In this document: piece after piece, positions 1 to 64,000 of the stretch | How the letters are laid out: the number at the start of each line of letters is the position of its first letter | How positions within the stretch are numbered: the stretch's first letter is position 1 | Source of the DNA: a virus | IMG/VR virus record: IMGVR_UViG_3300021963_000072 | Location: 27,364 to 91,363 of that record | Strand: one strand, 5' to 3' | Length of the DNA stretch: 64,000 nucleotides | Notes under the pieces: model-generated | The model's database searches: none | Seen by the model: only the letters and a program-made list of their open reading frames with translations | What the model was told of the DNA's origin: nothing | Program-made: the position numbers and the translations under genes

Positions 1-1051
1 GTTTCTTCAAATAGTTATAAATGATGCTATCCCACATGCGAACTTGATAGAAAACATCGACAAAGTTTACCTTTGCGTCAAATGCCATCGTTACAGCAAG
101 TTCAATGAGTTTCATCTTGTCTTCCAAACGGTCAACAAGTTCTACGTCCTTGATGTTATATTCTACAAACTTTTGCCATCCCTGAGTATAAAACTCCTTG
201 AAAGTATCAAACTCCGAGTGATCAAGTTTCTTTTGCCCAAGTTCTACTTGAGCAATGTAATCAAGACGGTAAGATTCCTGTGCAGAATAAGTAAACTTTT
301 TATAGAGTGCAAGGTAGTCCAACTGAGTCAGACCGCCAACATCATAAGTAATCTGCTCTCTATTATTTGCAAAAACTTTGTTTTCACTTACAAGTCCCCA
401 AGGTGAAAAACTTTTCATTCGTTTCTCACCAAGGACCCTTGCAAGTCGTCCACAAATATATGGAATATCATAAAACTCAATATTCCATCCAGTGACTACT
501 TCTGGAATATTATTTTCCCAGTAATAAAGAAATTTGACCAGAAGATCATGCTCACTATCACATTGAATATATTTTACATTATTCTGCTTATTATTAAATG
601 GACCATTTCCCCAAGTAATAATTTCCTTAGTAGTATAATCTTGAATCGTAATTAGAAGAATTTCTTCGATACAATCTTTTGGATCGGGGAATCCATTCTC
701 TGAAGCAACCTCAATATCAATAGTGTAAAGTTTAATTTTACCAATATCAAACTTTATTTCATCCTCTGGATACTTATCGGAAATATATTGGTAGATATAC
801 CGATCATTTCCATAAATTTTAAAATTGTCTACATCATCATATTTTTTATAAAATTCCCTACAATCTTTTACGGATCCAGGTTTAATCTCCTGGACATATT
901 CGCCCTCAAGAGTTTTATGCTTTGTTTTTTTATTTGATTTTATAAAAAGAGTTGGAGAATACTCTTCTTTAAACATTACTTGTTTTCCATTTTCATAACC
1001 ACGAACGAGAAATTGATTCCCGATCATTTGCACATTGGTATAAAATCTCAT
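1..1051 (-). CDS. 43: DNA polymerase gp43, N-terminal part (runs off left edge)
   Basis: T4-type family B replicative DNA polymerase. Only the first 350 residues are inside the window: the N-terminal and 3'-5' proofreading exonuclease domains. Reverse-strand translation starts MRFYTNVQMIGNQF. The exonuclease motifs are intact: IDIEV with D112/E114 (Exo I), GWNIEFYD with D195 (Exo II) and YNIKD with Y298/D302 (Exo III). D112/E114 carry the same numbering as in T4 gp43, and the last visible segment (RMWDSIIYNYLKK) matches the T4 region just before the polymerase palm. The ATG overlaps the upstream stop as ATGA, so translation is probably coupled to the preceding ORF. Polymerase motifs A-C lie outside the window and cannot be judged. 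Confidence 0.97.
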   Translation of the reverse strand, partial: MRFYTNVQMIGNQFLVRGYENGKQVMFKEEYSPTLFIKSNKKTKHKTLEGEYVQEIKPGSVKDCREFYKKYDDVDNFKIYGNDRYIYQYISDKYPEDEIKFDIGKIKLYTIDIEVASENGFPDPKDCIEEILLITIQDYTTKEIITWGNGPFNNKQNNVKYIQCDSEHDLLVKFLYYWENNIPEVVTGWNIEFYDIPYICGRLARVLGEKRMKSFSPWGLVSENKVFANNREQITYDVGGLTQLDYLALYKKFTYSAQESYRLDYIAQVELGQKKLDHSEFDTFKEFYTQGWQKFVEYNIKDVELVDRLEDKMKLIELAVTMAFDAKVNFVDVFYQVRMWDSIIYNYLKK

Positions 1052-1284
1052 TTAGTAAGTTCTTCGTATTTTTCCAGTAATGTTGCTCTTGGTTTAAAAA
1101 GAGTAAGAATTTTATCAGAATGAATATCAAAATAAGATACACCCGGAGGAGTATAATTATCTAACCAAGATGACATTTCCATATTGGTTTGATCAACCAA
1201 ATATGGATTGACTAATCGACAATCTGGTTCCCCAAGTTCTGATGAAATCTGCTCAACTTCAGATATCAGAAGTTGATTGTTCAT
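1048..1284 (-). CDS. small conserved cyanophage protein upstream of gp43
   Basis: Acidic protein of 78 residues, starting MNNQLLISEVEQ and containing GEPDCRLVNPYLV and HSDKILTLF. I recognise it as a type of small protein found next to gp43 in T4-like cyanophages, but I know no function for it. An upstream ATG at 1335 would add 17 Met/Gln-rich residues and lengthen the overlap with the preceding gene to 77 nt. The internal ATG at 1284 is preferred because recognisable conservation begins there. Its stop overlaps the gp43 start (ATGA), so it may couple polymerase translation to the upstream gene. Confidence 0.75.
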   Translation of the reverse strand: MNNQLLISEVEQISSELGEPDCRLVNPYLVDQTNMEMSSWLDNYTPPGVSYFDIHSDKILTLFKPRATLLEKYEELTK

Positions 1285-1645
1285 CAACATTAACATCATT
1301 ATCATTTTGAGATTCTGTTCCGTCTGTTGTTCCATTTCCTAATACCTGTTTATTATACATTTCTTCCAATTCTGGAGTCGGATTAACAAAGGTTACAACC
1401 CAATCCGAAGGAATTTCTACTTCTTCATCTTTAGACAAAGAAGGCCAAGGATATAAAGATACACTTAATTGATTAACTTTATTAAGTAATTCAGTATCTC
1501 CTTCTTTAATCTGAAATTCACCATTTATAACCACAGAACATGGTCTATTGAATTGATACTTGACGAGTGTTTCTCCTGCAAATAATCCCATTGCATCGGT
1601 AATTAGTTGCTCACCACTCTTTAAAATTGCAATTTTAACTGCCAT
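1259..1645 (-). CDS. LSm-like conserved phage protein (paralogue A)
   Basis: A 128-residue protein with a compact beta-rich domain over residues 1-95 (MAVKIAILKSGEQLI, NRPCSVV, YPWPSLSKD, DWVVTFVNP) and an acidic Asn/Asp-rich tail. The pattern V-K-hydrophobic, SGE, N-P/R-P, PW-P, then a hydrophobic strand recurs at 4656-4949 and 11665-12054, so these are probably paralogues. Cyanophage versions are sometimes described as LSm-like, but RNA binding is inference. The ATG at 1645 is chosen over 1654: AGGAG lies 10 nt before 1645 but only 1 nt before 1654, and MAVK aligns with the start of paralogue B. It is the first gene after a strong sigma70-like promoter and leads to gp43. Confidence 0.8.
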   Translation of the reverse strand: MAVKIAILKSGEQLITDAMGLFAGETLVKYQFNRPCSVVINGEFQIKEGDTELLNKVNQLSVSLYPWPSLSKDEEVEIPSDWVVTFVNPTPELEEMYNKQVLGNGTTDGTESQNDNDVNVDEQSTSDI

Positions 1646-1667
1646 AAATTTCATGCTCCTAACGATA

Positions 1668-1695
1668 TTATATCAAGAAAAAAGAGGGGTGTCAA
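1668..1695 (-). promoter_or_regulatory. consensus sigma70-like promoter for the gp43 operon
   Basis: On the minus strand TTGACA (1695-1690) is followed after 16 nt by TATAAT (1673-1668). Both hexamers match consensus exactly. The predicted start of transcription is close to 1661, about 16 nt before the chosen ATG at 1645. The -35 box is part of the descending arm of the terminator at 1678-1718. This is expected to be read by host RNA polymerase early in infection. Confidence 0.8.
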
Positions 1696-1718
1696 CTGGA
1701 TTTTGCCAGTGTCCCCTC
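1678..1718 (-). terminator. rho-independent terminator after FkbM methyltransferase
   Basis: Minus-strand reading gives GAGGGGACACTGG, loop CAAAATC, then CAGTTGACACCCCTC, followed by TTTTT. The outer GAGGGG/CCCCTC and inner CTGG/CCAG arms pair around a small bulge. It lies about 40 nt past the stop at 1757 and ends transcription arriving from Hsp20 and FkbM. Confidence 0.8.
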
Positions 1719-1728
1719 GGCCGACGAT

Positions 1729-1756
1729 ATTTGGGTAATCCCCAAATTTATTTATA
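1729..1756 (-). promoter_or_regulatory. TATAAATA late-type -10 box and adjoining 7-bp hairpin
   Basis: Minus-strand TATAAATA (1756-1749) directly follows the FkbM stop. It is followed by a perfect stem-loop (1747-1729; ATTTGGG/CCCAAAT with a 5-nt loop). The box matches the T4 late -10 consensus, but the terminator at 1678-1718 lies between it and the next gene, so its activity is uncertain. Confidence 0.4.
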
Positions 1757-2347
1757 CTAGTAGTTTAATTTTTCAAAAGCCCAATCATATGGATGGAGAG
1801 CTTGAACTTGAGTATACCTCATTCCATGAAGCATATTTCTTATAGGATCACCATAGTATTCTAAATGTATAAATTCAAATTCTATTCTTTTTATATCATA
1901 TTTTTTCCAATCAAAAGTCAACATGACTTCACCATCCATCCCCTCAACATCAAGATATAACCAATCCAAATAATTTATTTTATGTTCCATCAATAAATTA
2001 TCAAGTGTAATACACGGAGATTTAAAAGAATTTATCTCAGTATCACAACCAGGACAATGCATATGTTTGTACAAATGCTCAATCTTAGATGATGCCTTTT
2101 CATAGGAGGAAATAGAATCTCCTTCAAAATAGAAGATTTCCATTTCCTCTTCTTTTTGAAGGGGAGTTTTTATAGCTCTCTGATCAAAAATGCAATTTTC
2201 GTACCTACTATAACATTCCTTTAAAGAATCTATAAGTAGGGGATTTGGTTCTACAAAAATTCCCAAGTCAATTTGTTCATAATTTGATAGCAAATAATTC
2301 GATAGATCATCGTAACCTTTATTTGCACCAACTTGCACTATTCTCAT
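1757..2347 (-). CDS. FkbM-family SAM-dependent methyltransferase
   Basis: A 196-residue protein beginning MRIVQVGANKGYDDL, a Rossmann-type SAM-binding motif I (VGANKG), followed by FVEPNP, a typical acidic strand-2 end in FkbM enzymes. Later come LDNLL and LYLDVEGMDGEVM, the characteristic FkbM D-x-E-G segment. Members methylate O-groups of sugars or small metabolites; the substrate here is unknown. A CPGC pair near residue 98 is unusual. It is an accessory gene between Hsp20 and the polymerase operon, with its own late-type -10 box 28 nt upstream and a terminator downstream. No Shine-Dalgarno is visible before the ATG. Confidence 0.85.
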   Translation of the reverse strand: MRIVQVGANKGYDDLSNYLLSNYEQIDLGIFVEPNPLLIDSLKECYSRYENCIFDQRAIKTPLQKEEEMEIFYFEGDSISSYEKASSKIEHLYKHMHCPGCDTEINSFKSPCITLDNLLMEHKINYLDWLYLDVEGMDGEVMLTFDWKKYDIKRIEFEFIHLEYYGDPIRNMLHGMRYTQVQALHPYDWAFEKLNY

Positions 2348-2374
2348 TTTTATTAATAAAAAATAATTACCCTT

Positions 2375-2382
2375 TATTTATA
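2375..2382 (-). promoter_or_regulatory. late-type -10 box TATAAATA before FkbM gene
   Basis: TATAAATA on the minus strand at 2382-2375, inside the last codons of Hsp20 and 28 nt before the FkbM ATG at 2347. It sits within a short inverted repeat (ATTACC/GGTAAT). No clear -35 is needed for gp55-type late promoters. Confidence 0.6.
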
Positions 2383-2815
2383 GGTAATCTTTTCGTTTAT
2401 GAGATTCTGGGACAATTTTACCAAGAACAACACTCAACAATCCATCCTCAAATTCAACTGATCTAACTTCTGTGTCATCTGCGAGAGTCCAAGATCTGGT
2501 GAAGGATCGTTGCGCCAATCCTTTGTGTACGTAGGTGGACTCCGTTTCCTTGTCTTCTTTTTGCCCTTCCACAAAGAGTTTTCCGTCTTGCGTGTAGACA
2601 AAAACTTCCTTTTTCTTAAATCCTGCGAGTGCGATTTCCAAACGTGATTCGACATTGCTTAACGTAACTAAGTTATATGGGGGATAATTTGAAGTTGTTT
2701 CGTGAAGATTCCAGAATCTATCAAAAAAGTAATCATCAAAACCAATACCATATCGATGAATCCTATCCATAAGGGTAGGAAGATCCGACGTAGTTAATCG
2801 TGCGAGATTAGTCAT
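2378..2815 (-). CDS. hsp20: Hsp20-family small heat-shock protein
   Basis: A 145-residue alpha-crystallin-domain chaperone of the kind common in T4-like cyanophages, expected to hold unfolded host or phage proteins. Visible features: PPYNLV, RLEIALAGFKKKEVFVYTQDGKLFVEG (shown only to indicate the two central beta-strands), KGLAQRSFTRSW and the C-terminal LSVVL. The start is set at the ATG at 2815 (MTNLARLTTSD), 17 codons inside the longest frame, because AAAGGAG lies 8 nt upstream and the extra N-terminus looks like translated leader. It follows the RegA terminator and has its own promoter candidate near 2910. Confidence 0.93.
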   Translation of the reverse strand: MTNLARLTTSDLPTLMDRIHRYGIGFDDYFFDRFWNLHETTSNYPPYNLVTLSNVESRLEIALAGFKKKEVFVYTQDGKLFVEGQKEDKETESTYVHKGLAQRSFTRSWTLADDTEVRSVEFEDGLLSVVLGKIVPESHKRKDYL

Positions 2816-2920
2816 TATAGTAGCTCCTTTTAAAGCGAGTTTGTATTTTGTGGACCCCGAAGGCATCCTTTAGCGAATGGGGGGGTAGATCTACCTCTCA
2901 CCCATCATTATTATATATCA
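2816..2920 (-). promoter_or_regulatory. Hsp20 promoter candidate and structured leader
   Basis: TATAAT at 2915-2910 (minus) follows the RegA terminator; no good -35 is visible at 17 nt, so the promoter is weakly supported. The roughly 87-nt leader contains a perfect 12-bp palindrome (GGTAGATCTACC, 2884-2895) and a GC-rich GGATGCC/GGGGTCC hairpin before the Shine-Dalgarno. A structured leader on a heat-shock gene may matter for translation, but that is inference. Confidence 0.45.
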
Positions 2921-2928
2921 CAAAGCAT

Positions 2929-2953
2929 AAAAAAAGGGAGTGTGGAACTCCCT
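2929..2953 (-). terminator. rho-independent terminator after RegA
   Basis: Minus-strand AGGGAG, 7-nt loop, CTCCCT, followed by seven T. It starts 7 nt after the RegA stop and closes the gp45-gp44-gp62-RegA transcript. Confidence 0.88.
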
Positions 2954-2959
2954 ACAAAA

Positions 2960-3397
2960 TCATTCGGGTACTACCCTTTTTTTAACACCGATATTATATT
3001 TTTGCTCAAGAATCCAATCATTCTTTTCTTTATAAGCAATAACTTTGATTTGATTCAAAGGTGCAATGTCCATTACTTTATCTTCGTTTACGACTTCAAT
3101 TAATCCCCAATCGGAAAGGAGTCGAATAATTCTGTTTCTGCGTTGAACATCATTCACAGTAAGATTTGCATGTTTGCCATCAAGAGCAAACAGTTCTTTG
3201 AAGTGAGTGATGTAATATCTTCCCTGCTTGTGAAGAATATGAGCACTTTGGTATAGCTTTTTTTCCTTTCTGGATGCTACACCAATTCTCGTAAGTGTTT
3301 CCCTTACTTTCAAGAAATCGTCTGGTTCCCTAAGGGTAACTTCCACCATCATATCGGGAGACCAATTTACTTGAGGTTCAATAGTTTGTGTTGTCAT
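2960..3397 (-). CDS. regA: RegA translational repressor
   Basis: A 145-residue homologue of T4 RegA (122 residues), an RNA-binding protein that represses translation of many early phage mRNAs. Segments that resemble the family include MMVEVTLREPDDFLKVRETL near the start, KLYQSAHILHKQGRYYI, FKELFALDGK and RNRIIRLLSDWG. The N-terminus is about 12 residues longer than in T4. Position between gp62 and gp43 is the T4 position, although here Hsp20, FkbM and two small genes separate it from gp43. The ATG overlaps the gp62 stop (ATGA). Transcription ends at the hairpin just downstream. Confidence 0.95.
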   Translation of the reverse strand: MTTQTIEPQVNWSPDMMVEVTLREPDDFLKVRETLTRIGVASRKEKKLYQSAHILHKQGRYYITHFKELFALDGKHANLTVNDVQRRNRIIRLLSDWGLIEVVNEDKVMDIAPLNQIKVIAYKEKNDWILEQKYNIGVKKRVVPE

Positions 3398-3777
3398 TTT
3401 GTTCCACCAGTATCAAGTCGTTGTTTAATCCAATTAATTTGATCATTTCTAAGGATCTTCAAAGCCTGGGATGCCTTTTCATTACTATAACCATAGTATT
3501 GCTTAACACATTCCAAATCCTTTACACTATCCTTACGGAGCCAGGGAGAAAATCTCTTCTTTTTCCTCAAAGTATTTAGCAGAAAAGAATATTGCATATC
3601 TTTGTCTAAGTCAGAATACTTATTCATTTCATTGACAAAAAGAACGCAGTCTATGTGTCCAGAAAGACATCGATTAATAATATATGGATTATATTCTTTT
3701 TTAAGAGATGGATCTTCCTCCATCAAATTCTTTTTTGAAGAATTAATTGAATTTAACCAATCCTTAAGTTCAATCAT
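3394..3777 (-). CDS. 62: clamp loader small subunit gp62
   Basis: A 127-residue protein between Dam and RegA in the exact position of T4 gp62, the subunit that with four gp44 copies loads the gp45 clamp. Visible features: MIELKDWLNSINSSKKNL, NPYIINRCLSGHIDCVLFVN, KKKRFSPWLRK and a C-terminal helix. The NPYIxNRxLS segment is typical of cyanophage gp62. It is shorter than T4 gp62 (187 residues), as usual in cyanophages. Start and stop each overlap a neighbour by a few bases (Dam stop 3770, RegA ATG 3397), so translation is probably coupled. Confidence 0.9.
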   Translation of the reverse strand: MIELKDWLNSINSSKKNLMEEDPSLKKEYNPYIINRCLSGHIDCVLFVNEMNKYSDLDKDMQYSFLLNTLRKKKRFSPWLRKDSVKDLECVKQYYGYSNEKASQALKILRNDQINWIKQRLDTGGTK

Positions 3778-4654
3778 AAAGTAATTTTTCTAATGGATTC
3801 TTTTCTTCTATAGTGTAATTAGTTACAAGTAATTCAGTTTTTAAATTATCATCTGTACCCTTTTCACCTCTATGTGCCATAGAGTAACGAAGCTTCCATT
3901 CCTTGCAATTATAATCTTTATAGAGATCCAACAATCTATCATTAAGATTGTACGTGATCATAAACTTATGGGGACAATCATAAACATCTTCAGCAAATTT
4001 GATGTGATCAAATCCTTTATGCATTTCTCTATTTTTGCCATAGAGAAAATCTTTGATGTCATATGGAGGATCTAAGAAAACAAATACGTTTTCTCCATCG
4101 GCATTCATAACTTCGGAATAATCAATATTTGTGATCTTCCAATTTTTAATCAGACGAGAAAACTTTTTAATTTTTTCGGCACCCATTAAAGAGAAATTAG
4201 CATTTGCTGCAGTGACTGAGAATGTACTGTTTTCAGTAAGACCAGAAAAGCTGCATTTGTTCATAATAAAAAATGCAACTGCCTTCTCAAGATTATCATA
4301 GGTATCAATTTCAATTTGATACCTATCAAATAATTCTTTGGCAAACTTATCCATTTCGTCTTGGGTTTCTTTGTCAAGCATATTTTGCTTTTCTTCTTTT
4401 ACCCGTTCAGAAAGTTCTTCTCCATGATCACGAAGTTGAATCCAAAAATTGTAGAGAGGAACGTAGAGATCATTAATCCAAATAGGAACTCCTCGATATG
4501 CTTGTGCGGTATAAATTGCCATTGATCCACCACCAATGAATGGTTCGCGATATTCCTTAAATGAAATAGGATACCATTCAGAAAGTGTTTTTATGGCTTT
4601 TGATTTACCACCAGGATACCTTAAGGGAGTTTTTAATGGATAACGTGACGACAT
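3770..4654 (-). CDS. dam: Dam-type DNA adenine-N6 methyltransferase
   Basis: A 294-residue D12-class MTase (T4/E. coli Dam fold) that would methylate N6 of adenine, classically in GATC. Motifs: LRYPGGKSK at residues 11-19 and EPFIGGGS at 37-44 (SAM-binding motifs), and DPPY at 195-198 (catalytic motif IV). MNKCSFSGLTENS is the conserved segment between them. T4 itself has dam elsewhere; here it is inserted in the clamp-loader operon between an LSm-like gene and gp62. It begins 1 nt after the upstream stop and overlaps the gp62 start by 8 nt, so it is expressed as part of the replication operon. Confidence 0.94.
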   Translation of the reverse strand: MSSRYPLKTPLRYPGGKSKAIKTLSEWYPISFKEYREPFIGGGSMAIYTAQAYRGVPIWINDLYVPLYNFWIQLRDHGEELSERVKEEKQNMLDKETQDEMDKFAKELFDRYQIEIDTYDNLEKAVAFFIMNKCSFSGLTENSTFSVTAANANFSLMGAEKIKKFSRLIKNWKITNIDYSEVMNADGENVFVFLDPPYDIKDFLYGKNREMHKGFDHIKFAEDVYDCPHKFMITYNLNDRLLDLYKDYNCKEWKLRYSMAHRGEKGTDDNLKTELLVTNYTIEEKNPLEKLLYD

Positions 4655-4655
4655 A

Positions 4656-4949
4656 TCAAACGATTAATTTTTTATTAGGAGTCATGAGTTTACTGCCAAA
4701 CATTTGATTATATTGTTCAACGATACCTTCGTCTGGATCAGCAACGTAAATAATAAACTTTAAAGATACTTCAATTTCTTGATTTTCTTTACTCAAAAGT
4801 GGAGACCAAGGAGCAAATCCGATCTTTCCCATTTCAGATGGAAAAGCAACAATAGGATTCTTGAATTTTAAGTAAGTATCTGTTTCTTCTACAATATTGG
4901 TGATTACATCTTCACCAGTGGAAAGACGAACCAATTTTACATTTAACAT
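4656..4949 (-). CDS. LSm-like conserved phage protein (paralogue B)
   Basis: A 97-residue protein starting MLNVKLVRLSTGEDVI, then FKNPIVAFP, FAPWSPLLSK and a strand KFIIYVADP before a short Lys-rich tail. The order V-K-L, S/T-GE, NP, PW-P repeats in the products at 1259-1645 and 11665-12054. It is the shortest version and so best defines the domain. The fold looks like an all-beta LSm/SH3-like barrel; function is unknown. It sits between gp44 and Dam. The Shine-Dalgarno GAGG precedes the ATG. Confidence 0.85.
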   Translation of the reverse strand: MLNVKLVRLSTGEDVITNIVEETDTYLKFKNPIVAFPSEMGKIGFAPWSPLLSKENQEIEVSLKFIIYVADPDEGIVEQYNQMFGSKLMTPNKKLIV

Positions 4950-4958
4950 TTTAAAACC

Positions 4959-5906
4959 TCATTTGAACTCACATTCTACCATGATTTCAGTCAATGCTGC
5001 AAGAAGATTAATTTCTTGGTCAGCAACAAAAGCAGATTGATATTGATATTTTGCAATGATCAAAATTGCTGCTGGGACTGTATTTGGAGTTAGATATTGA
5101 TAGCAGGCATCATAAATCTTACGAAGAATAATTCCCGAATCATTATCAAGATTAGAAACTACCCATTTACGAACATCATTAAACTTCTTCTCTTTAAGAT
5201 TTTTAACCAGTTCATCTACAGCAACGTCAGAGAACATTGCAAGGATTCCCGTGTCAATTTTACCACTGACAGAATACCTTTGGCATTCATTCAGAATCCT
5301 TCTCCAATCTGGGAAGTGACTATTTATGACTTGAATTAAAACTCTATCATCATATTCAATCAAGTTTTGATCCAGGATTGCTTTTAATCGTTCCATAAAC
5401 TGAACTGCAAGTTTTGCCTTTTCCTTACCTTTGATGGAAAAGTCAATAACTGCACATCGACTATGAAGTGGTTCAAGAATCTTATTCTTGTAGTTGCAAG
5501 TGAAGATGAACCTACAGTTATTACTAAACTGCTCGATGTTTGCCCTCAAAAGAAGTTGAACATCGTTTCCAGTATTATCAGCCTCATCAATAATAATAAC
5601 TTTGTGCTTAGCATCTGATGTCATTGAAACTGTAGAAGCAAAATTCTTTGCCTGATTCCTTACAGTATCAAGAAATCTTCCTTCATCAGATCCATTGATG
5701 TAATAGTAATCAACTCCCAGTTCTTCACACAATGCCTTTGCTACTGTGGTTTTACCTACACCAGGAGGTCCAGAGAGAAGCAAGTGAGGAATTTCACCCT
5801 TCTCTACGAATTGTTTGAATGATTCTTTTGTCTTTTCGGGAAGAATACATTCATCAATAGTTTTGGGTCGATATTGCTCAACCCAAAGAAAATCAGTTTT
5901 GTTCAT
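4959..5906 (-). CDS. 44: sliding clamp loader ATPase gp44
   Basis: A 315-residue AAA+ ATPase, large subunit of the T4-type clamp loader, which opens and loads the gp45 clamp. Walker A SGPPGVGKTT at 45-54, Walker B IIIDEAD ending at 110, and the SRC arginine-finger motif at 149-151 are all present. Length matches T4 gp44 (319). A C-terminal helical collar region follows from about residue 230. It lies 3 nt downstream of the 5910-6422 gene and 9 nt upstream of the LSm-like gene. Confidence 0.97.
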   Translation of the reverse strand: MNKTDFLWVEQYRPKTIDECILPEKTKESFKQFVEKGEIPHLLLSGPPGVGKTTVAKALCEELGVDYYYINGSDEGRFLDTVRNQAKNFASTVSMTSDAKHKVIIIDEADNTGNDVQLLLRANIEQFSNNCRFIFTCNYKNKILEPLHSRCAVIDFSIKGKEKAKLAVQFMERLKAILDQNLIEYDDRVLIQVINSHFPDWRRILNECQRYSVSGKIDTGILAMFSDVAVDELVKNLKEKKFNDVRKWVVSNLDNDSGIILRKIYDACYQYLTPNTVPAAILIIAKYQYQSAFVADQEINLLAALTEIMVECEFK

Positions 5907-5909
5907 AAT

Positions 5910-6422
5910 TTAGATCCATTCAGGTTTTCGTTGCGGCATACGAAGATAATTAGATGCAACCCAAGGTTTGGATGCGATATACATCTTGTAAGCAGTAAAA
6001 GTGTCAATGCTTGTATCAAATTTATACTCATCTGGCATAGCACGGGTAAATTCGGTTACTTCAGTGATCTTCCCCTTAGGAAACAGATAATAAGCATCCA
6101 CAAGTGTCTTGTAGCAAGAATGAGTTTTTCCATAACGGAGTGCATATTCATCACAGAGATTCATTCCATGCTTGATCAACCAATAGGCATTATGAATACT
6201 TTCAAGTGCCCATTTCGTACATGGATGATTACGGAAAGCACCCTTCTCAGTTTTGTAGGGTGTATCATCAGATTTATAGAGATTGCCGTATCCATGCCCC
6301 CATTTGTCAGACGCAACAATGGAAAGCATTTGACAGCACTCCAGAGGCATCTTAACGATATGCTTATCGGGCAGACAGATGGCAGATTCTGCTGGCCAAG
6401 GAGAAGTCACAAAGATGTTCAT
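5910..6422 (-). CDS. conserved phage protein of unknown function (DKH-VKM type)
   Basis: A 170-residue protein, MNIFVTSPWPAESAICLPDKHIVKM, then ECCQMLS, NHPCTKWALESIHNAYWLIKHG and EYALRYGKTHSC (motifs given piecewise). The DKHxVKMxxEx3QMLS and NHPCxxW pattern is common to many phage proteins generally annotated as hypothetical; the spacing of D, H, K, E and Q resembles a small enzyme, perhaps of the pyrimidine-dimer glycosylase fold, but I cannot establish this. It is embedded between gp45 and gp44 with a 4-nt overlap to the upstream membrane gene. Confidence 0.85.
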   Translation of the reverse strand: MNIFVTSPWPAESAICLPDKHIVKMPLECCQMLSIVASDKWGHGYGNLYKSDDTPYKTEKGAFRNHPCTKWALESIHNAYWLIKHGMNLCDEYALRYGKTHSCYKTLVDAYYLFPKGKITEVTEFTRAMPDEYKFDTSIDTFTAYKMYIASKPWVASNYLRMPQRKPEWI

Positions 6423-6637
6423 AATGAAAGTTCAATGATTTTAGAGGCATCGATGACTGAGAAGAATGCTTCCAGACCAACTACGTCCCATGCCCGTATC
6501 TTAACAGCAAATGGGATCATTGCCAAGTTCCCGATCAGTCGTGCAATGCATCCAATCTTAACGTCAACATAAAGAATAAGGAAGTATCCCACTATAAGCA
6601 GGACACTTCCCAAAATTCTAAGAACAGTAGATGTCAT
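6419..6637 (-). CDS. small membrane protein with two or three hydrophobic segments
   Basis: A 72-residue protein. Hydrophobic stretches at about residues 5-24 (VLRILGSVLLIVGYFLILYV) and 33-48 (ARLIGNLAMIPFAVKI), and a weaker one near 53-62, indicate an inner-membrane protein. No enzymatic motif is visible. It links gp45 (stop overlapping this ATG) and the next gene (ATG overlapping this stop), so it is translated with the replication operon. Similar tiny membrane proteins sit beside gp45 in other cyanophages; role unknown. Confidence 0.8.
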   Translation of the reverse strand: MTSTVLRILGSVLLIVGYFLILYVDVKIGCIARLIGNLAMIPFAVKIRAWDVVGLEAFFSVIDASKIIELSL

Positions 6638-7302
6638 TCAAATTCGCAATCTGGTTCCAAAGCAATATAATACATAAGATTCATATCTTTACTCTTAAAG
6701 CTTGAAATCAGTTTTTTGCCGATAACTACTTCATAAGAACCGGGAAGAATTTTAATATTCTCAACTTTAAAATTCAAAACAAATTTAGAGTCAGTTTCTC
6801 CAACAATGATTGAATATTCATTTGAAGTATCATTCTTTTTGTCACGGACAACAAGTTTTACAACACCAGAATCACCAACTACAGATAAATCTGGAACACT
6901 GTAAACATTAGATGCTTTCAGAAGTTTATCAAGTTGATCAGTTTCAAGATTGAAAGAAACAATTTCATCTTCAACAGAAACTTTTTTATCTGGATTTGGA
7001 GTGACAATTACATTTTCATCCGCAAAGAAAAATTTGGTTCTAGATTTTCCTTCACGAATTACCACATAACCATCATTTTCAAAATCAAACTCTGGATTCT
7101 TATAAAGGCTTATGCCAGAAAGAAATTGAGAAAGTTCATAGATTCCAAAGTTCTTTGGAATATCTTCTTCAATAACTGCTTCTGCAAGAATATTTTTCAT
7201 TACGGAAACTGTACGAAGAGTATTTCCCTTTCTAAAAAGAATCGATTGATTGATAGTAGAAAAGTTTTTGAGCAGATTGTTAGTTTTTTCAGAAAGTTTC
7301 AT
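6634..7302 (-). CDS. 45: sliding clamp (DNA polymerase processivity factor) gp45
   Basis: A 222-residue homologue of T4 gp45 (228), the trimeric clamp that tethers gp43 and, in T4, also activates late transcription with gp55 and gp33. The start MKLSEKTNNLLKNFSTINQS at 7302 is chosen; the longer frame from 7356 would overlap the upstream gene by 68 nt. Typical clamp features are SILFRKGNTLRT near the start, an acidic strand FNLETDQLDKLLKASNVY in the middle and the C-terminal YYIALEPDCEFE. It overlaps the upstream DUF3310 gene by 14 nt. Confidence 0.93.
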   Translation of the reverse strand: MKLSEKTNNLLKNFSTINQSILFRKGNTLRTVSVMKNILAEAVIEEDIPKNFGIYELSQFLSGISLYKNPEFDFENDGYVVIREGKSRTKFFFADENVIVTPNPDKKVSVEDEIVSFNLETDQLDKLLKASNVYSVPDLSVVGDSGVVKLVVRDKKNDTSNEYSIIVGETDSKFVLNFKVENIKILPGSYEVVIGKKLISSFKSKDMNLMYYIALEPDCEFE

Positions 7303-7969
7303 AACGGTCAGTAGTATTTTTGTGGAATCCTGCGAAGTGGTACAGAAGAATACCATAATGGATAATCTTCAATGCGTCAAGCTTTGAAAAACCATTCTTT
7401 TTTCCAAACCTTGCGGAGTATTTGATAAGGTTGTCTCGACAAAAAGGAACCCCATCCCCAATTGCTTCAATGATGTCAAGAACTTGTACCTTTGATTCTT
7501 CGGAAGTATAGTGTTGATGATAAGTACTTGAAATATAATCTTCAGCTGCTTTTAAGGTCTTATCTTCATTAAATTTCCAAAATCCATTTTTATTATCACC
7601 ACCATTCATAACATTATTATCAATTGCTTTGGGAGTTTCTGGTTTTTCATTTTTATATTTTTTGGGATCAAATTCATCCACTTTCATTTCCGTAGAGGGA
7701 TAATTTTGATTGGCATATTCATTAAAATTCATTGATGCCGTTTGTTGACTTTTTGCTTTTTTAATTAGTTCTTGTACCTGAGCTAAAGATTGTTTTTGCT
7801 CTTCTGGGATTTGCATATAACAATCGGAACAGGAACTTTCGTCTTCCATATTTTGTTCCAAAAGTTTTCTCAAATCTTCTGGAAGTTGTATTGGAGATTG
7901 ATCTCTTGTGGGCATTCCACTCATAAACATATTAATCCCTGGATAGGGCATTCCTTCATTTTGGTTCAT
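7289..7969 (-). CDS. DUF3310 (T7 gp1.7-like) protein with long N-terminal extension
   Basis: A 226-residue protein in two parts. Residues 1-140 are low-complexity (Pro, Gln, Lys, Asn) and include CSDCYMQIPEEQ. Residues about 145-215 contain HYTSEESKVQVLDIIEA, DNLIKYSARFGKKNG and LDALKIIHYGILL, matching the H-Y...D-I-I...N-x-I-K-Y...R-x-x-K-N-G...D-L-x-K plan of DUF3310, the family of T7 gp1.7 nucleotide kinase. Nucleotide metabolism is therefore possible but not shown. It is the first gene after the sigma70-like promoter at 8003-8031 and leads to gp45. The Shine-Dalgarno is weak. Confidence 0.8.
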   Translation of the reverse strand: MNQNEGMPYPGINMFMSGMPTRDQSPIQLPEDLRKLLEQNMEDESSCSDCYMQIPEEQKQSLAQVQELIKKAKSQQTASMNFNEYANQNYPSTEMKVDEFDPKKYKNEKPETPKAIDNNVMNGGDNKNGFWKFNEDKTLKAAEDYISSTYHQHYTSEESKVQVLDIIEAIGDGVPFCRDNLIKYSARFGKKNGFSKLDALKIIHYGILLYHFAGFHKNTTDRYETF

Positions 7970-8002
7970 AAAATTTCAATAGAATAATTTCCATCTTAAT
8001 TC

Positions 8003-8031
8003 ATTGTATCAAAGTTATTCGATTTAGTCAA
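8003..8031 (-). promoter_or_regulatory. sigma70-like promoter for the gp45-gp44-RegA operon
   Basis: TTGACT (8031-8026), 17-nt spacer, TACAAT (8008-8003) on the minus strand; expected start near 7996, 27 nt before the ATG at 7969. The -35 lies in the perfect 18-bp dyad at 8019-8036. Confidence 0.78.
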
Positions 8032-8036
8032 ATCGA
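8019..8036. repeat. 18-bp perfect dyad over the -35 box
   Basis: TCGATTT AGTC AAATCGA (8019-8036): two 7-nt arms around 4 nt, starting 2 nt after the gp46 stop and containing the -35 hexamer. It could be an operator or a weak hairpin terminator for gp46 (no T-run is present). Confidence 0.6.
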
Positions 8037-8037
8037 C

Positions 8038-9747
8038 TTATGCAATTTGACTAAACCCCTTGCACTTTTCAAATTTTACAACGTTTTCAAATCTATCTTC
8101 CATACCAACTTTATGGGAGATTATAAAAATATTTGAATCCTTAACAACATATCTAATGATTTTGATGAATTCTTCCGTTCCATTTCCATCAAGAGAACTA
8201 TCAAATACTTCATCCATAATCAAAAGATTTGTATTTGTTGAGTTTTTAAGTTTGGCAACTTCTCTCCAAGTGAAAAGAAGTGCCAAATCGATTCGTTGTC
8301 TTTCACCCTCACTAAAAGATCCATAAGTAAAATCTTCATGAATAGGAGATTGAACTGTTTCGTTGAACTCTTCGTCCAGAGAAAAATTAATATAAAAATC
8401 CATCATTTGCAAATATCTGTTTACTTGCTGATTAATTAGTGGGAGATATTTTTTAATGATGGTAGTTTTTACACCAGAATCTTTTAAAAGACCGTAACAG
8501 AAATCGTAGTATGAAATTGTTTCTTTCTTTTCGGATAATTCCTCAAAGATGCTATTCAGTTTTTGTTTGAATTGAGCTAACTTCTCATGTTCAATATTCT
8601 CGTTTTCCAGGTTATTGGTAATTCTTTGAATTTCCTTTTCAAGATCTCCGATTCGTTTTTGGAATCCAGAGATTCTAAGATTATTTTGAGAAATTTCATG
8701 CGTTAGGTTAGTGACTTCTTTTGAAATTTTAAGAAAATGACTTTCTCTAATTTCTTCATCACGAATTGTCTGCTCAAGTTCTTTATAACCAGATTGCAGT
8801 TCTTTTGCCTTGTTTATGGCATCACTAATTCTATTTAATCTAAAAGATTCTTCTATATTTTGTGTGCAGGTAGGGCATACCGAATTATTACGGAAAAACT
8901 CATGCTCTTCAGTAATCGTTGCTACTTTTTGTGAGAGTTTACCTTTAATTGAAGCAAGTTTTTTTAACTTATCTTTAGAGCTGGATAAATCTTCCAGTTC
9001 TTTTGTATATGAAAATATTTCTTCTTCGTACTTATTATTATATCCAAAGCAAACTTCCACTTGACTATTAATCAAATTTATTTCTTTTTTGTTTTCTTTT
9101 ATTTTAGTTTCGCCTTCATTTTGAATTTTTTGGATAAAATCTTCTTGCATTGAAATTTTATCCTTCAAAGAATCTTTCGATAAGTCCAAAGTTTTAACTT
9201 GATCTTTAAGTTCTTTGATTTTATCTTTAACCAAAGAATTCATAGACGAAAATATTTTTATATCCAAAAGATCTTCAATAACTTCTCGTCTATTTGATGC
9301 ACTTAATTGCATAAACGGAACAAAATTACTACTTCCAATAATTACAACTTGTGTAAAGGATTTGTAGTTCATTTTAAGAACGGATTGTTCAAACCATTTT
9401 TGTTGGTCCGTTACAGAGGATTGTTGATCTATTGCCTTTCCATTTCGTTCGATCACAAAAATAGATGGTTTAATCCCACGAATTACTTTCCAAGAAACTG
9501 TTCCTATTTTAAATTCTATTTCTATAACACAATCTTTATCATTTGCAGAATTGATTAGTTGAGATTTATTAATTCCACGAAATGATTTTCCAAACAATCC
9601 GAAAGTAATCGCATCAAGAATTGTACTTTTTCCAGCACCATTTTGACCTATTATGAGGGTTGTTTTATTTTTTTCTAAATCAATTTCTATGAAATGATTT
9701 CCCGTACTTAAAAAGTTTTTCCAACGAATTTTTTCAAATAATATCAT
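8038..9747 (-). CDS. 46: recombination endonuclease subunit gp46 (Rad50/SbcC-like ATPase)
   Basis: A 569-residue SMC-type ATPase, partner of gp47; the complex resects DNA ends for recombination-dependent replication and host DNA degradation. Walker A GQNGAGKST at 34-42, a long coiled coil, a zinc-hook CPTC at 291-294, a second coiled coil, the ABC signature FSEGERQRIDLALLF near 476, and Walker B LLIMDEVFD near 507 are all present. Length matches T4 gp46 (560). The start overlaps the upstream DUF3110-like gene by 14 nt. The stop is followed by the dyad at 8019-8036. Confidence 0.97.
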   Translation of the reverse strand: MILFEKIRWKNFLSTGNHFIEIDLEKNKTTLIIGQNGAGKSTILDAITFGLFGKSFRGINKSQLINSANDKDCVIEIEFKIGTVSWKVIRGIKPSIFVIERNGKAIDQQSSVTDQQKWFEQSVLKMNYKSFTQVVIIGSSNFVPFMQLSASNRREVIEDLLDIKIFSSMNSLVKDKIKELKDQVKTLDLSKDSLKDKISMQEDFIQKIQNEGETKIKENKKEINLINSQVEVCFGYNNKYEEEIFSYTKELEDLSSSKDKLKKLASIKGKLSQKVATITEEHEFFRNNSVCPTCTQNIEESFRLNRISDAINKAKELQSGYKELEQTIRDEEIRESHFLKISKEVTNLTHEISQNNLRISGFQKRIGDLEKEIQRITNNLENENIEHEKLAQFKQKLNSIFEELSEKKETISYYDFCYGLLKDSGVKTTIIKKYLPLINQQVNRYLQMMDFYINFSLDEEFNETVQSPIHEDFTYGSFSEGERQRIDLALLFTWREVAKLKNSTNTNLLIMDEVFDSSLDGNGTEEFIKIIRYVVKDSNIFIISHKVGMEDRFENVVKFEKCKGFSQIA

Positions 9748-10006
9748 TTTCTTCAGGCGGAATCACAAAATCAAAAGAAGTAAACACTGAATATTCATAA
9801 CCATTTTCTTTACATGCGTGTAAAATATCTTCATCATCTATTTCAACGACTCTCATGGGAGGATATCCTCTATCAATTTCAAGCATCATAGCAAATCGTG
9901 TTGCATCATCTTCTTCTTCAAACATATAAAGTATCTGATCTCCATATTCATTTGTTACACAATAAGCACCAGATTCTTCTCTATCTTTAATGGCGATGAT
10001 AAACAT
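9734..10006 (-). CDS. DUF3110-like small acidic protein (cyanobacterial family)
   Basis: A 90-residue protein. MFIIAIKDREESGAY, ILYMFEEEDDATRFAMMLE and EIDDEDILHACKENGYE follow the plan of DUF3110, a family of small proteins encoded mainly by cyanobacteria, in which an F-E-D-E-D-D-A-x-R-Y-A-x-x-L-E core is typical. The function of that family is not known. It lies between gp47 (1 nt gap) and gp46 (14-nt overlap), so it is made with the recombination nuclease. The match supports a cyanobacterial host; assignment is from memory of the family, not a search. Confidence 0.72.
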   Translation of the reverse strand: MFIIAIKDREESGAYCVTNEYGDQILYMFEEEDDATRFAMMLEIDRGYPPMRVVEIDDEDILHACKENGYEYSVFTSFDFVIPPEENDII

Positions 10007-10007
10007 T

Positions 10008-11048
10008 TTACACCATTTCGCAAGATTCTTTGTAAAGATCCCTCATAATATTTTTAATTTTTGTTTTATCCATAGTAATTTCTGAATCTTCAATATATCT
10101 ATCCAATATAGAAACAGTATCTTCGGATTCAATTTCTTCAATTTCTTCTGAGAGAGTAATATCAAAATTTTCTACTATTTTAACTTCAGATACATTTGAA
10201 CTGTAAAGTTTGTCTAAAAATTTTTCAAATTCAAATTGATTAGATTTAGTTTTAACAACTACCTTGACAATTTTATTCTCATACTTAGAAAAATTAAATT
10301 TTTTAATCGAAGTATCATCATAATTAATAACTTCAAATATATTATATGGATTATCTACATGAAAATGTTCAAGAGTTTCAGTATCTAAAATAGTAAATCC
10401 TCTCGTATCATTTACATCTGTCCAATATATTTCATAGGGATTTCCCAAGTAATAAATTTTTCCGTCAGTTGATCTGGTGTGATAATGACCAGAGTAAACA
10501 CGCTTAAATTTATCAAATGGTTTAGTTTCCAAACCATGCTCCATAATGATTTGTCGATTAACTCGGAATCCTGCAAACTCAAGGTGCCCCATTGCACACT
10601 CACAAGTGCTCTTTTTAATTTCACTAAAAGTATTTTTTTGATTTTCCTCATTAATCCAAGGCAATAACAATACTTTAAGATCTCCAAGTTTAATTTCAGT
10701 TGGATCAGAATAAACTTTTACATTTGAATATTCTCTCAAAAGAAGATCAACTGCATTTACTTGATTGGTATTTTTATAATAAGCAGTATGATTTCCAACA
10801 ATAGTATGGACTTGTACTCCCATTTCTTGAAGTCGATCATAATAGTGATTTTTTGCCCAAGAAAGAGCTGAAAAATCAATACCTTTACGACTATCAAAAG
10901 TATCTCCCATGTCAACGACAGTGGTTATACTTTCTTTTTCTATGGTAGGAAAAAAAATATTATTGTAAAAATTTAAAAAATGATCATGAAACAATTTGGA
11001 ATTTTTTCTTGCTCCAAAGTGTTGGTCAGTAATAATTGCTATTTTCAT
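10008..11048 (-). CDS. 47: recombination endonuclease subunit gp47 (Mre11/SbcD-like)
   Basis: A 346-residue metallophosphoesterase that forms the nuclease half of gp46/gp47. Metal-binding motifs are intact: D8 and H10 in TDQHFG, D46/D49 in VDMGDTFDSRK, N86-H87 in VGNHTAY, GHLEF, and GHYH near 187. An acidic C-terminal segment (about 295-320) precedes the end. Length matches T4 gp47 (339). It directly abuts gp55 (stop-start within 1 nt) and is followed by the DUF3110-like gene. Confidence 0.97.
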   Translation of the reverse strand: MKIAIITDQHFGARKNSKLFHDHFLNFYNNIFFPTIEKESITTVVDMGDTFDSRKGIDFSALSWAKNHYYDRLQEMGVQVHTIVGNHTAYYKNTNQVNAVDLLLREYSNVKVYSDPTEIKLGDLKVLLLPWINEENQKNTFSEIKKSTCECAMGHLEFAGFRVNRQIIMEHGLETKPFDKFKRVYSGHYHTRSTDGKIYYLGNPYEIYWTDVNDTRGFTILDTETLEHFHVDNPYNIFEVINYDDTSIKKFNFSKYENKIVKVVVKTKSNQFEFEKFLDKLYSSNVSEVKIVENFDITLSEEIEEIESEDTVSILDRYIEDSEITMDKTKIKNIMRDLYKESCEMV

Positions 11049-11546
11049 TCAACCACGAAGTTTAGAGTGAACGGAATCCTTGATCGAATTATAATCACTA
11101 TAATTCATTCCGTCAATACCGGAATCATCATGAAAAACTTCATCATAACCAGTGCGCTCAAGAATTTTATTTTTAATCTCTAGTTGACGTTTTTCTCTTT
11201 GTATTCTTCTCAAAAATGCGTAGTGAATAATTTGAGTAAAATATGCAAATGGGTTGGTAGATTTTTCTGGATTGAAATTATGAATATATTGAATGCAATT
11301 TTCAATACCATCAGAAATCATATCATCCTTAAAAATATAATTTACGAAATTTGGTTTAAAAGACAAGTGTGTTGCTATTTTTAAAAAGCATTCCCCAATA
11401 TAATTATTAATTCTTGGTTTTGGATCACCTCTTTCTTCAGATTCCTTTAATTGCTTTTTATATTCTATCAAAGCTTCTAAAAAATCTTTATTATTGACAT
11501 AATGAACTGATCTCTTTCTTTTTGTCATGGTTGCAGTATTAAACAT
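11049..11546 (-). CDS. 55: late-transcription sigma factor gp55
   Basis: A 165-residue homologue of T4 gp55 (185), the sigma subunit that directs host RNA polymerase to TATAAATA late promoters. The region 2-like segment YIHNFNPEKSTNPFAYFTQI with following FLRRIQREKRQ is the core -10 recognition and polymerase-binding segment. Two possible starts exist, ATG 11546 (MFNTAT) and ATG 11528 (MTKRKRS); neither has a good Shine-Dalgarno, and the longer one is given. A promoter with TATAAT at 11578-11573 precedes it. Its presence fits the TATAAATA boxes found before structural genes. Confidence 0.94.
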   Translation of the reverse strand: MFNTATMTKRKRSVHYVNNKDFLEALIEYKKQLKESEERGDPKPRINNYIGECFLKIATHLSFKPNFVNYIFKDDMISDGIENCIQYIHNFNPEKSTNPFAYFTQIIHYAFLRRIQREKRQLEIKNKILERTGYDEVFHDDSGIDGMNYSDYNSIKDSVHSKLRG

Positions 11547-11572
11547 AATTTATTTTAATGTATTATGTAGAC

Positions 11573-11601
11573 ATTATAACATTTTCATTGATATTAAACA
11601 A
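11573..11601 (-). promoter_or_regulatory. promoter candidate for gp55
   Basis: TTGTTT (11601-11596), 17 nt, TATAAT (11578-11573) on the minus strand. Expected start about 20 nt before the ATG at 11546. The -35 overlaps the left arm of the inverted repeat at 11597-11644. Confidence 0.6.
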
Positions 11602-11644
11602 CCTATTGACAGACCAGTTAGATTGTGATTATAATAGGTTTGTT
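11597..11644. repeat. imperfect inverted repeat in gp55 control region
   Basis: AACAACCTATT (11597-11607) and AATAGGTTTGTT (11633-11644) are inverted copies with one bulged base, around a 25-nt loop. A minus-strand TATAAT (11633-11628) and a plus-strand TTGACA-18-TATAAT lie inside it. Confidence 0.6.
11606..11635 (+). promoter_or_regulatory. plus-strand sigma70-like promoter candidate
   Basis: TTGACA (11606-11611) and TATAAT (11630-11635) with an 18-nt spacer on the plus strand, pointing into the 3' end of the LSm-like gene at 11665. No plus-strand gene follows, so if active it makes an antisense transcript. Chance occurrence in AT-rich sequence cannot be excluded. Confidence 0.4.
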
Positions 11645-11664
11645 AACCGTAAAGATAATTTATA

Positions 11665-12054
11665 CTAAGATTTATTGAATATCTTTTCAAGTAGTATTTT
11701 AGCATCGTTTATATTTGTTATGTATCCCATTTCTCTAGTTACATCATTTCTATTTGATTTTGAATTATTAAATTTTCTAACAAAAGATTGATGTATTTTA
11801 ATCATTTCAATATCATCGGTCTCAGATATTGTAATAATTTTTTCCATGTTTAAAATAAACATGTCTTCTTTTGTTGTTTTTATCCATGGTTCTATTTTAT
11901 ATCCATTTGATCCATTTCTGGATTTCATTTCAGTTATAGTAATTGGATTTGTAACTAATAAATTTATTCCAGTTTTTTCTTCACAAGGAACAACTCTGGC
12001 AAATATTTCCTCACCACTAATTAATTTTATAGACGCATAAAAATCATCTTCCAT
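11665..12054 (-). CDS. LSm-like conserved phage protein (paralogue C)
   Basis: A 129-residue protein. FYASIKLISGEEIFARVV, LLVTNPITITE, IEPWIKTTKED and MEKIITISE follow the same order of motifs as the proteins at 1259-1645 and 4656-4949 (hydrophobic-K-L, SGE, NP, PW, then a strand), with an added C-terminal helical tail (HQSFVRKF, DAKILLEKIF). It is the most divergent of the three. It overlaps the UvsW stop by 11 nt, lies downstream of UvsW and upstream of gp55, and is probably co-transcribed with both. Confidence 0.78.
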   Translation of the reverse strand: MEDDFYASIKLISGEEIFARVVPCEEKTGINLLVTNPITITEMKSRNGSNGYKIEPWIKTTKEDMFILNMEKIITISETDDIEMIKIHQSFVRKFNNSKSNRNDVTREMGYITNINDAKILLEKIFNKS

Positions 12055-13528
12055 CTATGGTTTCCTCTTTTTCTATATTAATTGGTATTATCTCATAGTT
12101 GAAATCTTCTTCCACATAAATTTTAATTCTTTCTATGAAATGATTTAATGTATAGTTTTTCTTTGAATTGTACGTTGCATCATCTGCAATATCATAAAGG
12201 GTAGCTGTATCTTTATTTTTACCCTTTCTTAAAACTCTTCCAATACTTTGAAGATTTCTTATTCTTGATTTACTGGGAGATGCAAAAATGATATTATGTA
12301 ATCTTTTTATAGAAATACCTGTACTAAAAACACCATAAGAAGCAACAATAATCGCATTATTTTCTTTTTCAGTAATTTGCCTTATTGCTTCTCGTTCTTC
12401 TGCATCCACTCCACCATGTACAAAGAAGATTTTTCTATTACCTTCTTTGCTATTATTTATTAAATTAAATAGTATCTCACCATGAGTTTCTACTCTTGAA
12501 AATAAAATAAGAGTATTTCCTTTTAAACTAAGGGCTAAATTTTTTATAAATTTATTTCTTTTTTGACTTCTAATAATGAATTGAATTTCATCTTCATAGG
12601 TATCAAATTTTTGAGGTTTATGTTTTAATAATAAACAGAAAATATCTAATTGAGATGCTCTTCCCTTCTCAATCATCTCAGATGTTCCTATTGTCTTATA
12701 AGAAGGTCCAAATAAACCACATACAACCCATTCATGAGTACTACTTCCAGATAAAGTTCCAGTAAATCCAAATCTATATTTTGCATTATGACACTTTTTC
12801 ATAATGTCAATTAATGATTTAGATTTGGCAGTATGAGCTTCGTCTACAATTACGCAATCAAAATCCTCAAAGAACTTTTTGGGAAGAGTATAAAGAGATT
12901 GCCATGTAGAAAGAGTAACGGGCATGTCAGTATGCTTTTCTCTGCCAGAATAAATCAAGTGGCAATTATTTTCAGCATCCCACCCATAATCACTGAAGTC
13001 ATTAAACATCTGACGAACAAGTGATGTAGTAGGAAATACAATTAATATTTTTTTACCTTTTGCAACATAATATCTTATGATCGAATAAATCATAAGAGAT
13101 TTACCCGATGCTGTTGGACTCAATATGAGTTTTCTATTGTATCTGAGGCACTCATAAACACCGTTTATTTGGTAGTCATATGGATCATGACTACAAATAG
13201 ATTTCATGTACTCTGTGACTCCTTCTGGACATATCTCCTCGTTCACTTCAAAAGGAAGTCCGTAGTACTTGTTTTCTTTGAATGTATAATCGTAATTATA
13301 TGTTTTTAATTTAGCAACAACTTTATCAAGAAGACCAGCGTACACTTCTCCAGTATGTGTACTTAATAACCTAATCTTCCCATCCCAATGCTTGTTTCTC
13401 ATGTGCGGCATAAACTTTGCCCCCTCAACATCAAATGTAAAGTGAGGTTCAAGTTCATACAAAACATGAGGTTCACATTCTAATTTAATGTAAACCTCAT
13501 TCTTTTTAGTGATTGCCACATCAGTCAT
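12044..13528 (-). CDS. uvsW: UvsW-type DNA/RNA helicase
   Basis: A 494-residue superfamily 2 helicase; T4 UvsW unwinds R-loops and branched recombination intermediates and shifts replication from origin- to recombination-dependent mode. An N-terminal domain (1-110) precedes helicase motif I SPTASGKS at 137-144, motif II DEAH at 229-232, motif III FGFTGTL, LILFSRVETHGE, and motif VI QSIGRVLRKGK. Length fits the family (T4 about 500). It follows UvsY with a 33-nt gap that contains no clear promoter. Confidence 0.96.
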   Translation of the reverse strand: MTDVAITKKNEVYIKLECEPHVLYELEPHFTFDVEGAKFMPHMRNKHWDGKIRLLSTHTGEVYAGLLDKVVAKLKTYNYDYTFKENKYYGLPFEVNEEICPEGVTEYMKSICSHDPYDYQINGVYECLRYNRKLILSPTASGKSLMIYSIIRYYVAKGKKILIVFPTTSLVRQMFNDFSDYGWDAENNCHLIYSGREKHTDMPVTLSTWQSLYTLPKKFFEDFDCVIVDEAHTAKSKSLIDIMKKCHNAKYRFGFTGTLSGSSTHEWVVCGLFGPSYKTIGTSEMIEKGRASQLDIFCLLLKHKPQKFDTYEDEIQFIIRSQKRNKFIKNLALSLKGNTLILFSRVETHGEILFNLINNSKEGNRKIFFVHGGVDAEEREAIRQITEKENNAIIVASYGVFSTGISIKRLHNIIFASPSKSRIRNLQSIGRVLRKGKNKDTATLYDIADDATYNSKKNYTLNHFIERIKIYVEEDFNYEIIPINIEKEETIDGR

Positions 13529-13561
13529 GAAGTATTGCTATAACTGATATATTTAGATTTG

Positions 13562-13999
13562 TTATCCTAACCCACTCATGAATTTTTGATATTCAATTGC
13601 GTTTTTAATTTGATAAGTGCGATTATGAATTGTTTTAATTATGTCTTCCAAATAACGAAGCATAATATCATAGTATTCTACTTTGAGTGAAACTTGAGCA
13701 AGGGTTTCATCCGCATCCAAATATTGTCGTAAAGTATCTTTATCACGTATTTTTTTAGGGAATGGATTCTCCACATACTCATCAGGATCCGCTTTTCCAG
13801 AATAATACTCATGACGATTTTTCCTTACTGTTCTTTTTTTGTTTTCTGCACTTGCTCTGAGAATTGTTACTTTATTATATAAATCAAAATATTTTGCATG
13901 TAGGACTGGAACATTTAAAGATTCCGTATGAAGATTATCTATATCTATTTTTGAATCTTTTTCCCACATTGATTGTATTGTATCTAAATCAATTGCCAT
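13562..13999 (-). CDS. uvsY: recombination mediator UvsY
   Basis: A 145-residue homologue of T4 UvsY (137), which loads the UvsX recombinase on gp32-coated single-stranded DNA. Recognisable features are the start MAIDLDTIQSMWEKDSKID, HAKYFDLYNKVTILR, the basic segment RTVRKNRHEYYSGKAD, and the C-terminal helix FMSGLG. The position between a tail gene and UvsW is the T4 position. It starts 3 nt after the upstream stop. Confidence 0.95.
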   Translation of the reverse strand: MAIDLDTIQSMWEKDSKIDIDNLHTESLNVPVLHAKYFDLYNKVTILRASAENKKRTVRKNRHEYYSGKADPDEYVENPFPKKIRDKDTLRQYLDADETLAQVSLKVEYYDIMLRYLEDIIKTIHNRTYQIKNAIEYQKFMSGLG

Positions 14000-14002
14000 A
14001 AT

Positions 14003-14575
14003 TTAACTATATCTTCTTGGTAAATGTCTTCCTTCTTTATCTGTAATATTATACATCATATATTTAAAACTTACAGTAGCTGTAAAGTATGCCTCATCTG
14101 TATTTGTGGCATCAAATTGAAGTTCCGACAATCTGTAGGGAAACATTCTTCTGAATACAACTTGGTAATTTAAATTTAAATTACTATTTAATATGAATAA
14201 TGTTCCGTCAGAATATAGATTCATTTCACCACCTTGATTTACAACATAGTTGTCTGCATCAGATTGGTAATCGTATATTTGAGCAAGAGATTCTGGAAAT
14301 CCAAGACCTCTCATCCAATTTTGTATTTCCATAAAGTTGGTCAAATCTTCATCAACTATAAAATCCAATTCAAAATCTTCAAATACCATATTATCACCAG
14401 GAACTGGAATAGGATTTGTGAGATAGTTTGAATGGTTTGCAACTCCCAAAGTAATTCCTGGAACTACTGCCTTGTTTGCATAGAATGCAGTTTTGGGAGA
14501 ACGATTTAAAATAAAAGTAAAACCTGTACTTGATAGATAATTTCTATTCTCTATCTGCCCTCTTCTTGTAGCCAT
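14003..14575 (-). CDS. 3: tail-tube-fold protein, probably gp3 tail completion/terminator
   Basis: A 190-residue protein in the position taken by gp3 in T4-like cyanophages, between gp23 and UvsY. The pattern FTFILNRSPKTAF, VPGITLG, IPVPGDNMVFEDFELDF and LTNFMEIQNWMRGLG resembles tail-tube-type folds: note the parallel in gp19, DVPFRGRILKVAG followed by HAFEQWMNHI. gp3 caps the tube and stabilises the sheath in T4. It could instead be another tube paralogue such as gp54. Two late-type -10 boxes (14599, 14699) lie upstream. Confidence 0.72.
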   Translation of the reverse strand: MATRRGQIENRNYLSSTGFTFILNRSPKTAFYANKAVVPGITLGVANHSNYLTNPIPVPGDNMVFEDFELDFIVDEDLTNFMEIQNWMRGLGFPESLAQIYDYQSDADNYVVNQGGEMNLYSDGTLFILNSNLNLNYQVVFRRMFPYRLSELQFDATNTDEAYFTATVSFKYMMYNITDKEGRHLPRRYS

Positions 14576-14598
14576 TTATGGAAAGACCCTTATTGGTC

Positions 14599-14606
14599 TA
14601 TTTATC
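14599..14606 (-). promoter_or_regulatory. late-type -10 box GATAAATA before gp3/UvsY
   Basis: GATAAATA on the minus strand, 24 nt before the ATG at 14575, one mismatch from TATAAATA. An inverted TTATTGG/CCAATAA pair lies around it. Confidence 0.5.
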
Positions 14607-14698
14607 TATTGGTATGCATGTGTAAGACCCCAATAAACATATAACCCTATTGAAGAAAATAAGATTAAAGCATTTATTAATACCCTTGTCATTATCGG

Positions 14699-14706
14699 TA
14701 TTTATA
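14699..14706 (-). promoter_or_regulatory. late-type -10 box TATAAATA downstream of gp23 terminator
   Basis: Exact TATAAATA on the minus strand, just past the gp23 terminator and about 124 nt before the 14575 start. It would restart transcription for gp3, UvsY and UvsW after gp23. Confidence 0.6.
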
Positions 14707-14728
14707 CTCATGTACATATTTTATGTAT

Positions 14729-14757
14729 AAAAAAAGACCCCCCATTCGGGAGGTCTT
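14729..14757 (-). terminator. strong rho-independent terminator after gp23
   Basis: Minus-strand AAGACCTCCC, loop GAAT, GGGGGGTCTT, then a T-run. The stem is 10 bp with one G-T pair. It lies 24 nt after the gp23 stop and separates the head operon from gp3-UvsY-UvsW. Confidence 0.93.
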
Positions 14758-14780
14758 GTATGAGAACCGTGACAATTAAA

Positions 14781-16238
14781 TCACATGAGGTTCTTAACAG
14801 CAACTCTTCTGTAGTAACGGTTGCTGTTTGTAAGAATACGTCCAAGACCCTGGCCTGTGCCTTCTGCGAATGGGTTTGCAACCATTCCATAACGGGTCTT
14901 AAAGCCGATCTTAGGCTGGAAAGTATTCTCTCCAACTGCACGTACCATCTGGAGAGGTACATATGGGCAGTAGAAAAGTCCTGCGTCATAAGGTGAAGAA
15001 CCCTTATATCCAATAACATAGTATTGGGTTGCAGCATTATTTGCCGAATAAGGATCGATATAAACGCGGAATTTGCCCATCAGAACACCAGCAAAGGTGT
15101 TACCAGTGTCATCAACGTTCAGGTTTGCGTTGAGTGCTGGGGTGTAGTCAAGTACTCCTGCCATGGTCAGTGCCGAAGCAACGTCAGCAGAGCACATGAT
15201 TACGTTGCCCTTTCCTCTACGAGTTCTTTGTGCAATCTGGTTCGCATCTCTTTCGATTTGGAACAGAAGACCCTTGAACTTCTCAACTGACCAACGACCG
15301 TTGGAGTCAACGTCGAGGTCGAATACACCAGGAGTTGCAACGTTGAGGGTTGCACCCTGCTCAGCAACCTTGTAGATGGTTCTGATGACTTCACGGTTGA
15401 TTTCAGCAAGAATCTCTGTTGAGAGAATGTTTGCTAATTCCGCTTCAGCATTCAGACCATGGATTGCCTTCAGGTCTTGTGCAAGCTCAAGGCTGTATTC
15501 TGCCTTCAGTGCTCTTGACTTGGCTTCAACAAGAACCTTCTCGATTGAGAATGCCATCTCGTTGAACTGATCGCCACTTCCAAGTGCCTCAGAAGTTGCG
15601 GTGTCCATTGCCTGACCAACTTTATAGTCAAGCTCACTTGCTGTTGCAGTTGGGTTCAGGAGACCTGGGTTATTTTGTGATCCACCAGCTGCGGGAGGAG
15701 CATCGGCAGTAGTACCCATACCAACAGAAGCACCGGATCCTGCTTCTCTGGTGTACTGTCCAAGAGGACCATTGAATCCAGAATCTTGTCCGGAGAAAGA
15801 TGTATCTGGCTCATTGAACAGAGCTTCTGCACCGTTCTGGTCATTGTAACGTGATCTCATTGCGAAGATGAGTCCTGTTGGTCCGTTCATTGGTTGAACG
15901 CCAGCAAGATCATATGCAACAAGGTTTGGCATTGAACGTCTGATCAATGAGATCAGTACGGGATCAAAACCTGCTACTGGACCTGCAGAATCTGCAGCTC
16001 CACCGAATCCAGGACCACCAACTCCATTACCACCTACGGCGCCGGAATTTGTATTTACGGTTGGAGTTTCGGTGAGAAGACCACCAGCATTAAATGCTGA
16101 TTGCTCTCTTAAAAACTTTTCTTGATTTTCTAACAGGACTGCGGTTACGGCTCTTCTGTGGGAATCATTGATTGGATCGCATCCTTCGTGATTCAGAAGA
16201 GGTGCCCACTTTTCCTGCAATCTTTCTGATTGAAACAT
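14781..16238 (-). CDS. 23: major capsid protein gp23
   Basis: A 485-residue major capsid protein (T4: 521). The N-terminus MFQSERLQEKWAPLLNHEG with the Gly-rich segment up to about residue 85 is the part expected to be removed by gp21. Typical gp23 segments are FDPVLISLIRRSMPNLVAYD, GVQPMNGPTGLIFAMRSRY, then KRTLKAEYSLELAQDLKA-like KALKAEYSLELAQDLKAI and, near the end, KIGFKTRYGMVANPFA. Base composition is distinctly more GC-rich than the surrounding tail genes, as expected of a highly expressed gene. An AAAGG Shine-Dalgarno precedes the ATG. Confidence 0.98.
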   Translation of the reverse strand: MFQSERLQEKWAPLLNHEGCDPINDSHRRAVTAVLLENQEKFLREQSAFNAGGLLTETPTVNTNSGAVGGNGVGGPGFGGAADSAGPVAGFDPVLISLIRRSMPNLVAYDLAGVQPMNGPTGLIFAMRSRYNDQNGAEALFNEPDTSFSGQDSGFNGPLGQYTREAGSGASVGMGTTADAPPAAGGSQNNPGLLNPTATASELDYKVGQAMDTATSEALGSGDQFNEMAFSIEKVLVEAKSRALKAEYSLELAQDLKAIHGLNAEAELANILSTEILAEINREVIRTIYKVAEQGATLNVATPGVFDLDVDSNGRWSVEKFKGLLFQIERDANQIAQRTRRGKGNVIMCSADVASALTMAGVLDYTPALNANLNVDDTGNTFAGVLMGKFRVYIDPYSANNAATQYYVIGYKGSSPYDAGLFYCPYVPLQMVRAVGENTFQPKIGFKTRYGMVANPFAEGTGQGLGRILTNSNRYYRRVAVKNLM

Positions 16239-16288
16239 TGCGTGTTACCTTTTACTAAAGTGCGTTTTTTGTTTGACTAATATTGAAT

Positions 16289-17539
16289 TCAGTTTTTTGC
16301 AACTGATGAAAGAGTTCTCAGATATGATTCCATTGTTTGTGAATGGAATTCGGGAACGATTTCTGTACCCTCTGAAAGAGTTTCAGTTGTTGCCGATGGA
16401 GATACTACTCTTGAAGGAAAATATGATTCCTTCAATGTCTCCAATTTTTCACGATATTCTTCTTCACTTTCAAACTCAACACTTTCGGAAAGTGAAGCGA
16501 GCTTTTCCTTCTGAGAAAGTGCAAGACCCTCAGCTACATTATCAAAGATTCCTACTGCAACCGACTCTGCGAGACGCTTGTTTAAGGAGATATTTTTCTC
16601 AATTTGCTCGTTGAGTTTTGTCTCCATGTCATCAAGTTTTTCTACCATACTCTCAAGTACATCATATTTCTCTTCAGGGATTTCTACATAATGTTCTTCA
16701 AAAAGATTCCTCATTCCTTGAATGAAGGATTCTGTCATTTCTGTTCTAAGTCCTTGCTCAACTGCAAGGGCATTTTCTTCTAACCATTCTTGAGCAACGT
16801 ACTCAAGATAAGCATCTGTTCTTTCTTCAAGAACAGACTTAATCTCGGCAACTTCTTCTACCAATCTTTCTTCATAATGTGCCTCAAGAGATTCACGAAT
16901 CTCTGAAACTTTAGAACGAAGTGCTGCCTCAAAAATGATTTTTGCTTTTTCTTGGAATTCTTCAGAGAGTTCCTCACCTTCAAGGAGAGCATTAACATCT
17001 TCTTCGATGTCAAACTCTTCCTTCTTCATTTCATCTTCATCATCTTCTTCATCATCTTCTTTCTTGGACTTCTTCTTAGATTCTTTTGAATCTTCCTTCT
17101 CATCCTCTTTTGAATCTTCTTCCTCTTCTGCTTCTGCAATTACTTCATCATACTCATCTTCCAGTTCTTCCTCTTCTTTGACTGGATTTGCCATCTTCTT
17201 CATGGACTCACCAGCACTACGAGAAACTGTAGAACCTCCTGTTGTTGCATAGGCAGGAGCTTTCTTCATACCTTCAGCAGATTTTGCACCCTTTCCAACT
17301 ACATCGCTTACTTTTTTAATTGGTGATGCAGCATCTCCAAGTTTTGCTGGTCCATTTGCATCATTTGTGTAATTGTCTGGTGTTGGTCCACCAAGATCCG
17401 TCCAACTTGTTGATTGACCATCAGGAATACCTGTGGTCAATTTGTGCATTGGCTCTGCTGCTTTTGAACCGGCATTGATAGCAGTTTTGGATTGTGTAGT
17501 GCCTGCTTCCATTTCCTGTAAATTTTTACCACGGGACAT
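16289..17539 (-). CDS. 22: prohead core scaffold gp22
   Basis: A 416-residue scaffold that fills the prohead core and is digested by gp21. Residues about 1-110 are Ser/Gly/Ala-rich; 120-185 form a highly charged Glu/Lys/Asp stretch (for example SKKKSKKEDDEEDDEDE); 185-340 are predicted helical coiled coil rich in Glu. The C-terminal FHSQTMESYLRTLSSVAKN is typical of gp22. It is much longer than T4 gp22 (269) because of the N-terminal extension and acidic stretch. It starts with GGAG before the ATG and a late TATAAATA box about 41 nt upstream. Confidence 0.95.
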   Translation of the reverse strand: MSRGKNLQEMEAGTTQSKTAINAGSKAAEPMHKLTTGIPDGQSTSWTDLGGPTPDNYTNDANGPAKLGDAASPIKKVSDVVGKGAKSAEGMKKAPAYATTGGSTVSRSAGESMKKMANPVKEEEELEDEYDEVIAEAEEEEDSKEDEKEDSKESKKKSKKEDDEEDDEDEMKKEEFDIEEDVNALLEGEELSEEFQEKAKIIFEAALRSKVSEIRESLEAHYEERLVEEVAEIKSVLEERTDAYLEYVAQEWLEENALAVEQGLRTEMTESFIQGMRNLFEEHYVEIPEEKYDVLESMVEKLDDMETKLNEQIEKNISLNKRLAESVAVGIFDNVAEGLALSQKEKLASLSESVEFESEEEYREKLETLKESYFPSRVVSPSATTETLSEGTEIVPEFHSQTMESYLRTLSSVAKN

Positions 17540-17579
17540 TTGAACTCTCCGTTAAACTATATTAGTAAATAACTATATT

Positions 17580-17587
17580 TATTTATA
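17580..17587 (-). promoter_or_regulatory. late promoter -10 box TATAAATA before gp22
   Basis: Exact TATAAATA on the minus strand in the 58-bp gap between gp21 and gp22, about 41 nt before the gp22 ATG. It would boost gp22 and gp23 expression. Confidence 0.75.
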
Positions 17588-17597
17588 AATTAATTAA

Positions 17598-18242
17598 TTA
17601 CAACGAATTTAAAAACTCGTTGAAAAGATTAAGTTTATGCTCTTCAAGAGCACGTTGACTTACAAATCTTTCGACTTTGGATTGTAAAATGTGAACTTTT
17701 TGTTCTAAAACGCCATTATTCCAAATCCATTCAACACCTTCCATGATCCCGTTTACGAATGCATCGGGAGCTGAAGGATCTGCAACAATATCTGCTGCAG
17801 TTGCTAACATAAAGTCATCATTAACAACTTTTACTCCATTTCTTTCGACGAGAGAACCAACTCCTCTTGAAGAAACCCCGAGTTTTACACCTTCACCAAT
17901 GAGTGATGATGCAATTTTTCCCATTGGAGTATCAAGAATTTTTGCTTTTCCTACAAAATTATTTCCATCTTCTTTTAAAGATGTAATCATATGTGAAACC
18001 CTATCCAGGTTTACTGTTGGACCATCTGGATGTCCGAGTTCACCAAGAGCTCGTCCTTTTTGAATATAATTTTCATTGTATCTTTGTACTTCTCTTTGCA
18101 GAGTTTCCATTGGATACATACGACCATTACGGTTCTTTATATTAGCTTGAAGAAAAGTCCCTTCAATATGAAGAGATTTTTTGCCATCCTTACCTTCAGT
18201 AATAAAATTTACTGATTCTATTTCTTCTGTGATTAGTTTCAT
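17598..18242 (-). CDS. 21: prohead core protease gp21
   Basis: A 214-residue serine protease of the T4 prohead family (peptidase family U9/S-type herpesvirus-assemblin-like fold); it cleaves scaffold and gp23 during head maturation. GELGHP with H71 and LGVSSRGVGS with S124/S125 hold the likely catalytic His and Ser; both segments are conserved in T4 gp21. Length equals T4 gp21 (212). It begins 4 nt after the stop of the 18247-18522 gene and is followed by the late promoter for gp22. Confidence 0.96.
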   Translation of the reverse strand: MKLITEEIESVNFITEGKDGKKSLHIEGTFLQANIKNRNGRMYPMETLQREVQRYNENYIQKGRALGELGHPDGPTVNLDRVSHMITSLKEDGNNFVGKAKILDTPMGKIASSLIGEGVKLGVSSRGVGSLVERNGVKVVNDDFMLATAADIVADPSAPDAFVNGIMEGVEWIWNNGVLEQKVHILQSKVERFVSQRALEEHKLNLFNEFLNSL

Positions 18243-18246
18243 GAGA

Positions 18247-18522
18247 TTAGTTAGTAAATCCTACTTGTGATCCCTTCACTGCAGCATTTGCAGCAAGAAT
18301 GCAATGGGATGATTGCTTTTGTAAATATTCTGTAGTTCCTCTCATAAGAGTAAAAGACCCAATTCCTGGACCACTTTGAGATTCAACAACAGTCACCAGA
18401 TAATCATCGGTGGTAGAAGTGTTAACTAATCTAACAACAGTTGCCGCACTAAAACTGGTTGCAGTTCCAGTTGAAGTTGGTAAAGCTGCTTCTGACCCAA
18501 GTATTTTGATTCTATACGACAT
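18247..18522 (-). CDS. small virion-associated protein between gp67 and gp21
   Basis: A 91-residue beta-rich protein starting MSYRIKILGSEAALPTSTGT, with VVRLVNTSTTDDYLVTV and YLQKQSSHCILA. It resembles a small protein commonly found at this location in T4-like cyanophages; function unknown, possibly head decoration or assembly. It occupies the place of T4 gp68. A late TATAAATA box ends 16 nt upstream of the ATG. Confidence 0.8.
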   Translation of the reverse strand: MSYRIKILGSEAALPTSTGTATSFSAATVVRLVNTSTTDDYLVTVVESQSGPGIGSFTLMRGTTEYLQKQSSHCILAANAAVKGSQVGFTN

Positions 18523-18537
18523 TATTATATAAGATAA

Positions 18538-18545
18538 TATTTATA
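18538..18545 (-). promoter_or_regulatory. late promoter -10 box TATAAATA
   Basis: Exact TATAAATA (minus) in the gap before the 18522 start, preceded by a related GATAAATA 8 nt upstream. Confidence 0.65.
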
Positions 18546-18555
18546 TTAATATTTA

Positions 18556-18705
18556 TCAATCGTTGGAATTAAAGAAACTTGCTGCAATTTCTGGCTTTAC
18601 AGAATCTACTTTTTCTGCAGCTTTTGCAAAAAGAAGGTCTTTAATTTTATCACTAACTTGCGATGGTGATTCATCTGAAACAATTAAGTCAATAAGTTCT
18701 TCCAT
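18556..18705 (-). CDS. 67: short prohead core protein, gp67-like
   Basis: A 49-residue ORF, beginning MEELIDLIVSDESPSQVSDK and ending ASFFNSND, followed by TGA and TAA in frame. It lies between gp20 and gp21, where T4 has gp67 and gp68, and is acidic/helical like those prohead core peptides. Cyanophage gp67 proteins are of similar small size. Homology is inferred from position, size and the M-E-E-L-I-D-L-I start; T4 gp67 is longer (80). Confidence 0.7.
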   Translation of the reverse strand: MEELIDLIVSDESPSQVSDKIKDLLFAKAAEKVDSVKPEIAASFFNSND

Positions 18706-18716
18706 AGTTTTTTCTA

Positions 18717-20432
18717 TTATTTTTTGCTATTTATACCATTCACTGGTTTTGTTGTTGGAGGTTCTGCAACTTTTGCACTAAAATCTGGAGGTGTAGAATC
18801 CAAAGGGACTGTTCCAGAAGCACCATTAATTGCATCACCTCCAGTAGGAAGAGGTAATCCAGTTTCTGGATCAATTGGTGCATTTGGATCTGGTATTTTT
18901 CCAGATTTAATTTCTTTTTTAATTTTTTGATCTTCTTCTATAATTTCTTGATCTGTTTGATGAAGAATCTTACTTCTGACATATTCTTGAGAAAAATATT
19001 TGCCAATATAAGGTTCTGCAGTTGCAGCAAGATTTAATCTTTCCGTCATAAGTTCTGCATCCTTAAGTTCAGAGAAGTGATTATCATAAAGAAAATCATA
19101 TTGTATATGTTGGGACATTTCTTCCCAATCTTCAGGAGTGATAATGTTCTTAAGAACTAATTGTGTTTTTAATAAATCGTGAAAAAGATTTGAAAATCTT
19201 TTTCTAAGACGACCTACAAATTTAGTAAATTTAAGTTCATCCCTTAAAATTTCTGAAGATCTTCCAAGATTGAATCCACCTTCACCTTCCATTCTTGAGG
19301 GAGGAACATTTAATGATCTATAAAGTTTTGCTTGAAAATATTTAATATCTGTAATTTCTCCTAAATTTTGTCCACCAGGAAGAGTTGTAATTTCAGTTCC
19401 ACGACCACCTTCTCTACGAGGTAACCAGAAGTCCTCAAGCATACTCATGAATTTTTTATCGTCACGAATTTCTCCGGTGTTTGCATCGTACACCATTTTA
19501 TTTCTATAACGCATCATTACATCACGAAGGTATTGCTCGGCTTTCATTTTAGGAAGATTTCCCACATCGATGTAAAAAATTCTTCTTTCTGGCGCTCTTG
19601 ATAATCTATAAATGACAAGAGAATCCTCAATCATGCGAAGTTGATTGAGAGATTTAATTGCTTTATTCAGATAAGACAAAACAATTTTTTTATTTCTATC
19701 TACTAATCCTGAAGTACAATAAGCTACAGCATCTCTAGCAATCTTTATTCCAGATTTTGATGCTGAATGCATGTCCATTATTGTGGCATTTCTTCCAGCA
19801 GTCCCTTGTCCGGGAGTATATAAAAAATATTCATAAATTTCCGGAAAAGGATAATTTAATGGATTCTCTTCTTTTCCTGGTGTATTAGTTGGTATAGATG
19901 CTCCAGAAGCATCTCTTTTCTTTTTTTCCTTTCTAACATAACGAATATTCATGGGATCAATATATCTTAACTCTTGAATCCCATCTTGTGGTCTTTTAAA
20001 ATCAATTACTTTATGGTAAAAGATTCTTCCATCTACATACCAACTTCTATAAATCTCATGACACTTCTTATCAAAATCCAATAAATTTAAAATATGTTTA
20101 AATTCTTCTCTAATTTTAGTTTTAATTCCATCACTTGCTTTCAAATTTGATAATTCAATTTGAACTGGCGCATCATTAGAATCTGAAACAATAGCTTCAT
20201 TAACAATATCTTCAATGGCACTATCCACCTCTGGATGAAGTGCCATCTCTCTATATCTTTTAATTAATTCAAATTCATTTCTATATACGCCTTCAATATC
20301 TACATAAGAACCAAAAAATCCAGACGTTAAATAATGATCAACCCCATCCTCGTTGTTGACGGGGACGGGGGATAATGCAGATTTTGGTAATTTATTATCG
20401 TCTTCAATAGAAAATCCGAACAATTTAGTCAT
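18717..20432 (-). CDS. 20: portal vertex protein gp20
   Basis: A 571-residue portal (T4: 524), a dodecamer at the head-tail vertex through which DNA is packaged. Visible family segments include FGSYVDIEGVYRNEFELIKRY, HPEVDSAIEDIVNEAIV, RRIFYIDVGNLPKMKAEQYL, DFWLPRREGGRGTEITTLPG and NVPPSRMEGEGGFNLGRSSE. The C-terminus has a Pro-rich tail. It is followed at once by the gp67-like ORF and preceded by a weak late-type box at 20459. Confidence 0.98.
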   Translation of the reverse strand: MTKLFGFSIEDDNKLPKSALSPVPVNNEDGVDHYLTSGFFGSYVDIEGVYRNEFELIKRYREMALHPEVDSAIEDIVNEAIVSDSNDAPVQIELSNLKASDGIKTKIREEFKHILNLLDFDKKCHEIYRSWYVDGRIFYHKVIDFKRPQDGIQELRYIDPMNIRYVRKEKKKRDASGASIPTNTPGKEENPLNYPFPEIYEYFLYTPGQGTAGRNATIMDMHSASKSGIKIARDAVAYCTSGLVDRNKKIVLSYLNKAIKSLNQLRMIEDSLVIYRLSRAPERRIFYIDVGNLPKMKAEQYLRDVMMRYRNKMVYDANTGEIRDDKKFMSMLEDFWLPRREGGRGTEITTLPGGQNLGEITDIKYFQAKLYRSLNVPPSRMEGEGGFNLGRSSEILRDELKFTKFVGRLRKRFSNLFHDLLKTQLVLKNIITPEDWEEMSQHIQYDFLYDNHFSELKDAELMTERLNLAATAEPYIGKYFSQEYVRSKILHQTDQEIIEEDQKIKKEIKSGKIPDPNAPIDPETGLPLPTGGDAINGASGTVPLDSTPPDFSAKVAEPPTTKPVNGINSKK

Positions 20433-20458
20433 TATTAAATATTTTTAGAATTTTCTAC

Positions 20459-20466
20459 TATTTATT
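20459..20466 (-). promoter_or_regulatory. late-type -10 box AATAAATA before gp20
   Basis: AATAAATA on the minus strand, about 27 nt before the gp20 ATG. One mismatch from the T4 late consensus. Confidence 0.45.
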
Positions 20467-20474
20467 CAACTAAA

Positions 20475-21176
20475 TTACACTACTCTATTGTTAGGAGCTT
20501 CTCCACCAACTGTTTCATTTGGTGCGTCAGCATCGTCAATTTCAAACCAGTTGACTTGGAATTCAACTGTGAATTCTTCAATTGTGTCGCCAGTGTCATA
20601 TGACAAGTCAATCTGAGAAACATTGGTTGGGAAGATGTCGTGCATCTTATATGCTCTCAGAACTGGTGGATTATATGCACCATTATTTGGTGGAGCATCA
20701 TTTCCAAGGAAAGAAGTTGAAGTGATAACTTCAGTACCATTTCTTGAATTTGATCTTCCAAGTTGTCTTACGATTGCATCAGTCATGTAGGACTGTGGAT
20801 TTACAGCACCAGAAGCATTATCGAGCTTAGAAATGTGGTTCATCCACTGTTCAAATGCATGTCTGAGGTTGAAGTCCTCATCGTTGATGATGGTAACTGT
20901 CCAGGTGTCAAATGTTCTGTCACCAGCAACTTTCAAGATACGTCCTCTAAAAGGAACGTCAATTGGTGCTACGTTTGATGCAGGCAGAGCTGCTGATTTG
21001 CACAAGAAGTTGAAGTCGGTAACATCATTATTTCCCCAATATTCGGTGATATTTGTTGGGAAACTTGGGATGGTTACTTCAAACAGATTTGGTCTTGCAC
21101 CGCCACCACGCAATCTATTTTTAAATTGCGAGATATTCTTTAATTCTGGTCTATTAGCATTTGCAAAAGCTGCCAT
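20475..21176 (-). CDS. 19: tail tube protein gp19
   Basis: A 233-residue tail tube subunit (T4: 163). RPNLFEVTIPSFPTNITEYW, FLCKSAALPASNV, DVPFRGRILKVAGDRTFDTW and HAFEQWMNHI are the core tube strands and helix; the C-terminal NVSQIDLSYDTGDTIEEFTV is also typical. It follows gp18 and has a strong GGAGG Shine-Dalgarno 8 nt before the ATG, consistent with high copy number. It is longer than T4 because of an inserted loop at about 130-175. Confidence 0.96.
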   Translation of the reverse strand: MAAFANANRPELKNISQFKNRLRGGGARPNLFEVTIPSFPTNITEYWGNNDVTDFNFLCKSAALPASNVAPIDVPFRGRILKVAGDRTFDTWTVTIINDEDFNLRHAFEQWMNHISKLDNASGAVNPQSYMTDAIVRQLGRSNSRNGTEVITSTSFLGNDAPPNNGAYNPPVLRAYKMHDIFPTNVSQIDLSYDTGDTIEEFTVEFQVNWFEIDDADAPNETVGGEAPNNRVV

Positions 21177-21217
21177 TGTTAGGTCCTCCGTTGTTTGTTA
21201 TTATTTGGTTACATTAA

Positions 21218-23905
21218 TTAAACAGTTCCGGCAACTTCACCGAAGCTTACTCCAGTTCTTGTCGCAACGAAGGTCAAGGTTACATAATTAATTGACTTAG
21301 TTGGCTTGAGGTAAATGTCAGCTCTAAATTCATTATTATCAATGAGGTCTGGAGTGTTGTTTGATTCATCGCAAACAATTAAATAACCATAGAGTCCTCT
21401 CTTAGCTTGAATTTCGGCAAGGAAAGGATCAACGAGAGATACAAAGTTTGCTCTAGTAATGTTATCGTTGATTTCAAAGAGTTGTGCATCTGCAAGTTTT
21501 TGCAGTGATTGCTCAACATAGAGGAACAATCTTCTAACATTAATTCTATCGAATGCAGAAGCATATCCAAGAGCAGTTTTATCTCCGAAGAGAAGAGTTC
21601 CAAGTCCAGGTTGAGTGATGATTGGATTTACTCTTGCTGTGTACAGAGAATCTCTTTGTGCCTTATTTGGATTGTATGCAAGTTTAACTGCGTTGTTCAG
21701 AATTCCTCTTTGCTGTCCAGCAGGTGAATACCATGGATATGCTTCAAGAGATGTTCTAACCATCAGACCAGCAACGTCTCCGTTACATGGAATGTATCTG
21801 AATGCATTGTTGAATCTATCATACATGTACTTGTATCCACTATCAAATACTGCATAAGAAGAGGATGCAAGAGTGCTGAAGAACTCTACAACGTTATCCG
21901 TAATGTCATCAGTGCTAACGAATCCGAGTCCATCACCAAGAACATCTGTTCTGTGTGGTGAGATGCAAGCAATGCAATCTCCTCTGTCTTCGGCAATAGC
22001 AATCAGGTTTTGTGCTTTTGCTTGTGACTCTTCCTTATCTTCAAGTCCTGGTCCCATCAGCAAGAAGTCGATTGCAATTTCGTCCTTATCAGCAAAGTAA
22101 TCATATGCATTAAGAACTTGTCCCAATGTTGCCTTCAAACTTCCTGTTGTGCTTGTTGATGCCAAACTTACAGTTGCAGCATTATTTACCGCAACAATTT
22201 GAGCTTGTACTACTGGATCAGCAGATGATGGAGGAAGTTCTGGAGTATAATCCTTACCCCCAGTTAACTTATAAAGTTTTGGTCCAACGACTGCAAAAGT
22301 TCTTTCTTTTCCTTCTTGGAACCAAAGTCCATCTGCAGCTGGAACTGGAATCCAGGTGTAAGTTCCATCAGCATTTACTACAAATCCTGAAGCATAAGTT
22401 ACTTCATTATTTGAAATATCTGATGGGTTTGCACCAGCAAAGATATACTCAGAGTAAACTGCAAGATAATCTTTGTAGAATAATCTTTGTGGGGGATTTA
22501 TTGCAGAAATTGCATCAAGTGACTTGGAAAGTGATGTGTGCTTCTCAAGAAGATTTCCCTTAATTCCACTTACTGTTCCGAGATCATCGAAAATTGCAAT
22601 GTGGAGGGCATCATTTCTTCCCTTTCTATCAGCAACCCACTGGTTGGTTGTTGGCTTCTGTGCGATTGACTTCCAAGAAACTGAACCAGTTTCAAGAGCA
22701 ATAAATTGCTCATTATACCAGTCCTTAATATCACTTCCTTGATCCAATGTTACCGTAGCAACTCCAACACCAGAGGTGTTGCGAACTACAATTTGGTTTC
22801 CTGGTTTAAATGATGCGTGTCTTGATCTGTTCTTATATTCGATTGGTGTCTCTGCTCCATCCGAATCAACTTTTGATGTAATTTTAACGTCAATTGTACC
22901 AAGAGTTGCATCTTTACCAGTAACGATTGCTTTCAGATAACCGTTTTCGGTAAAGAATCCACCGCCCTGATCATTTCTTCCAGTTCTTCTAACTGGTCTT
23001 CTAACTTGATCGATTGATACAGTAACACCAAATCCAACTTGAGCAGCAGTTGCAGCAACTCCACCTACATTGAGAATTTGGTCTGCCTTGTCGTCAATTA
23101 AAGCAATAGTTAAATTATTAGACCATGTTCCTGGATTCTTTCCAGCAAACATATACGGGATTACATCACCTTCTGTTCCAGCATAGTCATTGAGATTTTT
23201 AATCTTTAAATCTGGATCAGCAACGACGGAATCTGCAGCATCTTGAATTCCATCTACAATAATTCTGATTGGATTATCATTTGCAGTATTTCCTAAAATA
23301 CCATCATTAATGTAGATAATGTCATTAGATTCGTATCCTGAACCTCCATTAATTACACTTAAAGAAACAATTTCTCCAGTGGTTCCAATTCCAACAGAAA
23401 TAATTGCACCAGATCCTGGAGATGAAGTTCCATCACTAGAAGAAACGGTAAAACCGTATCCTACTGCAGCAGTTGATGCTAACAGTGATGCAGCGTTTAA
23501 TTGTGATAATTGATAAACACCTTCTGTTCTTGCACTGTCTGCAACATATTCTGTAGGACCACTTCCATATGCCGCAGTAATGGAGGTGAGTTCATCTTCT
23601 TGAGCGGTTCTTGTGCTGGAGTTTACAATTGTCTCTCCATCTGTTCTCACAACTTTAACTATTCCACCGTATGAGAGGAATGAGGATGCGGTCATCCAAT
23701 ACTCATACTGACCATCAGTACTTTGGGGTTTTCCAAAAACCCGAATTAACTCTTCTTCTGTTTCAATAGTAACAGGATCTTCTACCGGACCTTTTACAAA
23801 TGGTCCAGCAATAGCTCCGATGTTATCTACGATGTTGTCGATCCTTCCTACCGTTAAATCAACTTCCCTGATTAATACACCAGGAGATAATTGAGGAGTC
23901 GCCAT
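21218..23905 (-). CDS. 18: contractile tail sheath gp18
   Basis: An 895-residue sheath protein (T4: 659). The start MATPQLSPGVLIREVDLTVG and the C-terminal half (LLFGDKTALGYASAFDRINVRRLF, FEINDNITRANFVSLV) carry the polymerising sheath core. The extra length is mainly an inserted region about residues 110-250 that contains a glycine-rich GSGAIISVGIG...GGSGYESNDIIYIN module, the same type of module as in gp14, gp8 and the giant proteins. An AGGAG Shine-Dalgarno and a late-type box at 23939 precede it. Confidence 0.97.
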   Translation of the reverse strand: MATPQLSPGVLIREVDLTVGRIDNIVDNIGAIAGPFVKGPVEDPVTIETEEELIRVFGKPQSTDGQYEYWMTASSFLSYGGIVKVVRTDGETIVNSSTRTAQEDELTSITAAYGSGPTEYVADSARTEGVYQLSQLNAASLLASTAAVGYGFTVSSSDGTSSPGSGAIISVGIGTTGEIVSLSVINGGSGYESNDIIYINDGILGNTANDNPIRIIVDGIQDAADSVVADPDLKIKNLNDYAGTEGDVIPYMFAGKNPGTWSNNLTIALIDDKADQILNVGGVAATAAQVGFGVTVSIDQVRRPVRRTGRNDQGGGFFTENGYLKAIVTGKDATLGTIDVKITSKVDSDGAETPIEYKNRSRHASFKPGNQIVVRNTSGVGVATVTLDQGSDIKDWYNEQFIALETGSVSWKSIAQKPTTNQWVADRKGRNDALHIAIFDDLGTVSGIKGNLLEKHTSLSKSLDAISAINPPQRLFYKDYLAVYSEYIFAGANPSDISNNEVTYASGFVVNADGTYTWIPVPAADGLWFQEGKERTFAVVGPKLYKLTGGKDYTPELPPSSADPVVQAQIVAVNNAATVSLASTSTTGSLKATLGQVLNAYDYFADKDEIAIDFLLMGPGLEDKEESQAKAQNLIAIAEDRGDCIACISPHRTDVLGDGLGFVSTDDITDNVVEFFSTLASSSYAVFDSGYKYMYDRFNNAFRYIPCNGDVAGLMVRTSLEAYPWYSPAGQQRGILNNAVKLAYNPNKAQRDSLYTARVNPIITQPGLGTLLFGDKTALGYASAFDRINVRRLFLYVEQSLQKLADAQLFEINDNITRANFVSLVDPFLAEIQAKRGLYGYLIVCDESNNTPDLIDNNEFRADIYLKPTKSINYVTLTFVATRTGVSFGEVAGTV

Positions 23906-23938
23906 GTTTTTCTCCTAAGACTCAGTTTATCTAAAAAA

Positions 23939-23946
23939 TATTTATT
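23939..23946 (-). promoter_or_regulatory. late-type -10 box AATAAATA before gp18
   Basis: AATAAATA on the minus strand about 34 nt before the gp18 ATG, in the 63-bp gp17-gp18 gap. Confidence 0.5.
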
Positions 23947-23968
23947 AAAATAATGTTTTTCAGAATGA

Positions 23969-25624
23969 TCAACTTATATAATCCCACATATATTCCATAC
24001 CACCATATTCATCAACGTGCCATCTATCCCCTTGCTTGTCTACAAAAGAGTGTTCCTCGCTTATTCCATCAGTAATAAACCCAAATGGAGACATGTCTTG
24101 CTCTATTTGATTTTTTTGTTCTTCGTATAATCTTTTTCTAATATCTTGGTCCGTTAGTTCTCTAAAATAATCTTGTTGTATTAACCAAGAATAAATTACA
24201 AGGCACATCACAAGATCATCGTTCCTTCCTTCTTCGGCTTCAAATGAATTATTTTTTTGTATGAATGTAGTCAGTTCCGAAATAGTATCAAAATCAGAAA
24301 TTAAAAGTTTGTCTTCTTCAATCAATGCTTTTAAATTTAAACATCCAACTTTTTTGGTTGCTTTAGACATCTTAACTCCCAACTGACACTTTTTGCCAGA
24401 AAATCCTTGACCTAAAACTTGACCAGCTCTTCCTCTCATTGATGACATAAGAACATTTTCATATTCAAGGTCATAATGAAGGCCTGCCGCCACTTGATCT
24501 CCAACATCGTTTACTTCACATAAAACATAAGCTTTGTTGTAATTTACGGCAACTTCTTTTATTGTCTGTGGAAATACAATTGGTCTTATTTGATTATTTT
24601 TATATTTTGCTACCAATCTGTGCGGAAATTGTGATATGTCTATAACTGTAAAAGCGGAATAATCTTTTTCAACACCTCTTGCAACATCGACTGTTATTAC
24701 ATAACTATGATCTTCTTGTGGATATTCATATACATCCAATCCATTATGAGATTTTGATGGAGTGTCAAATGCAAGTGTATTTAATTTTGCTCCAGATATT
24801 AAAGTATCTGTTGATCCAAGAAACTGACATTCAAATTCTTGTCTCCACTGAGATTCTGAAGTATTTGCAATTGTAGTTGCTTTAAACTTTTCATCTCTAC
24901 CAGGAACATCAGTCCAATGGACATCTGTGGGAACGTAACTATTTTTTTGCTTTTGTGCATCATCCCAAAGTTTATAAAAATGATTCATTCCAAATGGAGT
25001 AGAAACAATTATAACTTTTGATGATTGTCCAGAAGTTATTGTTGGATATACTGAACTGAAAAAATTATCAGCAACAGTATTTGGAACGAACGCAAATTCG
25101 TCTAAAAAGATAATATTGAAAGTGCTTCCTCTGACAGATGATGCAGATGTTGAGGCAGCAAAAATCCTTGATTTATTTTCTAATTCTAAAGAACCTTTAT
25201 TCCAAGATAAAACTCCCTGCTGTAACCATTTTGGAAGATTTTCATATCCTGTTTGTAATCTTTGAAGAAGATCCCTTGCAGTATTTGCTTTGTTTGCAAG
25301 AATTGCTATATTTACATTGTCATTAAAAATGGCATAATGCAATAAAAATGCACAAACTGTGGTGGACTTTCCAGATTGACGAGGAAGTTTACATATATTA
25401 AAACGGTTATCATGAAACCGCCTAATCATTTTCTTTTGAAAGGGATACATTTTGAAAGGTTGTAATCCTTTATCAATAGTTACAATTTGCACATAATTTT
25501 CGGCAAAATATAGAGGATCATCATAACATTTTATGATTTCATCAATTTGCTCTTGAGTATATTCAATTGATATATTTGCTTTTTTTAGTAACGGATTACC
25601 AAGATAATGTTCATCATTACTCAT
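23969..25624 (-). CDS. 17: terminase large subunit gp17
   Basis: A 551-residue packaging motor (T4: 610). ATPase: Walker A PRQSGKST at 81-88 and Walker B IIFLDEFAF with D175/E176. Nuclease: D313 in TVDVARG, E370/D373/D376 in CEVNDVGDQ, and DDLVMCL near 480, the three acidic groups of an RNase H-like fold. It drives headful packaging through gp20. It begins 7 nt after the 467-residue ORF that separates it from gp16. Confidence 0.98.
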   Translation of the reverse strand: MSNDEHYLGNPLLKKANISIEYTQEQIDEIIKCYDDPLYFAENYVQIVTIDKGLQPFKMYPFQKKMIRRFHDNRFNICKLPRQSGKSTTVCAFLLHYAIFNDNVNIAILANKANTARDLLQRLQTGYENLPKWLQQGVLSWNKGSLELENKSRIFAASTSASSVRGSTFNIIFLDEFAFVPNTVADNFFSSVYPTITSGQSSKVIIVSTPFGMNHFYKLWDDAQKQKNSYVPTDVHWTDVPGRDEKFKATTIANTSESQWRQEFECQFLGSTDTLISGAKLNTLAFDTPSKSHNGLDVYEYPQEDHSYVITVDVARGVEKDYSAFTVIDISQFPHRLVAKYKNNQIRPIVFPQTIKEVAVNYNKAYVLCEVNDVGDQVAAGLHYDLEYENVLMSSMRGRAGQVLGQGFSGKKCQLGVKMSKATKKVGCLNLKALIEEDKLLISDFDTISELTTFIQKNNSFEAEEGRNDDLVMCLVIYSWLIQQDYFRELTDQDIRKRLYEEQKNQIEQDMSPFGFITDGISEEHSFVDKQGDRWHVDEYGGMEYMWDYIS

Positions 25625-25631
25625 AAACTAC

Positions 25632-27035
25632 CTACCATTTAACTTTATCTGCCCAATAAGCCGCACTCATTTTTCCTTTTGCAATATTTTTCGCATGTCT
25701 CGATTTAAATCTTTCACGACGATTTGCATATTCGTCAGATTCACCTTTTTTCTTAGGTGATCCTTTTACTCCAAGTTGACCAAATCGTATAAGTTTCTCT
25801 TTACCATTTGCACATGCTTTTACTACATGTGACTTGCCTTGTTCACCAGAACCATGTGCTTGTGATTTTGGTTTATTGCAAGGCATCTCGGACTTTTTTG
25901 CTTCCTCTATTTCAACCCCCTCTCCAACTACTTTATTATTTAAAAGATAGTTTTTTGATGGAGTATTGGAAATTTGAATAAATGGCTCACCTGGATTTAA
26001 TTCTGCAATTTTATATGCCACTACTCTTGAGTTTGGATATATTTTCTGAACTTCAAATGATACTTCTTCTCTTGATGGAAATTTTGATTGAGGGAAGAAC
26101 ATTTGAACATAATAATATTTTCCTCGCCATGATAAAGTCACAGCAACAATATTTCCAGATTGTGCTTTTATTCTTGTTGCCTCTGTCACGCTTTTTTTGG
26201 ATTCTACCTTTTTCAATTTTGTATAATAATCCGGAACTTCATCTAAATGTTGAAGTGCTGTAATTCTAGCTGAAGTTTTATTGGAAGTATGTTCTCCTTC
26301 AACCTTTATTCCAATTTCAAGTTGTTTTTTTATTGATTCTGGAGAAACTTTGTGCTTTTTTGCAATTTCTTCTGGGGATTTGTATGGTTGAACTGGACCT
26401 TTTGGATCCTTTTCCTCACTTACAGGACATGCCTTTTTCCCATGAACGGAACATGATTCACCTTCTTTTGTGTGGGAACATTTTTCTCCGGATTTAGTCC
26501 CATCAACATTTTTGCCAATTCCAACTTCAGTTGGTTTTTTTGATTGTCCTGGAACATCAAATCCCTTTGGCATTGGTTTGCATTTTTTATCTGTATTGCA
26601 CCAATACATTCCTTTACCGCACTTCTCTTCGCCAAGAATTTTTTCTACTAAAGATACTTCTTCTTTTTTTACTGACGGTAAAGATACAGATGCTGCCTTT
26701 TTCTTTTGAAGTTCTACTGCCTTTGATCCAAGTTGTTTTGCCGCATCCGGTGTCAATGCACCAGCACCAGAAGATTTTTTAATTGCAAAACTTGGATCTT
26801 TTCCCTCTTCAATTCCTTCATCACTTTGAAGATACTCTGCTGCCGTATCAATAAAATCTGCTGCTCTTGTAATTTTTGATTGAACCCAAGCGGGAAGTTG
26901 GTGATCTGATGTTTTTATTACTGTACGAAGTTTTTGAATAGATCTTTCAATTTGATCTAATTCAACTCTTGCCATATACCCTTCATCATCCTTCTTTTTG
27001 CCAGAAGCAACTTCTTTATGATCTTCGTTTAACAT
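25632..27035 (-). CDS. multi-domain cyanophage protein inserted between gp16 and gp17
   Basis: A 467-residue mosaic. Residues 10-75 hold KKKDDEGYMARVELDQIE and LPAWVQSKITRAADFIDTAA, a helical module found in cyanophage structural proteins. Residues about 135-200 are Cys-rich (KCGKGMYWCNTDKKC, GEKCSHTKEGESC). Residues about 222-275 (IAKKHKVSPESIKKQLEIGI) resemble DUF5661. A middle beta domain follows (VTLSWRGKYYYVQMFFP). The end from about 380 (KSHVVKACANGKEKLIRFGQ, MSAAYWADKVKW) resembles DUF5872. No function is known; a virion or packaging-linked role is inferred from position between the two terminase genes. Confidence 0.8.
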   Translation of the reverse strand: MLNEDHKEVASGKKKDDEGYMARVELDQIERSIQKLRTVIKTSDHQLPAWVQSKITRAADFIDTAAEYLQSDEGIEEGKDPSFAIKKSSGAGALTPDAAKQLGSKAVELQKKKAASVSLPSVKKEEVSLVEKILGEEKCGKGMYWCNTDKKCKPMPKGFDVPGQSKKPTEVGIGKNVDGTKSGEKCSHTKEGESCSVHGKKACPVSEEKDPKGPVQPYKSPEEIAKKHKVSPESIKKQLEIGIKVEGEHTSNKTSARITALQHLDEVPDYYTKLKKVESKKSVTEATRIKAQSGNIVAVTLSWRGKYYYVQMFFPQSKFPSREEVSFEVQKIYPNSRVVAYKIAELNPGEPFIQISNTPSKNYLLNNKVVGEGVEIEEAKKSEMPCNKPKSQAHGSGEQGKSHVVKACANGKEKLIRFGQLGVKGSPKKKGESDEYANRRERFKSRHAKNIAKGKMSAAYWADKVKW

Positions 27036-27058
27036 TTCTATTAAAAAATCTATATAAT

Positions 27059-27493
27059 TTATTTAGCGTCTCCCTCACTTTTCTGCGATTTGATAAATTT
27101 AGTAAGTTCTGCTGTCGATCCAATAAATAACGAATTATTTACAGTAGATGGTCCTTTTATTTCCCTTACTTCTTCTATATCTTTTAATTTTTTTTGCAAA
27201 TCTAAAAGTTTTTCGGTAGCATCGGCAACATTTTTAATTAATTGACCAGTTACTTCATAAGCTCTTGGAGATTCAGTTTCTCTTGCCAATTCCAGTGCTC
27301 CATTAATTGCATCTTGACCTTTTTCTATGATAGAATATATGTTGGATCTACTATATTTGTAATCTTTTTCTATATCTCTTTTTATATCTAAATCACTTGA
27401 AGAATCGATAGATTTAATATCTACAGTTTTTTGAATTGCAGTAATATCAGAATCTTCGATATTAAAAATAGAATCTAAATTATTATTTTTCAT
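27059..27493 (-). CDS. 16: terminase small subunit gp16
   Basis: A 144-residue protein (T4: 164) upstream of gp17, which regulates the packaging motor and recognises DNA. The helical core NIYSIIEKGQDAINGALELA, AYEVTGQLIKNVADATEKL and LLDLQKKLK gives the long coiled-coil hairpin of T4 gp16. The C-terminus is short. It lies 5 nt downstream of gp15, and a 467-residue ORF separates it from gp17. Confidence 0.9.
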   Translation of the reverse strand: MKNNNLDSIFNIEDSDITAIQKTVDIKSIDSSSDLDIKRDIEKDYKYSRSNIYSIIEKGQDAINGALELARETESPRAYEVTGQLIKNVADATEKLLDLQKKLKDIEEVREIKGPSTVNNSLFIGSTAELTKFIKSQKSEGDAK

Positions 27494-27498
27494 AAGAA

Positions 27499-28518
27499 TT
27501 AAAATAACTTCCCATCAAAACCAAAATCATCTCCCGGTTGAATTAAATCATTGTCAGCCTGAACAACCTTTTCTACTCCAGTTCCAGAAACATGATCTGT
27601 TGCTTTTGTTTTATAACTTCCTCTTACAACGGTAACAGTTTTTTTGTTTGAATCGATATAAGTGACTTTTAAAGATTCAGAATTTATTGTTATTATTGAT
27701 CCGACAGAAATATTACTAATTTCATTTAAACTCAACACGGTATCACTTCTTAAAACATCTTTTGTTAGATATGCAACTACTGTATCACTGTAACTCTTTG
27801 TTGCAGTTGGAGTAACTGAATATGTTGCGTCTCTTGTTATAGCATCTGGATTATCTGACGTAGTTCCAGCAACAAATCCAATTGTACTTTTTCTAATAAT
27901 ACCATCAGTAATTTTCTTAGTAGGACCAAATAGATATGTTTTTGCAGTAAATTTAATAGTATATATTAAAGCTCTTCTTGTTTCAAAATTTCCCTCATAA
28001 TCATCTTGCATTGTTATTCCTTCTATTTGAAAAGGAATGTCTTTCTTCTCACCAATTTCTTTTTGCAAATCTATTGTAAGAGTGTATGCTGGTTGAAAAT
28101 ACGGAAGTATTTGTTCTATAATTTGGAGAGCATCATCGTTTATCTTTGTCATTATATTTAACTCAAATGCCATATTATATGGAACGGGAATAAATGTTTT
28201 AATCACAGAATTTGGATTATCTTTATCTTTAACAGTAAAATATTCTGTCGTGGTTAATTTTCTATCTTGATCATAAGTTAATCCATTAAATTCAAATGAC
28301 ATCCTTGGCAATGTAATTTGAACTGGATTATTAAGATCTTTTGGAGCTTCATTTAATCTTGCTAAAAACTTTTGTTTTGGTCCATAAGCAATAGGAACTT
28401 TGACAACAGATGTAACTATCCCTTCTGCATTTGTTTTTCTTAATTCGATACTATTAAATAAAGTTCCAAATCCTATTACAACTTTTCTAAAAATTTCAAA
28501 GTAAAAATATTCAAACAT
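27499..28518 (-). CDS. 15: proximal tail sheath stabilisation protein gp15
   Basis: A 339-residue tail terminator (T4: 272). The start MFEYFYFEIFRKVVIGFGTL and the segments VPIAYGPKQKFLARLN and QIIEQILPYFQPAYTLTI parallel T4 gp15 (MFGYFYNSSFRRY..., ILPYFQPHF). gp15 caps the sheath and joins it to the neck. The extra C-terminal about 85 residues contain VLSLNEISNISVGSIITINS and a VVRGSYKT...H segment, a small module repeated in the giant baseplate proteins. It starts 10 nt after the gp14 stop. Confidence 0.95.
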   Translation of the reverse strand: MFEYFYFEIFRKVVIGFGTLFNSIELRKTNAEGIVTSVVKVPIAYGPKQKFLARLNEAPKDLNNPVQITLPRMSFEFNGLTYDQDRKLTTTEYFTVKDKDNPNSVIKTFIPVPYNMAFELNIMTKINDDALQIIEQILPYFQPAYTLTIDLQKEIGEKKDIPFQIEGITMQDDYEGNFETRRALIYTIKFTAKTYLFGPTKKITDGIIRKSTIGFVAGTTSDNPDAITRDATYSVTPTATKSYSDTVVAYLTKDVLRSDTVLSLNEISNISVGSIITINSESLKVTYIDSNKKTVTVVRGSYKTKATDHVSGTGVEKVVQADNDLIQPGDDFGFDGKLF

Positions 28519-28528
28519 TTCCCTTTAC

Positions 28529-29974
28529 CTATGGTGTTCCAAATGGATTTTGCTCTGAAAAATCTATTATTAAATTTGCTTCTTGTTGAATGTTTTTGTT
28601 GTCGGCAAAAACGTCTTCCTTATTATCTTTAAATTGATCTTGTGGGTCTGCAAGATTATCAGTATTTATAATTCTAACAGTATATCTAGCTCCAGATTCC
28701 TGACCAACGAGAACATCACCGTCTATAAATTTCCCATTAAGATTGCCAACTTCAAGAAGATAATTATTAATATTCCATCTCTTTACTCTTGCAGTTGTAC
28801 TACTAATTGTTCCAACAACAACTTCATTAAAATCATATGTACCAGTTCCGCCAGCAGATGGTGATCCAATAATTATTTGCGGTGTTGTTGAATATCCAGC
28901 TCCGGCATTAGTGATATAGATTCCTTCTATAGATCCACTTGGAGTCAATCTTACCGTTGCTGCCGCAGATACTGTGGTTCCTCCTCCAACAAAGGTTATA
29001 GAGGGTCTTACGGAGTATCCAGACCCCGCATTTGATAATGTTATTATTCCAATAATACCATCCTTTAAATATGCTTTTGCCGTAGCACTTTCACCGCCAC
29101 CATCAAGAATTGAAACTGATGGAGTTTGTGTATATCCATATCCGGGATTTATTAAATCAACCCTAACAACCTTAGATTTATTAGTGTCCATCTCACAAAA
29201 ATCTGGCAGGTTTTTTTCAAGAACTGCTGTCGCAATTCCAGTTCTTCCTGCTGGAATAAATGTTGGATATCCCGTTCCTGGGAATGCAGAAGATATAGCC
29301 ACTGTTGGGACAGATGTATAACCCCTACCCATATTAGTGACTTCAATATATTGAATTCCATCATTTACAATTGATGTGTATGCAGTTGCCGTCACTGCAA
29401 TTCCAATCATTTGTAAAGTTTGGATGTATCCAGCATCTATCAAATTATCATCAATTTCGTCAATACTTGTATCAACAACTTCTCCTTGCTCATATCTGTA
29501 AAGTTCACACTTTAATTCATAAGTGTAATTTCCTTTTAATGGATAGAAAGGTTGTTCGTGCTCTACAAATTTTATTTCAAATAACCTATCTCCCAATGGG
29601 AACCAAATTAAATCTCCTTCCTTAGGTCTATCCGGTAGTTTAATATTTGGAAGTTGTTTTATTAATGGAACTATGTACGTTTCAAATCTTTCCCTTGATA
29701 TGGTTAAAGTGAGATCATCCATATCTTGGAGACCAAATTTTGATAAAATGGTTCCTTGTCCTCCATACCCTTCATAGTCATTTACATATGCTTCTAATGG
29801 GTATGCGTTTTCAAATTCTGATTCTACTACTTCTTTAATTATTGTATTTTCTTTTTTAAATATTCTTGGAATATAATATACTTCAACGCCATACATTCTC
29901 AACTGTTCGTTGATTAAATCTTGAACAAGTCCTTGCTCTGCTTTAGTTCCGTTGAGAAAAAATGGATTTAACAT
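28529..29974 (-). CDS. 14: neck protein gp14 with internal Gly-rich module array
   Basis: A 481-residue neck/head completion protein (T4: 256). N-terminal FFLNGTKAEQGLVQDLINEQ and YGVEVYYIPRIF, and DDLTLTISRERFETYIVP, are gp14-typical. The extra length is an inserted array of about 185 residues (about 195-385) with four tandem units of the form I-x-I-x-x-x-G-x-G-Y-T-x-x-P-x-V (MGRGYTSVP, PGYGYTQTP, AGSGYSVRP, AGAGYSTTP). The C-terminal SEQNPFGTP closes the protein. It lies 2 nt downstream of gp13. Confidence 0.93.
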   Translation of the reverse strand: MLNPFFLNGTKAEQGLVQDLINEQLRMYGVEVYYIPRIFKKENTIIKEVVESEFENAYPLEAYVNDYEGYGGQGTILSKFGLQDMDDLTLTISRERFETYIVPLIKQLPNIKLPDRPKEGDLIWFPLGDRLFEIKFVEHEQPFYPLKGNYTYELKCELYRYEQGEVVDTSIDEIDDNLIDAGYIQTLQMIGIAVTATAYTSIVNDGIQYIEVTNMGRGYTSVPTVAISSAFPGTGYPTFIPAGRTGIATAVLEKNLPDFCEMDTNKSKVVRVDLINPGYGYTQTPSVSILDGGGESATAKAYLKDGIIGIITLSNAGSGYSVRPSITFVGGGTTVSAAATVRLTPSGSIEGIYITNAGAGYSTTPQIIIGSPSAGGTGTYDFNEVVVGTISSTTARVKRWNINNYLLEVGNLNGKFIDGDVLVGQESGARYTVRIINTDNLADPQDQFKDNKEDVFADNKNIQQEANLIIDFSEQNPFGTP

Positions 29975-29975
29975 A

Positions 29976-30821
29976 TTATCCTATCATGTCTAATGGTGGT
30001 AATTCATAGGTAGAAGACATTTTTTCAATTAAAGTGTCTATTTCTCTTTGTGCATCATCATACATTTGTCTCCCATTAAATTCTATACCTCCAGGAAGTT
30101 TAACTCCTTGGAATTTAATTAAATTCTGACCCCACTGCTTTTTAATCAATGATGTTGTATACATCTTTAAGAATGAATCATTCCAAACTCTTGAATAATC
30201 ATTTGGATCTAATAATCGATCACAATCAATTACTAAATATTGCCCAACTGATAATGACGACCAATCAATATCCAAATAAAGCCTATCTTGTCTCTTATTG
30301 AATCTTATTTGTTTTTGAGTAGAAAGTAGCCAGTCGATATCTTCCAAATAAGTTTTTACCATCGAATAGGTTAATAAATCAACGGAACTCCAATAATAAA
30401 CATCATTTAAAAATAGTTGATATTTTAAACTAAACATTCCGCTTGCAACGGAATTGGAACCTTCAAATGAAAATATTTTTCTTATTCCTAAAATGTGAGG
30501 TGGTATTGGAATATAATTTCCGGTCTCATAAAAATTAAAAGAAGTTGTTCCAATTCCAGGTATATTTGTTGATGTAGTCATTGTGCTGACACCAACTCCA
30601 TTTGGGTTTTTTGCTCTTCCCCTATCAATATCTTGTTGAGTTATTTTATATTTTAAAAATGTTTGAAATGAACCATCAAAGCATCGTTCTTGATACAGTT
30701 GTAAGGCATCATCAACCAAATCCTCAATTTGCTCTTCGGCAACGTTAATTTCCAAAACAGGCGCACCAAGTTTTCGTAAACAATAATCTATAAATTCTTG
30801 TCTAGTAGATGGTTGTGCCAT
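29976..30821 (-). CDS. 13: neck protein gp13
   Basis: A 281-residue head-tail connector (T4: 309). TRQEFIDYCLRKLGAPVLEI, the pair EEQIEDLVDDALQLYQERCF, and LVIDCDRLLDPNDYSRVWND with LKMYTTSLIKKQWGQNLIK are typical. With gp14 it completes the head so that the tail can bind. It is preceded by a 26-bp gap without a clear promoter and probably reads through from the 30848 gene. Confidence 0.95.
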   Translation of the reverse strand: MAQPSTRQEFIDYCLRKLGAPVLEINVAEEQIEDLVDDALQLYQERCFDGSFQTFLKYKITQQDIDRGRAKNPNGVGVSTMTTSTNIPGIGTTSFNFYETGNYIPIPPHILGIRKIFSFEGSNSVASGMFSLKYQLFLNDVYYWSSVDLLTYSMVKTYLEDIDWLLSTQKQIRFNKRQDRLYLDIDWSSLSVGQYLVIDCDRLLDPNDYSRVWNDSFLKMYTTSLIKKQWGQNLIKFQGVKLPGGIEFNGRQMYDDAQREIDTLIEKMSSTYELPPLDMIG

Positions 30822-30847
30822 AAAAATACTCTTTATTAATATCTATA

Positions 30848-31075
30848 TTATTTTGATAACAAAGATTTTAATAAATCTTTTATCTCATTAATGTCATCTT
30901 TTATTTCATTGAGATCATTTTCAAGAGTTTCTACACGTTTTAATTCTTTGGATTTTTGTTTATATGCCTCAATATAAGCATTATATGATTGAACGTCAGT
31001 ATTTACGATTCCATTTGTATAAGAATCTCTCACCAAATTGTCTTTTCCATGAACTGGAATATATCTATCATCCAT
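30848..31075 (-). CDS. small coiled-coil protein upstream of gp13
   Basis: A 75-residue protein. The N-terminal half (MDDRYIPVHGKDNLVRDSYT, then NAYIEAYKQK) is followed by a heptad-patterned helix (RVETLENDLNEIKDDINEIK). It is similar to a small conserved cyanophage protein found next to gp13; function unknown, perhaps a virion component or assembly factor. It starts 3 nt after the stop of the 2785-residue gene. Confidence 0.8.
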   Translation of the reverse strand: MDDRYIPVHGKDNLVRDSYTNGIVNTDVQSYNAYIEAYKQKSKELKRVETLENDLNEIKDDINEIKDLLKSLLSK

Positions 31076-31078
31076 AAT

Positions 31079-34000
31079 TTATATCTGCGGTTTAAGAGTT
31101 GCAATTGCTCTTAATGATTTGATCAACGGTGGCTTTGCTTGATTTTTTGAAGCCATGATAATTTTGATTGCATAAGCATTAAACTCTGGGAGATTATCTA
31201 CAGTATACTCAAGTTCGTCAAAAACTTCCTCAGATGTTGAAACTATTTTTCTATCTGAAGATCCATCATTTCTTGATGGATCAATAACACGTTTTACTCC
31301 CAAAGAATCAACTTGATAATTTGAATATCCGGGGAATAATTCAAAATTACTTACATCTGAATTTGAGTCGGTTCTTATCAATTTATATAAAACTCTAATA
31401 TCACTATCCTCATTAGTAAATCCTTTCATTAAAACTTTTAATGAATTTGCTGGAAGTTTTAAAGATATTGGTTTTGAGATATAAACGCATTCATGCTCAT
31501 CATTTGAACCTCTTACGTATTCAACATCTGCAAAAGTAGAATTTTCTTTTACTCCAGCTGGAGCATTAATTATATTAGAGGTTAAAATTATCGAAGTTGT
31601 TACATCATCTATTACTGGAGAAACTCTACTATCGTTTGTAGTCATATTCAACTCTATGGTCAAACTTCTATTTCCAGGAGAACCCTCTATCAATCTCGAT
31701 TCATTAACAGCAGATGCCACCAATCTTGGGGAATCAAATTGCTTTGTAGTTTCTAAAGAAATATCATCATATCCTTGATCTTCATACGAAGTTTCATCTC
31801 CATCAATACTTGTTCCACTAAAAGTTCTAACTCTTGCGGATAAAGATGTCTCACTTGGAACTATTGTTGCAAAGTTGGGAGTAATTAATTCAAATGGAAT
31901 GTTATTTGATACCAAAGTTCCAGATTCTCCAACCGACTTGGTATTTTTGAAATTGATTGCACTTCCTCTAGAAAATCCTATTGGATTTGATTCAAAATCA
32001 TCACTTCCTGATTCAATTTTTACATGGAAAGAATTGAATGTTGTTGGGTGAATTTCTTCATCTACTGCTAGTAATGAATGAACCTTGTTGATTCTTCTTA
32101 AAGAAATTCCATTAAGTTCATATTTGTATACTAAAATTCCAGAATCATAAGCTTGAGATTCTGATCCATCAATACCTCTCTGAATACTTTGAGAAAGACC
32201 TCCGAGAGTAGTTGAATTGGAAACAGTAGTATAACCAACAACCTCAGATCCAATTATTATATATCCTGGGTTACTTTCATCTACATTAAATCCTTCAAAT
32301 TGTTCAAATCCAATTGTACTATCAACGTTTATTGATGTAGTTTCGTTAGATGATAATGGTTGAATCAACTTTGTATTTAATGAATCACGCTCTGGTCTCA
32401 AATTACTAATTCTAACGTAATTTTGACTTGAATGCATACCATGATTTAAACAATTTATTTTTAAATGCTGTCCGTCGTAATAATTATCGGAAATAATCTG
32501 TGTTGGAACTGCAAATGTTGAATTTTCCGTGCTAACTCCTACTTGAGAAGAAATTCCAACTTCATTAATATACAGAAGTTCCACTCCAACACTAAAATCA
32601 GATTCAATTACAGTAATGTTATCAAGGAACAACGTATTTTTAAATGATAAATTAGATACCGATACTTTAGCACCAAAACCAACATCTTGCCCAACATTGG
32701 GAACTAATAATGAATCGCCAATTTGATATCCAAAACCACCATTAACAATATTGACTCCAGATATTATTCCATCAGTGACAACGATATCTGCAATTGCGCC
32801 ACTTCCCAATCCAGTTTCAGTAATAAGAACTTTATCTTCAAATGTATATGTTCCAGAGGCTGGAGTATATCCAGTTCCAACACTAGAAATTGTCACTCCA
32901 AGTCCTGTAGATATACTTCCACCAATTCCTATTAATTTGCCTTGAGATCTATTATTTTGATAAATTGTTACTCCCGGAACAACATTTGATTTAGGTTCTA
33001 TATTTGTCTTTAATGCAAGTTTTTTAGATAATAATTGAATTTGATTTTCACCCAAAACACTAACTTTATTATTCTTTAAAGACAGAACCGGATTAAAATA
33101 TCTAACAACACCTTGATTTGCAAAATCTGCTCTATAAATTTTATACTTTAAATCTTGCAATTGAGATGGAGTCCAGGTAGTGCCATTTTGTGATTTAAAC
33201 AAACTTCCTAAAGTTGGTTGTGATCCAACTTTTATGTTGGTTAATATATCATTTTCACCCAATTGGGCAATAAAAACTCTATAGTTTGCACTATTGGATA
33301 AAAGAACAATTGCATATTCTGCAGTTTGCTCACTTGCAATAGGGGCTCCTCTAACTTCTTGTGGCTTAGGTCCAGGTAAATATACTGGTGAACTAAATCT
33401 AAATCTGGTTGGAAGTATTCCATTAGTAGAAACATTTATTTCATCTGGAACCAAAGTAACTTCAGAAAATGGAATAACAACATTACTTGGAACTCCAGCA
33501 ATCATTGTGCGAATTTGAAGAGTAACTGGAATACTATCATCTACAGATTCAAAATAAACATCAACTCCAGTTAAGAATATTCCAGTTTCGTCTGGAACAT
33601 AGAATGACTGCGCTAATGGATCCCTAACCTCCCATCTGTTGACAAAATTAGTTTGGGTAGTTGATTGAGTTACTGTGGTAGTATTTGTAGTCGTATTTGT
33701 TATTACTGTAGTATTGACATTTCTTGATGGAGTTATATTATAATTCCTTGTAGTCAATATTGTTTTTTCAGTTACATTAGTATTTGCAGTTGATGTAAAA
33801 TCTTTTTCTGCGGAGCTTTCATTTATAACATTTTTATCATTTGAAGATACTGATGCAAGAGAAGGAACATCAATAATGGTGAATGTGTTTTCTCCATTAA
33901 TCCATTTTGGATTTCCTGGTATTTTCGGATCTGGAATGAACAAAGATCCAATCAATCTACCAACATTATCTGAAATTAATCTATTAGTTTTAACTCTTGC

Positions 34001-37000
34001 AACTGCTCCAGATGTTTTTCCAATAATTTTCATATCCACAGAAATTTGACCATAATAATCTACTTCACTGCTCAACTCTAAAGATCTTGTATCTACGTTT
34101 AAATAACTTGAAGATTCTGTGTAATTATCTGGGGGTGATTGTTGTGTATATGGTATAAGATTGAATTTTTCTACTGGCGATGCAAATGGTCCAGATTTAT
34201 GATTTGGCTTACAAACTCTAAATCTAATTTTACTGGCAGTAAAATGAGGATCAGTTTCTACCGTCTCTCCAATTTCAAACCTTCCAGATATCATATCAAT
34301 TTCCAATAATTTTGGAATAATATATGAACTTACATCAATACCTTCAAAAAATGAGTAAAATCTTGTTCTTGGTCTTAATCCCTTAACATCAAATTCTATA
34401 TTTCTTGATCTTAAATATCTTATAGGTTCAGTAAAGTTTGAAACTGATTCTGAAACTGAATCTTCTCCTACTGTTATATCTGGTGGTATAGTAGTTGTTG
34501 TTGTATTGCTGACTGTCTGAACTGATGTGGTTGTTGAAGAATCTGTAGTGGTTGTTGTAAAGTTTGGAGAAAATTCCAAGAAAATTGCTTGATTTACTCC
34601 ACTACTTTGAACTTGAGTGATGTAACTATTTGCAATATCTTCTGGCAATACGGACCTTAAATAATTTTGGTCTGCAGAATCCAATCTTTTCCTAAATGCC
34701 CTGAATCTAACAACTCTTCTTCCATTGGATGTGACAATTGAACTATTTAAAGCACTACTATTTCTTGTTCTAAAACTATTCCACCATAAATTTAAAGATG
34801 CAACACTTGATCGATTAGTTATCCAAATATTATTTGCTACTCCAGTTCTAGTGTTGACGTTTTCTCTAAAAACTACCTTATTTTCTACAACGTCATTTGT
34901 TGTTGATATATTAATATCAGGAAGAGCATTTAATATATTATATTTTTCATTGGATAATCTATTAACAACCTCCCTTTCTTCTACCCAAGAATCAAGTGGT
35001 GGACGCAATTCAATTGTTCCAGTCCAGTACTTCACTAAGAATGGAGTAACACTTTCAGTTCTTGTTGCATAGGGTTGTTCAAAATATAATACATCCGAAT
35101 AATTTAATGTGATCAAATCTCCGGTTTTTCTAACATTAATTGACCCCAAATTTGTAACAAAATCATGATCTTTTGATTGATCGAACTCATTTGAAATTCC
35201 TAATATAACTTCAGACCCCAACTGCATATCTAACGCAGTTGTATAATGAGTTGGTCTTAATGTTTTTAATTTTGTATCTATTGATACTTTATTATTTGGG
35301 TCTGAAAAATCTTGCAAATCCGTATTAATAAAGCTATCGGCAAAAAATCCACATTTAAATCTATCTAATCCTGTTTCTGCGTCTTTTAACGTTAAGTTTT
35401 CAGTTTGAGTTTCTAATGAATTTAAAATAGTATACTCTTCAAGTTTTCTTATTCTATCTTCTAATGAAGATATATCTTTCATAGTATATTTTTTATGTTT
35501 TGTGACATCAACTTCAATGCTATTGATATTAAAAATATATGGAGGAAGATTAATAGTTGCTACATCTAAACAATTATCTGATAAAGACGGGGCTAATGGT
35601 AAAGTTGATGGTACTCCTTGAATTACTTCAAATGAACCATTTGGCTTTAAACATATTTTATCGATTCTTCCAAGATAATGCTTATAACATACTTGTAAAT
35701 TTTCTCCTGGAGCTAAGATATATTTTGAATATTGACCATCTCCAGTAAAGTTTCTCTGATTAAATTCAAAAGGTGAATATTGATTTAAAGTATATGGAGA
35801 AACTCTAGGTCTTATATCAATGTAATCCGATACTCTTGAAGAGTCGAATGTTGGAATATCATGCTTAAATCCTGATGTTGAATAACTATTGATTGTAAAA
35901 ATTTCTCCAGTATCTGAAGAATCAACTGTGTAATTTTGAAATACTACTTTAATTTTTCTTTCTGGTTCGTTTGAATTTTTCTTTTTAATTATTCTTGAAT
36001 AATCATAATAAGTGCTTCTTTGACCATTATCAAATGAATAATTTTGAGTGATATTTTTATCAGATTGAAAAATATCAAGTACACCCATCAACTTATTCGA
36101 TTCTTTAAATACAACATTTTCACCATTTTGCAAAGGAAAAGAATTTAAATAAACATATTCAATTAAATCTGTTCCTATTTTTTTAACGACCAATCCAACA
36201 AATCCAGATTGTTCTCCTACAAATTGCTCTCCTACAATAATGTCTGAAGTATTCTGATTGACTTGAATTCTTGGCAATTGTGGATCATTTGTGCTTGTAG
36301 ATTCATATATTGCTAAAACACGTATTGCATCTGGCACATTTAATGAAATTTCTTTATCTTGAACTCTAGTTCCATAAACTCTACTATAAGTCAATCCATC
36401 ATCTTTTGTGCCATCACCCGTACCAGAATAATCATATTTTGAATTTGATACAGTTAAAGTTGATACTCTATTTAATTTTTTAATTTTTGAATTTGGTTTG
36501 TAGTTAATTACGGTAACTATTACATCAGCAAATCCACTTGAAGATGGAGAATTTGTCAGGTCTACAAAAGTAACTCGTTTTCCATTATTACTTACATTAA
36601 ATTTATCAAATCTAATAATTTCTTTTTTCCCATTAGAATATGTAATTACATACCTATCTTCATCGAAAGATGCAAAATAAACATCAGTATCTTCTGGATT
36701 AATGTCAACATTTAATGTTCGATTGCTAAATGCAACATTAGTAAATAATCGTCTTTGAGTTAAGGTATTATTTTCCAAGTCCAAAGATGCTACGTTTGGA
36801 TAGGATAATCTTGTCATAAAACTTTCACTATTTCTAGATCCATAGACAGATGGTGAAATTTTAATTATATTCGTTGAATCATAATAATCAGATGGATTTG
36901 ATATATTTGTATATAAAGCACCATCAGCAACTCCAGAAACAGTTGAAATTGCTACAACTTCAATTTCTTTTCCGTTAACATTGACCTTAGAAACTTTATT

Positions 37001-39436
37001 ATAAGTTGGTAGAGTATTAGAAACTTTAAATGGATTGCTATATGAAATAATGTCGCCTTCCTTCAAAAATTCTGCAAAATTAAAAAATGTTGAAGAGCTA
37101 ATTGTTGAAACGCCACTTAGTCCATTTGTGATTCTAAAAATAGTTCCAGGAGGAGCTATTGATGTTACTTTTGCAAGTTCTAAATCAGCCGCAAATGTAG
37201 AAATTCCAACAACAGAATCTGAATATATTGATTTTATATCTGAAATTGAATAATCTACAACTTCCTTTAAAATTCTTGAATCATTATCCAATCCATTAAA
37301 GGTTAATAATTCTCCTTTTGTAAATCTTCCAGAAACCTGATACAACCTTATTGTTGATATACCAAGAGTTGCATCTCCATTAACTGCAGAAACGGGACCA
37401 TTATAATAATTTAAAGCAGTTACTCCATTTAACCTAAAAGTATTTCCGCTTAAATTTGTTACAATAAAATTGTTATTGAACTTGATATTACTTGTATTTT
37501 CAATGTAAACTTCATCTCCAGTTTTAAAGGGATGTCCAGTTGAATTTACAGTGACTTGTGCTGTTGAATTTGTAAAGTTTCCCAATCCAATTATTGTACT
37601 TGGATCTTCAGGTGCTACTCCACCGGGCAATTGAACTGTAAATGCCGTTCCATTTGGAACAGTTGATGTGGTTGCTATTCCAAGAGAGACATCAAAATAT
37701 GGAACGACTACACCAGTTGTTGAAAGTACAGTAAATGTTCCATTATTTTGATAATCTAATAATTCTTGCCCAGTGCCACTTATAAAAACTTTATCATTTA
37801 CGTTAAGTCCATGTGCTACTTGACTAGCAGTAATAATAGTTGCTATTCCGGACAATGACTCCTGATCAAAATATATTGTTCCTATTCCGGTTGTTGGAAA
37901 GGTGATCGAATCTATTTCATTATCTAAAGAATAATCTAAAGAGTAACCAGAAGCGTTTGATTTCTTGCCCTCAATATAAGTTGGTCTTTTTATTGCCGCA
38001 CTTTTAGTAAATGTTAATGTAGTATATGTTTGTATATCATATAATCTCAAATGCATCCTACTGGATTCATTTTCATAATTACTTTCTGGAATATAATCAT
38101 ATACTCTTGCAACTCCAATTGTAGTTCCAGTAGCAACTTTATTCGTTGATAATCTTGAATCCAATAAACTAACAGTAGTATCTGTTCCCAATCCAATATA
38201 TGGAGATCCCAGAGTGTTATTTAAAACAAATAAATTTCCAGCATTATAAGGCAATAATTCTTTAATACACTCATTAGTTGTTCTTGGTTTTGGCGCATCT
38301 AATAATCTGGCCGAAGTTGTTTCTACCTCATAACCATTAACGTAAGCTTTTCCTGGTCCTATTTGATATACAAGATTATCTTCTGATGGGGTGTTGCCTA
38401 AAACTGTGGTTTGATTTTCAAAATATATTCCATCGGTCAAAACTCTATCATTTAAACTATCTCTAGCATAAACAGTAAATGGTTTTATATAAAAATCTCC
38501 ACTTGAATCCGCTAAACTTTTTGCTACTTCATTTTTAACTACATTATATGGCTTTGTTTCATTCTTAATTGGAAATTCTGGAACTCCATTTGTAACTCTC
38601 ATCAATTCTACAAAGTTATCAATTTCTACTTGATTGATATCTTTTTTACTTAGAATTAATTCAATTTTAAATCTATCTGCTCCAGGTGAAGTGTAATTTG
38701 AAAAACTTCTTGCATTGTCATATAAAGAATCGTCTTCATCCGCAGTTACAACTCTCTCTAATATATCAAATCCAATTTTATATGAAGGAGAAGATCCATA
38801 TTGATCTAGAATTAAAGTTTGATTTTTTATATTTGCAAAAATTCCACGAACAAACGCAGTACCTTCACTTATTGAAACTGCCGAACCTTCTGATGAAGAA
38901 TTTACTGGCAATGTATTTGCAAATCCTTGATTTTTTTGAACGGTAAATCGTAAATTTTCACCATATGAAATAGTATCTAGTAATATTAAAATTTCTCCGT
39001 CTTGAAATCTTTTTATATCAAAATTATCTCCACCACTTTCTAAGTATTTGACATATAAAGTATAATTTTTTCTTTCAGATTCTTCGTTGTTAAGTATTTG
39101 AATTATTTCTGCTGTTACTCCACTTTGAGATCCTTTTATCTTTTTAAATCTCAATGAATTAAAATATAAAGATATCGGCAATCCATTAAATGTTGGTTCA
39201 ATTTCAACCGCATAAATTGGATTTTCATAAGCTAAAGTTCCAGGAATTACTATTTCACCATCCTTAAAAAATTTTTTACCCAGTTGCTCAACTTGATTTT
39301 GTAATATTGATTGCGATGTAGTTAATTCTCTAGCTTGAACTGGTAATCCAGGCTTAAAAAGAACTCTATAATACTCTTTATCTTTATCAAAATCATCAAA
39401 ATAAGGAGATACGTTGAAATTAGTTTCCTGTGGCAT
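31079..39436 (-). CDS. giant DUF4815-like virion structural protein (2785 aa)
   Basis: A 2785-residue protein. The N-terminus NFNVSPYFDDFDKDKEYYRV and LPVQARELTTSQSILQNQVE is typical of DUF4815 proteins of T4-like cyanophages, probably baseplate or fibre components. A central helix (LEDRIRKLEEYTILNSLE) is the other conserved element. Two Thr-rich linkers lie at about 33640-33720 and 34480-34570. Residues near 2165-2265 (32650-32940) contain GTGYTPASGTYTF and GGFGYQIGD modules; VAHGLNVNDKVFISG and related units lie at about 37520-37850. It follows gp8 by 6 nt. The exact structural role (gp9/gp10-like or fibre) is not determined. Confidence 0.85.
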   Translation of the reverse strand: MPQETNFNVSPYFDDFDKDKEYYRVLFKPGLPVQARELTTSQSILQNQVEQLGKKFFKDGEIVIPGTLAYENPIYAVEIEPTFNGLPISLYFNSLRFKKIKGSQSGVTAEIIQILNNEESERKNYTLYVKYLESGGDNFDIKRFQDGEILILLDTISYGENLRFTVQKNQGFANTLPVNSSSEGSAVSISEGTAFVRGIFANIKNQTLILDQYGSSPSYKIGFDILERVVTADEDDSLYDNARSFSNYTSPGADRFKIELILSKKDINQVEIDNFVELMRVTNGVPEFPIKNETKPYNVVKNEVAKSLADSSGDFYIKPFTVYARDSLNDRVLTDGIYFENQTTVLGNTPSEDNLVYQIGPGKAYVNGYEVETTSARLLDAPKPRTTNECIKELLPYNAGNLFVLNNTLGSPYIGLGTDTTVSLLDSRLSTNKVATGTTIGVARVYDYIPESNYENESSRMHLRLYDIQTYTTLTFTKSAAIKRPTYIEGKKSNASGYSLDYSLDNEIDSITFPTTGIGTIYFDQESLSGIATIITASQVAHGLNVNDKVFISGTGQELLDYQNNGTFTVLSTTGVVVPYFDVSLGIATTSTVPNGTAFTVQLPGGVAPEDPSTIIGLGNFTNSTAQVTVNSTGHPFKTGDEVYIENTSNIKFNNNFIVTNLSGNTFRLNGVTALNYYNGPVSAVNGDATLGISTIRLYQVSGRFTKGELLTFNGLDNDSRILKEVVDYSISDIKSIYSDSVVGISTFAADLELAKVTSIAPPGTIFRITNGLSGVSTISSSTFFNFAEFLKEGDIISYSNPFKVSNTLPTYNKVSKVNVNGKEIEVVAISTVSGVADGALYTNISNPSDYYDSTNIIKISPSVYGSRNSESFMTRLSYPNVASLDLENNTLTQRRLFTNVAFSNRTLNVDINPEDTDVYFASFDEDRYVITYSNGKKEIIRFDKFNVSNNGKRVTFVDLTNSPSSSGFADVIVTVINYKPNSKIKKLNRVSTLTVSNSKYDYSGTGDGTKDDGLTYSRVYGTRVQDKEISLNVPDAIRVLAIYESTSTNDPQLPRIQVNQNTSDIIVGEQFVGEQSGFVGLVVKKIGTDLIEYVYLNSFPLQNGENVVFKESNKLMGVLDIFQSDKNITQNYSFDNGQRSTYYDYSRIIKKKNSNEPERKIKVVFQNYTVDSSDTGEIFTINSYSTSGFKHDIPTFDSSRVSDYIDIRPRVSPYTLNQYSPFEFNQRNFTGDGQYSKYILAPGENLQVCYKHYLGRIDKICLKPNGSFEVIQGVPSTLPLAPSLSDNCLDVATINLPPYIFNINSIEVDVTKHKKYTMKDISSLEDRIRKLEEYTILNSLETQTENLTLKDAETGLDRFKCGFFADSFINTDLQDFSDPNNKVSIDTKLKTLRPTHYTTALDMQLGSEVILGISNEFDQSKDHDFVTNLGSINVRKTGDLITLNYSDVLYFEQPYATRTESVTPFLVKYWTGTIELRPPLDSWVEEREVVNRLSNEKYNILNALPDINISTTNDVVENKVVFRENVNTRTGVANNIWITNRSSVASLNLWWNSFRTRNSSALNSSIVTSNGRRVVRFRAFRKRLDSADQNYLRSVLPEDIANSYITQVQSSGVNQAIFLEFSPNFTTTTTDSSTTTSVQTVSNTTTTTIPPDITVGEDSVSESVSNFTEPIRYLRSRNIEFDVKGLRPRTRFYSFFEGIDVSSYIIPKLLEIDMISGRFEIGETVETDPHFTASKIRFRVCKPNHKSGPFASPVEKFNLIPYTQQSPPDNYTESSSYLNVDTRSLELSSEVDYYGQISVDMKIIGKTSGAVARVKTNRLISDNVGRLIGSLFIPDPKIPGNPKWINGENTFTIIDVPSLASVSSNDKNVINESSAEKDFTSTANTNVTEKTILTTRNYNITPSRNVNTTVITNTTTNTTTVTQSTTQTNFVNRWEVRDPLAQSFYVPDETGIFLTGVDVYFESVDDSIPVTLQIRTMIAGVPSNVVIPFSEVTLVPDEINVSTNGILPTRFRFSSPVYLPGPKPQEVRGAPIASEQTAEYAIVLLSNSANYRVFIAQLGENDILTNIKVGSQPTLGSLFKSQNGTTWTPSQLQDLKYKIYRADFANQGVVRYFNPVLSLKNNKVSVLGENQIQLLSKKLALKTNIEPKSNVVPGVTIYQNNRSQGKLIGIGGSISTGLGVTISSVGTGYTPASGTYTFEDKVLITETGLGSGAIADIVVTDGIISGVNIVNGGFGYQIGDSLLVPNVGQDVGFGAKVSVSNLSFKNTLFLDNITVIESDFSVGVELLYINEVGISSQVGVSTENSTFAVPTQIISDNYYDGQHLKINCLNHGMHSSQNYVRISNLRPERDSLNTKLIQPLSSNETTSINVDSTIGFEQFEGFNVDESNPGYIIIGSEVVGYTTVSNSTTLGGLSQSIQRGIDGSESQAYDSGILVYKYELNGISLRRINKVHSLLAVDEEIHPTTFNSFHVKIESGSDDFESNPIGFSRGSAINFKNTKSVGESGTLVSNNIPFELITPNFATIVPSETSLSARVRTFSGTSIDGDETSYEDQGYDDISLETTKQFDSPRLVASAVNESRLIEGSPGNRSLTIELNMTTNDSRVSPVIDDVTTSIILTSNIINAPAGVKENSTFADVEYVRGSNDEHECVYISKPISLKLPANSLKVLMKGFTNEDSDIRVLYKLIRTDSNSDVSNFELFPGYSNYQVDSLGVKRVIDPSRNDGSSDRKIVSTSEEVFDELEYTVDNLPEFNAYAIKIIMASKNQAKPPLIKSLRAIATLKPQI

Positions 39437-39442
39437 GACTTT

Positions 39443-41014
39443 TTAAAATTGCAAAATAACTTTAATATCTTCTTTTTGATTTTGAGACCTAGTAATAGGT
39501 GGTCTATTATCAATATAAATCAAATCCCCAGAAAATTTTTCTACTTCGGGATTTGCTAACCCATTTACAAAAGATTGTCCAAGATAGTATGTTCTATTAT
39601 TTATTGTAGTAGTTATACCCGGATTTATTGCGGTTCCAAATTGAACATCTATTGGTGCGGCATCTCCACTTTCACTTACAATATCAAGATTTCCCCCAAT
39701 ACTTGGAGATGATGTAAATTTTAAGACAGTATAACCATAAGTTGATGATATTTGTGATCCATCATAATCATATCCATAACTGGACCTGTCTTGCCAATAT
39801 TTTAATATGCCTGTAGTTTTATCATATGATATAACCCTTCCAACAGCTGTAGAACCCAATCCAACAGTTTGGAAAATATTACTATCCGCTGAAAATGAGA
39901 TGTCTTGAAATCCAGTTCCTATTTTAATGGAGGATACGGCACTTGCTTTATCTTTGGTTAAAATTTCATTTGTCCCATAAAATTTTGGATTTGCAAGTAT
40001 TCCAATTTGAGATATTTCATTTCCAATTATAAAATCTGGGTCTTGTACGTCATTTTCAAATCTTGAATATATTAATAAATTAGTAGCTCCAAGCTCTCTA
40101 TAAATATCGAAACCATGTCCACCTTTGGGAGGAATAACAACTTCAAATTGTGGCAATCTTGTTACTCCAGTTGTAGGAAAGGAGCTATTTTCAAGATCAA
40201 TACTTGCAAATGAATATCCTTTTCCTCCATTTGCAATTGTTATACTTTCTATTCTTGAATCATTATTGACTATGATAGTTGCTTCCGCACCGTTTCCATC
40301 ACCTTTTATTGGTATTCTATTATATACTTGATTTGGAATTCCTAATCCTTCTCCTCTATCTTTAATTACTATAGTTTTTAATTGACCACTTTCAGAAGCA
40401 TTCTCTCTAATTGTTGCAACATCAACATTTGTACTCCAATCTCTAGGTACGGGAATATATTGTGTGGATTCAAATTTTATAACATCTGCTGGTGATATTG
40501 TATACAAATATTTCCAAATATATCCATCATCACTATTTCCAGCAGTTCTTGGCTCTAAATCTGTAAATCTTGGCTCATCCAAAGATGGTTTTCCGTTTGG
40601 ATTTTCTGGATTTTCTCCATTCTCTAAACAAATATAAACTCTATAGTCACTTGTTACAACATAATAATTTGAAGCATATAAACTTGTAGATGAAGATTGA
40701 TTTGATAAATTATCTCTATCTATATTATTTCTGTACCTATCGTATATTACACCAGAAATCCAATCTATTTTTCTTACAACTTGTTTGACATCACTACTAT
40801 TAATTCTTTTCAATGATATCATATTATCCCAAGTCAAATTTTCTTGGTCAAAACTATCTTTTGGCGATGGTGGGTTAACATCCCAATTAGGATCATAATC
40901 AAATGGATTTGCCAATCCAACAAAAGTATAATATGAGTTTGAAGGATTAATTATATCCGACAAAAAATTCTTTGCATTCAATATTCTTAATTGATCAGTA
41001 ATAATTGCTGCCAT
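39443..41014 (-). CDS. 8: baseplate wedge protein gp8
   Basis: A 523-residue homologue of T4 gp8 (334), a wedge subunit. MAAIITDQLRILNAKNFLSD, NSYYTFVGLANPFDYDP, YVVTSDYRVYICLENG, GYIWKYLYTISPADVIKF and FESTQYIPVPRDW are characteristic. The extra about 190 residues lie in the C-terminal half and include IESITIANGGKGYSFASIDL, a module of the type seen in gp14. A late-type box at 41033 precedes it, in a 24-bp gap. Confidence 0.93.
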   Translation of the reverse strand: MAAIITDQLRILNAKNFLSDIINPSNSYYTFVGLANPFDYDPNWDVNPPSPKDSFDQENLTWDNMISLKRINSSDVKQVVRKIDWISGVIYDRYRNNIDRDNLSNQSSSTSLYASNYYVVTSDYRVYICLENGENPENPNGKPSLDEPRFTDLEPRTAGNSDDGYIWKYLYTISPADVIKFESTQYIPVPRDWSTNVDVATIRENASESGQLKTIVIKDRGEGLGIPNQVYNRIPIKGDGNGAEATIIVNNDSRIESITIANGGKGYSFASIDLENSSFPTTGVTRLPQFEVVIPPKGGHGFDIYRELGATNLLIYSRFENDVQDPDFIIGNEISQIGILANPKFYGTNEILTKDKASAVSSIKIGTGFQDISFSADSNIFQTVGLGSTAVGRVISYDKTTGILKYWQDRSSYGYDYDGSQISSTYGYTVLKFTSSPSIGGNLDIVSESGDAAPIDVQFGTAINPGITTTINNRTYYLGQSFVNGLANPEVEKFSGDLIYIDNRPPITRSQNQKEDIKVILQF

Positions 41015-41032
41015 TGGTATTGTTTTTATATG

Positions 41033-41040
41033 TATTTATT
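41033..41040 (-). promoter_or_regulatory. late-type -10 box AATAAATA before gp8
   Basis: AATAAATA (minus) at 41040-41033, about 19 nt before the gp8 ATG and overlapping the stop of the upstream gene. Confidence 0.5.
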
Positions 41041-44000
41041 AATTATTTTGAGTGTATCCTAATGCCTTTAATTTATTTTCTCTAATAACTGTTGCGGATG
41101 TTGAAAGACCTAAAATTCCATTCTTATAATAATTAAATTGCTTTAGTTGAGTTCTCTTTAAATCACTTATCCTTCCCCATGAAAAATCACCAATATATTG
41201 TCCATATATATAACCCGAATTTCCACCAATTGTTCCTATATTTCCTCCACTAGCAATGTCTAGACCGTTATATGAAGCAACAGGAACAACAACCCTTACA
41301 ATTTCTGTTCTTCCGAGACCAACTGATAATCCTGGAACTTCAGTAATTGCTACTCCAACAGATTCTACATTATATATTCCATCCAAATAAGAACTACCAA
41401 CTGAAATTACACTACTATCATTGACATCTAGAGAAGATACTCCAAAGACAGAATTTCCAATATTACTATTACTTATTTTAAAGTAATATCCTGGAAGTAT
41501 TCCACTTTTATCAATTGGAATTCCATATGCAGATTCTCTAAGATATGAATTTTCTGGAATATATAATTCAAATACAAAATTTGTATTAAATCCAACTGTT
41601 GATGTTGTTCCTATTCCAGTTACCCATCCAAAATCCCCCTCATAATTGACTTGATTAATTTTTTCATATGCTATTGTTGGAGGACCAACATGAACTTTGG
41701 TAATATCAGTTGTTGTATATCCATATCCAGGATTATTTAATTGAACTGAAGAAATGGATCCAAATGAATCAATAGAGCATGTTATTTCTGCTCGATTATT
41801 TGTTGTAGTTCCAATTCCTGTAAATGATGGGTATGATACTGTTATATCAGGTGGATCGGAGTATCCGAGTCCTTTATCTATTATATTTACTGAAGAGATT
41901 CTTAAATTATTTCCTATAGAAATAGATACCTCGGCTTGTCTTATGGCATCATTTGAAACAATAACAATATTTCTTTGGGAATTTTTTAAAATTCCAATTG
42001 GTTCATATTCGTCGTCACTATCAAAAAATATTTTTACATTCTCCACAAATATTGATTCGGTACTTCCTATTCCAACACTTTTAATAATTTGTGTTTTGGG
42101 ATATATTTCTGGCTCGTAAATTTCTCTCGATTTTCCTACAACATTTCCGTCAATAATTTTATCATACAATTGCTTACACCATGTAACAGGTCTTTGTAAG
42201 TTTGGATCGTTAGTAACACCAGTGTTTTGATAGACATTTGTTTCAACAATATCAGTGGCGATTATATCTGTCACTGTTCTTGATGTTTGCTGCAAAGAAA
42301 GTAAATTTGAATTTAATGTTATATTGTCTCCTATTTTTATAGTTTCAAGTATATCAACATTTCTTGTGTCAACTTCCTTAGTTCCGTAATAAAAAAGAAT
42401 TACACATTTATCTCCTTGCTTTGGAGGTTCTAAAAATGTTATAATACTTCCTCCACTAAAAGTATATGATTGATTCGGTACTTGGTAAATATCATTTATG
42501 AATACAATTAAATTATATTCAAGTTCTAAAGTGGATCCCGGTCTTGCTCGTAATGTTGTTTGTAGTCCTCCCAACTTTAATGGAAACTCAACTCTCTTCC
42601 CATTAAATAATCTATCGAAACTATCAAAGACAACTAATTCACCAAAAACATAACCAGAGAATGAATCGGTAAATGTTTGGTCAATTGTTACCTGGAATTC
42701 ATCAAAGGAAGAATTTCTCTCAAGATCAAAAACTGACACAACTCCAGATGTACCTATTCCCGTAGTAGTAAATGAATCATATTGAGAACCAACAACCAAT
42801 GATGTTCCGTTTGAAGGTAACTTAACGGAAGTTCCAAAATTATCATTTAAATTTTTAGCATAAATTCCAGTTTGTATGCCGATGTTTACATAATCTGATC
42901 CAAGATAATTCTCAGTAATACGTTCATATAGATAAACAATTCCACTTGAATCTTCAACTCCTGGATATTCATCTTCCTTTGTTCCAATGGCTATTAATTT
43001 ACCATCACTTGTCATAGAAATTGAAGATCCAAAAGCATCGTCAACATTATTTGCATACAGACCATTAAGTATTTGTATGATATAGTACTGATTTTCAATT
43101 TTTTCATAAACATATACAGTTCCGGATCTTGCCCCACCTATACCACTATTATCATTAACTGCGCCAATAGCCAATATTTTCCCATCGTCATTAATTTCAA
43201 CAGAATATCCAAATAATGTCGTTTGAACTATATTATTTGGATTTGGTCCTGTTATTATCCCAACTTGAGTCCAATTTGATGATATATTTTGATATACGTA
43301 CACTACTCCCTGAGATTCATCATTTGGTGCCCCACATATCAAAAATTCACCATTAGAACTCAATGCAATTGAACTACCAAAGTTATCTCCACTGTTATAA
43401 GCATAAAGTCCGGTTATAATTCCTACAGTATTAAACCCAATTGTTGGACTATTTTGTCTTTCGTAAACATATACGACTCCACTAGATGTACTTGCATTTA
43501 AACTTGGATCTTCATCTCCAATAGCAGAAACTGCTATTATATTTCCATCATAACTTGTATCAACCTGCCATCCAAATGTATCAAATGCCCCAAATGCATA
43601 AGCACCTGTAATAATTCCCACATTTGTGAATGTAGGTCCTGAGGATCTATCAAAAACATATACAAGACCACTTGATCCTGGGTTGCCAGGATACTCATCA
43701 TATGGAGCTCCGACAATAATTTTTGTTCCATCCCCACTTATAGCAACAGAATATCCAAAATTATCATCAGCATTTGACGCATACAATCCAGTTAAAATTC
43801 CAACTTGACTATATCCAATTCCAACTTTGTCAAATAGATAAACTAATCCAGATGAAGATCCTGAGTTTGGATCCTCATCATATGGTGAACCAACAACTAT
43901 AAAATTCCCATCATCACTTGTCGATACTGAAAAACCAAATCGATCATTAAATGTCGATAATGAACCAGTAAATATTCCTACTTCGTTGGTAATATTTTTA

Positions 44001-47000
44001 ACAACCAAAGAACTAAATGTTGGTATGCCAGTTACTCCACCAGTTTCTATAGTTAATATCTCACCTTGTCCATACGAACTTCCAAGAGATTTTAATTCAA
44101 ATTGAGAAATTGTCCCATTATTTGAAACTACTAAATCACATTTAGCATAGCTTCCAATACCTGGAGATGATTCGTTACTATAAATTAAATCGAGATCAAA
44201 ATAAGAATTTGGACTATCTACTATAAGATCTAAAGAATCATACCTACGAACAATTACTTCAGATAGTGCTGGAGATATATTTTGAATTGTAATTGGTTGA
44301 TTTATAGTAACTTCATTAGTTTTATAATCAATATCAGTTATTTTAACGTCAGTAATTGCAGCTCCAACAACAGTGATATAATCTGTATAACTATTAATTC
44401 CTGCTATTGATCCCAGTTGAATAGACGTATCGGTAGATTCAATCTCTTTTTGCAAATTGGTATTTAAAATTGTTATATAATTTGTAAATCCAGCTCCAAC
44501 ATTAGTAATTTCTGGTTCCAATAAATGTCCATTTGAAATGGTAGATATTCCAATATGAACTGGAGTTTTTCCTCTTGTTATATTTTTAATAGTTCCACCA
44601 TTAACATAAGTATGTTCAAAAATAGTTTCCCCTACGTATATTGTAAATGTATTCTCATGAGTATATAATACTTCAAATTGATACCCCAAGTTACCTGATG
44701 GAAATTCTAATGTAGCTAAGACAAGAGATCCCGATGAACTTAAAATACTAAACGATGGTGGTGGAACAGAAAGTTCATCAACATTAATTGTAAATGCGTT
44801 TACATTAGATCCAAAGGAAATTGGTGTTGACAACACAGTAAATACCTTGTCATCTAAAAATGTAGAAGTATTTTTAAATAAAACAAACCCATTTGTTGTT
44901 AATGTATTATTAACATCACCATCTGTGGTTATTGTTGTAATTCCCGTAGAATATCTGACTTGATTTGATCCAGATGGAACAAAAGTATGTGGAGAAGTAT
45001 TTGTTCCGGCAGACCCAACATTAACTACAATTGTTGTCGCAGTGGTTGATGCTATTCCTACAGTAGTATTATATGCTGCATCACCCGATCTTGGATAAAA
45101 TGTTGTTGTACTATTTCCATCAAGAGTGCAAGTAAATCCAAGTGATTCTGGCTCAATTAAAATTTTTCCTCCTATTGGCAATGAGTGAGATCCAATAGTT
45201 AAAGTGGAAATTCCAGATACTGGATCATATGTTGCGTTAGTGACAGTAAATAATTTTCTATTTACTGTTATCGATGATATTCCTATACTTTTATTAAATG
45301 TTGGAGAAGGATCACCAGAAGTTCCACCACTATTACACTTATAAACTAACCCTCTTATTTCAACAATTTCTCCTGGTGAAGTGAAAAATTGATCAGAGGT
45401 TATTGTAACAATTCCAGTAGTATGAGTATATGTTGCATTCTCTACTGGATATTCTTTTAATACGTTTACATATATATTTGCAATTCCTACTACTGGATTC
45501 TTGACTTCTACATATACAATATCATTAACATTGGTCTGATCTATACCAGATTGGAATCTCTTAATAACCGCGGATGTGTTGTTAACATATCCATTAGTAG
45601 TTGGAGTATCTAATATGAATAAGTTATTAATTTCATCAACATCAATTATTTCAATATTTTTAGCTACTGTTCCTATGCTTAAATAATATGGAGCTGATGT
45701 AGAAGTTGTATCAATTCCAGAAACACTGGCAACTTCAATTATATCTGTTGATATTCCAGAAGCACTAGTTATACTTGTAGATTTAACAAATACAAATCCA
45801 CTTGAATCATCGACTTCTATCCATGCATCAACTGGATTTGCTATTTGAACATAATATCCAGTTTCACCATATCCAACTGATGTTATTTGATTAAATCCAT
45901 TATTCTCTATTCTATTTCTTCCGATACTATTTTTAACCAATAATCGACAATCCGATTGTGAATACAAATAATTTAATTTGTTCCTAATACCATTTATGTC
46001 TTTTAAATAAAATGTTCCGCCATTTGGACCAAATGATGGAGATGATATTTCCGTTTCAAACGTATAATCGTTTTCTGCTCTGTATCCGGATCCAGTATAA
46101 CCAATAAAAATTGATTCTATAGTCCCCCCATAAGACACTTTAGCAGTGCCTCCGGCAGCAACTAATGGTTGATATCCTAATCCTGGTTTGGTGCCAACAG
46201 AAACGATTATTCCACCTCTTGGAATTGATGCTGTATTAATATCTTCCGGATTTGAAGATGGGGAACCAGTAAATTTAATAGTAGTAATTCCAGCACTTTC
46301 AGATAATCCATAATCAATAAAATCCGGAGTTTGGAACACATTGTTAATTAAAACTAATGCATTTCCTGTAGAGAATCCTGCAATATTTTCACCTCTTTCC
46401 GTTAATACTGCTTGGGTAGATATTCCCGTGAACTGTTGAGATATATCATCCAATAAGAAATTATAATCATATGGACCAATAGAACTATCTTCAAATCCAG
46501 ATCTTAAAAATACCCTTGCATCAAATGTAGAAAAAGTTTCTAATCCAACGTAATCTCTATCTTCCGGATCCGTTCTTTCAAAATCTGTGGTTGGACTTTT
46601 TTCAAATGGGGGGACGGGGAAATATATGGTATTTTCAGAAATTTGATAATTGCCAGATAATTTTACAACGTCTGATCCAGATTGATGATCAGCTAATTTT
46701 GAGCCCAACATGGGTCTTCTGACAATAAAATTATTATTACCTGCAAATTTTACATAATTTATTCTCATTATTTCATTGTCAATTCTAATCAAATCTCCAC
46801 TAAAAAATGATGTAACACCAGTAACATTTATTAAATCTTCAGCTCCAGATAAATTATTAACTAATTGAGTTTTTATTGTACTATCAATAGTTGGCGATTG
46901 TACTACGTTATCAATAGTTACGAATGTTCTTGTATTTTGCTTTTCTCCTATAAATTTATGAAACGTTCCAAATCCTAATCTAGTTAAATCTAAAACATCA

Positions 47001-47374
47001 GGTATTCTTTTTAAAGCACCTTCTTTTGTGGCAGATAATTTGATAAATCTGTCGTTTAATTTTACGGCATAAACTGTTGAAGGTAAAACTGAAGAAATTC
47101 CAATATTTGGAATACTTGTAGATGCAATACCTATAGCATTATTACTACTTGTCAAAAATCCATCATATTCATAAGTCAATTCCTCACCAGTTCTAAAAAA
47201 ATGATTAGGTAAAAAAATTGTATTATTTGAAAGATCTACATCACTGTCCGAACTACCCAAAAAGAATTTCTCAAAAATAGGTTGGCTTCTATGTCTAAGC
47301 TCCGCACTTAGTTGAACGTCAAATCTTCTTCCTACATAATCTCCAGAACCGCTATTAATGATTATTTCTGCCAT
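41039..47374 (-). CDS. giant virion structural protein with FG-GAP beta-propeller (2111 aa)
   Basis: A 2111-residue baseplate/fibre protein. The N-terminus MAEIIINSGSGDYVGRRFDV, RSQPIFEKFFLGSSDSDVDL is conserved in cyanophages. Residues about 1138-1553 (42715-43960) hold seven FG-GAP-like repeats of the form D-x-F-G-x-S-V...S-x-D-G-x-x-I-x-V-G-x-P-x-D-E...S-G-x-V-Y-V-Y-x-R. Other modules: INVTGVTSFFSGDLIRID near 180, HSLPIGGKI near 730, GLGYSDPP/PGYGYTTTD near 1820-1900. The C-terminus KLKALGYTQNN is typical of gp6/gp7-neighbour proteins. It lies 13 nt after the 3742-residue gene. Confidence 0.85.
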   Translation of the reverse strand: MAEIIINSGSGDYVGRRFDVQLSAELRHRSQPIFEKFFLGSSDSDVDLSNNTIFLPNHFFRTGEELTYEYDGFLTSSNNAIGIASTSIPNIGISSVLPSTVYAVKLNDRFIKLSATKEGALKRIPDVLDLTRLGFGTFHKFIGEKQNTRTFVTIDNVVQSPTIDSTIKTQLVNNLSGAEDLINVTGVTSFFSGDLIRIDNEIMRINYVKFAGNNNFIVRRPMLGSKLADHQSGSDVVKLSGNYQISENTIYFPVPPFEKSPTTDFERTDPEDRDYVGLETFSTFDARVFLRSGFEDSSIGPYDYNFLLDDISQQFTGISTQAVLTERGENIAGFSTGNALVLINNVFQTPDFIDYGLSESAGITTIKFTGSPSSNPEDINTASIPRGGIIVSVGTKPGLGYQPLVAAGGTAKVSYGGTIESIFIGYTGSGYRAENDYTFETEISSPSFGPNGGTFYLKDINGIRNKLNYLYSQSDCRLLVKNSIGRNRIENNGFNQITSVGYGETGYYVQIANPVDAWIEVDDSSGFVFVKSTSITSASGISTDIIEVASVSGIDTTSTSAPYYLSIGTVAKNIEIIDVDEINNLFILDTPTTNGYVNNTSAVIKRFQSGIDQTNVNDIVYVEVKNPVVGIANIYVNVLKEYPVENATYTHTTGIVTITSDQFFTSPGEIVEIRGLVYKCNSGGTSGDPSPTFNKSIGISSITVNRKLFTVTNATYDPVSGISTLTIGSHSLPIGGKILIEPESLGFTCTLDGNSTTTFYPRSGDAAYNTTVGIASTTATTIVVNVGSAGTNTSPHTFVPSGSNQVRYSTGITTITTDGDVNNTLTTNGFVLFKNTSTFLDDKVFTVLSTPISFGSNVNAFTINVDELSVPPPSFSILSSSGSLVLATLEFPSGNLGYQFEVLYTHENTFTIYVGETIFEHTYVNGGTIKNITRGKTPVHIGISTISNGHLLEPEITNVGAGFTNYITILNTNLQKEIESTDTSIQLGSIAGINSYTDYITVVGAAITDVKITDIDYKTNEVTINQPITIQNISPALSEVIVRRYDSLDLIVDSPNSYFDLDLIYSNESSPGIGSYAKCDLVVSNNGTISQFELKSLGSSYGQGEILTIETGGVTGIPTFSSLVVKNITNEVGIFTGSLSTFNDRFGFSVSTSDDGNFIVVGSPYDEDPNSGSSSGLVYLFDKVGIGYSQVGILTGLYASNADDNFGYSVAISGDGTKIIVGAPYDEYPGNPGSSGLVYVFDRSSGPTFTNVGIITGAYAFGAFDTFGWQVDTSYDGNIIAVSAIGDEDPSLNASTSSGVVYVYERQNSPTIGFNTVGIITGLYAYNSGDNFGSSIALSSNGEFLICGAPNDESQGVVYVYQNISSNWTQVGIITGPNPNNIVQTTLFGYSVEINDDGKILAIGAVNDNSGIGGARSGTVYVYEKIENQYYIIQILNGLYANNVDDAFGSSISMTSDGKLIAIGTKEDEYPGVEDSSGIVYLYERITENYLGSDYVNIGIQTGIYAKNLNDNFGTSVKLPSNGTSLVVGSQYDSFTTTGIGTSGVVSVFDLERNSSFDEFQVTIDQTFTDSFSGYVFGELVVFDSFDRLFNGKRVEFPLKLGGLQTTLRARPGSTLELEYNLIVFINDIYQVPNQSYTFSGGSIITFLEPPKQGDKCVILFYYGTKEVDTRNVDILETIKIGDNITLNSNLLSLQQTSRTVTDIIATDIVETNVYQNTGVTNDPNLQRPVTWCKQLYDKIIDGNVVGKSREIYEPEIYPKTQIIKSVGIGSTESIFVENVKIFFDSDDEYEPIGILKNSQRNIVIVSNDAIRQAEVSISIGNNLRISSVNIIDKGLGYSDPPDITVSYPSFTGIGTTTNNRAEITCSIDSFGSISSVQLNNPGYGYTTTDITKVHVGPPTIAYEKINQVNYEGDFGWVTGIGTTSTVGFNTNFVFELYIPENSYLRESAYGIPIDKSGILPGYYFKISNSNIGNSVFGVSSLDVNDSSVISVGSSYLDGIYNVESVGVAITEVPGLSVGLGRTEIVRVVVPVASYNGLDIASGGNIGTIGGNSGYIYGQYIGDFSWGRISDLKRTQLKQFNYYKNGILGLSTSATVIRENKLKALGYTQNN

Positions 47375-47386
47375 TTTACTTTTCGA

Positions 47387-50300
47387 TTAGAATCGTCCAA
47401 TGTTTACTTGAATACCTTGTATTTTAAACTGTGTGAATGGTGATGGTTTAAATAGCAATTTAGTTAAAGATCCCTCTAACCTTGATGAAAAAGTTCCAAC
47501 CCCAACTGTACCAATTCCACTCGTTTCTGTGGGAGTGGGAACTACCAACTTTCCATATTCCGTAATATATGAATTGGCTTGATTATTAATTAATTGAATT
47601 TCTTGTGATACATATTGTTTATTTATTTGTCTTTCAGTAAAACTACTTGAAAAACCTAACATTTCAGTTTCTGCGTTGGCGCTATCATTAATAAACAATG
47701 CAAATGGATTGTTTCCTTCAAATTTCCACAAATTGGCACCTCCAGCAAAATTGTTCGCAGTTCCAGAGAGCTCTGCAGCATTTCCAAAAAATGTAAGATT
47801 AACTCCAAATCCAGATGTTCCAGATCTATACGCACTATCTGGGGTTTCTATTGAAGTGCCATTTAAATCATGCTGTTCACCAAGAACCCAAGAACTTCCA
47901 TTCCAATATGAAACTCTAACTGTTGTATTTGGATATGGGGCGATTAAAGCATAATCCGACAAAGTTTCTCCATAAGAATAAGTATTTGAAATATATTCTA
48001 TTGGAATACCTTGTTTCATATCGGATCCAGATCCATCATCAGTTTCAACAGATATGATTGTCTGCTGATTGAAAGCAGAAACTGCGGTATAATCTGAAAC
48101 TGACAATGGTTGATCATAAGCTGTGCGAATTCTATCAACTCCAAGTCCAGTAAAATATTTGGTCATTGTCGAATTATTAATAGAAATTGCTGGACTTAAA
48201 AGACCTTTATCTAAAATAGGGGATGAATCTGCAGAATCATAATAATATGTTGTCATAATAACTGGACTTGTTGATGTAAAAAATACCCAATCATCATAAG
48301 TTGTTGTTGTAAGCACACCAGATTTTCCTGGTTGAATTGTTACTGTTGTGACACCTATTCCAGTAGTGTTTCCAATTCCCATAGTATTACCAAATCCTGT
48401 CTGGTTTTGATCATACAAAGTAACAATAACATTATCATTATTTTGATTTGGAAGAGCAAAAATATTAAAATAAGACACTCCAGTTTCTGTTGGTATTCCA
48501 ACTGAACTTCTATCTGCAATATAATGTCCAAATGTGGTTGATGCATAAGAAACTGGCGATATTCTATGCTGATTTCCTGGTTCAATAAAATGAATAGGTT
48601 TGTTTGCAAAATATCTACTTCCCGATGTTATAGAAATAGTCCCTCTCTGTGGGTTAGATCCAGTGGTTAAAAGAACATTTTCAAATCCATCATTTGTGAC
48701 TTCAATTAGTTTAGTATTTGGATATATTGCCGAATATGTTGCAGTTCCATTTTCAAACGCATACCAATCAGAAATTCCATGATTTTGTGGTCCGGCATCG
48801 TATGCAAGAACATTATCAGTTTTTACCCCAACAACGGTAAGGAATACATATGCACATTTATATTGGGTACTATAATTCAATATTTCTGTGAATGATGGTA
48901 TAGTTGTTCCTATTCCTACCTGTTCAAATGATATCACTTCTCCGGTGTCGAACCCTAAATTATCGGTCAATGAATAATCTGTATTTGCAATGGAAACCGT
49001 AACAGCTTTTATATTATAATCATCTTCCAAAGTATTATATGGTGTCATTACTATATCATAAGTTGTTCCGCCTATTCCCATTCGTGCTGAGTATGAAGCT
49101 ATACCAGAAACAGATCTATCTGGAAAATTATCTTGAGTTTTAGTTATGAGTTCACCATATTCCAAAAGTCTTATGTCATCAGAATCATCATGAATTATTG
49201 AAAGTTCATTTATTTCATAGTATGAGGTAGTTGCAGATCCAACCAAAATGAATATCTTACTTGCTCTATATGTGGAAGCTATTCCCACAACAGCAGTTCC
49301 AATTCCGGGAAGAACTCCAGAAGTTAAAATTCCAGTTTGATTATAAATTCTACCAACGTCTCCAAGAGCAACATCTTCAAGTTCTTCGGGATCATCACTC
49401 ATCTCAAATGAAACATAATCTACTATATAATTGTTAAAGTCAAATTTTGTTGGGAAAAATAAAACATTTTGATTTGAACCTATAATTTCAGATTCAAAAG
49501 ATCCAAGATCAGATGCAGTTTCTAGCCTTCCATACTGACCACAAAAAACATCAGTATCATCATGTACTGTGGTAAGTATTAACATTTGTTTTTCATTAAA
49601 GAATCTTCTATCTTGAATATAGAAGAAATGTTTTCTTGCTCTAATTTTTGTAGATGGATTTCTTGATACGATTGAATAAGTAGTTTCTCTTGGAAGTGGG
49701 TTGAAATTTTTACTAATATCATCTATACTTAAAACTCTATTATCGATAGATTCAATATAATCTTGAAGTATTCTTGAATTAAAAATTACCTGATTTGATT
49801 TTAAAGTATTGTTTGAAAGGAATGATAACTCTCTTGCCAAATCAAAATCATAAGTGCAGTTTACACTTGCAGAAGATATTAAATCGGTAATAGGAGTAAC
49901 TGCCCCATCATTTTGAGATGTGGAGATTCCTGAGAAATCTTTTTGTCTTGAAATAACTTCTAAATTTGAAAATCTTTTAAATCCTGCGGTATGATTTAAT
50001 GTTGCTACCGGATCATCCCATTTATTAATAGGTACTTCCGACTTCAATGAGTATGAAAAATATTGATAGTAATCACTATCATGAATTCTTTGAAGATCGA
50101 GATTAAGTTTTCCAGTATCTTTAGTCCACCCTTTATTAACAACTGATGTAGAATCTATATTGTAAAATGCATCAAAATTTATTTTTTTAAGTATTATCGC
50201 TTTCGTTTTGCTCGATTCTCCAATAATTATATCACCAACATTAAAATCTTCAAATATTCCAACTTTTAAATAATCATTTGCAGAATCCCATTGATCCACA

Positions 50301-53300
50301 ATTCCACGACCAGATAAAATATCACTTTCATTTCTAATAAATTCGTCTTCGGAAAAATTATTTTTTAATAATGTAATAGTGTATTTTGGAAAATATTTAA
50401 CTGGAACTATTCTTGCAGCTTCAGATAAGAAGTCATCAACTTTATATGAATCACTGTCTTCGGGATTTTCTACATCTGGATCCAAATATCCTTTGAAATC
50501 TAAAGTAACGGATGCACCAGCACCACCAATATTTGGATCTCTTCTAATAACTTTATAAAATGCAAATCCATTAGATTGAGAATTGAATCCTTTAGATTCC
50601 AATCCTTGAGATTCTGCTATAGTTACAACATCCTCTATGAAAACAAAATCGCCTAACTGGAAAGGAAAATCATATATTGTACTATACTCAGTTTTTAAAA
50701 ATACTTGTATTGTTGGTAAATTACTAAATTGAATGCTATCTGGGAAATTATATTCACTATCATCAGCATCTTCACTAAGTAAGGCATTATCTATTCCATT
50801 AACAACTTCTTGTGGAACAGCATTATTATTTACATCAAGAATTATAATATCTTGCTGATTCAATAGTAATGGTATTGCATTGCTATTATTAATTGGAACT
50901 AATCTTGGCTCTATACTTGAAAGATTTTTTGTATTTTGATCTATTGTTACAAAGTTATCGCCAAGATTATATCTTAAAACAACGTCATCAACAATTTTTC
51001 CTGTTTTTTTATCTATAACAACAATATTTGGTGCAGTTAAATAATTAATTCCAACACTGTCAATTCTAATTCTATCGATAGAATATAAAGGTTCAACTTT
51101 AAATATTGTAGGAAGTTTTGCAATTGGTCTTATAGATAAATCAGAAGAATAGTTAAAACCTATATCTGTTATATCAACACTTTTAATCTTACCTACACTA
51201 GTACTATTTCCACCCAAAATTGCACCATTTCCTAAGGTACTGTTTATAATTGTTTCTTTTGGTAACGTATAGAAATATCTTCCTCTATTATTTAAAGATA
51301 TTTTTGAAATTGGACCAAAGGCATGTATTGAATTTGTTGAATATTCAATGGTACAATTTTCATTAGTATAAGAATCTTGTTCTGGATCTAGTGGTATTTG
51401 ATATTTAAATACTGCGTCAGAAAATGGAGGTTCATTTGGATTATTATCAATAATACCAAATACTTTATAAACTCCATTATACTTACTTTCTATGCAAGTT
51501 ATTCTATTATTCTTTGTTTGTTCAGAATCCACTAATATTTCCAATTTTGACGATAAATTATTTTCAAACAATATTGGGGTTAATTTATAAAATAAATTAT
51601 TTGGAGCATCATCCGAAAGATATAATTTCAATCTAGCATTATTACTAACTCCAATTGAACCTGTTTTTATTACATCAAAATTCTTTGTGTTTCCACTTGA
51701 AAAATACTTATAGTTAAAGTTTGCATCAGAGTAAATATCAAAAGTAAATGAACTTGTTCTAACTAAACTATTTCCAGAAGCTATCGACAATGATGGATGA
51801 CTGAGATCAAAATTTATTGTTTGATTTTTAAATGTTAAAATTTGAGGATTTATTTGATATATTTTTCCGGGTTGAGGATTGGATAAATTTATATAATTTG
51901 GAAATTCTAATCTTGTTTCATATAGAGTATCGCAAAGAGAAATCGTATTTCTATCTATTGCAACTACATAATATACTTGATTATCAATCAAACCAGAAAT
52001 AGCTGGAACATTGTCTCCATTTTGGTTAATAGATCTGTATAAGATTTTATCTCCGGTTGACAATTTGTGTGCTGGTATTACTATACTATCTGTTACAGCA
52101 TCAACATTGACACTTAAAAATGTCCTTGGATTTAATACCATTAATCTATTTTCATCATTATATTCAACTATGACATTTAATTCATTTTTTGGTTTTAATT
52201 TAATATCAATAAAATCATTTTCAAGCAATCCATGTGTAGATCCAACAGAAACAGTTACTATATTTTGAGATACTATTGCATTAAAAACATTTGTTTTGAG
52301 AGTTTTTAAAGAATTTTCTGTGTTATTAATTGCCGGGTTAAAGTACAATAAAGGATCCGAATTGTCTAAAAGGTTTACTACATTTCCAGTAGTTCCAAAT
52401 CCAACTCTAGTAGTAGATAATCCTATTAAATCTTTGCTTATCTTTACGGAATAAACAATACTATCCTGAAGAAGTATGTTTGCAGGATTTCCAACTTTGT
52501 TATATGCTAATAATCCTTTAAAATATAAAGGTTGATTAGTTTCAAAGTTATGATTTGGGAGATATATTGATCTTATTGGTATAGTAATTGATGATATACC
52601 ACTGCCAGTATAAACTACACTGGTTATTCCTGAAGAAATATTAGTACCAAACCCTACAGAATTTTTAGAATTGAAATAATATTCATAATTTGTTCTAGAA
52701 TTGTAACTTGTTTTTATTCCTAAATCAGATTCAAATTTTCTTGGGAGTTCTTGTAATATTGTTCCACTATAAACAGTAGATAAACCACTATTTGCATTTA
52801 CCGACCTTTCAATTCTAATTATAGATTTTTGTGTATCTATATTTAATATTCTTATAGTTTCATAACCATTTTCTTCATCAGTAAATTTATAGATATCGTT
52901 TTCTCTAACATCTGGGTATTTAATATTTCCAGATACTTGAATATATGTTGAAAGTCCAGTTTGAGCAACAGTATTTAAAGTACTAGTTAATACTAAATTG
53001 TTAGATTTTACTTTAATTTTTTGGAACGATATTCTTTCTACTGGAGTAGTGATAGAAACAACGTCACCATCACTGTAGTTATGTGGAGTACTGGTAAATC
53101 CAATAAATCCGGATTTATTGGAATTTTTTTCAAATTCAACATTTGAAAAAGATGACCTTGCAACGCCAATGTTAGTGACTTCCTTTCCTTTGATATGTGA
53201 AATAGATGCAGTTGCATCTTGCCCAATAACATCAGAATTCTTAAACAATATTGTATCGTTTACTTTGTAATCCTCACCACCTACAACAATATCAACAAAT

Positions 53301-56300
53301 TCAATTTCACCGTAATTTGCATATTTGATTTTACTAATCGGCTCTTTTATTTTATTTGATTGATTCAGATATCTATAAGATGAATCGATATTGTTTAAAA
53401 GATATGGACTTGTATTTTTATACCAAGATGTTTTATTAATATCTACAGTATCTTGATTGATTTTTTGATCAAAGTTAAACTCTATAGGTAAAGATTCATA
53501 AAAATCTCCAATCACATAAGGAAACTGTGGTATAAATGTTTGAGCAGGTTCTTTTCTGATTGATGGATTTACAGTGCAAAAATATGCATACACTCCATTT
53601 GGATATTCTGGTGTTTTACAATACCTTCCATTATGAATGTCCAGATATTCACTACCTTCACTTGTAAAATCTATATACTCATAATCTTCTACAAAAAATC
53701 CAAGTGGAAACAACAGCTCTGATGGTCCGTCTGTTCTTTGAGAAATTAATTTATAAGAAGATTGCATTGGAACAATAGTTCCTGATAATCCATTTTTATA
53801 TCCATAAGGACCATAAATTGGATTTCCGTCATATGCCCATCCAACTATTGGAGAGTGTTTTGCCTCGTTTCCTACTCTGTCTGATTCTATGTCAGGATAA
53901 TATAAAGAATTTTCTTCAGAATGGAATAAAAGTCGTAGTGTATTTGAAAGGTAGATATGCGTATACTGAAGATCATCCGTTCCAAGATCAGAAAAAACAA
54001 ATCCCTCATCATTTGTTAATCTTGAATTTAATTCATATCGTTTTAATAGATTTATATTCCAAGATTTTATTTTTACCGATGTTCTAAGTCCTTCACCTCT
54101 ATCAATGATGTCAATTATTGTGCTTGATCTATCATATCCGTTACCTCCATATAAAACATTAATTCTTATCAATTTTCCATCTTCAATCTCCGGTACTAAA
54201 ACAGCTCCATTTCCAAATCCCCTAACAATTACATCTGGAGTACTGTAGTAATTTTTTCCCGAATTTAAAACCAATACTTCTTTGATGGATCCATCTGTAA
54301 TTAATGGTATTGCTTGGGCATTTATTCCCTTTACCACTTCAACTGATGGTTGTTTAACATAATTTACAATATCTGATGAACCATAATTATTTCCAGATTC
54401 GGAGATAAAAATAGAACTTATTTCACCTCTAAAAATTGGATTTACTTTTGCGTTTAAATCTTGACCCGCAGAGGTTGACACTCCAATAAATCCTTTTATT
54501 TCAACATTAATTGGCTCATAATTAAAATAATGAGTTCCAGATCCTTGACTTGTTATATTGACATATTGCTTTGTCAAAAAATAAAAATCATTAGTTTTAT
54601 CCGATCCAGTAAAAGTTTCAGATAGTTTAATATTATTGTTATCTATTTTAGTAACATAATATGAAGTATTCTCTTGTAACCCACCAATCAAAGAACCAGT
54701 ACTAAAATGAACTAGTAGTTCACCATCAGAATATCCATGATTGGGAATATTAATTATATTGGAGATTACATTTACATTTTCTGGTAAAGTAGATACTTTT
54801 CTATTTTTATATCCAGAACCGGGATTGACAATGGAGATATATCCTATTTTTGATTTATTTTTTGATGACTTTAAATAATGTCTACCAGATGAATATCCAT
54901 CAATACCTACTGTGTTAATTCCAGAAATAGCATCAGTTTTTGATTTATATAATTTAACTGATGAAGAATTTTCAACAGAGATGATATATCTACTTCCATT
55001 TTCAAGACCTGGAACTGAACTTGTTGAAGAACTGAAATATACAATTTCCTCATAATTTTCAAAATTATGATAAGTAGAAAATCCAATAATATTATTTTGT
55101 GTATCTAGTATTCCATTATTTGAAGATGCTGGAAATTCAATTTGATAAGAAAAACTTTCCATAACTGGTTCAGCTATGGCATCAAATCCATTGCCACCAG
55201 TTATGTAAATTTGCGGTTTCCCGATATAATTAAATCCTGGATAGATTATATCCATTCGTTCCAGTGATCCAGTTACGGAAGGAAATGCTACACAACCTAC
55301 ACCAAGGTCCCCAATGGTTACAGATTTATCACCTACTCTTACCTCAGATCCTCCTACACCACCAACAGAAAGTTGAGTTCCTCCTACACCACCAACAGTA
55401 GCAACTAATCCATTAATTCTTAAAACAGATCCACCAATTTGATTAATATAAAGATTTTTTTCTCCAAGATTAAGAGTTTTTCCTTCTACAATTATCAATT
55501 CTCCACCTTGACCATCGTATGTTATAACATCTCCTCCAACAGCACCAAATTTAATAGGTACTGAGTTTGAAAAATTAAATATTGGCGTTGATTTGTTGGC
55601 ATTATATCTTACTTGAGTGCCAGCAGTATCTAAAACATTTAATTCTGGAGGATTAATTACATCATATCCAAATCCAGGTGATGTAACTTCTATTGATTGA
55701 ATATCTCCAAAAAATATTGAACTTCTTGATTTATAATTTAATATCTCAACTCCATTTTTAAATATTCCAATTTTTCCATAATTAGTTTTAATTTTTTCTT
55801 GACCTTTAGTTGGACTTGATATTTTTTTAATTAGTTTTTTTGGCCCAATATCACTTGGTAAAAGATAGTTTGGACTATTTACATCTACATTACTATACTC
55901 AAAGAATTGTATAGTGCATCTACACTCCCTAAATTCTGGCACATTGAATGGGGGTATAAGATCTAAAGTTTCATACCTTTCATTTAATATTAATGATGTA
56001 CTTCTTGCAAGTTTAAATCCATAAAGATCTCCTTCTATTCTAAAATCTTTTATAAAATAAATTCCATCGGGAATTGGACTTTTATCATTTTCCAATGATC
56101 TAAAAATTATTTGATCTCCCGTGTAAAACCCATGCTTTAATGCATTATCAATTCCGTTATTACTTTCTCTAAAGCAAGTTATATAAGAGTAATCTATAGT
56201 CCCATCAGTAAATTGTTTGTCAGATAATGAGTTCACACTTCCATCGGAAGTTATTTTTCCAAACAAAAATAAACCAGAAATTGATCCATCTTTAATATCC

Positions 56301-58615
56301 AACTCTACGGGAATTCCAGTTTCATCAGTATATGATGGCAATGAAGAAGACATTATGTATAGATTATCTTCTTTATCTAAGTAGGTATTTTGAATGTTAC
56401 TTGAATAATTTTCAAGATTTGGTTTATTTAATAAATTGACTTTTGTTATTTGCTTATTTAAAATATAATTTTTGACTAAAATTGTTAACGAAATATCAGT
56501 AACAATATTTCCATTATCTTGAATAAATTGTACGTTTAATTTTTTATTTGATATTATTTTTGTAGCATAACATTTTAAATTTGGAGCTTCATCGAAATAA
56601 AAGAAATCGGATCTATGGAAATTATGCTGATCGTATAATTCTAATTCAAATATCCCACTTATACTATCTTTTAAAATAACATCTTTTATTCTATAAGAAA
56701 CTGGAATATTATATACCCAGTCGTTATCCTTTTTACGAGTAGATAATTTTCCTAAAGATTGTATTCTAATTTTATTTCCCTTTTCAAACAAATAGGTATC
56801 TTCATTTTGAATAAAATTCGATAAAACTCCCGTTATTCTAACTTTTATTTTTTTATCTAAATTTTTACTAGAAAATCCAAAAGCATAAGAATCATTATGA
56901 ACAATACTACCCTCAAAAATTTCATTGTTAATAACATCAGTAATTGAATCTAAAGTTTTGCACCCATAGAATTGAGTATTGGATTTTGATTCATAAGAAA
57001 TAGAAAATGTCAATGGACCACTTAAAGATTTTGTTGTTATTTCCAATATTCCCGAAGGAGGAAAACTAACAGTAGAATCGACATTTATTACGGTAGATCC
57101 GGGTTCAATTTTTTCAGTTACTATAGTTTTGGGGTGAATTGAAAATTGACTGAATAGTGTGCCTCTATAATTAATATCCCTTTCATATCCATCGTCAATA
57201 CTTATTACATAATAACTAGTATAATCTCTTTCTATTCTTTCAACAAACGATACAGTTCCCCTTGCAGCAGGTATAAAAGGTGTTTGCTCTTGATATAATG
57301 TTTGATTTTTTAATTCTTCAGGATTGCCTTCCAATACTTCCACAACCAAATTTCTCAAAACACTATAAGAAGCATTAGATGGAGAAATTAAAAAGTCACT
57401 TGGCCTAATAACTGAAACTTTCTTATCGTATAAGGCAGAAAACAAAATTTTAAATGATGTTTCAGTTCCTTTAGATGAATAAAAATCTTTTCCTTGCTTA
57501 ATGAACAATGATTCATTTAATTTGGGATCTAATTCTCTATTTTCAAATCCCGGAAGAATTTGATATTTTATCTTCTTTAAAAATTCTTTAAAGAAGATAG
57601 AATTTAGATTTAATACCTCAGTATCAATTGAATGAAACGTTGCAGAAGTTTTTTCAAACGTTAATTGATCTTCATTATCAACCAAAGAGGTGATGCCACT
57701 AAATCCCCTAACACAACCAAGAAGTTTTAATCCCTTTACATCATTACCTTTTATTTTAAGATCTATTGTATTTTTATCAATACTCTTATATAAAATTATT
57801 TCGTCATCAATTTTAAGCAGTCCATATGAAATCGGTAGTGATCTTCTATCGTTATTTTCAGAATAAATTATTATTTCATTGGAAACATCAGATATATTTT
57901 TATTAGATGAATTTCCTAAAACTACATGTGATATTTTTTTAATAAGTCCTTGATTTCTATCTCCATTAAATCTAATGCCCAAGTCAATAGAAATACCGAC
58001 ATCAAATCCCCTTCCAATAACTGTTAATATTATTTGATTTAAATCAGATGGATCATATAAATCTATTTTTTGACCAACTGGAATAAACAACTCATCTTTA
58101 TCAGATACAAAAATATCCGTATCATCTGTTTCATATTCAGTAACTGCTTCAGTAATAAAATCTTTGACTTTTAATGGATTATAATTTTTAAGTTTATATC
58201 TTTTTTCGGTATTTTTTAATTCAAATACAGTCCCATCTTCAGATATATTTGTTATTGTAAAATATTTTCCATCAATTTCAGAATCATTTGTATTATCAAT
58301 TAATACTACATCATCATTAATGTAGGTGTCATTTTCAACTGTGGTAATTTTTATATTACTAGTAATATTTTCTTTTATTATTTTTGTTATATTAATTTGT
58401 GGATTATATAAGTAATATAAATCATTTACTTGATTTAAAACATCTATTTTGATGTAGTTGCTTATATTTCTTAATATGTCAACGCTGCCAAAATTAATTT
58501 CTGTTGAATTATAGTATTCTTTTAAAAACTCACCAAGTAATGGAAATTCTACTCTAATAAATTCTGGAAGTTGGTATTCAACTATAGAACTTATTTTTAT
58601 TGTGGAGTTTTTCAT
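47387..58615 (-). CDS. giant gp7-like baseplate wedge/structural protein (3742 aa)
   Basis: A 3742-residue protein in the position of T4 gp7 (1032). The N-terminal about 450 residues recall the C-terminal part of T4 gp7: LPEFIRVEFPLLGEFLKEYY at 15-34 and FYSSKGTETSFKILFSALYD at about 375-395 (T4 gp7 has FYSTKG-EASYKFLF). It continues with many glycine/H-G-L modules, a VGG-rich segment at about 1018-1105, and a YHYH-like domain at about 1583-1685 (HSPIVGWAYDGNPIYGPYGY, HNGRYCKTPEYPNGVYAYFC). The last about 500 residues are Gly/Ser/Thr-rich beta structure. No frameshift or internal stop is seen across 11.2 kb. Role as wedge plus receptor-facing extension is inference. Confidence 0.85.
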   Translation of the reverse strand: MKNSTIKISSIVEYQLPEFIRVEFPLLGEFLKEYYNSTEINFGSVDILRNISNYIKIDVLNQVNDLYYLYNPQINITKIIKENITSNIKITTVENDTYINDDVVLIDNTNDSEIDGKYFTITNISEDGTVFELKNTEKRYKLKNYNPLKVKDFITEAVTEYETDDTDIFVSDKDELFIPVGQKIDLYDPSDLNQIILTVIGRGFDVGISIDLGIRFNGDRNQGLIKKISHVVLGNSSNKNISDVSNEIIIYSENNDRRSLPISYGLLKIDDEIILYKSIDKNTIDLKIKGNDVKGLKLLGCVRGFSGITSLVDNEDQLTFEKTSATFHSIDTEVLNLNSIFFKEFLKKIKYQILPGFENRELDPKLNESLFIKQGKDFYSSKGTETSFKILFSALYDKKVSVIRPSDFLISPSNASYSVLRNLVVEVLEGNPEELKNQTLYQEQTPFIPAARGTVSFVERIERDYTSYYVISIDDGYERDINYRGTLFSQFSIHPKTIVTEKIEPGSTVINVDSTVSFPPSGILEITTKSLSGPLTFSISYESKSNTQFYGCKTLDSITDVINNEIFEGSIVHNDSYAFGFSSKNLDKKIKVRITGVLSNFIQNEDTYLFEKGNKIRIQSLGKLSTRKKDNDWVYNIPVSYRIKDVILKDSISGIFELELYDQHNFHRSDFFYFDEAPNLKCYATKIISNKKLNVQFIQDNGNIVTDISLTILVKNYILNKQITKVNLLNKPNLENYSSNIQNTYLDKEDNLYIMSSSLPSYTDETGIPVELDIKDGSISGLFLFGKITSDGSVNSLSDKQFTDGTIDYSYITCFRESNNGIDNALKHGFYTGDQIIFRSLENDKSPIPDGIYFIKDFRIEGDLYGFKLARSTSLILNERYETLDLIPPFNVPEFRECRCTIQFFEYSNVDVNSPNYLLPSDIGPKKLIKKISSPTKGQEKIKTNYGKIGIFKNGVEILNYKSRSSIFFGDIQSIEVTSPGFGYDVINPPELNVLDTAGTQVRYNANKSTPIFNFSNSVPIKFGAVGGDVITYDGQGGELIIVEGKTLNLGEKNLYINQIGGSVLRINGLVATVGGVGGTQLSVGGVGGSEVRVGDKSVTIGDLGVGCVAFPSVTGSLERMDIIYPGFNYIGKPQIYITGGNGFDAIAEPVMESFSYQIEFPASSNNGILDTQNNIIGFSTYHNFENYEEIVYFSSSTSSVPGLENGSRYIISVENSSSVKLYKSKTDAISGINTVGIDGYSSGRHYLKSSKNKSKIGYISIVNPGSGYKNRKVSTLPENVNVISNIINIPNHGYSDGELLVHFSTGSLIGGLQENTSYYVTKIDNNNIKLSETFTGSDKTNDFYFLTKQYVNITSQGSGTHYFNYEPINVEIKGFIGVSTSAGQDLNAKVNPIFRGEISSIFISESGNNYGSSDIVNYVKQPSVEVVKGINAQAIPLITDGSIKEVLVLNSGKNYYSTPDVIVRGFGNGAVLVPEIEDGKLIRINVLYGGNGYDRSSTIIDIIDRGEGLRTSVKIKSWNINLLKRYELNSRLTNDEGFVFSDLGTDDLQYTHIYLSNTLRLLFHSEENSLYYPDIESDRVGNEAKHSPIVGWAYDGNPIYGPYGYKNGLSGTIVPMQSSYKLISQRTDGPSELLFPLGFFVEDYEYIDFTSEGSEYLDIHNGRYCKTPEYPNGVYAYFCTVNPSIRKEPAQTFIPQFPYVIGDFYESLPIEFNFDQKINQDTVDINKTSWYKNTSPYLLNNIDSSYRYLNQSNKIKEPISKIKYANYGEIEFVDIVVGGEDYKVNDTILFKNSDVIGQDATASISHIKGKEVTNIGVARSSFSNVEFEKNSNKSGFIGFTSTPHNYSDGDVVSITTPVERISFQKIKVKSNNLVLTSTLNTVAQTGLSTYIQVSGNIKYPDVRENDIYKFTDEENGYETIRILNIDTQKSIIRIERSVNANSGLSTVYSGTILQELPRKFESDLGIKTSYNSRTNYEYYFNSKNSVGFGTNISSGITSVVYTGSGISSITIPIRSIYLPNHNFETNQPLYFKGLLAYNKVGNPANILLQDSIVYSVKISKDLIGLSTTRVGFGTTGNVVNLLDNSDPLLYFNPAINNTENSLKTLKTNVFNAIVSQNIVTVSVGSTHGLLENDFIDIKLKPKNELNVIVEYNDENRLMVLNPRTFLSVNVDAVTDSIVIPAHKLSTGDKILYRSINQNGDNVPAISGLIDNQVYYVVAIDRNTISLCDTLYETRLEFPNYINLSNPQPGKIYQINPQILTFKNQTINFDLSHPSLSIASGNSLVRTSSFTFDIYSDANFNYKYFSSGNTKNFDVIKTGSIGVSNNARLKLYLSDDAPNNLFYKLTPILFENNLSSKLEILVDSEQTKNNRITCIESKYNGVYKVFGIIDNNPNEPPFSDAVFKYQIPLDPEQDSYTNENCTIEYSTNSIHAFGPISKISLNNRGRYFYTLPKETIINSTLGNGAILGGNSTSVGKIKSVDITDIGFNYSSDLSIRPIAKLPTIFKVEPLYSIDRIRIDSVGINYLTAPNIVVIDKKTGKIVDDVVLRYNLGDNFVTIDQNTKNLSSIEPRLVPINNSNAIPLLLNQQDIIILDVNNNAVPQEVVNGIDNALLSEDADDSEYNFPDSIQFSNLPTIQVFLKTEYSTIYDFPFQLGDFVFIEDVVTIAESQGLESKGFNSQSNGFAFYKVIRRDPNIGGAGASVTLDFKGYLDPDVENPEDSDSYKVDDFLSEAARIVPVKYFPKYTITLLKNNFSEDEFIRNESDILSGRGIVDQWDSANDYLKVGIFEDFNVGDIIIGESSKTKAIILKKINFDAFYNIDSTSVVNKGWTKDTGKLNLDLQRIHDSDYYQYFSYSLKSEVPINKWDDPVATLNHTAGFKRFSNLEVISRQKDFSGISTSQNDGAVTPITDLISSASVNCTYDFDLARELSFLSNNTLKSNQVIFNSRILQDYIESIDNRVLSIDDISKNFNPLPRETTYSIVSRNPSTKIRARKHFFYIQDRRFFNEKQMLILTTVHDDTDVFCGQYGRLETASDLGSFESEIIGSNQNVLFFPTKFDFNNYIVDYVSFEMSDDPEELEDVALGDVGRIYNQTGILTSGVLPGIGTAVVGIASTYRASKIFILVGSATTSYYEINELSIIHDDSDDIRLLEYGELITKTQDNFPDRSVSGIASYSARMGIGGTTYDIVMTPYNTLEDDYNIKAVTVSIANTDYSLTDNLGFDTGEVISFEQVGIGTTIPSFTEILNYSTQYKCAYVFLTVVGVKTDNVLAYDAGPQNHGISDWYAFENGTATYSAIYPNTKLIEVTNDGFENVLLTTGSNPQRGTISITSGSRYFANKPIHFIEPGNQHRISPVSYASTTFGHYIADRSSVGIPTETGVSYFNIFALPNQNNDNVIVTLYDQNQTGFGNTMGIGNTTGIGVTTVTIQPGKSGVLTTTTYDDWVFFTSTSPVIMTTYYYDSADSSPILDKGLLSPAISINNSTMTKYFTGLGVDRIRTAYDQPLSVSDYTAVSAFNQQTIISVETDDGSGSDMKQGIPIEYISNTYSYGETLSDYALIAPYPNTTVRVSYWNGSSWVLGEQHDLNGTSIETPDSAYRSGTSGFGVNLTFFGNAAELSGTANNFAGGANLWKFEGNNPFALFINDSANAETEMLGFSSSFTERQINKQYVSQEIQLINNQANSYITEYGKLVVPTPTETSGIGTVGVGTFSSRLEGSLTKLLFKPSPFTQFKIQGIQVNIGRF
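55349..55398. repeat. 20-bp direct repeat, period 30, in the VGG segment of the giant gene
   Basis: TCCTCCTACACCACCAACAG occurs exactly at 55349-55368 and 55379-55398, a 30-bp period that gives a 10-residue protein repeat with VGGVGG. Further VGG units flank it. Confidence 0.85.
57569..57599. repeat. perfect 13-bp-stem inverted repeat inside the giant gene
   Basis: TATCTTCTTTAAA (57569-57581), loop AATTC, TTTAAAGAAGATA (57587-57599). It lies within the gp7-like coding sequence and encodes a Phe/Lys-rich stretch. Confidence 0.8.
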
Positions 58616-58616
58616 A

Positions 58617-60539
58617 TTATCTTCTTACTAATAAATCTCGGTCTGAATAACTTGATGATGCTTTAAATATACTTCCAGATGTATCATTTCCAGAAACTAT
58701 GGAATCTTGAACAGCATTGATTAAAGAATTTGACACATCCAATTGCAAGTATAAATCTTGTAATGCAATAATATCATTTGATCTTGGCCTTAATGATAAT
58801 TCTATGATGTTTTCATTTCCAAAAACTTTATCTGTTTGAATAATATTTATCGGATATAAAAGAATCTCTCCTTTATTGTAATCTATTTCTCCCGCATTCT
58901 TCCTTACTATTAAAGGTTTATTTTCTTCGGTTAATTTAAATACAACTAATTTTCCTGTTCTTAAATCCGAATTTGGAATATCACTTATATAAACAGTATC
59001 GGATACTCCAGAAATCTTAAATCCACTAGATTTTAAATTATATCCTGACTCACATTCAATAAAAAAACTATTTCCGTAACAAATTTCATAACCAGCAAAT
59101 TGATTCAATGCTGCTCTCAAATCTCTTCGGATTTCAATTTTTGTAATATTGGAAGTAATAGATTCATTAGTTTTATCAATAATATTTAAAAATTTACTAT
59201 ATTTAAATCTTGCCCCATACGAATTTAATTCTGGAGATTTAGAATACTTTAATACATTTTTGCTAATAGAATCAATAAGTTTAGAAGCACTTTCTATTTT
59301 ATTCGTATTATAGTAAGCAATTGTTGAAAATTCAACATAAAGATATTTCAAATCTAATATTTCTGGTACAATTCCTGCAACTGTGTATTTTCTTAATGAA
59401 GATTTGAGATTGTCTTTAACAAAATTTGGAACAAACTGTCCATTTATTGGTTTAATAGTAATAAAAACCCTTCCATATTGGGGTGGATTTAAAACTTCTC
59501 CACCAAAAACAGATACAGATTCTGCCTCTGGATACAATTTGGGTATTAACGCTTCATAGTCCGATGCCGTGACTGCTCTGTATTGAGATGCGTATATTCT
59601 GGGAGCATAATTTCTAATTGAATTTACGCTTTCAATTTGCTTACCACCTCTTGATGGTGTATTTGTAATAACTATCGATACACCGCTAGTGACTATTGCA
59701 TCATTATTGGTAAATAACCTTCCACTATATCTAAAATCATTAACTCCGTTTGAAGTTTCACCATTGGAAATTATATAAGATACTTCTATAAAATTATTAT
59801 TTTCTAATTTTTCTCCAAAAATTCCATCTCCAAAAATTAACTCATATCTTTCATCGGACACTTCTTGTATAAAAAATACCTTTGAGTTTGAGTTTACCTC
59901 AAATATACTATCCGATAGATTAAACTTTCTACCAAATGATCTATTCTTTTCGTCTCTAACATTAACTCTAATCGTAGAAACGTCAATTCCGGCATTACCT
60001 AGAATAAATCTCTGCCCAGGAATTCTTGCATCTACAACAAAGTTCTCTGTTACGAAAGTCCCTTCTACAACTTCTATATTTTTAAATTGTGCAACATCAT
60101 TAATTACAGGAACCGTAATATCATCTAGGACAGAAAACACACCACCAGAAGATCCTGTTTGTCCCCTACTTGACCCAGATACGGCAATGCCCCTCTTCAA
60201 GGTCAATGTAATTGGTCTAGGTCCAGCAAAATTTTCAGTATCAACTTCAAATGTTACGTTTGCTCTTGATGAAGTTTTTGATCTTGGTACGTATCCAATG
60301 TTTCTTGCCAATGCAACAACATTCTCTCTCAGTGTTGCACTGTCTATAAAAACCTCATTTGCAATCATGTTTGCATTGAATGAGGTTATATAAGTATTGT
60401 AAGCTAAGACATCAACAACATTCGATAAGGTAGATCCCTCAAAATCATAATCCGTAAATTCACTATTAGATCTTAAATAATCTTTAAGTGTTGTCTTGAT
60501 TTGATTAAAATCAAGATTAGAAAAATTAACTAATCCCAT
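58617..60539 (-). CDS. 6: baseplate wedge protein gp6
   Basis: A 640-residue wedge protein (T4: 660), central ring component of the baseplate. MGLVNFSNLDFNQIKTTLKD, NTYITSFNANMIANEVFIDS, LARNIGYVPRSKTSSRANVT, YELIFGDGIFGEKLENN, and RAVTASDYEALIPKLYPEAE are the gp6/gpJ-family segments. It starts 1 nt after the gp25 stop and is followed 1 nt later by the gp7-like gene, so all three are in one transcript. Confidence 0.96.
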   Translation of the reverse strand: MGLVNFSNLDFNQIKTTLKDYLRSNSEFTDYDFEGSTLSNVVDVLAYNTYITSFNANMIANEVFIDSATLRENVVALARNIGYVPRSKTSSRANVTFEVDTENFAGPRPITLTLKRGIAVSGSSRGQTGSSGGVFSVLDDITVPVINDVAQFKNIEVVEGTFVTENFVVDARIPGQRFILGNAGIDVSTIRVNVRDEKNRSFGRKFNLSDSIFEVNSNSKVFFIQEVSDERYELIFGDGIFGEKLENNNFIEVSYIISNGETSNGVNDFRYSGRLFTNNDAIVTSGVSIVITNTPSRGGKQIESVNSIRNYAPRIYASQYRAVTASDYEALIPKLYPEAESVSVFGGEVLNPPQYGRVFITIKPINGQFVPNFVKDNLKSSLRKYTVAGIVPEILDLKYLYVEFSTIAYYNTNKIESASKLIDSISKNVLKYSKSPELNSYGARFKYSKFLNIIDKTNESITSNITKIEIRRDLRAALNQFAGYEICYGNSFFIECESGYNLKSSGFKISGVSDTVYISDIPNSDLRTGKLVVFKLTEENKPLIVRKNAGEIDYNKGEILLYPINIIQTDKVFGNENIIELSLRPRSNDIIALQDLYLQLDVSNSLINAVQDSIVSGNDTSGSIFKASSSYSDRDLLVRR

Positions 60540-60941
60540 TTATCGAATTGGTTGAAGGGCAAAATTTAGCTCTTGTGGCGGGACATCTATGCCTACAATT
60601 TTATAAGTTATTGTGACATTAAATTCTTGGTTGTCAAAATTTGCATCTACAATGACCTTATTTAATTTCACTCTTGGTTCATACAATGTAATTGTAGTAG
60701 ATATTTGGTCTTTTATGTCCGATGCTGTTAAACTGTCAAAATTTTCAAATAAAGACCTTGTAATCTCAGATCCCAATCCAGGAGAAAATGGTCTCTCTCC
60801 TGGATATGTGGATATTAAATTACGAATAGAACGCGCAATAGCAACCTCATTTTTAATAGAAAGAAGATCTCTATTAATAGGATTTGCCCTAAATGTAAGG
60901 CTAACATCCTTAAAAGATTTACTTGAGCGTTCTACTGGCAT
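60540..60941 (-). CDS. 25: baseplate wedge protein gp25
   Basis: A 133-residue protein (T4: 132) of the gp25/lysozyme-like wedge family that joins the sheath to the baseplate. NEVAIARSIRNLISTYPGER, PFSPGLGSEITRSLFENFDS, and the EPRVKLNKVIVDA segment (the conserved E-P-R) are present. It is first in the gp25-gp6-gp7 series. A late-type AATAAATA box and a small AACC/GGTT hairpin lie in its leader. Confidence 0.96.
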   Translation of the reverse strand: MPVERSSKSFKDVSLTFRANPINRDLLSIKNEVAIARSIRNLISTYPGERPFSPGLGSEITRSLFENFDSLTASDIKDQISTTITLYEPRVKLNKVIVDANFDNQEFNVTITYKIVGIDVPPQELNFALQPIR

Positions 60942-60963
60942 TTAAATTTAATTAACCTTTGGT

Positions 60964-60971
60964 TATTTATT
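60964..60971 (-). promoter_or_regulatory. late-type -10 box AATAAATA before gp25
   Basis: AATAAATA (minus) at 60971-60964, about 23 nt before the gp25 ATG; a TAACC-TTT-GGTTA hairpin (60953-60965) follows immediately. It would start the baseplate operon. Confidence 0.55.
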
Positions 60972-60986
60972 CAACTTTTATATAAA

Positions 60987-61211
60987 TTATCCGAAAATAG
61001 GTTCAGTTCCGTACTCCCAATCATCATAATCATCATCATTACGAATTTTTTCGTGAATTTCGTTCTGAGTTTTGAATTTATTCAAATTTTTTCTATTTTT
61101 TTCATGATCAACCTCTCTTAGAAGTTGATTTTCTTGATAATCAGTGATTAATTTTGTGGTTCCCCACATTTCTCTCATGTAATTTTGATCTCGATCCGAT
61201 TGTTTGCCCAT
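60987..61211 (-). CDS. small conserved protein upstream of gp25
   Basis: A 74-residue hydrophilic protein, MGKQSDRDQNYMREMWGTTK, with a helical middle (YQENQLLREVDHEKNRKN) and an acidic end (NDDDYDDWEYGTEP). It is a cyanophage-type small protein of unknown function. GGAG lies 7 nt before the ATG, just after a 6-bp hairpin (61220-61236). Confidence 0.8.
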   Translation of the reverse strand: MGKQSDRDQNYMREMWGTTKLITDYQENQLLREVDHEKNRKNLNKFKTQNEIHEKIRNDDDYDDWEYGTEPIFG

Positions 61212-61219
61212 TTTTGCTC

Positions 61220-61236
61220 CTGATTGACTAAATCAG
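61220..61236 (-). promoter_or_regulatory. hairpin adjoining the ribosome binding site
   Basis: CTGATT-TAGTC-AATCAG (minus) directly before GGAGC and the ATG at 61211; it follows the upstream stop at 61243. It could affect ribosome access or be a weak terminator lacking a T-run. Confidence 0.4.
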
Positions 61237-61242
61237 AACTTT

Positions 61243-61707
61243 TTAAGGGGTTTCTATCCCTTTATCGAGCAAATTTATGTCCTCTTCCAAGATTTCCTTC
61301 AAATAATCGTTGGACCAGTAGTTGTAGTAGTTGGTTTTTGCCAAAATTTCACGAAATTTTCTTAATTTTTCTCTTGGTTGAGCTAAAATAAGGTTATACT
61401 TGCCATTATTTGATTGAATACCATTAATATAGGTGTCATAGGAAGCACAATCTTCAAAAAACTTCCATTCTGAATACCTCTTATTATATATTTCTACCCA
61501 CTTTTGCACTTCATCAAGGTTAAACTCATTTTCTACAACATAAATGAGTACTTCATAACCTTCAATTGGTATAATCTCACATGCTTTACACTCAATAATA
61601 TCATATTTTGATTTTTTTGCAAAGGGACAAATAGCAAATCCCCCAAGATCTGGTCTTAATTCAGAAACATGCTGAATCCATTGTAAAATATCGTTTCTTA
61701 TAGTCAT
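61243..61707 (-). CDS. conserved protein with N-terminal ICPFAKK motif
   Basis: A 154-residue protein. GGFAICPFAKKSKYDIIECK near 22-41 resembles the C-P-F-A motif of DUF1415, a family of uncharacterised small proteins. Then come IPIEGYEVLIYVVENEFNLD, EVQKWVEIYNKRYSEWKFFE and LAQPREKLRKFREILAKTNY. A Cys pair (C27, C40) could bind a metal. Similar proteins precede gp25 in cyanophages; function unknown. Its leader (61708-61789) shows only a repeated TTATGAAT and a possible ATATAAAG box. Confidence 0.8.
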   Translation of the reverse strand: MTIRNDILQWIQHVSELRPDLGGFAICPFAKKSKYDIIECKACEIIPIEGYEVLIYVVENEFNLDEVQKWVEIYNKRYSEWKFFEDCASYDTYINGIQSNNGKYNLILAQPREKLRKFREILAKTNYYNYWSNDYLKEILEEDINLLDKGIETP

Positions 61708-61789
61708 AGAGAGACATTGGGGTATAGAGATATTTAATAGAGAGTAACGCGTAGCGGTGCTTTATATTCATAAGAATTCATAAAGACAC

Positions 61790-61813
61790 AAAAAAACAGG
61801 GGTTGCCCCCTGT
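61790..61813 (-). terminator. rho-independent terminator after the glycosyltransferase unit
   Basis: Minus-strand ACAGGGG, tetraloop GCAA, CCCCTGT, followed by six to seven T. It lies 10 nt after the stop at 61824 and separates this unit from the gp25 region. Confidence 0.93.
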
Positions 61814-61823
61814 AACTTTGTAA

Positions 61824-61970
61824 TTATTTTCCTTGTCCCCTATATTTTTTTCTTGCCCTATTTCTACTTGTTGCAGCATACTTGGTATTTTTCCCTGCAC
61901 CCTGTAGAGTTTTCTTGGGTATAGATTCCAAGAACACTGTTCCGATTAGTGATTTTTTAACAGCAGCCAT
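61824..61970 (-). CDS. small basic protein (48 aa)
   Basis: A 48-residue basic ORF, MAAVKKSLIGTVFLESIPKK, ending RARKKYRGQGK. The sequence is very like a tiny protein that recurs in T4-like cyanophages; function unknown, nucleic-acid binding possible from its charge. The ATG shares its A with the upstream stop (TAATG), so translation is coupled. It is the last gene before a terminator. Confidence 0.75.
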   Translation of the reverse strand: MAAVKKSLIGTVFLESIPKKTLQGAGKNTKYAATSRNRARKKYRGQGK

Positions 61971-62122
61971 TAGTCAATTGCCTCCAATTCAAGAAATTCT
62001 GGATCAAACTCTCCCTCATTATAAAACTTTTCTGCCAGTTCGTCAAGGACTTCTGTAGATTGTTCATAGGAAAGGTCTTTGTGAATGATTCGACCCTTAT
62101 ACAGAATATTAAACTTTCTCAT
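61970..62122 (-). CDS. small acidic protein (50 aa), phage YKG family
   Basis: A 50-residue ORF, MRKFNILYKGRIIHKDLSYE, ending EFLELEAID. The Y-x-K-G-x-x-I/V-x-H-x-L segment also appears in the protein at 63064-63261 (YLKGKCVYHSL), so the two may be distant relatives. The stop overlaps the next ATG (TAATG). Function unknown. Confidence 0.7.
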   Translation of the reverse strand: MRKFNILYKGRIIHKDLSYEQSTEVLDELAEKFYNEGEFDPEFLELEAID

Positions 62123-62128
62123 AAGATA

Positions 62129-63010
62129 TCAGATAACTCGGGTTTTCTCATGTCCAACACGAATACGTGGATCACACCAGATTTCAAAACCAATGTCCTT
62201 TGCGTCGAGACAGAATGAAACATCTTCTCCGCACATATCTTGTACTGCACCGGATTCAAATACTTGCATCTTAGGAGCAAACCAAGGATACTTCATTTCT
62301 GGATGTTCAAATACACCATTCTTAATCATCACCCAACCAAACCCAGTATAATCAACAGTGAATGGTTTCTTACGCTTACTGATGCCATCAACCATCTCAT
62401 GATTCATCACACCTCCGTTATTGCGGAAGTCATCTTCATCCAACCAATGAGCAACAGAAGTGGTTCTTCCATCTTCTGTGCAATACCAACCAGCTGCAAT
62501 GGGGTGATCCTTCTCAGGATTCACTTTTAATGATTTGGAGAATACGTTTCCATTTTGATCGAGTTTTTCTTCAAAAACTACAACCTCATTTCCATCTTCA
62601 TCAGTTTCATAAACAACTGCATCATCGGGAAATGAAAGGTCACAGAGTTGCCAGAATTTCTCAGTGTTGAATACAATGTCACTATCGATCCAAAGTTGGT
62701 AATCATAAGGAAGTCGTCCATCCCAGGGAATCTGATCAGGTCCTCGGAGAACATTCGCACCTAAACACTTACAACGTGCAAAATTAACCATTGATGAGTA
62801 ATCTTGAGAGATCTGAATACTCATGCCATTTTGCACAAGATCAAATGACAGTTGCACAAAAGATTTGAGAAATTGGAACGAGCATCCTCTGCCAGGCAAG
62901 CAGAAAACAATCGTCTTTCCTCTCATGCGCTCTTTGATTCTGTCATAATTCCATTCTGGTCCATTATCAACCTGTGGGGGTTTTGCCTTTACCGTAAATC
63001 CTTTTGCCAT
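62129..63010 (-). CDS. glycosyltransferase-like protein (GT-A type)
   Basis: A 293-residue protein. KTIVFCLPGRGCSFQFLKSF starts the nucleotide-sugar fold; LWIDSDIVF holds a D-x-D motif expected to bind metal and sugar nucleotide; TGFGWVMIKNGVFE and GEDVSFCLDAKDIGF (E-D acidic pair) and RIRVGHEK follow. These are typical of phage and cyanophage GT-A transferases; the acceptor is unknown (host surface or phage DNA/virion sugars). Composition is somewhat more GC-rich than the tail genes. A sigma70-like promoter lies just upstream at 63034. Confidence 0.8.
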   Translation of the reverse strand: MAKGFTVKAKPPQVDNGPEWNYDRIKERMRGKTIVFCLPGRGCSFQFLKSFVQLSFDLVQNGMSIQISQDYSSMVNFARCKCLGANVLRGPDQIPWDGRLPYDYQLWIDSDIVFNTEKFWQLCDLSFPDDAVVYETDEDGNEVVVFEEKLDQNGNVFSKSLKVNPEKDHPIAAGWYCTEDGRTTSVAHWLDEDDFRNNGGVMNHEMVDGISKRKKPFTVDYTGFGWVMIKNGVFEHPEMKYPWFAPKMQVFESGAVQDMCGEDVSFCLDAKDIGFEIWCDPRIRVGHEKTRVI

Positions 63011-63033
63011 AATAGTATCAATGTTCAGTTATA

Positions 63034-63062
63034 ATTTTAAAGTATTTTGATATAACAGTCAA
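63034..63062 (-). promoter_or_regulatory. sigma70-like promoter for the glycosyltransferase unit
   Basis: TTGACT (63062-63057), 17-nt spacer, TAAAAT (63039-63034) on the minus strand, about 24 nt before the ATG at 63010. The -35 begins 2 nt after the upstream stop. Confidence 0.72.
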
Positions 63063-63063
63063 G

Positions 63064-63261
63064 TCAATGAGAAGATTCTAATACTATTTTCTTATTGACT
63101 ACGAGTTCCTCATAAGACAAATCAGCGACTTCATAATTACCCCCCAGCAATTCTGTGAGGTACTTTAATGTATCCCAATTTTTTTGAAATTCTTCTTCGG
63201 GCAAACTATGATATACACACTTACCTTTTAAGTAGATATGATAGATCTTCGTTTCACTCAT
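63064..63261 (-). CDS. small conserved cyanophage protein (YLKG family)
   Basis: A 65-residue protein, MSETKIYHIYLKGKCVYHSL, then WDTLKYLTELLGG and ADLSYEELVV. It is a typical small cyanophage protein of unknown function, perhaps related to the 50-residue product at 61970. The ATG at 63261 is used; the longer frame to 63282 begins with GTG and lies within 6 nt of the CATAAATA box at 63288, so it would leave no leader. Confidence 0.78.
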   Translation of the reverse strand: MSETKIYHIYLKGKCVYHSLPEEEFQKNWDTLKYLTELLGGNYEVADLSYEELVVNKKIVLESSH

Positions 63262-63287
63262 GAATCTTATTCGGTCTCTCACTGGGT

Positions 63288-63295
63288 TATTTATG
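63288..63295 (-). promoter_or_regulatory. late-type -10 box CATAAATA
   Basis: CATAAATA (minus) at 63295-63288, one mismatch from TATAAATA, 27 nt before the ATG at 63261. Confidence 0.5.
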
Positions 63296-63320
63296 AGGGG
63301 GGTCTGGGGGAATTTTTTAC

Positions 63321-63360
63321 CCTCGGAAATTTTTTTATGACCTCGGAAATTTTTTTATGA
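63321..63360. repeat. exact 20-bp tandem duplication
   Basis: CCTCGGAAATTTTTTTATGA occurs twice in direct succession at 63321-63340 and 63341-63360 in non-coding sequence. On the minus strand each copy starts TCATAAAAAAA, similar to the nearby CATAAATA box. Confidence 0.95.
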
Positions 63361-63446
63361 GATTGATATATATCGACCCATTTTGAAGATTTGTAGGTTA
63401 GAAGGACCCATTAATTTTAGCTACGGGGATCGGGGGCATCGGCACC

Positions 63447-63558
63447 GACCGATAAGGACTGCTAATCAATCACGAAGGACCGATAAGGACTGCTGATCGA
63501 TCACGAATGCTTATCAGTGCTCCGGCATACCCATAAGAACTGCTGATGTATCACAAAG
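63447..63558. repeat. degenerate 31-bp direct repeats with TGATNNATCA core
   Basis: GACCGATAAGGACTGCT plus AATCAATCACGAA (63447-63477) repeats at 63478-63508 with GATCGATCACGAA, and a third diverged copy lies at 63530-63558 (CCATAAGAACTGCTGATGTATCACAAAG). The second copy contains the perfect palindrome TGATCGATCA, with two overlapping GATC sites. Confidence 0.8.
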
Positions 63559-63576
63559 GGGGCAATGTGTGCCCCC
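63558..63576 (-). terminator. hairpin terminator after KTSC-like gene
   Basis: GGGGGCA / TGCCCCC stem (7 bp, 5-nt loop) 15 nt past the stop at 63591, followed on the minus strand by only three T. Confidence 0.6.
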
Positions 63577-63590
63577 TAAGTATACCTAAC

Positions 63591-63857
63591 TCACACCTCG
63601 GTTTCGATAGCAACGAGGTTGCCATTTGCCCGTGCTTGTGCAATCAAACGACCGAGGGAGATACCCTTACAATCAGTGTAAGAGATGATCTCAGTGAGAT
63701 CAGCACAGAACTCAGGATTGCTATTGAAACCGTAGGCACGTTCGGTGTTGCTTTGGAAGATCACCTCAACATAACCTTCCTGCTCAATGTGCAGGTTGTG
63801 GATTGCACTCGACTCCTCACGGGTGAAGGTGCGGTAGACGGGGGACAGGGTGCTCAT
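63591..63857 (-). CDS. small protein, possibly KTSC-domain, GC-rich
   Basis: An 88-residue protein starting MSTLSPVYRTFTREESSAIH, then EGYVEVIFQSNTERAYGF, FCADLTEIISY and SLGRLIAQARANGNLVAIE. The S-S-x-I...L-x-V-x-F-x-S/G-x-x-Y-x-F pattern resembles KTSC domains of unknown, perhaps nucleic-acid-linked, function; the match is partial. The ATG at 63857 is used; the longer frame to 63980 would overlap a hairpin and another ORF end. Its composition is far more GC-rich than the main block (32 of 60 bases in 63601-63660 are G or C). No Shine-Dalgarno is visible. Confidence 0.6.
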   Translation of the reverse strand: MSTLSPVYRTFTREESSAIHNLHIEQEGYVEVIFQSNTERAYGFNSNPEFCADLTEIISYTDCKGISLGRLIAQARANGNLVAIETEV

Positions 63858-63882
63858 GGTGCGTTGTGCGGTTGACTTGTTA

Positions 63883-63888
63883 ATTGTA
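63883..63888 (-). promoter_or_regulatory. possible -10 box TACAAT for KTSC-like gene
   Basis: TACAAT (minus) about 26 nt before the ATG at 63857. No convincing -35 is present, as the upstream hairpin occupies that place. Confidence 0.3.
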
Positions 63889-63897
63889 GCATGGATC

Positions 63898-63915
63898 GGG
63901 GGCAGTGGTGCCCCC
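63898..63915 (-). terminator. GGGGGCA/TGCCCCC hairpin between two GC-rich genes
   Basis: Perfect 7-bp stem with loop CCAC (minus strand), 8 nt after the stop of the partial ORF at the right edge. It lacks a T-run. The 12-mer GGATCGGGGGCA that contains its left side (plus strand) also occurs at 63426-63437. Confidence 0.5.
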
Positions 63916-63922
63916 ATAAGGG

Positions 63923-64000
63923 TCAGGGTTCCAGGATGATCTGAGAGAAAGAACCCTTGCCGTGGGTTGCCTCGCACCATGCCTCGGCAGCAGCCTCCAT
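63923..64000 (-). CDS. partial ORF at the right edge (C-terminal 25 residues)
   Basis: An open frame enters from the right edge and ends at TGA (63923-63925). The visible end, EAWCEATHGKGSFSQIILEP, is not recognised. An ATG coincides with the last three bases of the window, so either the gene begins there or, more likely, this is the end of a longer gene. Composition is GC-rich like the next gene. Confidence 0.4.
   Translation of the reverse strand: MEAAAEAWCEATHGKGSFSQIILEP

Follow-up and report, generated by a model that had tools for sequence, protein, structure and literature searches.

The 64,000-nucleotide stretch of viral DNA analysed here (the window) carries on its minus strand two adjacent open reading frames, ORFs A and B, separated by 12 nt. 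Judged from profile matches, co-linearity and gene order, they are a split cyanophage-type gp7, the initiator of the baseplate wedge, and the second of them bears a predicted beta-propeller.

47387..58615, minus strand: ORF A, 3742 aa, N-terminal part of the split gp7 (phrog_2885; co-linearity with Bellamy gp7; hhalign)
41039..47374, minus strand: ORF B, 2111 aa, C-terminal part of the split cyanophage-type gp7, bears the propeller (phrog_2885; identity to Bellamy and S-SM2)

Both ORFs matched phrog_2885, a baseplate wedge subunit (E 0 for ORF A and 1.9e-228 for ORF B). ORF A aligns co-linearly with Bellamy gp7 over the latter's first ~2950 residues, and ORF B shares 36–44% identity with the C-terminal part of the gp7 proteins of Bellamy and S-SM2. 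The neighbouring genes are gp25, gp6 and gp8, in the order gp25-gp6-gp7-gp8 found in cyanophages; together with the phrog_2885 matches, this bears out the preliminary description of the region, which had placed the propeller in a baseplate-region protein. The gp7 proteins of Bellamy, S-SM2 and S-SCSM1 are single ORFs of ~4070–4160 aa without a propeller, co-linear with the window proteins at 34–44% identity over long aligned blocks. S-SCSM2R gp7 is also one ORF, whereas that of the window is split. The split is common to five related phages (L012, L013, L092, L094 and L188) and is therefore no sequencing error of the window contig. With a terminase 72% identical to the Bellamy and S-SCSM1 enzymes, the window phage is by sequence a T4-like marine phage of the cyanophage type. 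No match to the psbA family (PF00124) was found in the 91-kb fragment, a record that may be incomplete.

Comparison of cyanophage gp7 with T4 gp7 by hhalign gave a single 34-residue match (probability 94), to T4 gp7 residues 725–758, and the matching segment lies in the ORF A region. The same method found no significant T4 gp7 counterpart for the propeller-bearing region of ORF B, and a profile search of the PDB with the gp7 block that follows the propeller returned no T4 gp7 match, only a weak depolymerase module. Placing the propeller region of ORF B on the T4 baseplate therefore failed.

ORF B residues ~432–1050 contain a second expansion, of ~560 aa relative to Bellamy gp7, with no Pfam match; a module within it (residues ~698–806) is common to S-SCSM2R and occurs in three copies in the giant gp7 of phage S-MbCM6. 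The tail sheath protein (21218–23905, 895 aa) has ~110–130 residues that are not covered in cyanophage relatives.

Repeats and predicted fold of the propeller

The propeller and its repeat units, the latter delimited by the strands of an AlphaFold2 model, are as follows.

42725..43984, minus strand: predicted seven-bladed FG-GAP_2 beta-propeller, ORF B residues 1131–1550, end approximate (PF14312, AlphaFold2, Foldseek)
43823..43984, minus strand: repeat unit 1, residues 1131–1184; its first strand is the inferred closing outer strand of the last blade
43646..43816, minus strand: repeat unit 2, residues 1187–1243
43454..43630, minus strand: repeat unit 3, residues 1249–1307
43283..43438, minus strand: repeat unit 4, residues 1313–1364
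43097..43276, minus strand: repeat unit 5, residues 1367–1426
42920..43090, minus strand: repeat unit 6, residues 1429–1485
42725..42892, minus strand: repeat unit 7, residues 1495–1550

Seven FG motifs occur in ORF B, at residues 1146, 1206, 1267, 1332, 1388, 1448 and 1513, and a regular expression for the repeat core matched the protein seven times but found nothing in 2000 shuffled versions of the propeller. A Pfam profile search matched PF14312 (FG-GAP_2) to seven stretches of ORF B (E 6.9e-36; 122.6 bits against a cut-off of 23 bits). The seven consecutive FG-GAP-like units first noticed from the sequence alone are thus confirmed. The span originally given for them, 42715–43960, starts at 43960 and so omits the N-terminal outer strand (residues 1131–1135). 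Membership of the classical FG-GAP family was rejected, as the older profile, PF01839, had no match anywhere in the record. Bacterial FG-GAP_2 relatives are spread over many phyla at ~25–40% identity; they have the same repeat sequence, seven repeats and a predicted integrin-alpha-like fold, whereas the present propeller is embedded in a phage baseplate protein.

AlphaFold2 modelling of ORF B residues 1124–1560 with five relatives gave a confident model (pLDDT 83.1, pTM 0.89) with 28 strands arranged as seven sets of four. When the model was compared with the PDB using Foldseek, integrin alpha chains came out on top (best E 2.7e-18, TM ~0.65 over ~450 aligned columns), and among predicted viral proteins it matched giant-virus FG-GAP proteins (TM 0.81). 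A sequence profile of the propellers gave a weak PDB match to integrin alpha-6 (E 1.4e-6). Integrin alpha propellers such as 7ceb and 5es4 likewise have seven blades, and identity in the top matches is 17–19%. Repeats and model together indicate that the propeller in ORF B has its full set of seven blades and is of the FG-GAP_2 / integrin-alpha type, the fold that had been anticipated from the sequence. Residues 1131–1135 would complete the last blade as its outer strand, which is how such rings usually close; we infer closure because the strand order and the near full-length superposition fit it.

The phage propeller differs from integrin alpha in lacking canonical calcium loops. The integrin loop D-x-[DN]-x-[DN]-G-x-x-D had no match, strict or relaxed, in six propellers. 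Every blade of the window propeller has [DN]-G, but a hydrophobic residue occupies loop position 9 in each of them, and just two have an acidic residue at position 1 (the D of unit 3 and the E of unit 5). The earlier suggestion that D-x-D/N-x-D-G-like loops may bind calcium is accordingly not supported by the sequence, and the propeller would function without the integrin calcium loops.

Phage endosialidases and some glycan-active enzymes also have propeller folds (PMC4901313), which would fit an enzymatic role, for example as a glycan-degrading domain that cleaves surface polysaccharide. We consider such a role improbable: integrins and WD40-type propellers head the structural matches, with no enzymes among the best, FG-GAP_2 is the sole family match of the propeller with no enzyme family above its own cut-off, and the residues kept across propellers are mostly repeat-structural.

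Insertion sites and further propellers

Comparison with gp7 orthologues defines two insertion sites in ORF B, of which the first is occupied by the propeller in the window.

44009..44257, minus strand: conserved gp7 block directly before site 1, ORF B residues 1040–1122; adjoins the next block in propeller-less orthologues
41042..42709, minus strand: conserved gp7 block directly after site 1, ORF B residues 1556–2111, recognised by identity to orthologues
41576..41608, minus strand: empty insertion site 2, ORF B residues 1923–1933 (TTSTVGFNTNF); occupied in L012, L188, L013 and L092

The block after site 1 is 37–52% identical to propeller-less orthologues and 60–90% identical to propeller-bearing relatives. 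The two flanks are separated by −1 to 2 residues in 75 of the 77 orthologue contigs (L014–L090), from a sample of the best 80 of 557 matches that consists of contigs and not independent isolates, and by 436–444 residues in the window, L001, L012 and L013. As to the remaining two contigs, L067 is truncated, and L063 gave a value of 753, its best upstream match lying elsewhere in the protein; L063 had no FG-GAP match. The same site-1 arrangement was found in L092 and L094, retrieved with propeller sequences, and in L188, from a later search. Exactly seven repeats are present at site 1 in all seven phages (the window, L001, L012, L013, L092, L094 and L188), and this constancy, seen also in each second propeller described below, is what a closed ring would demand. 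By sequence comparison and modelling, the propeller is one intact domain cleanly inserted into the C-terminal part of gp7.

In the model of a propeller-less orthologue, of moderate quality (pLDDT 72.8, pTM 0.51), the empty site 1 is a low-confidence coil between strands, with pLDDT <50 near the site, and site 2 lies near the tip of a long predicted beta-hairpin. A Foldseek search of the PDB with this empty-site model matched nothing. A closed propeller has adjoining chain ends, which probably explains why the insertion is tolerated: the domain would form a knob on a loop and leave the wedge unbroken.

L012, L013, L092 and L188 have a second seven-repeat array ~370 residues further on, at site 2, which is empty in the window, L001 and L094. 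In a tree of site-1 and site-2 propellers with 17 bacterial propellers (a small sample) and 3 from other phages, the two sets are sister clades (100/99), suggesting that the propeller was duplicated long ago and that loss followed. The Synechococcus phage S-MbCM6 encodes a 7023-aa ‘virion structural protein’ that aligns with the N-terminal, middle and C-terminal parts of gp7 and is thus also a gp7 orthologue with an FG-GAP array. Its array, of about seven repeats with the last ones degenerate, is located elsewhere in the protein and groups with that of S-TIM5, outside the site-1/site-2 clade and on a long branch; an independent capture is likely but not certain.

FG-GAP repeats were also seen in other phage proteins. 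Cyanophage S-TIM5 (L004) has a stand-alone 407-aa FG-GAP protein annotated as a virion structural protein (11785–13008). Sinorhizobium phage Phosso (L005) has a 3692-aa protein with 37 FG-GAP-like profile matches, of which many are weak, and more matches occur in the protein next to it. In the viral contig L191, a 1055-aa ORF has 14 FG-GAP-like repeats (2 × 7) and a nearby 800-aa ORF has six (positions 2737 and 6886).

Selection, variability and candidate roles

Between the two closest phages, the window and L001, the propeller evolves no faster than its flanks. Its dN/dS is ~0.10 (dN 0.050, dS 0.51), compared to 0.15 in the upstream block (0.075, 0.51) and 0.09 in the downstream block (0.060, 0.65). 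The propeller is under purifying selection and is therefore functional. The absence of a propeller from most gp7 orthologues would suit a neutral or recently captured passenger without function; this is very improbable in view of the low dN/dS and of the retention of all seven repeats, intact, in seven phages whose propellers are as little as 50% identical. In distant members of the group the propeller is ~50–55% identical to that of the window, the downstream block 62–70% and ORF A 52–55%.

With top and bottom labels assigned by analogy with integrins, the top loops vary more than the strands (26/175 versus 11/184, p 0.008). They do not vary more than the bottom turns (26/175 versus 7/61, p 0.67), so the putative ligand face has no excess variability and lacks the pattern expected of a diversifying receptor-binding face. 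A hypervariable binding face was rejected on this comparison, and the variability pattern does not single out a binding face.

From the model and by analogy, we consider it moderately probable that the propeller is an exposed auxiliary binding module for a glycan or protein ligand on the host surface. It most likely projects from the baseplate, where its long top-face loops (4-1 and 2-3) would touch the ligand and the domain would add avidity around the tail tip, beside dedicated tail fibres.

The propeller may instead have a structural role, in which it would dock onto or brace an adjacent wedge, a fibre or an accessory protein of the virion and would not contact the host; this is a real if lesser possibility. 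Such a role would fit gp7, a wedge scaffold protein, and beta-propellers are commonly platforms for protein interaction. The site-1 propeller is present in all seven known members of the clade, it is under purifying selection similar to that of the flanks, and the lack of excess variability on the top face points the same way. The divergence of the distant propellers, greater than that of the following gp7 block, argues against a structural role, as do the gain or loss of the second propeller among close relatives and the absence of any propeller from most orthologues.

A broader extension of the binding reading is that cyanophage-type gp7 serves as a display platform for integrin-like propellers, which would have been acquired on more than one occasion and then duplicated within the gene, giving related phages none, one or two per gp7 and hence a ring of 6 or 12 ligand-binding propellers at the tail tip. 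We regard this as speculative and somewhat unlikely. The ring sizes assume that, as in T4, each of six wedges holds one gp7.

Known baseplate propellers and significance of the gp7 forms

Neither the propeller fold nor the notion of a propeller on a baseplate is new. In the myovirus PhiKZ, gp131C (PDB 4GBF) forms a seven-bladed propeller at the baseplate periphery and is suspected to be a receptor-binding domain, although receptor binding is unconfirmed (PMC4901313). In this Pseudomonas phage, which is unrelated, the propeller is the C-terminal domain of a protein other than gp7. The receptor-binding protein Gp45 of Staphylococcus phage phi11 has a five-bladed propeller thought to bind GlcNAc on wall teichoic acid, and propellers in other phage baseplates are also thought to bind receptors (PMC4901313). 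Gp45 resembles the present case in that the propeller belongs to a baseplate-attached protein and its N-terminal strand closes the ring, but it has five blades, is trimeric and comes from a siphophage. By analogy with these proteins, host binding by the gp7 propeller is plausible.

The literature search found no account of an FG-GAP propeller in a phage baseplate, and on FG-GAP and cyanophages it found only work on extracellular vesicles. As far as that search shows, what is apparently new is an integrin-type propeller inside a wedge initiator of T4 type that occurs naturally without a propeller, with one or with two.

Host recognition by T4-like marine cyanophages is poorly known, and the size of cyanophage gp7, several times that of T4 gp7, is unexplained. 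The natural set of gp7 proteins with no, one or two propellers, together with the cultured phage S-MbCM6, makes the role of the extra mass directly testable. Proof of binding would add integrin-type propellers to the attachment modules known from phage baseplates, and a display-platform gp7, if true, would represent a modular host-attachment system distinct from tail fibres.

Follow-up and report, generated by a model that had tools for sequence, protein, structure and literature searches.

A YHYH-family domain (PF14240) lies within the giant gp7-type baseplate wedge protein of a marine cyanophage-like virus, and the Asp/His/His-x-His cluster of its intact relatives is absent from this copy. 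What remains of the domain shows the highest conservation of any block of its length in the protein. Our preferred reading, to which we assign a probability of roughly 0.65, is that this His-less module would act as a structural or protein/ligand contact element of the giant cyanophage-type gp7 and not as a metal-dependent hydrolase. The analysis was performed on a stretch of 64,000 nucleotides (the window; positions 27,364 to 91,363 of the 91,363-base IMG/VR record IMGVR_UViG_3300021963_000072). Coordinates in the window are given in Table 1.

Table 1. Features of the window discussed in the text; residue numbers are those of the giant protein.
Feature	Position	Strand	Residues	Basis or remark
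YHYH domain (PF14240)	53561-53875	-	1581-1685	profile positions 87-185 of 193, E = 5.1e-24
Peptide HSPIVGWAYDGNPIYGPYGY	53798-53857	-	1587-1606	
Peptide GFFVEDYEYI	53672-53701	-		
Peptide HNGRYCKTPEYPNGVYAYFC	53576-53635	-		
Segment at the place of the Asp/GH/YHxH cluster of intact relatives	53951-54064	-	1518-1555	T1534, G1545, YTHIY at 1551-1555, no HxH
Most conserved 104-residue block	53546-53857	-	1587-1690	first of 3639 windows in the comparison with seven orthologues
Giant gp7-type baseplate protein, 3742 aa	47387-58615	-		phrog_2885, gene order, two T4 gp7 motifs
T4 gp7 core motif 1 (DFYSSKG...)	57410-57499	-	373-402	matches T4 gp7 729-759
T4 gp7 core motif 2	49979-50053	-	2855-2879	matches within T4 gp7 864-890
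Glycine-rich GG-x-L-x-V repeat	55307-55546	-	1024-1103	solenoid-like by eye
gp6 baseplate wedge protein	58617-60539	-		PF21379, E = 1.4e-16; phrog_219, E = 4.7e-188
gp25 baseplate wedge protein	60540-60941	-		PF04965, E = 5.1e-16
2111-aa protein after gp7	41039-47374	-		seven FG-GAP_2 stretches (PF14312, E = 6.9e-36); beta-propeller-like adhesion candidate
2785-aa protein	31079-39436	-		DUF4815 (PF16075, E = 7.2e-56)
D12-class adenine DNA methyltransferase	3770-4654	-		PF02086, E = 3.8e-29
FkbM methyltransferase, HSP20 and pyrimidine-dimer glycosylase genes	1757-2347, 2378-2866, 5910-6422	-		

The YHYH domain and its host protein

An earlier note, made from the letters of the window, had recognized a YHYH-like domain in a giant gp7-like protein by three peptides. 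All three are found on the minus strand in the 3742-residue open reading frame (Table 1), and the profile search bears out the family assignment: PF14240 scores 85.7 bits against a curated cut-off of 25, with an E value that rules out a chance match. The NCBIfam search returned no match over a cut-off. The HSPI...D-G-x-P-I-Y-G and LD..NGR...TPEYP blocks are both present in the domain; the first 86 of the 193 profile positions are unmatched, and the name-giving YHYH motif of intact relatives sits just before the HSPI block. This is the only YHYH match across the virus record, and none was found in 14 control genomes. Using tblastn, the YHYH stretch was located at 690 places in 462 of 50,697 phage records, named by organism as Synechococcus (372), Cyanophage (61), Prochlorococcus (24) and Marine (5). 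A second scan counted 463 such records. A YHYH domain in a giant gp7 is thus ordinary for cyanophage-type phages.

The placement of the domain in a gp7-type baseplate protein, also proposed in the note, holds as well. The reading frame is assigned to the baseplate wedge subunit family phrog_2885 with E = 0, and the gene follows gp6 directly in the baseplate genes, as expected of a T4-type gp7. The order gp25, gp6, giant gene recurs in P-SSM2, S-SM2, RN05-S, S-PM2, S-RIM2, S-WAM1 and S-RIM14; its giant member carries only the annotation hypothetical or structural in S-PM2, S-RIM2 and S-RIM14. BLASTP detected no full-length similarity between the giant protein and T4 gp7, but two short collinear motifs are shared. 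For motif 1, a single comparison gave an hhalign E value of 1.1e-7 (probability 94%) and a BLASTP E value of 4e-5; for motif 2, likewise from a single comparison, hhalign gave E = 3.8e-5 (probability 71%) and pairwise BLASTP just E = 0.17. The synteny and these two motifs support the gp7 label.

The two motifs are 105 residues apart in T4 gp7, compared with approximately 2450 in the window protein, and the YHYH domain lies in the insertion between them. This YHYH-bearing insertion is present in the window protein and the cyanophage orthologues and is absent from T4 gp7, in which a search for YHYH gave no match. The order motif 1, YHYH, motif 2 was observed in all eight proteins compared, i.e. 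the window protein and each of the seven cyanophage orthologues fetched. T4 gp7 has phrog_964 as its family and also reaches phrog_2885, through the first motif, with E = 1.3e-4. The cyanophage giant gp7 or 'baseplate wedge initiator' proteins (P-SSM2 gp7, S-SM2 gp7 and S-RIM14 AOO14285.1) share the gene order of the window and carry the domain between the two motifs, likewise without YHxH. Among the 60 phage records listed by tblastn, the stretch surrounding the domain is 33.7-41.4% identical to the window; the three complete orthologues have 4337-6198 residues, compared with 3742 here. According to the available parts of PMC7029224, a VrlC protein apparently takes the place of T4 gp7 in the phages discussed there, and YHYH domains are listed among the unidentified structural proteins of the operon. 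The VrlC-labelled gene of S-RIM14 is distinct from the giant gene and lies five genes after it.

The glycine-rich repeat region of the giant protein looks like a lineage-specific insert, since the 100-residue bin from residue 1001 has 0% identity to the seven orthologues. Elsewhere in the window (Table 1), the FkbM methyltransferase, HSP20 and pyrimidine-dimer glycosylase genes are of kinds usual in marine T4-like phages.

The missing cluster and the conserved core

Reference numbering was taken from alignment A3, made of 22 intact domains (one viral, the others cellular), in which D59, H64, H72, H74, H91 and D100 are among the invariant residues. D59, H64 and H72-x-H74 precede the HSPI block, within the profile part that the window leaves unmatched. 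At these four positions the window has T1534, G1545, T1552 and I1554, so that none of the four is kept, and the name-giving Y-H-x-H is replaced by YTHI at 1551-1554. Residues 1487-1586 contain no HxH, because the sole His residues there are 1553 and 1565; His 1553, at the centre of YTHIY, is kept in 65% of the viral rows of the larger alignment A2. The profile of intact cellular domains aligns to the window from position 84 onward and not across the cluster segment, so the window cluster residues are placed by the multiple alignment alone.

Alignment A2 comprised 145 rows: the window and 144 stretches from a list of 160, a list that itself excluded rows containing X, near-copies and L080. The residue frequencies at D59, H64, H72 and H74 are 1.00, 0.98, 1.00 and 1.00 in the 51 cellular YHxH rows and 0.03, 0.01, 0.01 and 0.01 in the 78 viral rows including the window; the groups are partly defined by YHxH, which makes the H72 and H74 counts circular (1.00 by construction in A2). 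The D59 and H64 counts are less circular, as is a grouping by source and length. The latter was performed on 287 redundant copies, loci being omitted where the domain lay too close to the end of the piece; 'giant' denotes an open frame of more than 850 residues in the cut sequence pieces, and the viral sets are the best 80 loci per scan and lean towards the query. On this basis the strict D-GH-YHxH pattern occurs in 53 of 57 short cellular copies (YHxH in 55), in ten of 11 short viral copies and in seven of 197 giant viral copies, the other 190 being without it. An alignment-free count of any HxH within 100 residues before HSPI gave 56/57, 10/11 and 8/197 for the same three groups.

The loss of the cluster across giant viral copies is neither uniform nor all-or-none. 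In some viral copies, such as GNPDSNNIYGYV, the cluster segment is recognizable and shows plain replacement, and the intact cellular profile aligns across it. In a further set, near-copies were thinned to leave 187 rows, which were placed on the profile of intact cellular domains; 112 of them are giant viral rows lacking YHxH. Of these, 38 align at the Asp position and 35 of them keep it, and H64 is still His in four of 39 aligned (73 unaligned). Four viral contigs (L200, L201, L202 and L205) encode giant proteins, with a 2200-residue open frame in the piece, that have an intact GH...YHYH cluster. Among giant copies in cellular assemblies the cluster is absent from 18 of 22. These 18 His-less copies in bacterial or archaeal assemblies (L039-L047, L049-L051, L053, L054, L057, L058, L071 and L081) are probably mostly phage contigs binned with the genomes. 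A search of the open PMC literature, whose listed titles included two phage papers and one diatom paper on YHYH, found no statement on His loss in YHYH copies.

A quick tree was calculated from the part after the cluster for the 187 rows, again leaving out rows with X and near-copies. The window falls within a 79-row set (SH-aLRT 97) of 71 giant viral copies and eight giant copies from cellular assemblies, and the cluster is found in none of the 79. On that one tree, with 96 of 184 inner branches weak, the cluster state changes at least nine times by the fewest-changes count, which is not proof of several losses.

The remainder of the domain is under strong constraint. Against the seven orthologues, the block 1587-1690 has a mean identity of 51%, compared with 21% for the whole protein and 19% for residues 1511-1586. 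Four of the seven (S-SM2, S-WAM1, S-RIM2 and S-PM2) are cut pieces, which lowers the apparent identity late in the protein; the block remains at rank 1 when the three complete orthologues are used alone with gaps skipped. Residues H1587, D1596, D1644, D1659, N1662, R1664 and Y1678 are kept in the window. Of the 112 giant viral rows lacking YHxH, 106 have His at H91, 108 have Asp at D100 and all 112 have Asp at D165; D176, N179, R181 and Y195 are retained wherever these positions align (109 rows). Replacements of H91 occur in L027, L028, L071 and the cellular L085. The earlier note had asked for a comparison of the conserved residues, naming their loss as grounds for refutation, and the outcome is divided: the four cluster residues are lost, and conservation is retained only from the HSPI His onward.

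Predicted fold

Structural prediction, as suggested in the note, gave a confident AlphaFold2 model of the window domain on A2 (pLDDT 89.3, pTM 0.83); a 24-row alignment with narrow limits had given a pLDDT of 44, and the 145 rows and a wider stretch were used instead. Sequence searches of the PDB with the domain and with the full-length protein yielded no entry at E values up to 1, the PDB profile search returned a single chance-level ribosomal match (E = 1.8) and the best Foldseek match to the PDB had an E value of 5.9. Comparison of the domain model with 30 chains in VIA-align gave no Z of 2 or more. This absence of a PDB match is not proof of a new fold. In BFVD, 16 models were matched at E values up to 0.001, two of them from giant viruses, and the named ones are YHYH, structural or baseplate proteins.

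In the model, the columns of positions D40, E41 and D79 hold Asp in 0.86, 0.85 and 0.91 of the A2 viral rows, with E as the window residue at the second. A re-made acidic site in the viral copies was considered on this basis. Copies of the S-RIM14 type do not show the DDG form, so such a site would not be general.

Possible roles of the domain

According to the available parts of Iyer et al. (2021; PMC7824862), YHYH is an enigmatic domain with a conserved His triad and one Asp predicted to bind Zn, and is predicted to be a tail-associated metal-dependent hydrolase, AOO14285.1 being the example. The idea of such a hydrolase is therefore not new. The residues are unnumbered in that text, and we infer that the triad and Asp correspond to the D59/H64/H72/H74 cluster. 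The available parts of PMC11992049 and PMC3037559 contain nothing on the function of YHYH. AOO14285.1 is encoded by the giant gene beside gp25 and gp6 in S-RIM14 (KX349303), at the gp7 position, and has 6198 residues. At D59, H64, H72 and H74 it has D, G, A and L, and YHxH occurs nowhere in it; a His triad is not possible, since just H91 is left of the four invariant His. The product of the next gene, AOO14286.1 (573 residues), has all four cluster residues and also keeps H91 and D100.

AOO14286.1 has counterparts in P-RSM6 (CPXG_00127) and P-TIM40 (P-TIM40_100), where an intact small YHYH copy directly follows the giant gene; the fetched piece of the giant gene stops short of YHYH in both. 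These three proteins share the family and the baseplate gene neighbourhood with the window copy. Unlike it, they have the whole His cluster and match PF14240 almost fully (positions 7-184, 17-184 and 20-183 of 193, respectively). The free-standing bacterial YHYH proteins have the part from HSPI on in common with the window domain and keep D-(4 or 5)-H...H-x-H, which the window does not. The short free-standing proteins of the fetched set have open frames of 295-766 residues, and several start with hydrophobic stretches that appear signal-peptide-like by eye.

For the window copy, the enzymatic or metal-binding role put forward in the earlier note finds no support, given that none of the four cluster residues is there. 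A metal-dependent hydrolase of the tail, acting to open the host envelope as would follow from Iyer et al. (2021), has the published prediction behind it, and the six residues D59, H64, H72, H74, H91 and D100 are kept in the 22 intact domains and in AOO14286.1. The very protein cited, AOO14285.1, retains only the Asp, and the window copy none of the four; we regard this role as improbable here. The seven kept residues could form a site of their own, enzymatic or ligand-binding and independent of the missing His, as they vary little, if at all, across both cellular and viral rows, perhaps less than a bare scaffold would require. Their invariance may equally be structural, in a domain for which the PDB has no solved relative, and the His at the position of H1587 is replaced in L027, L028, L071 and the cellular L085; such a site is improbable.

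Two further explanations appear very improbable. The loss of the four cluster residues might mark a domain decaying after loss of function; this was rejected because the block 1587-1690 tops the conservation ranking of the whole protein, also with the complete orthologues alone, and the supported 79-row set carries the domain without the cluster. Alternatively, inactive and active YHYH copies might work as a pair, the gp7 copy docking or scaffolding and the neighbouring small protein being the active one. The adjacency in S-RIM14 fits this arrangement, as do P-RSM6 and P-TIM40 as far as their fetched pieces extend. Against it, the window record, a 91-kb fragment, contains no second copy, the intact copy of S-BM3 is within a protein labelled peptidase S8, and contact between copies is hypothetical.

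A building or binding module is the likelier role for the window copy than an enzyme, because the histidines thought to hold the metal ion are lost. The domain is a YHYH-family module in the large insertion that cyanophage-type gp7 wedge proteins carry, and it lacks the Asp/His/His-x-His cluster. In the free-standing proteins this cluster probably forms the metal site, and the four absent residues would be its ligands. Strong constraint probably keeps the fold together with a conserved core built from the HSPI...DG.PIYGPYG, EDY and LD..NGR.C.TPEYP.G.YAYF stretches. Conservation and place suggest that the module is most likely a structural or protein/ligand contact part of the baseplate. Weighing against this reading are the frequent retention of His 1553 in viral rows, the seven giant viral copies with the whole cluster, the uneven loss in the others and the difficulty of aligning the window across the cluster segment. 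A more elaborate and distinctly speculative version is that the YHYH domain of the giant gp7, with a fold for which the PDB search gave no match, gave up its metal site and became a module for contact with the host or the baseplate. The His cluster would have been lost perhaps more than once, and some phages would have an intact, possibly active partner encoded by the adjacent gene.

For the block of highest conservation in this giant, little-studied marine cyanophage baseplate protein, the PDB copy searched contained no solved relative. For the giant phage copies the published functional guess is corrected: the cited AOO14285.1 is without the histidines and its neighbour AOO14286.1 has them. 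The YHYH domains of these two S-RIM14 proteins make up a clean test pair within one isolated phage.
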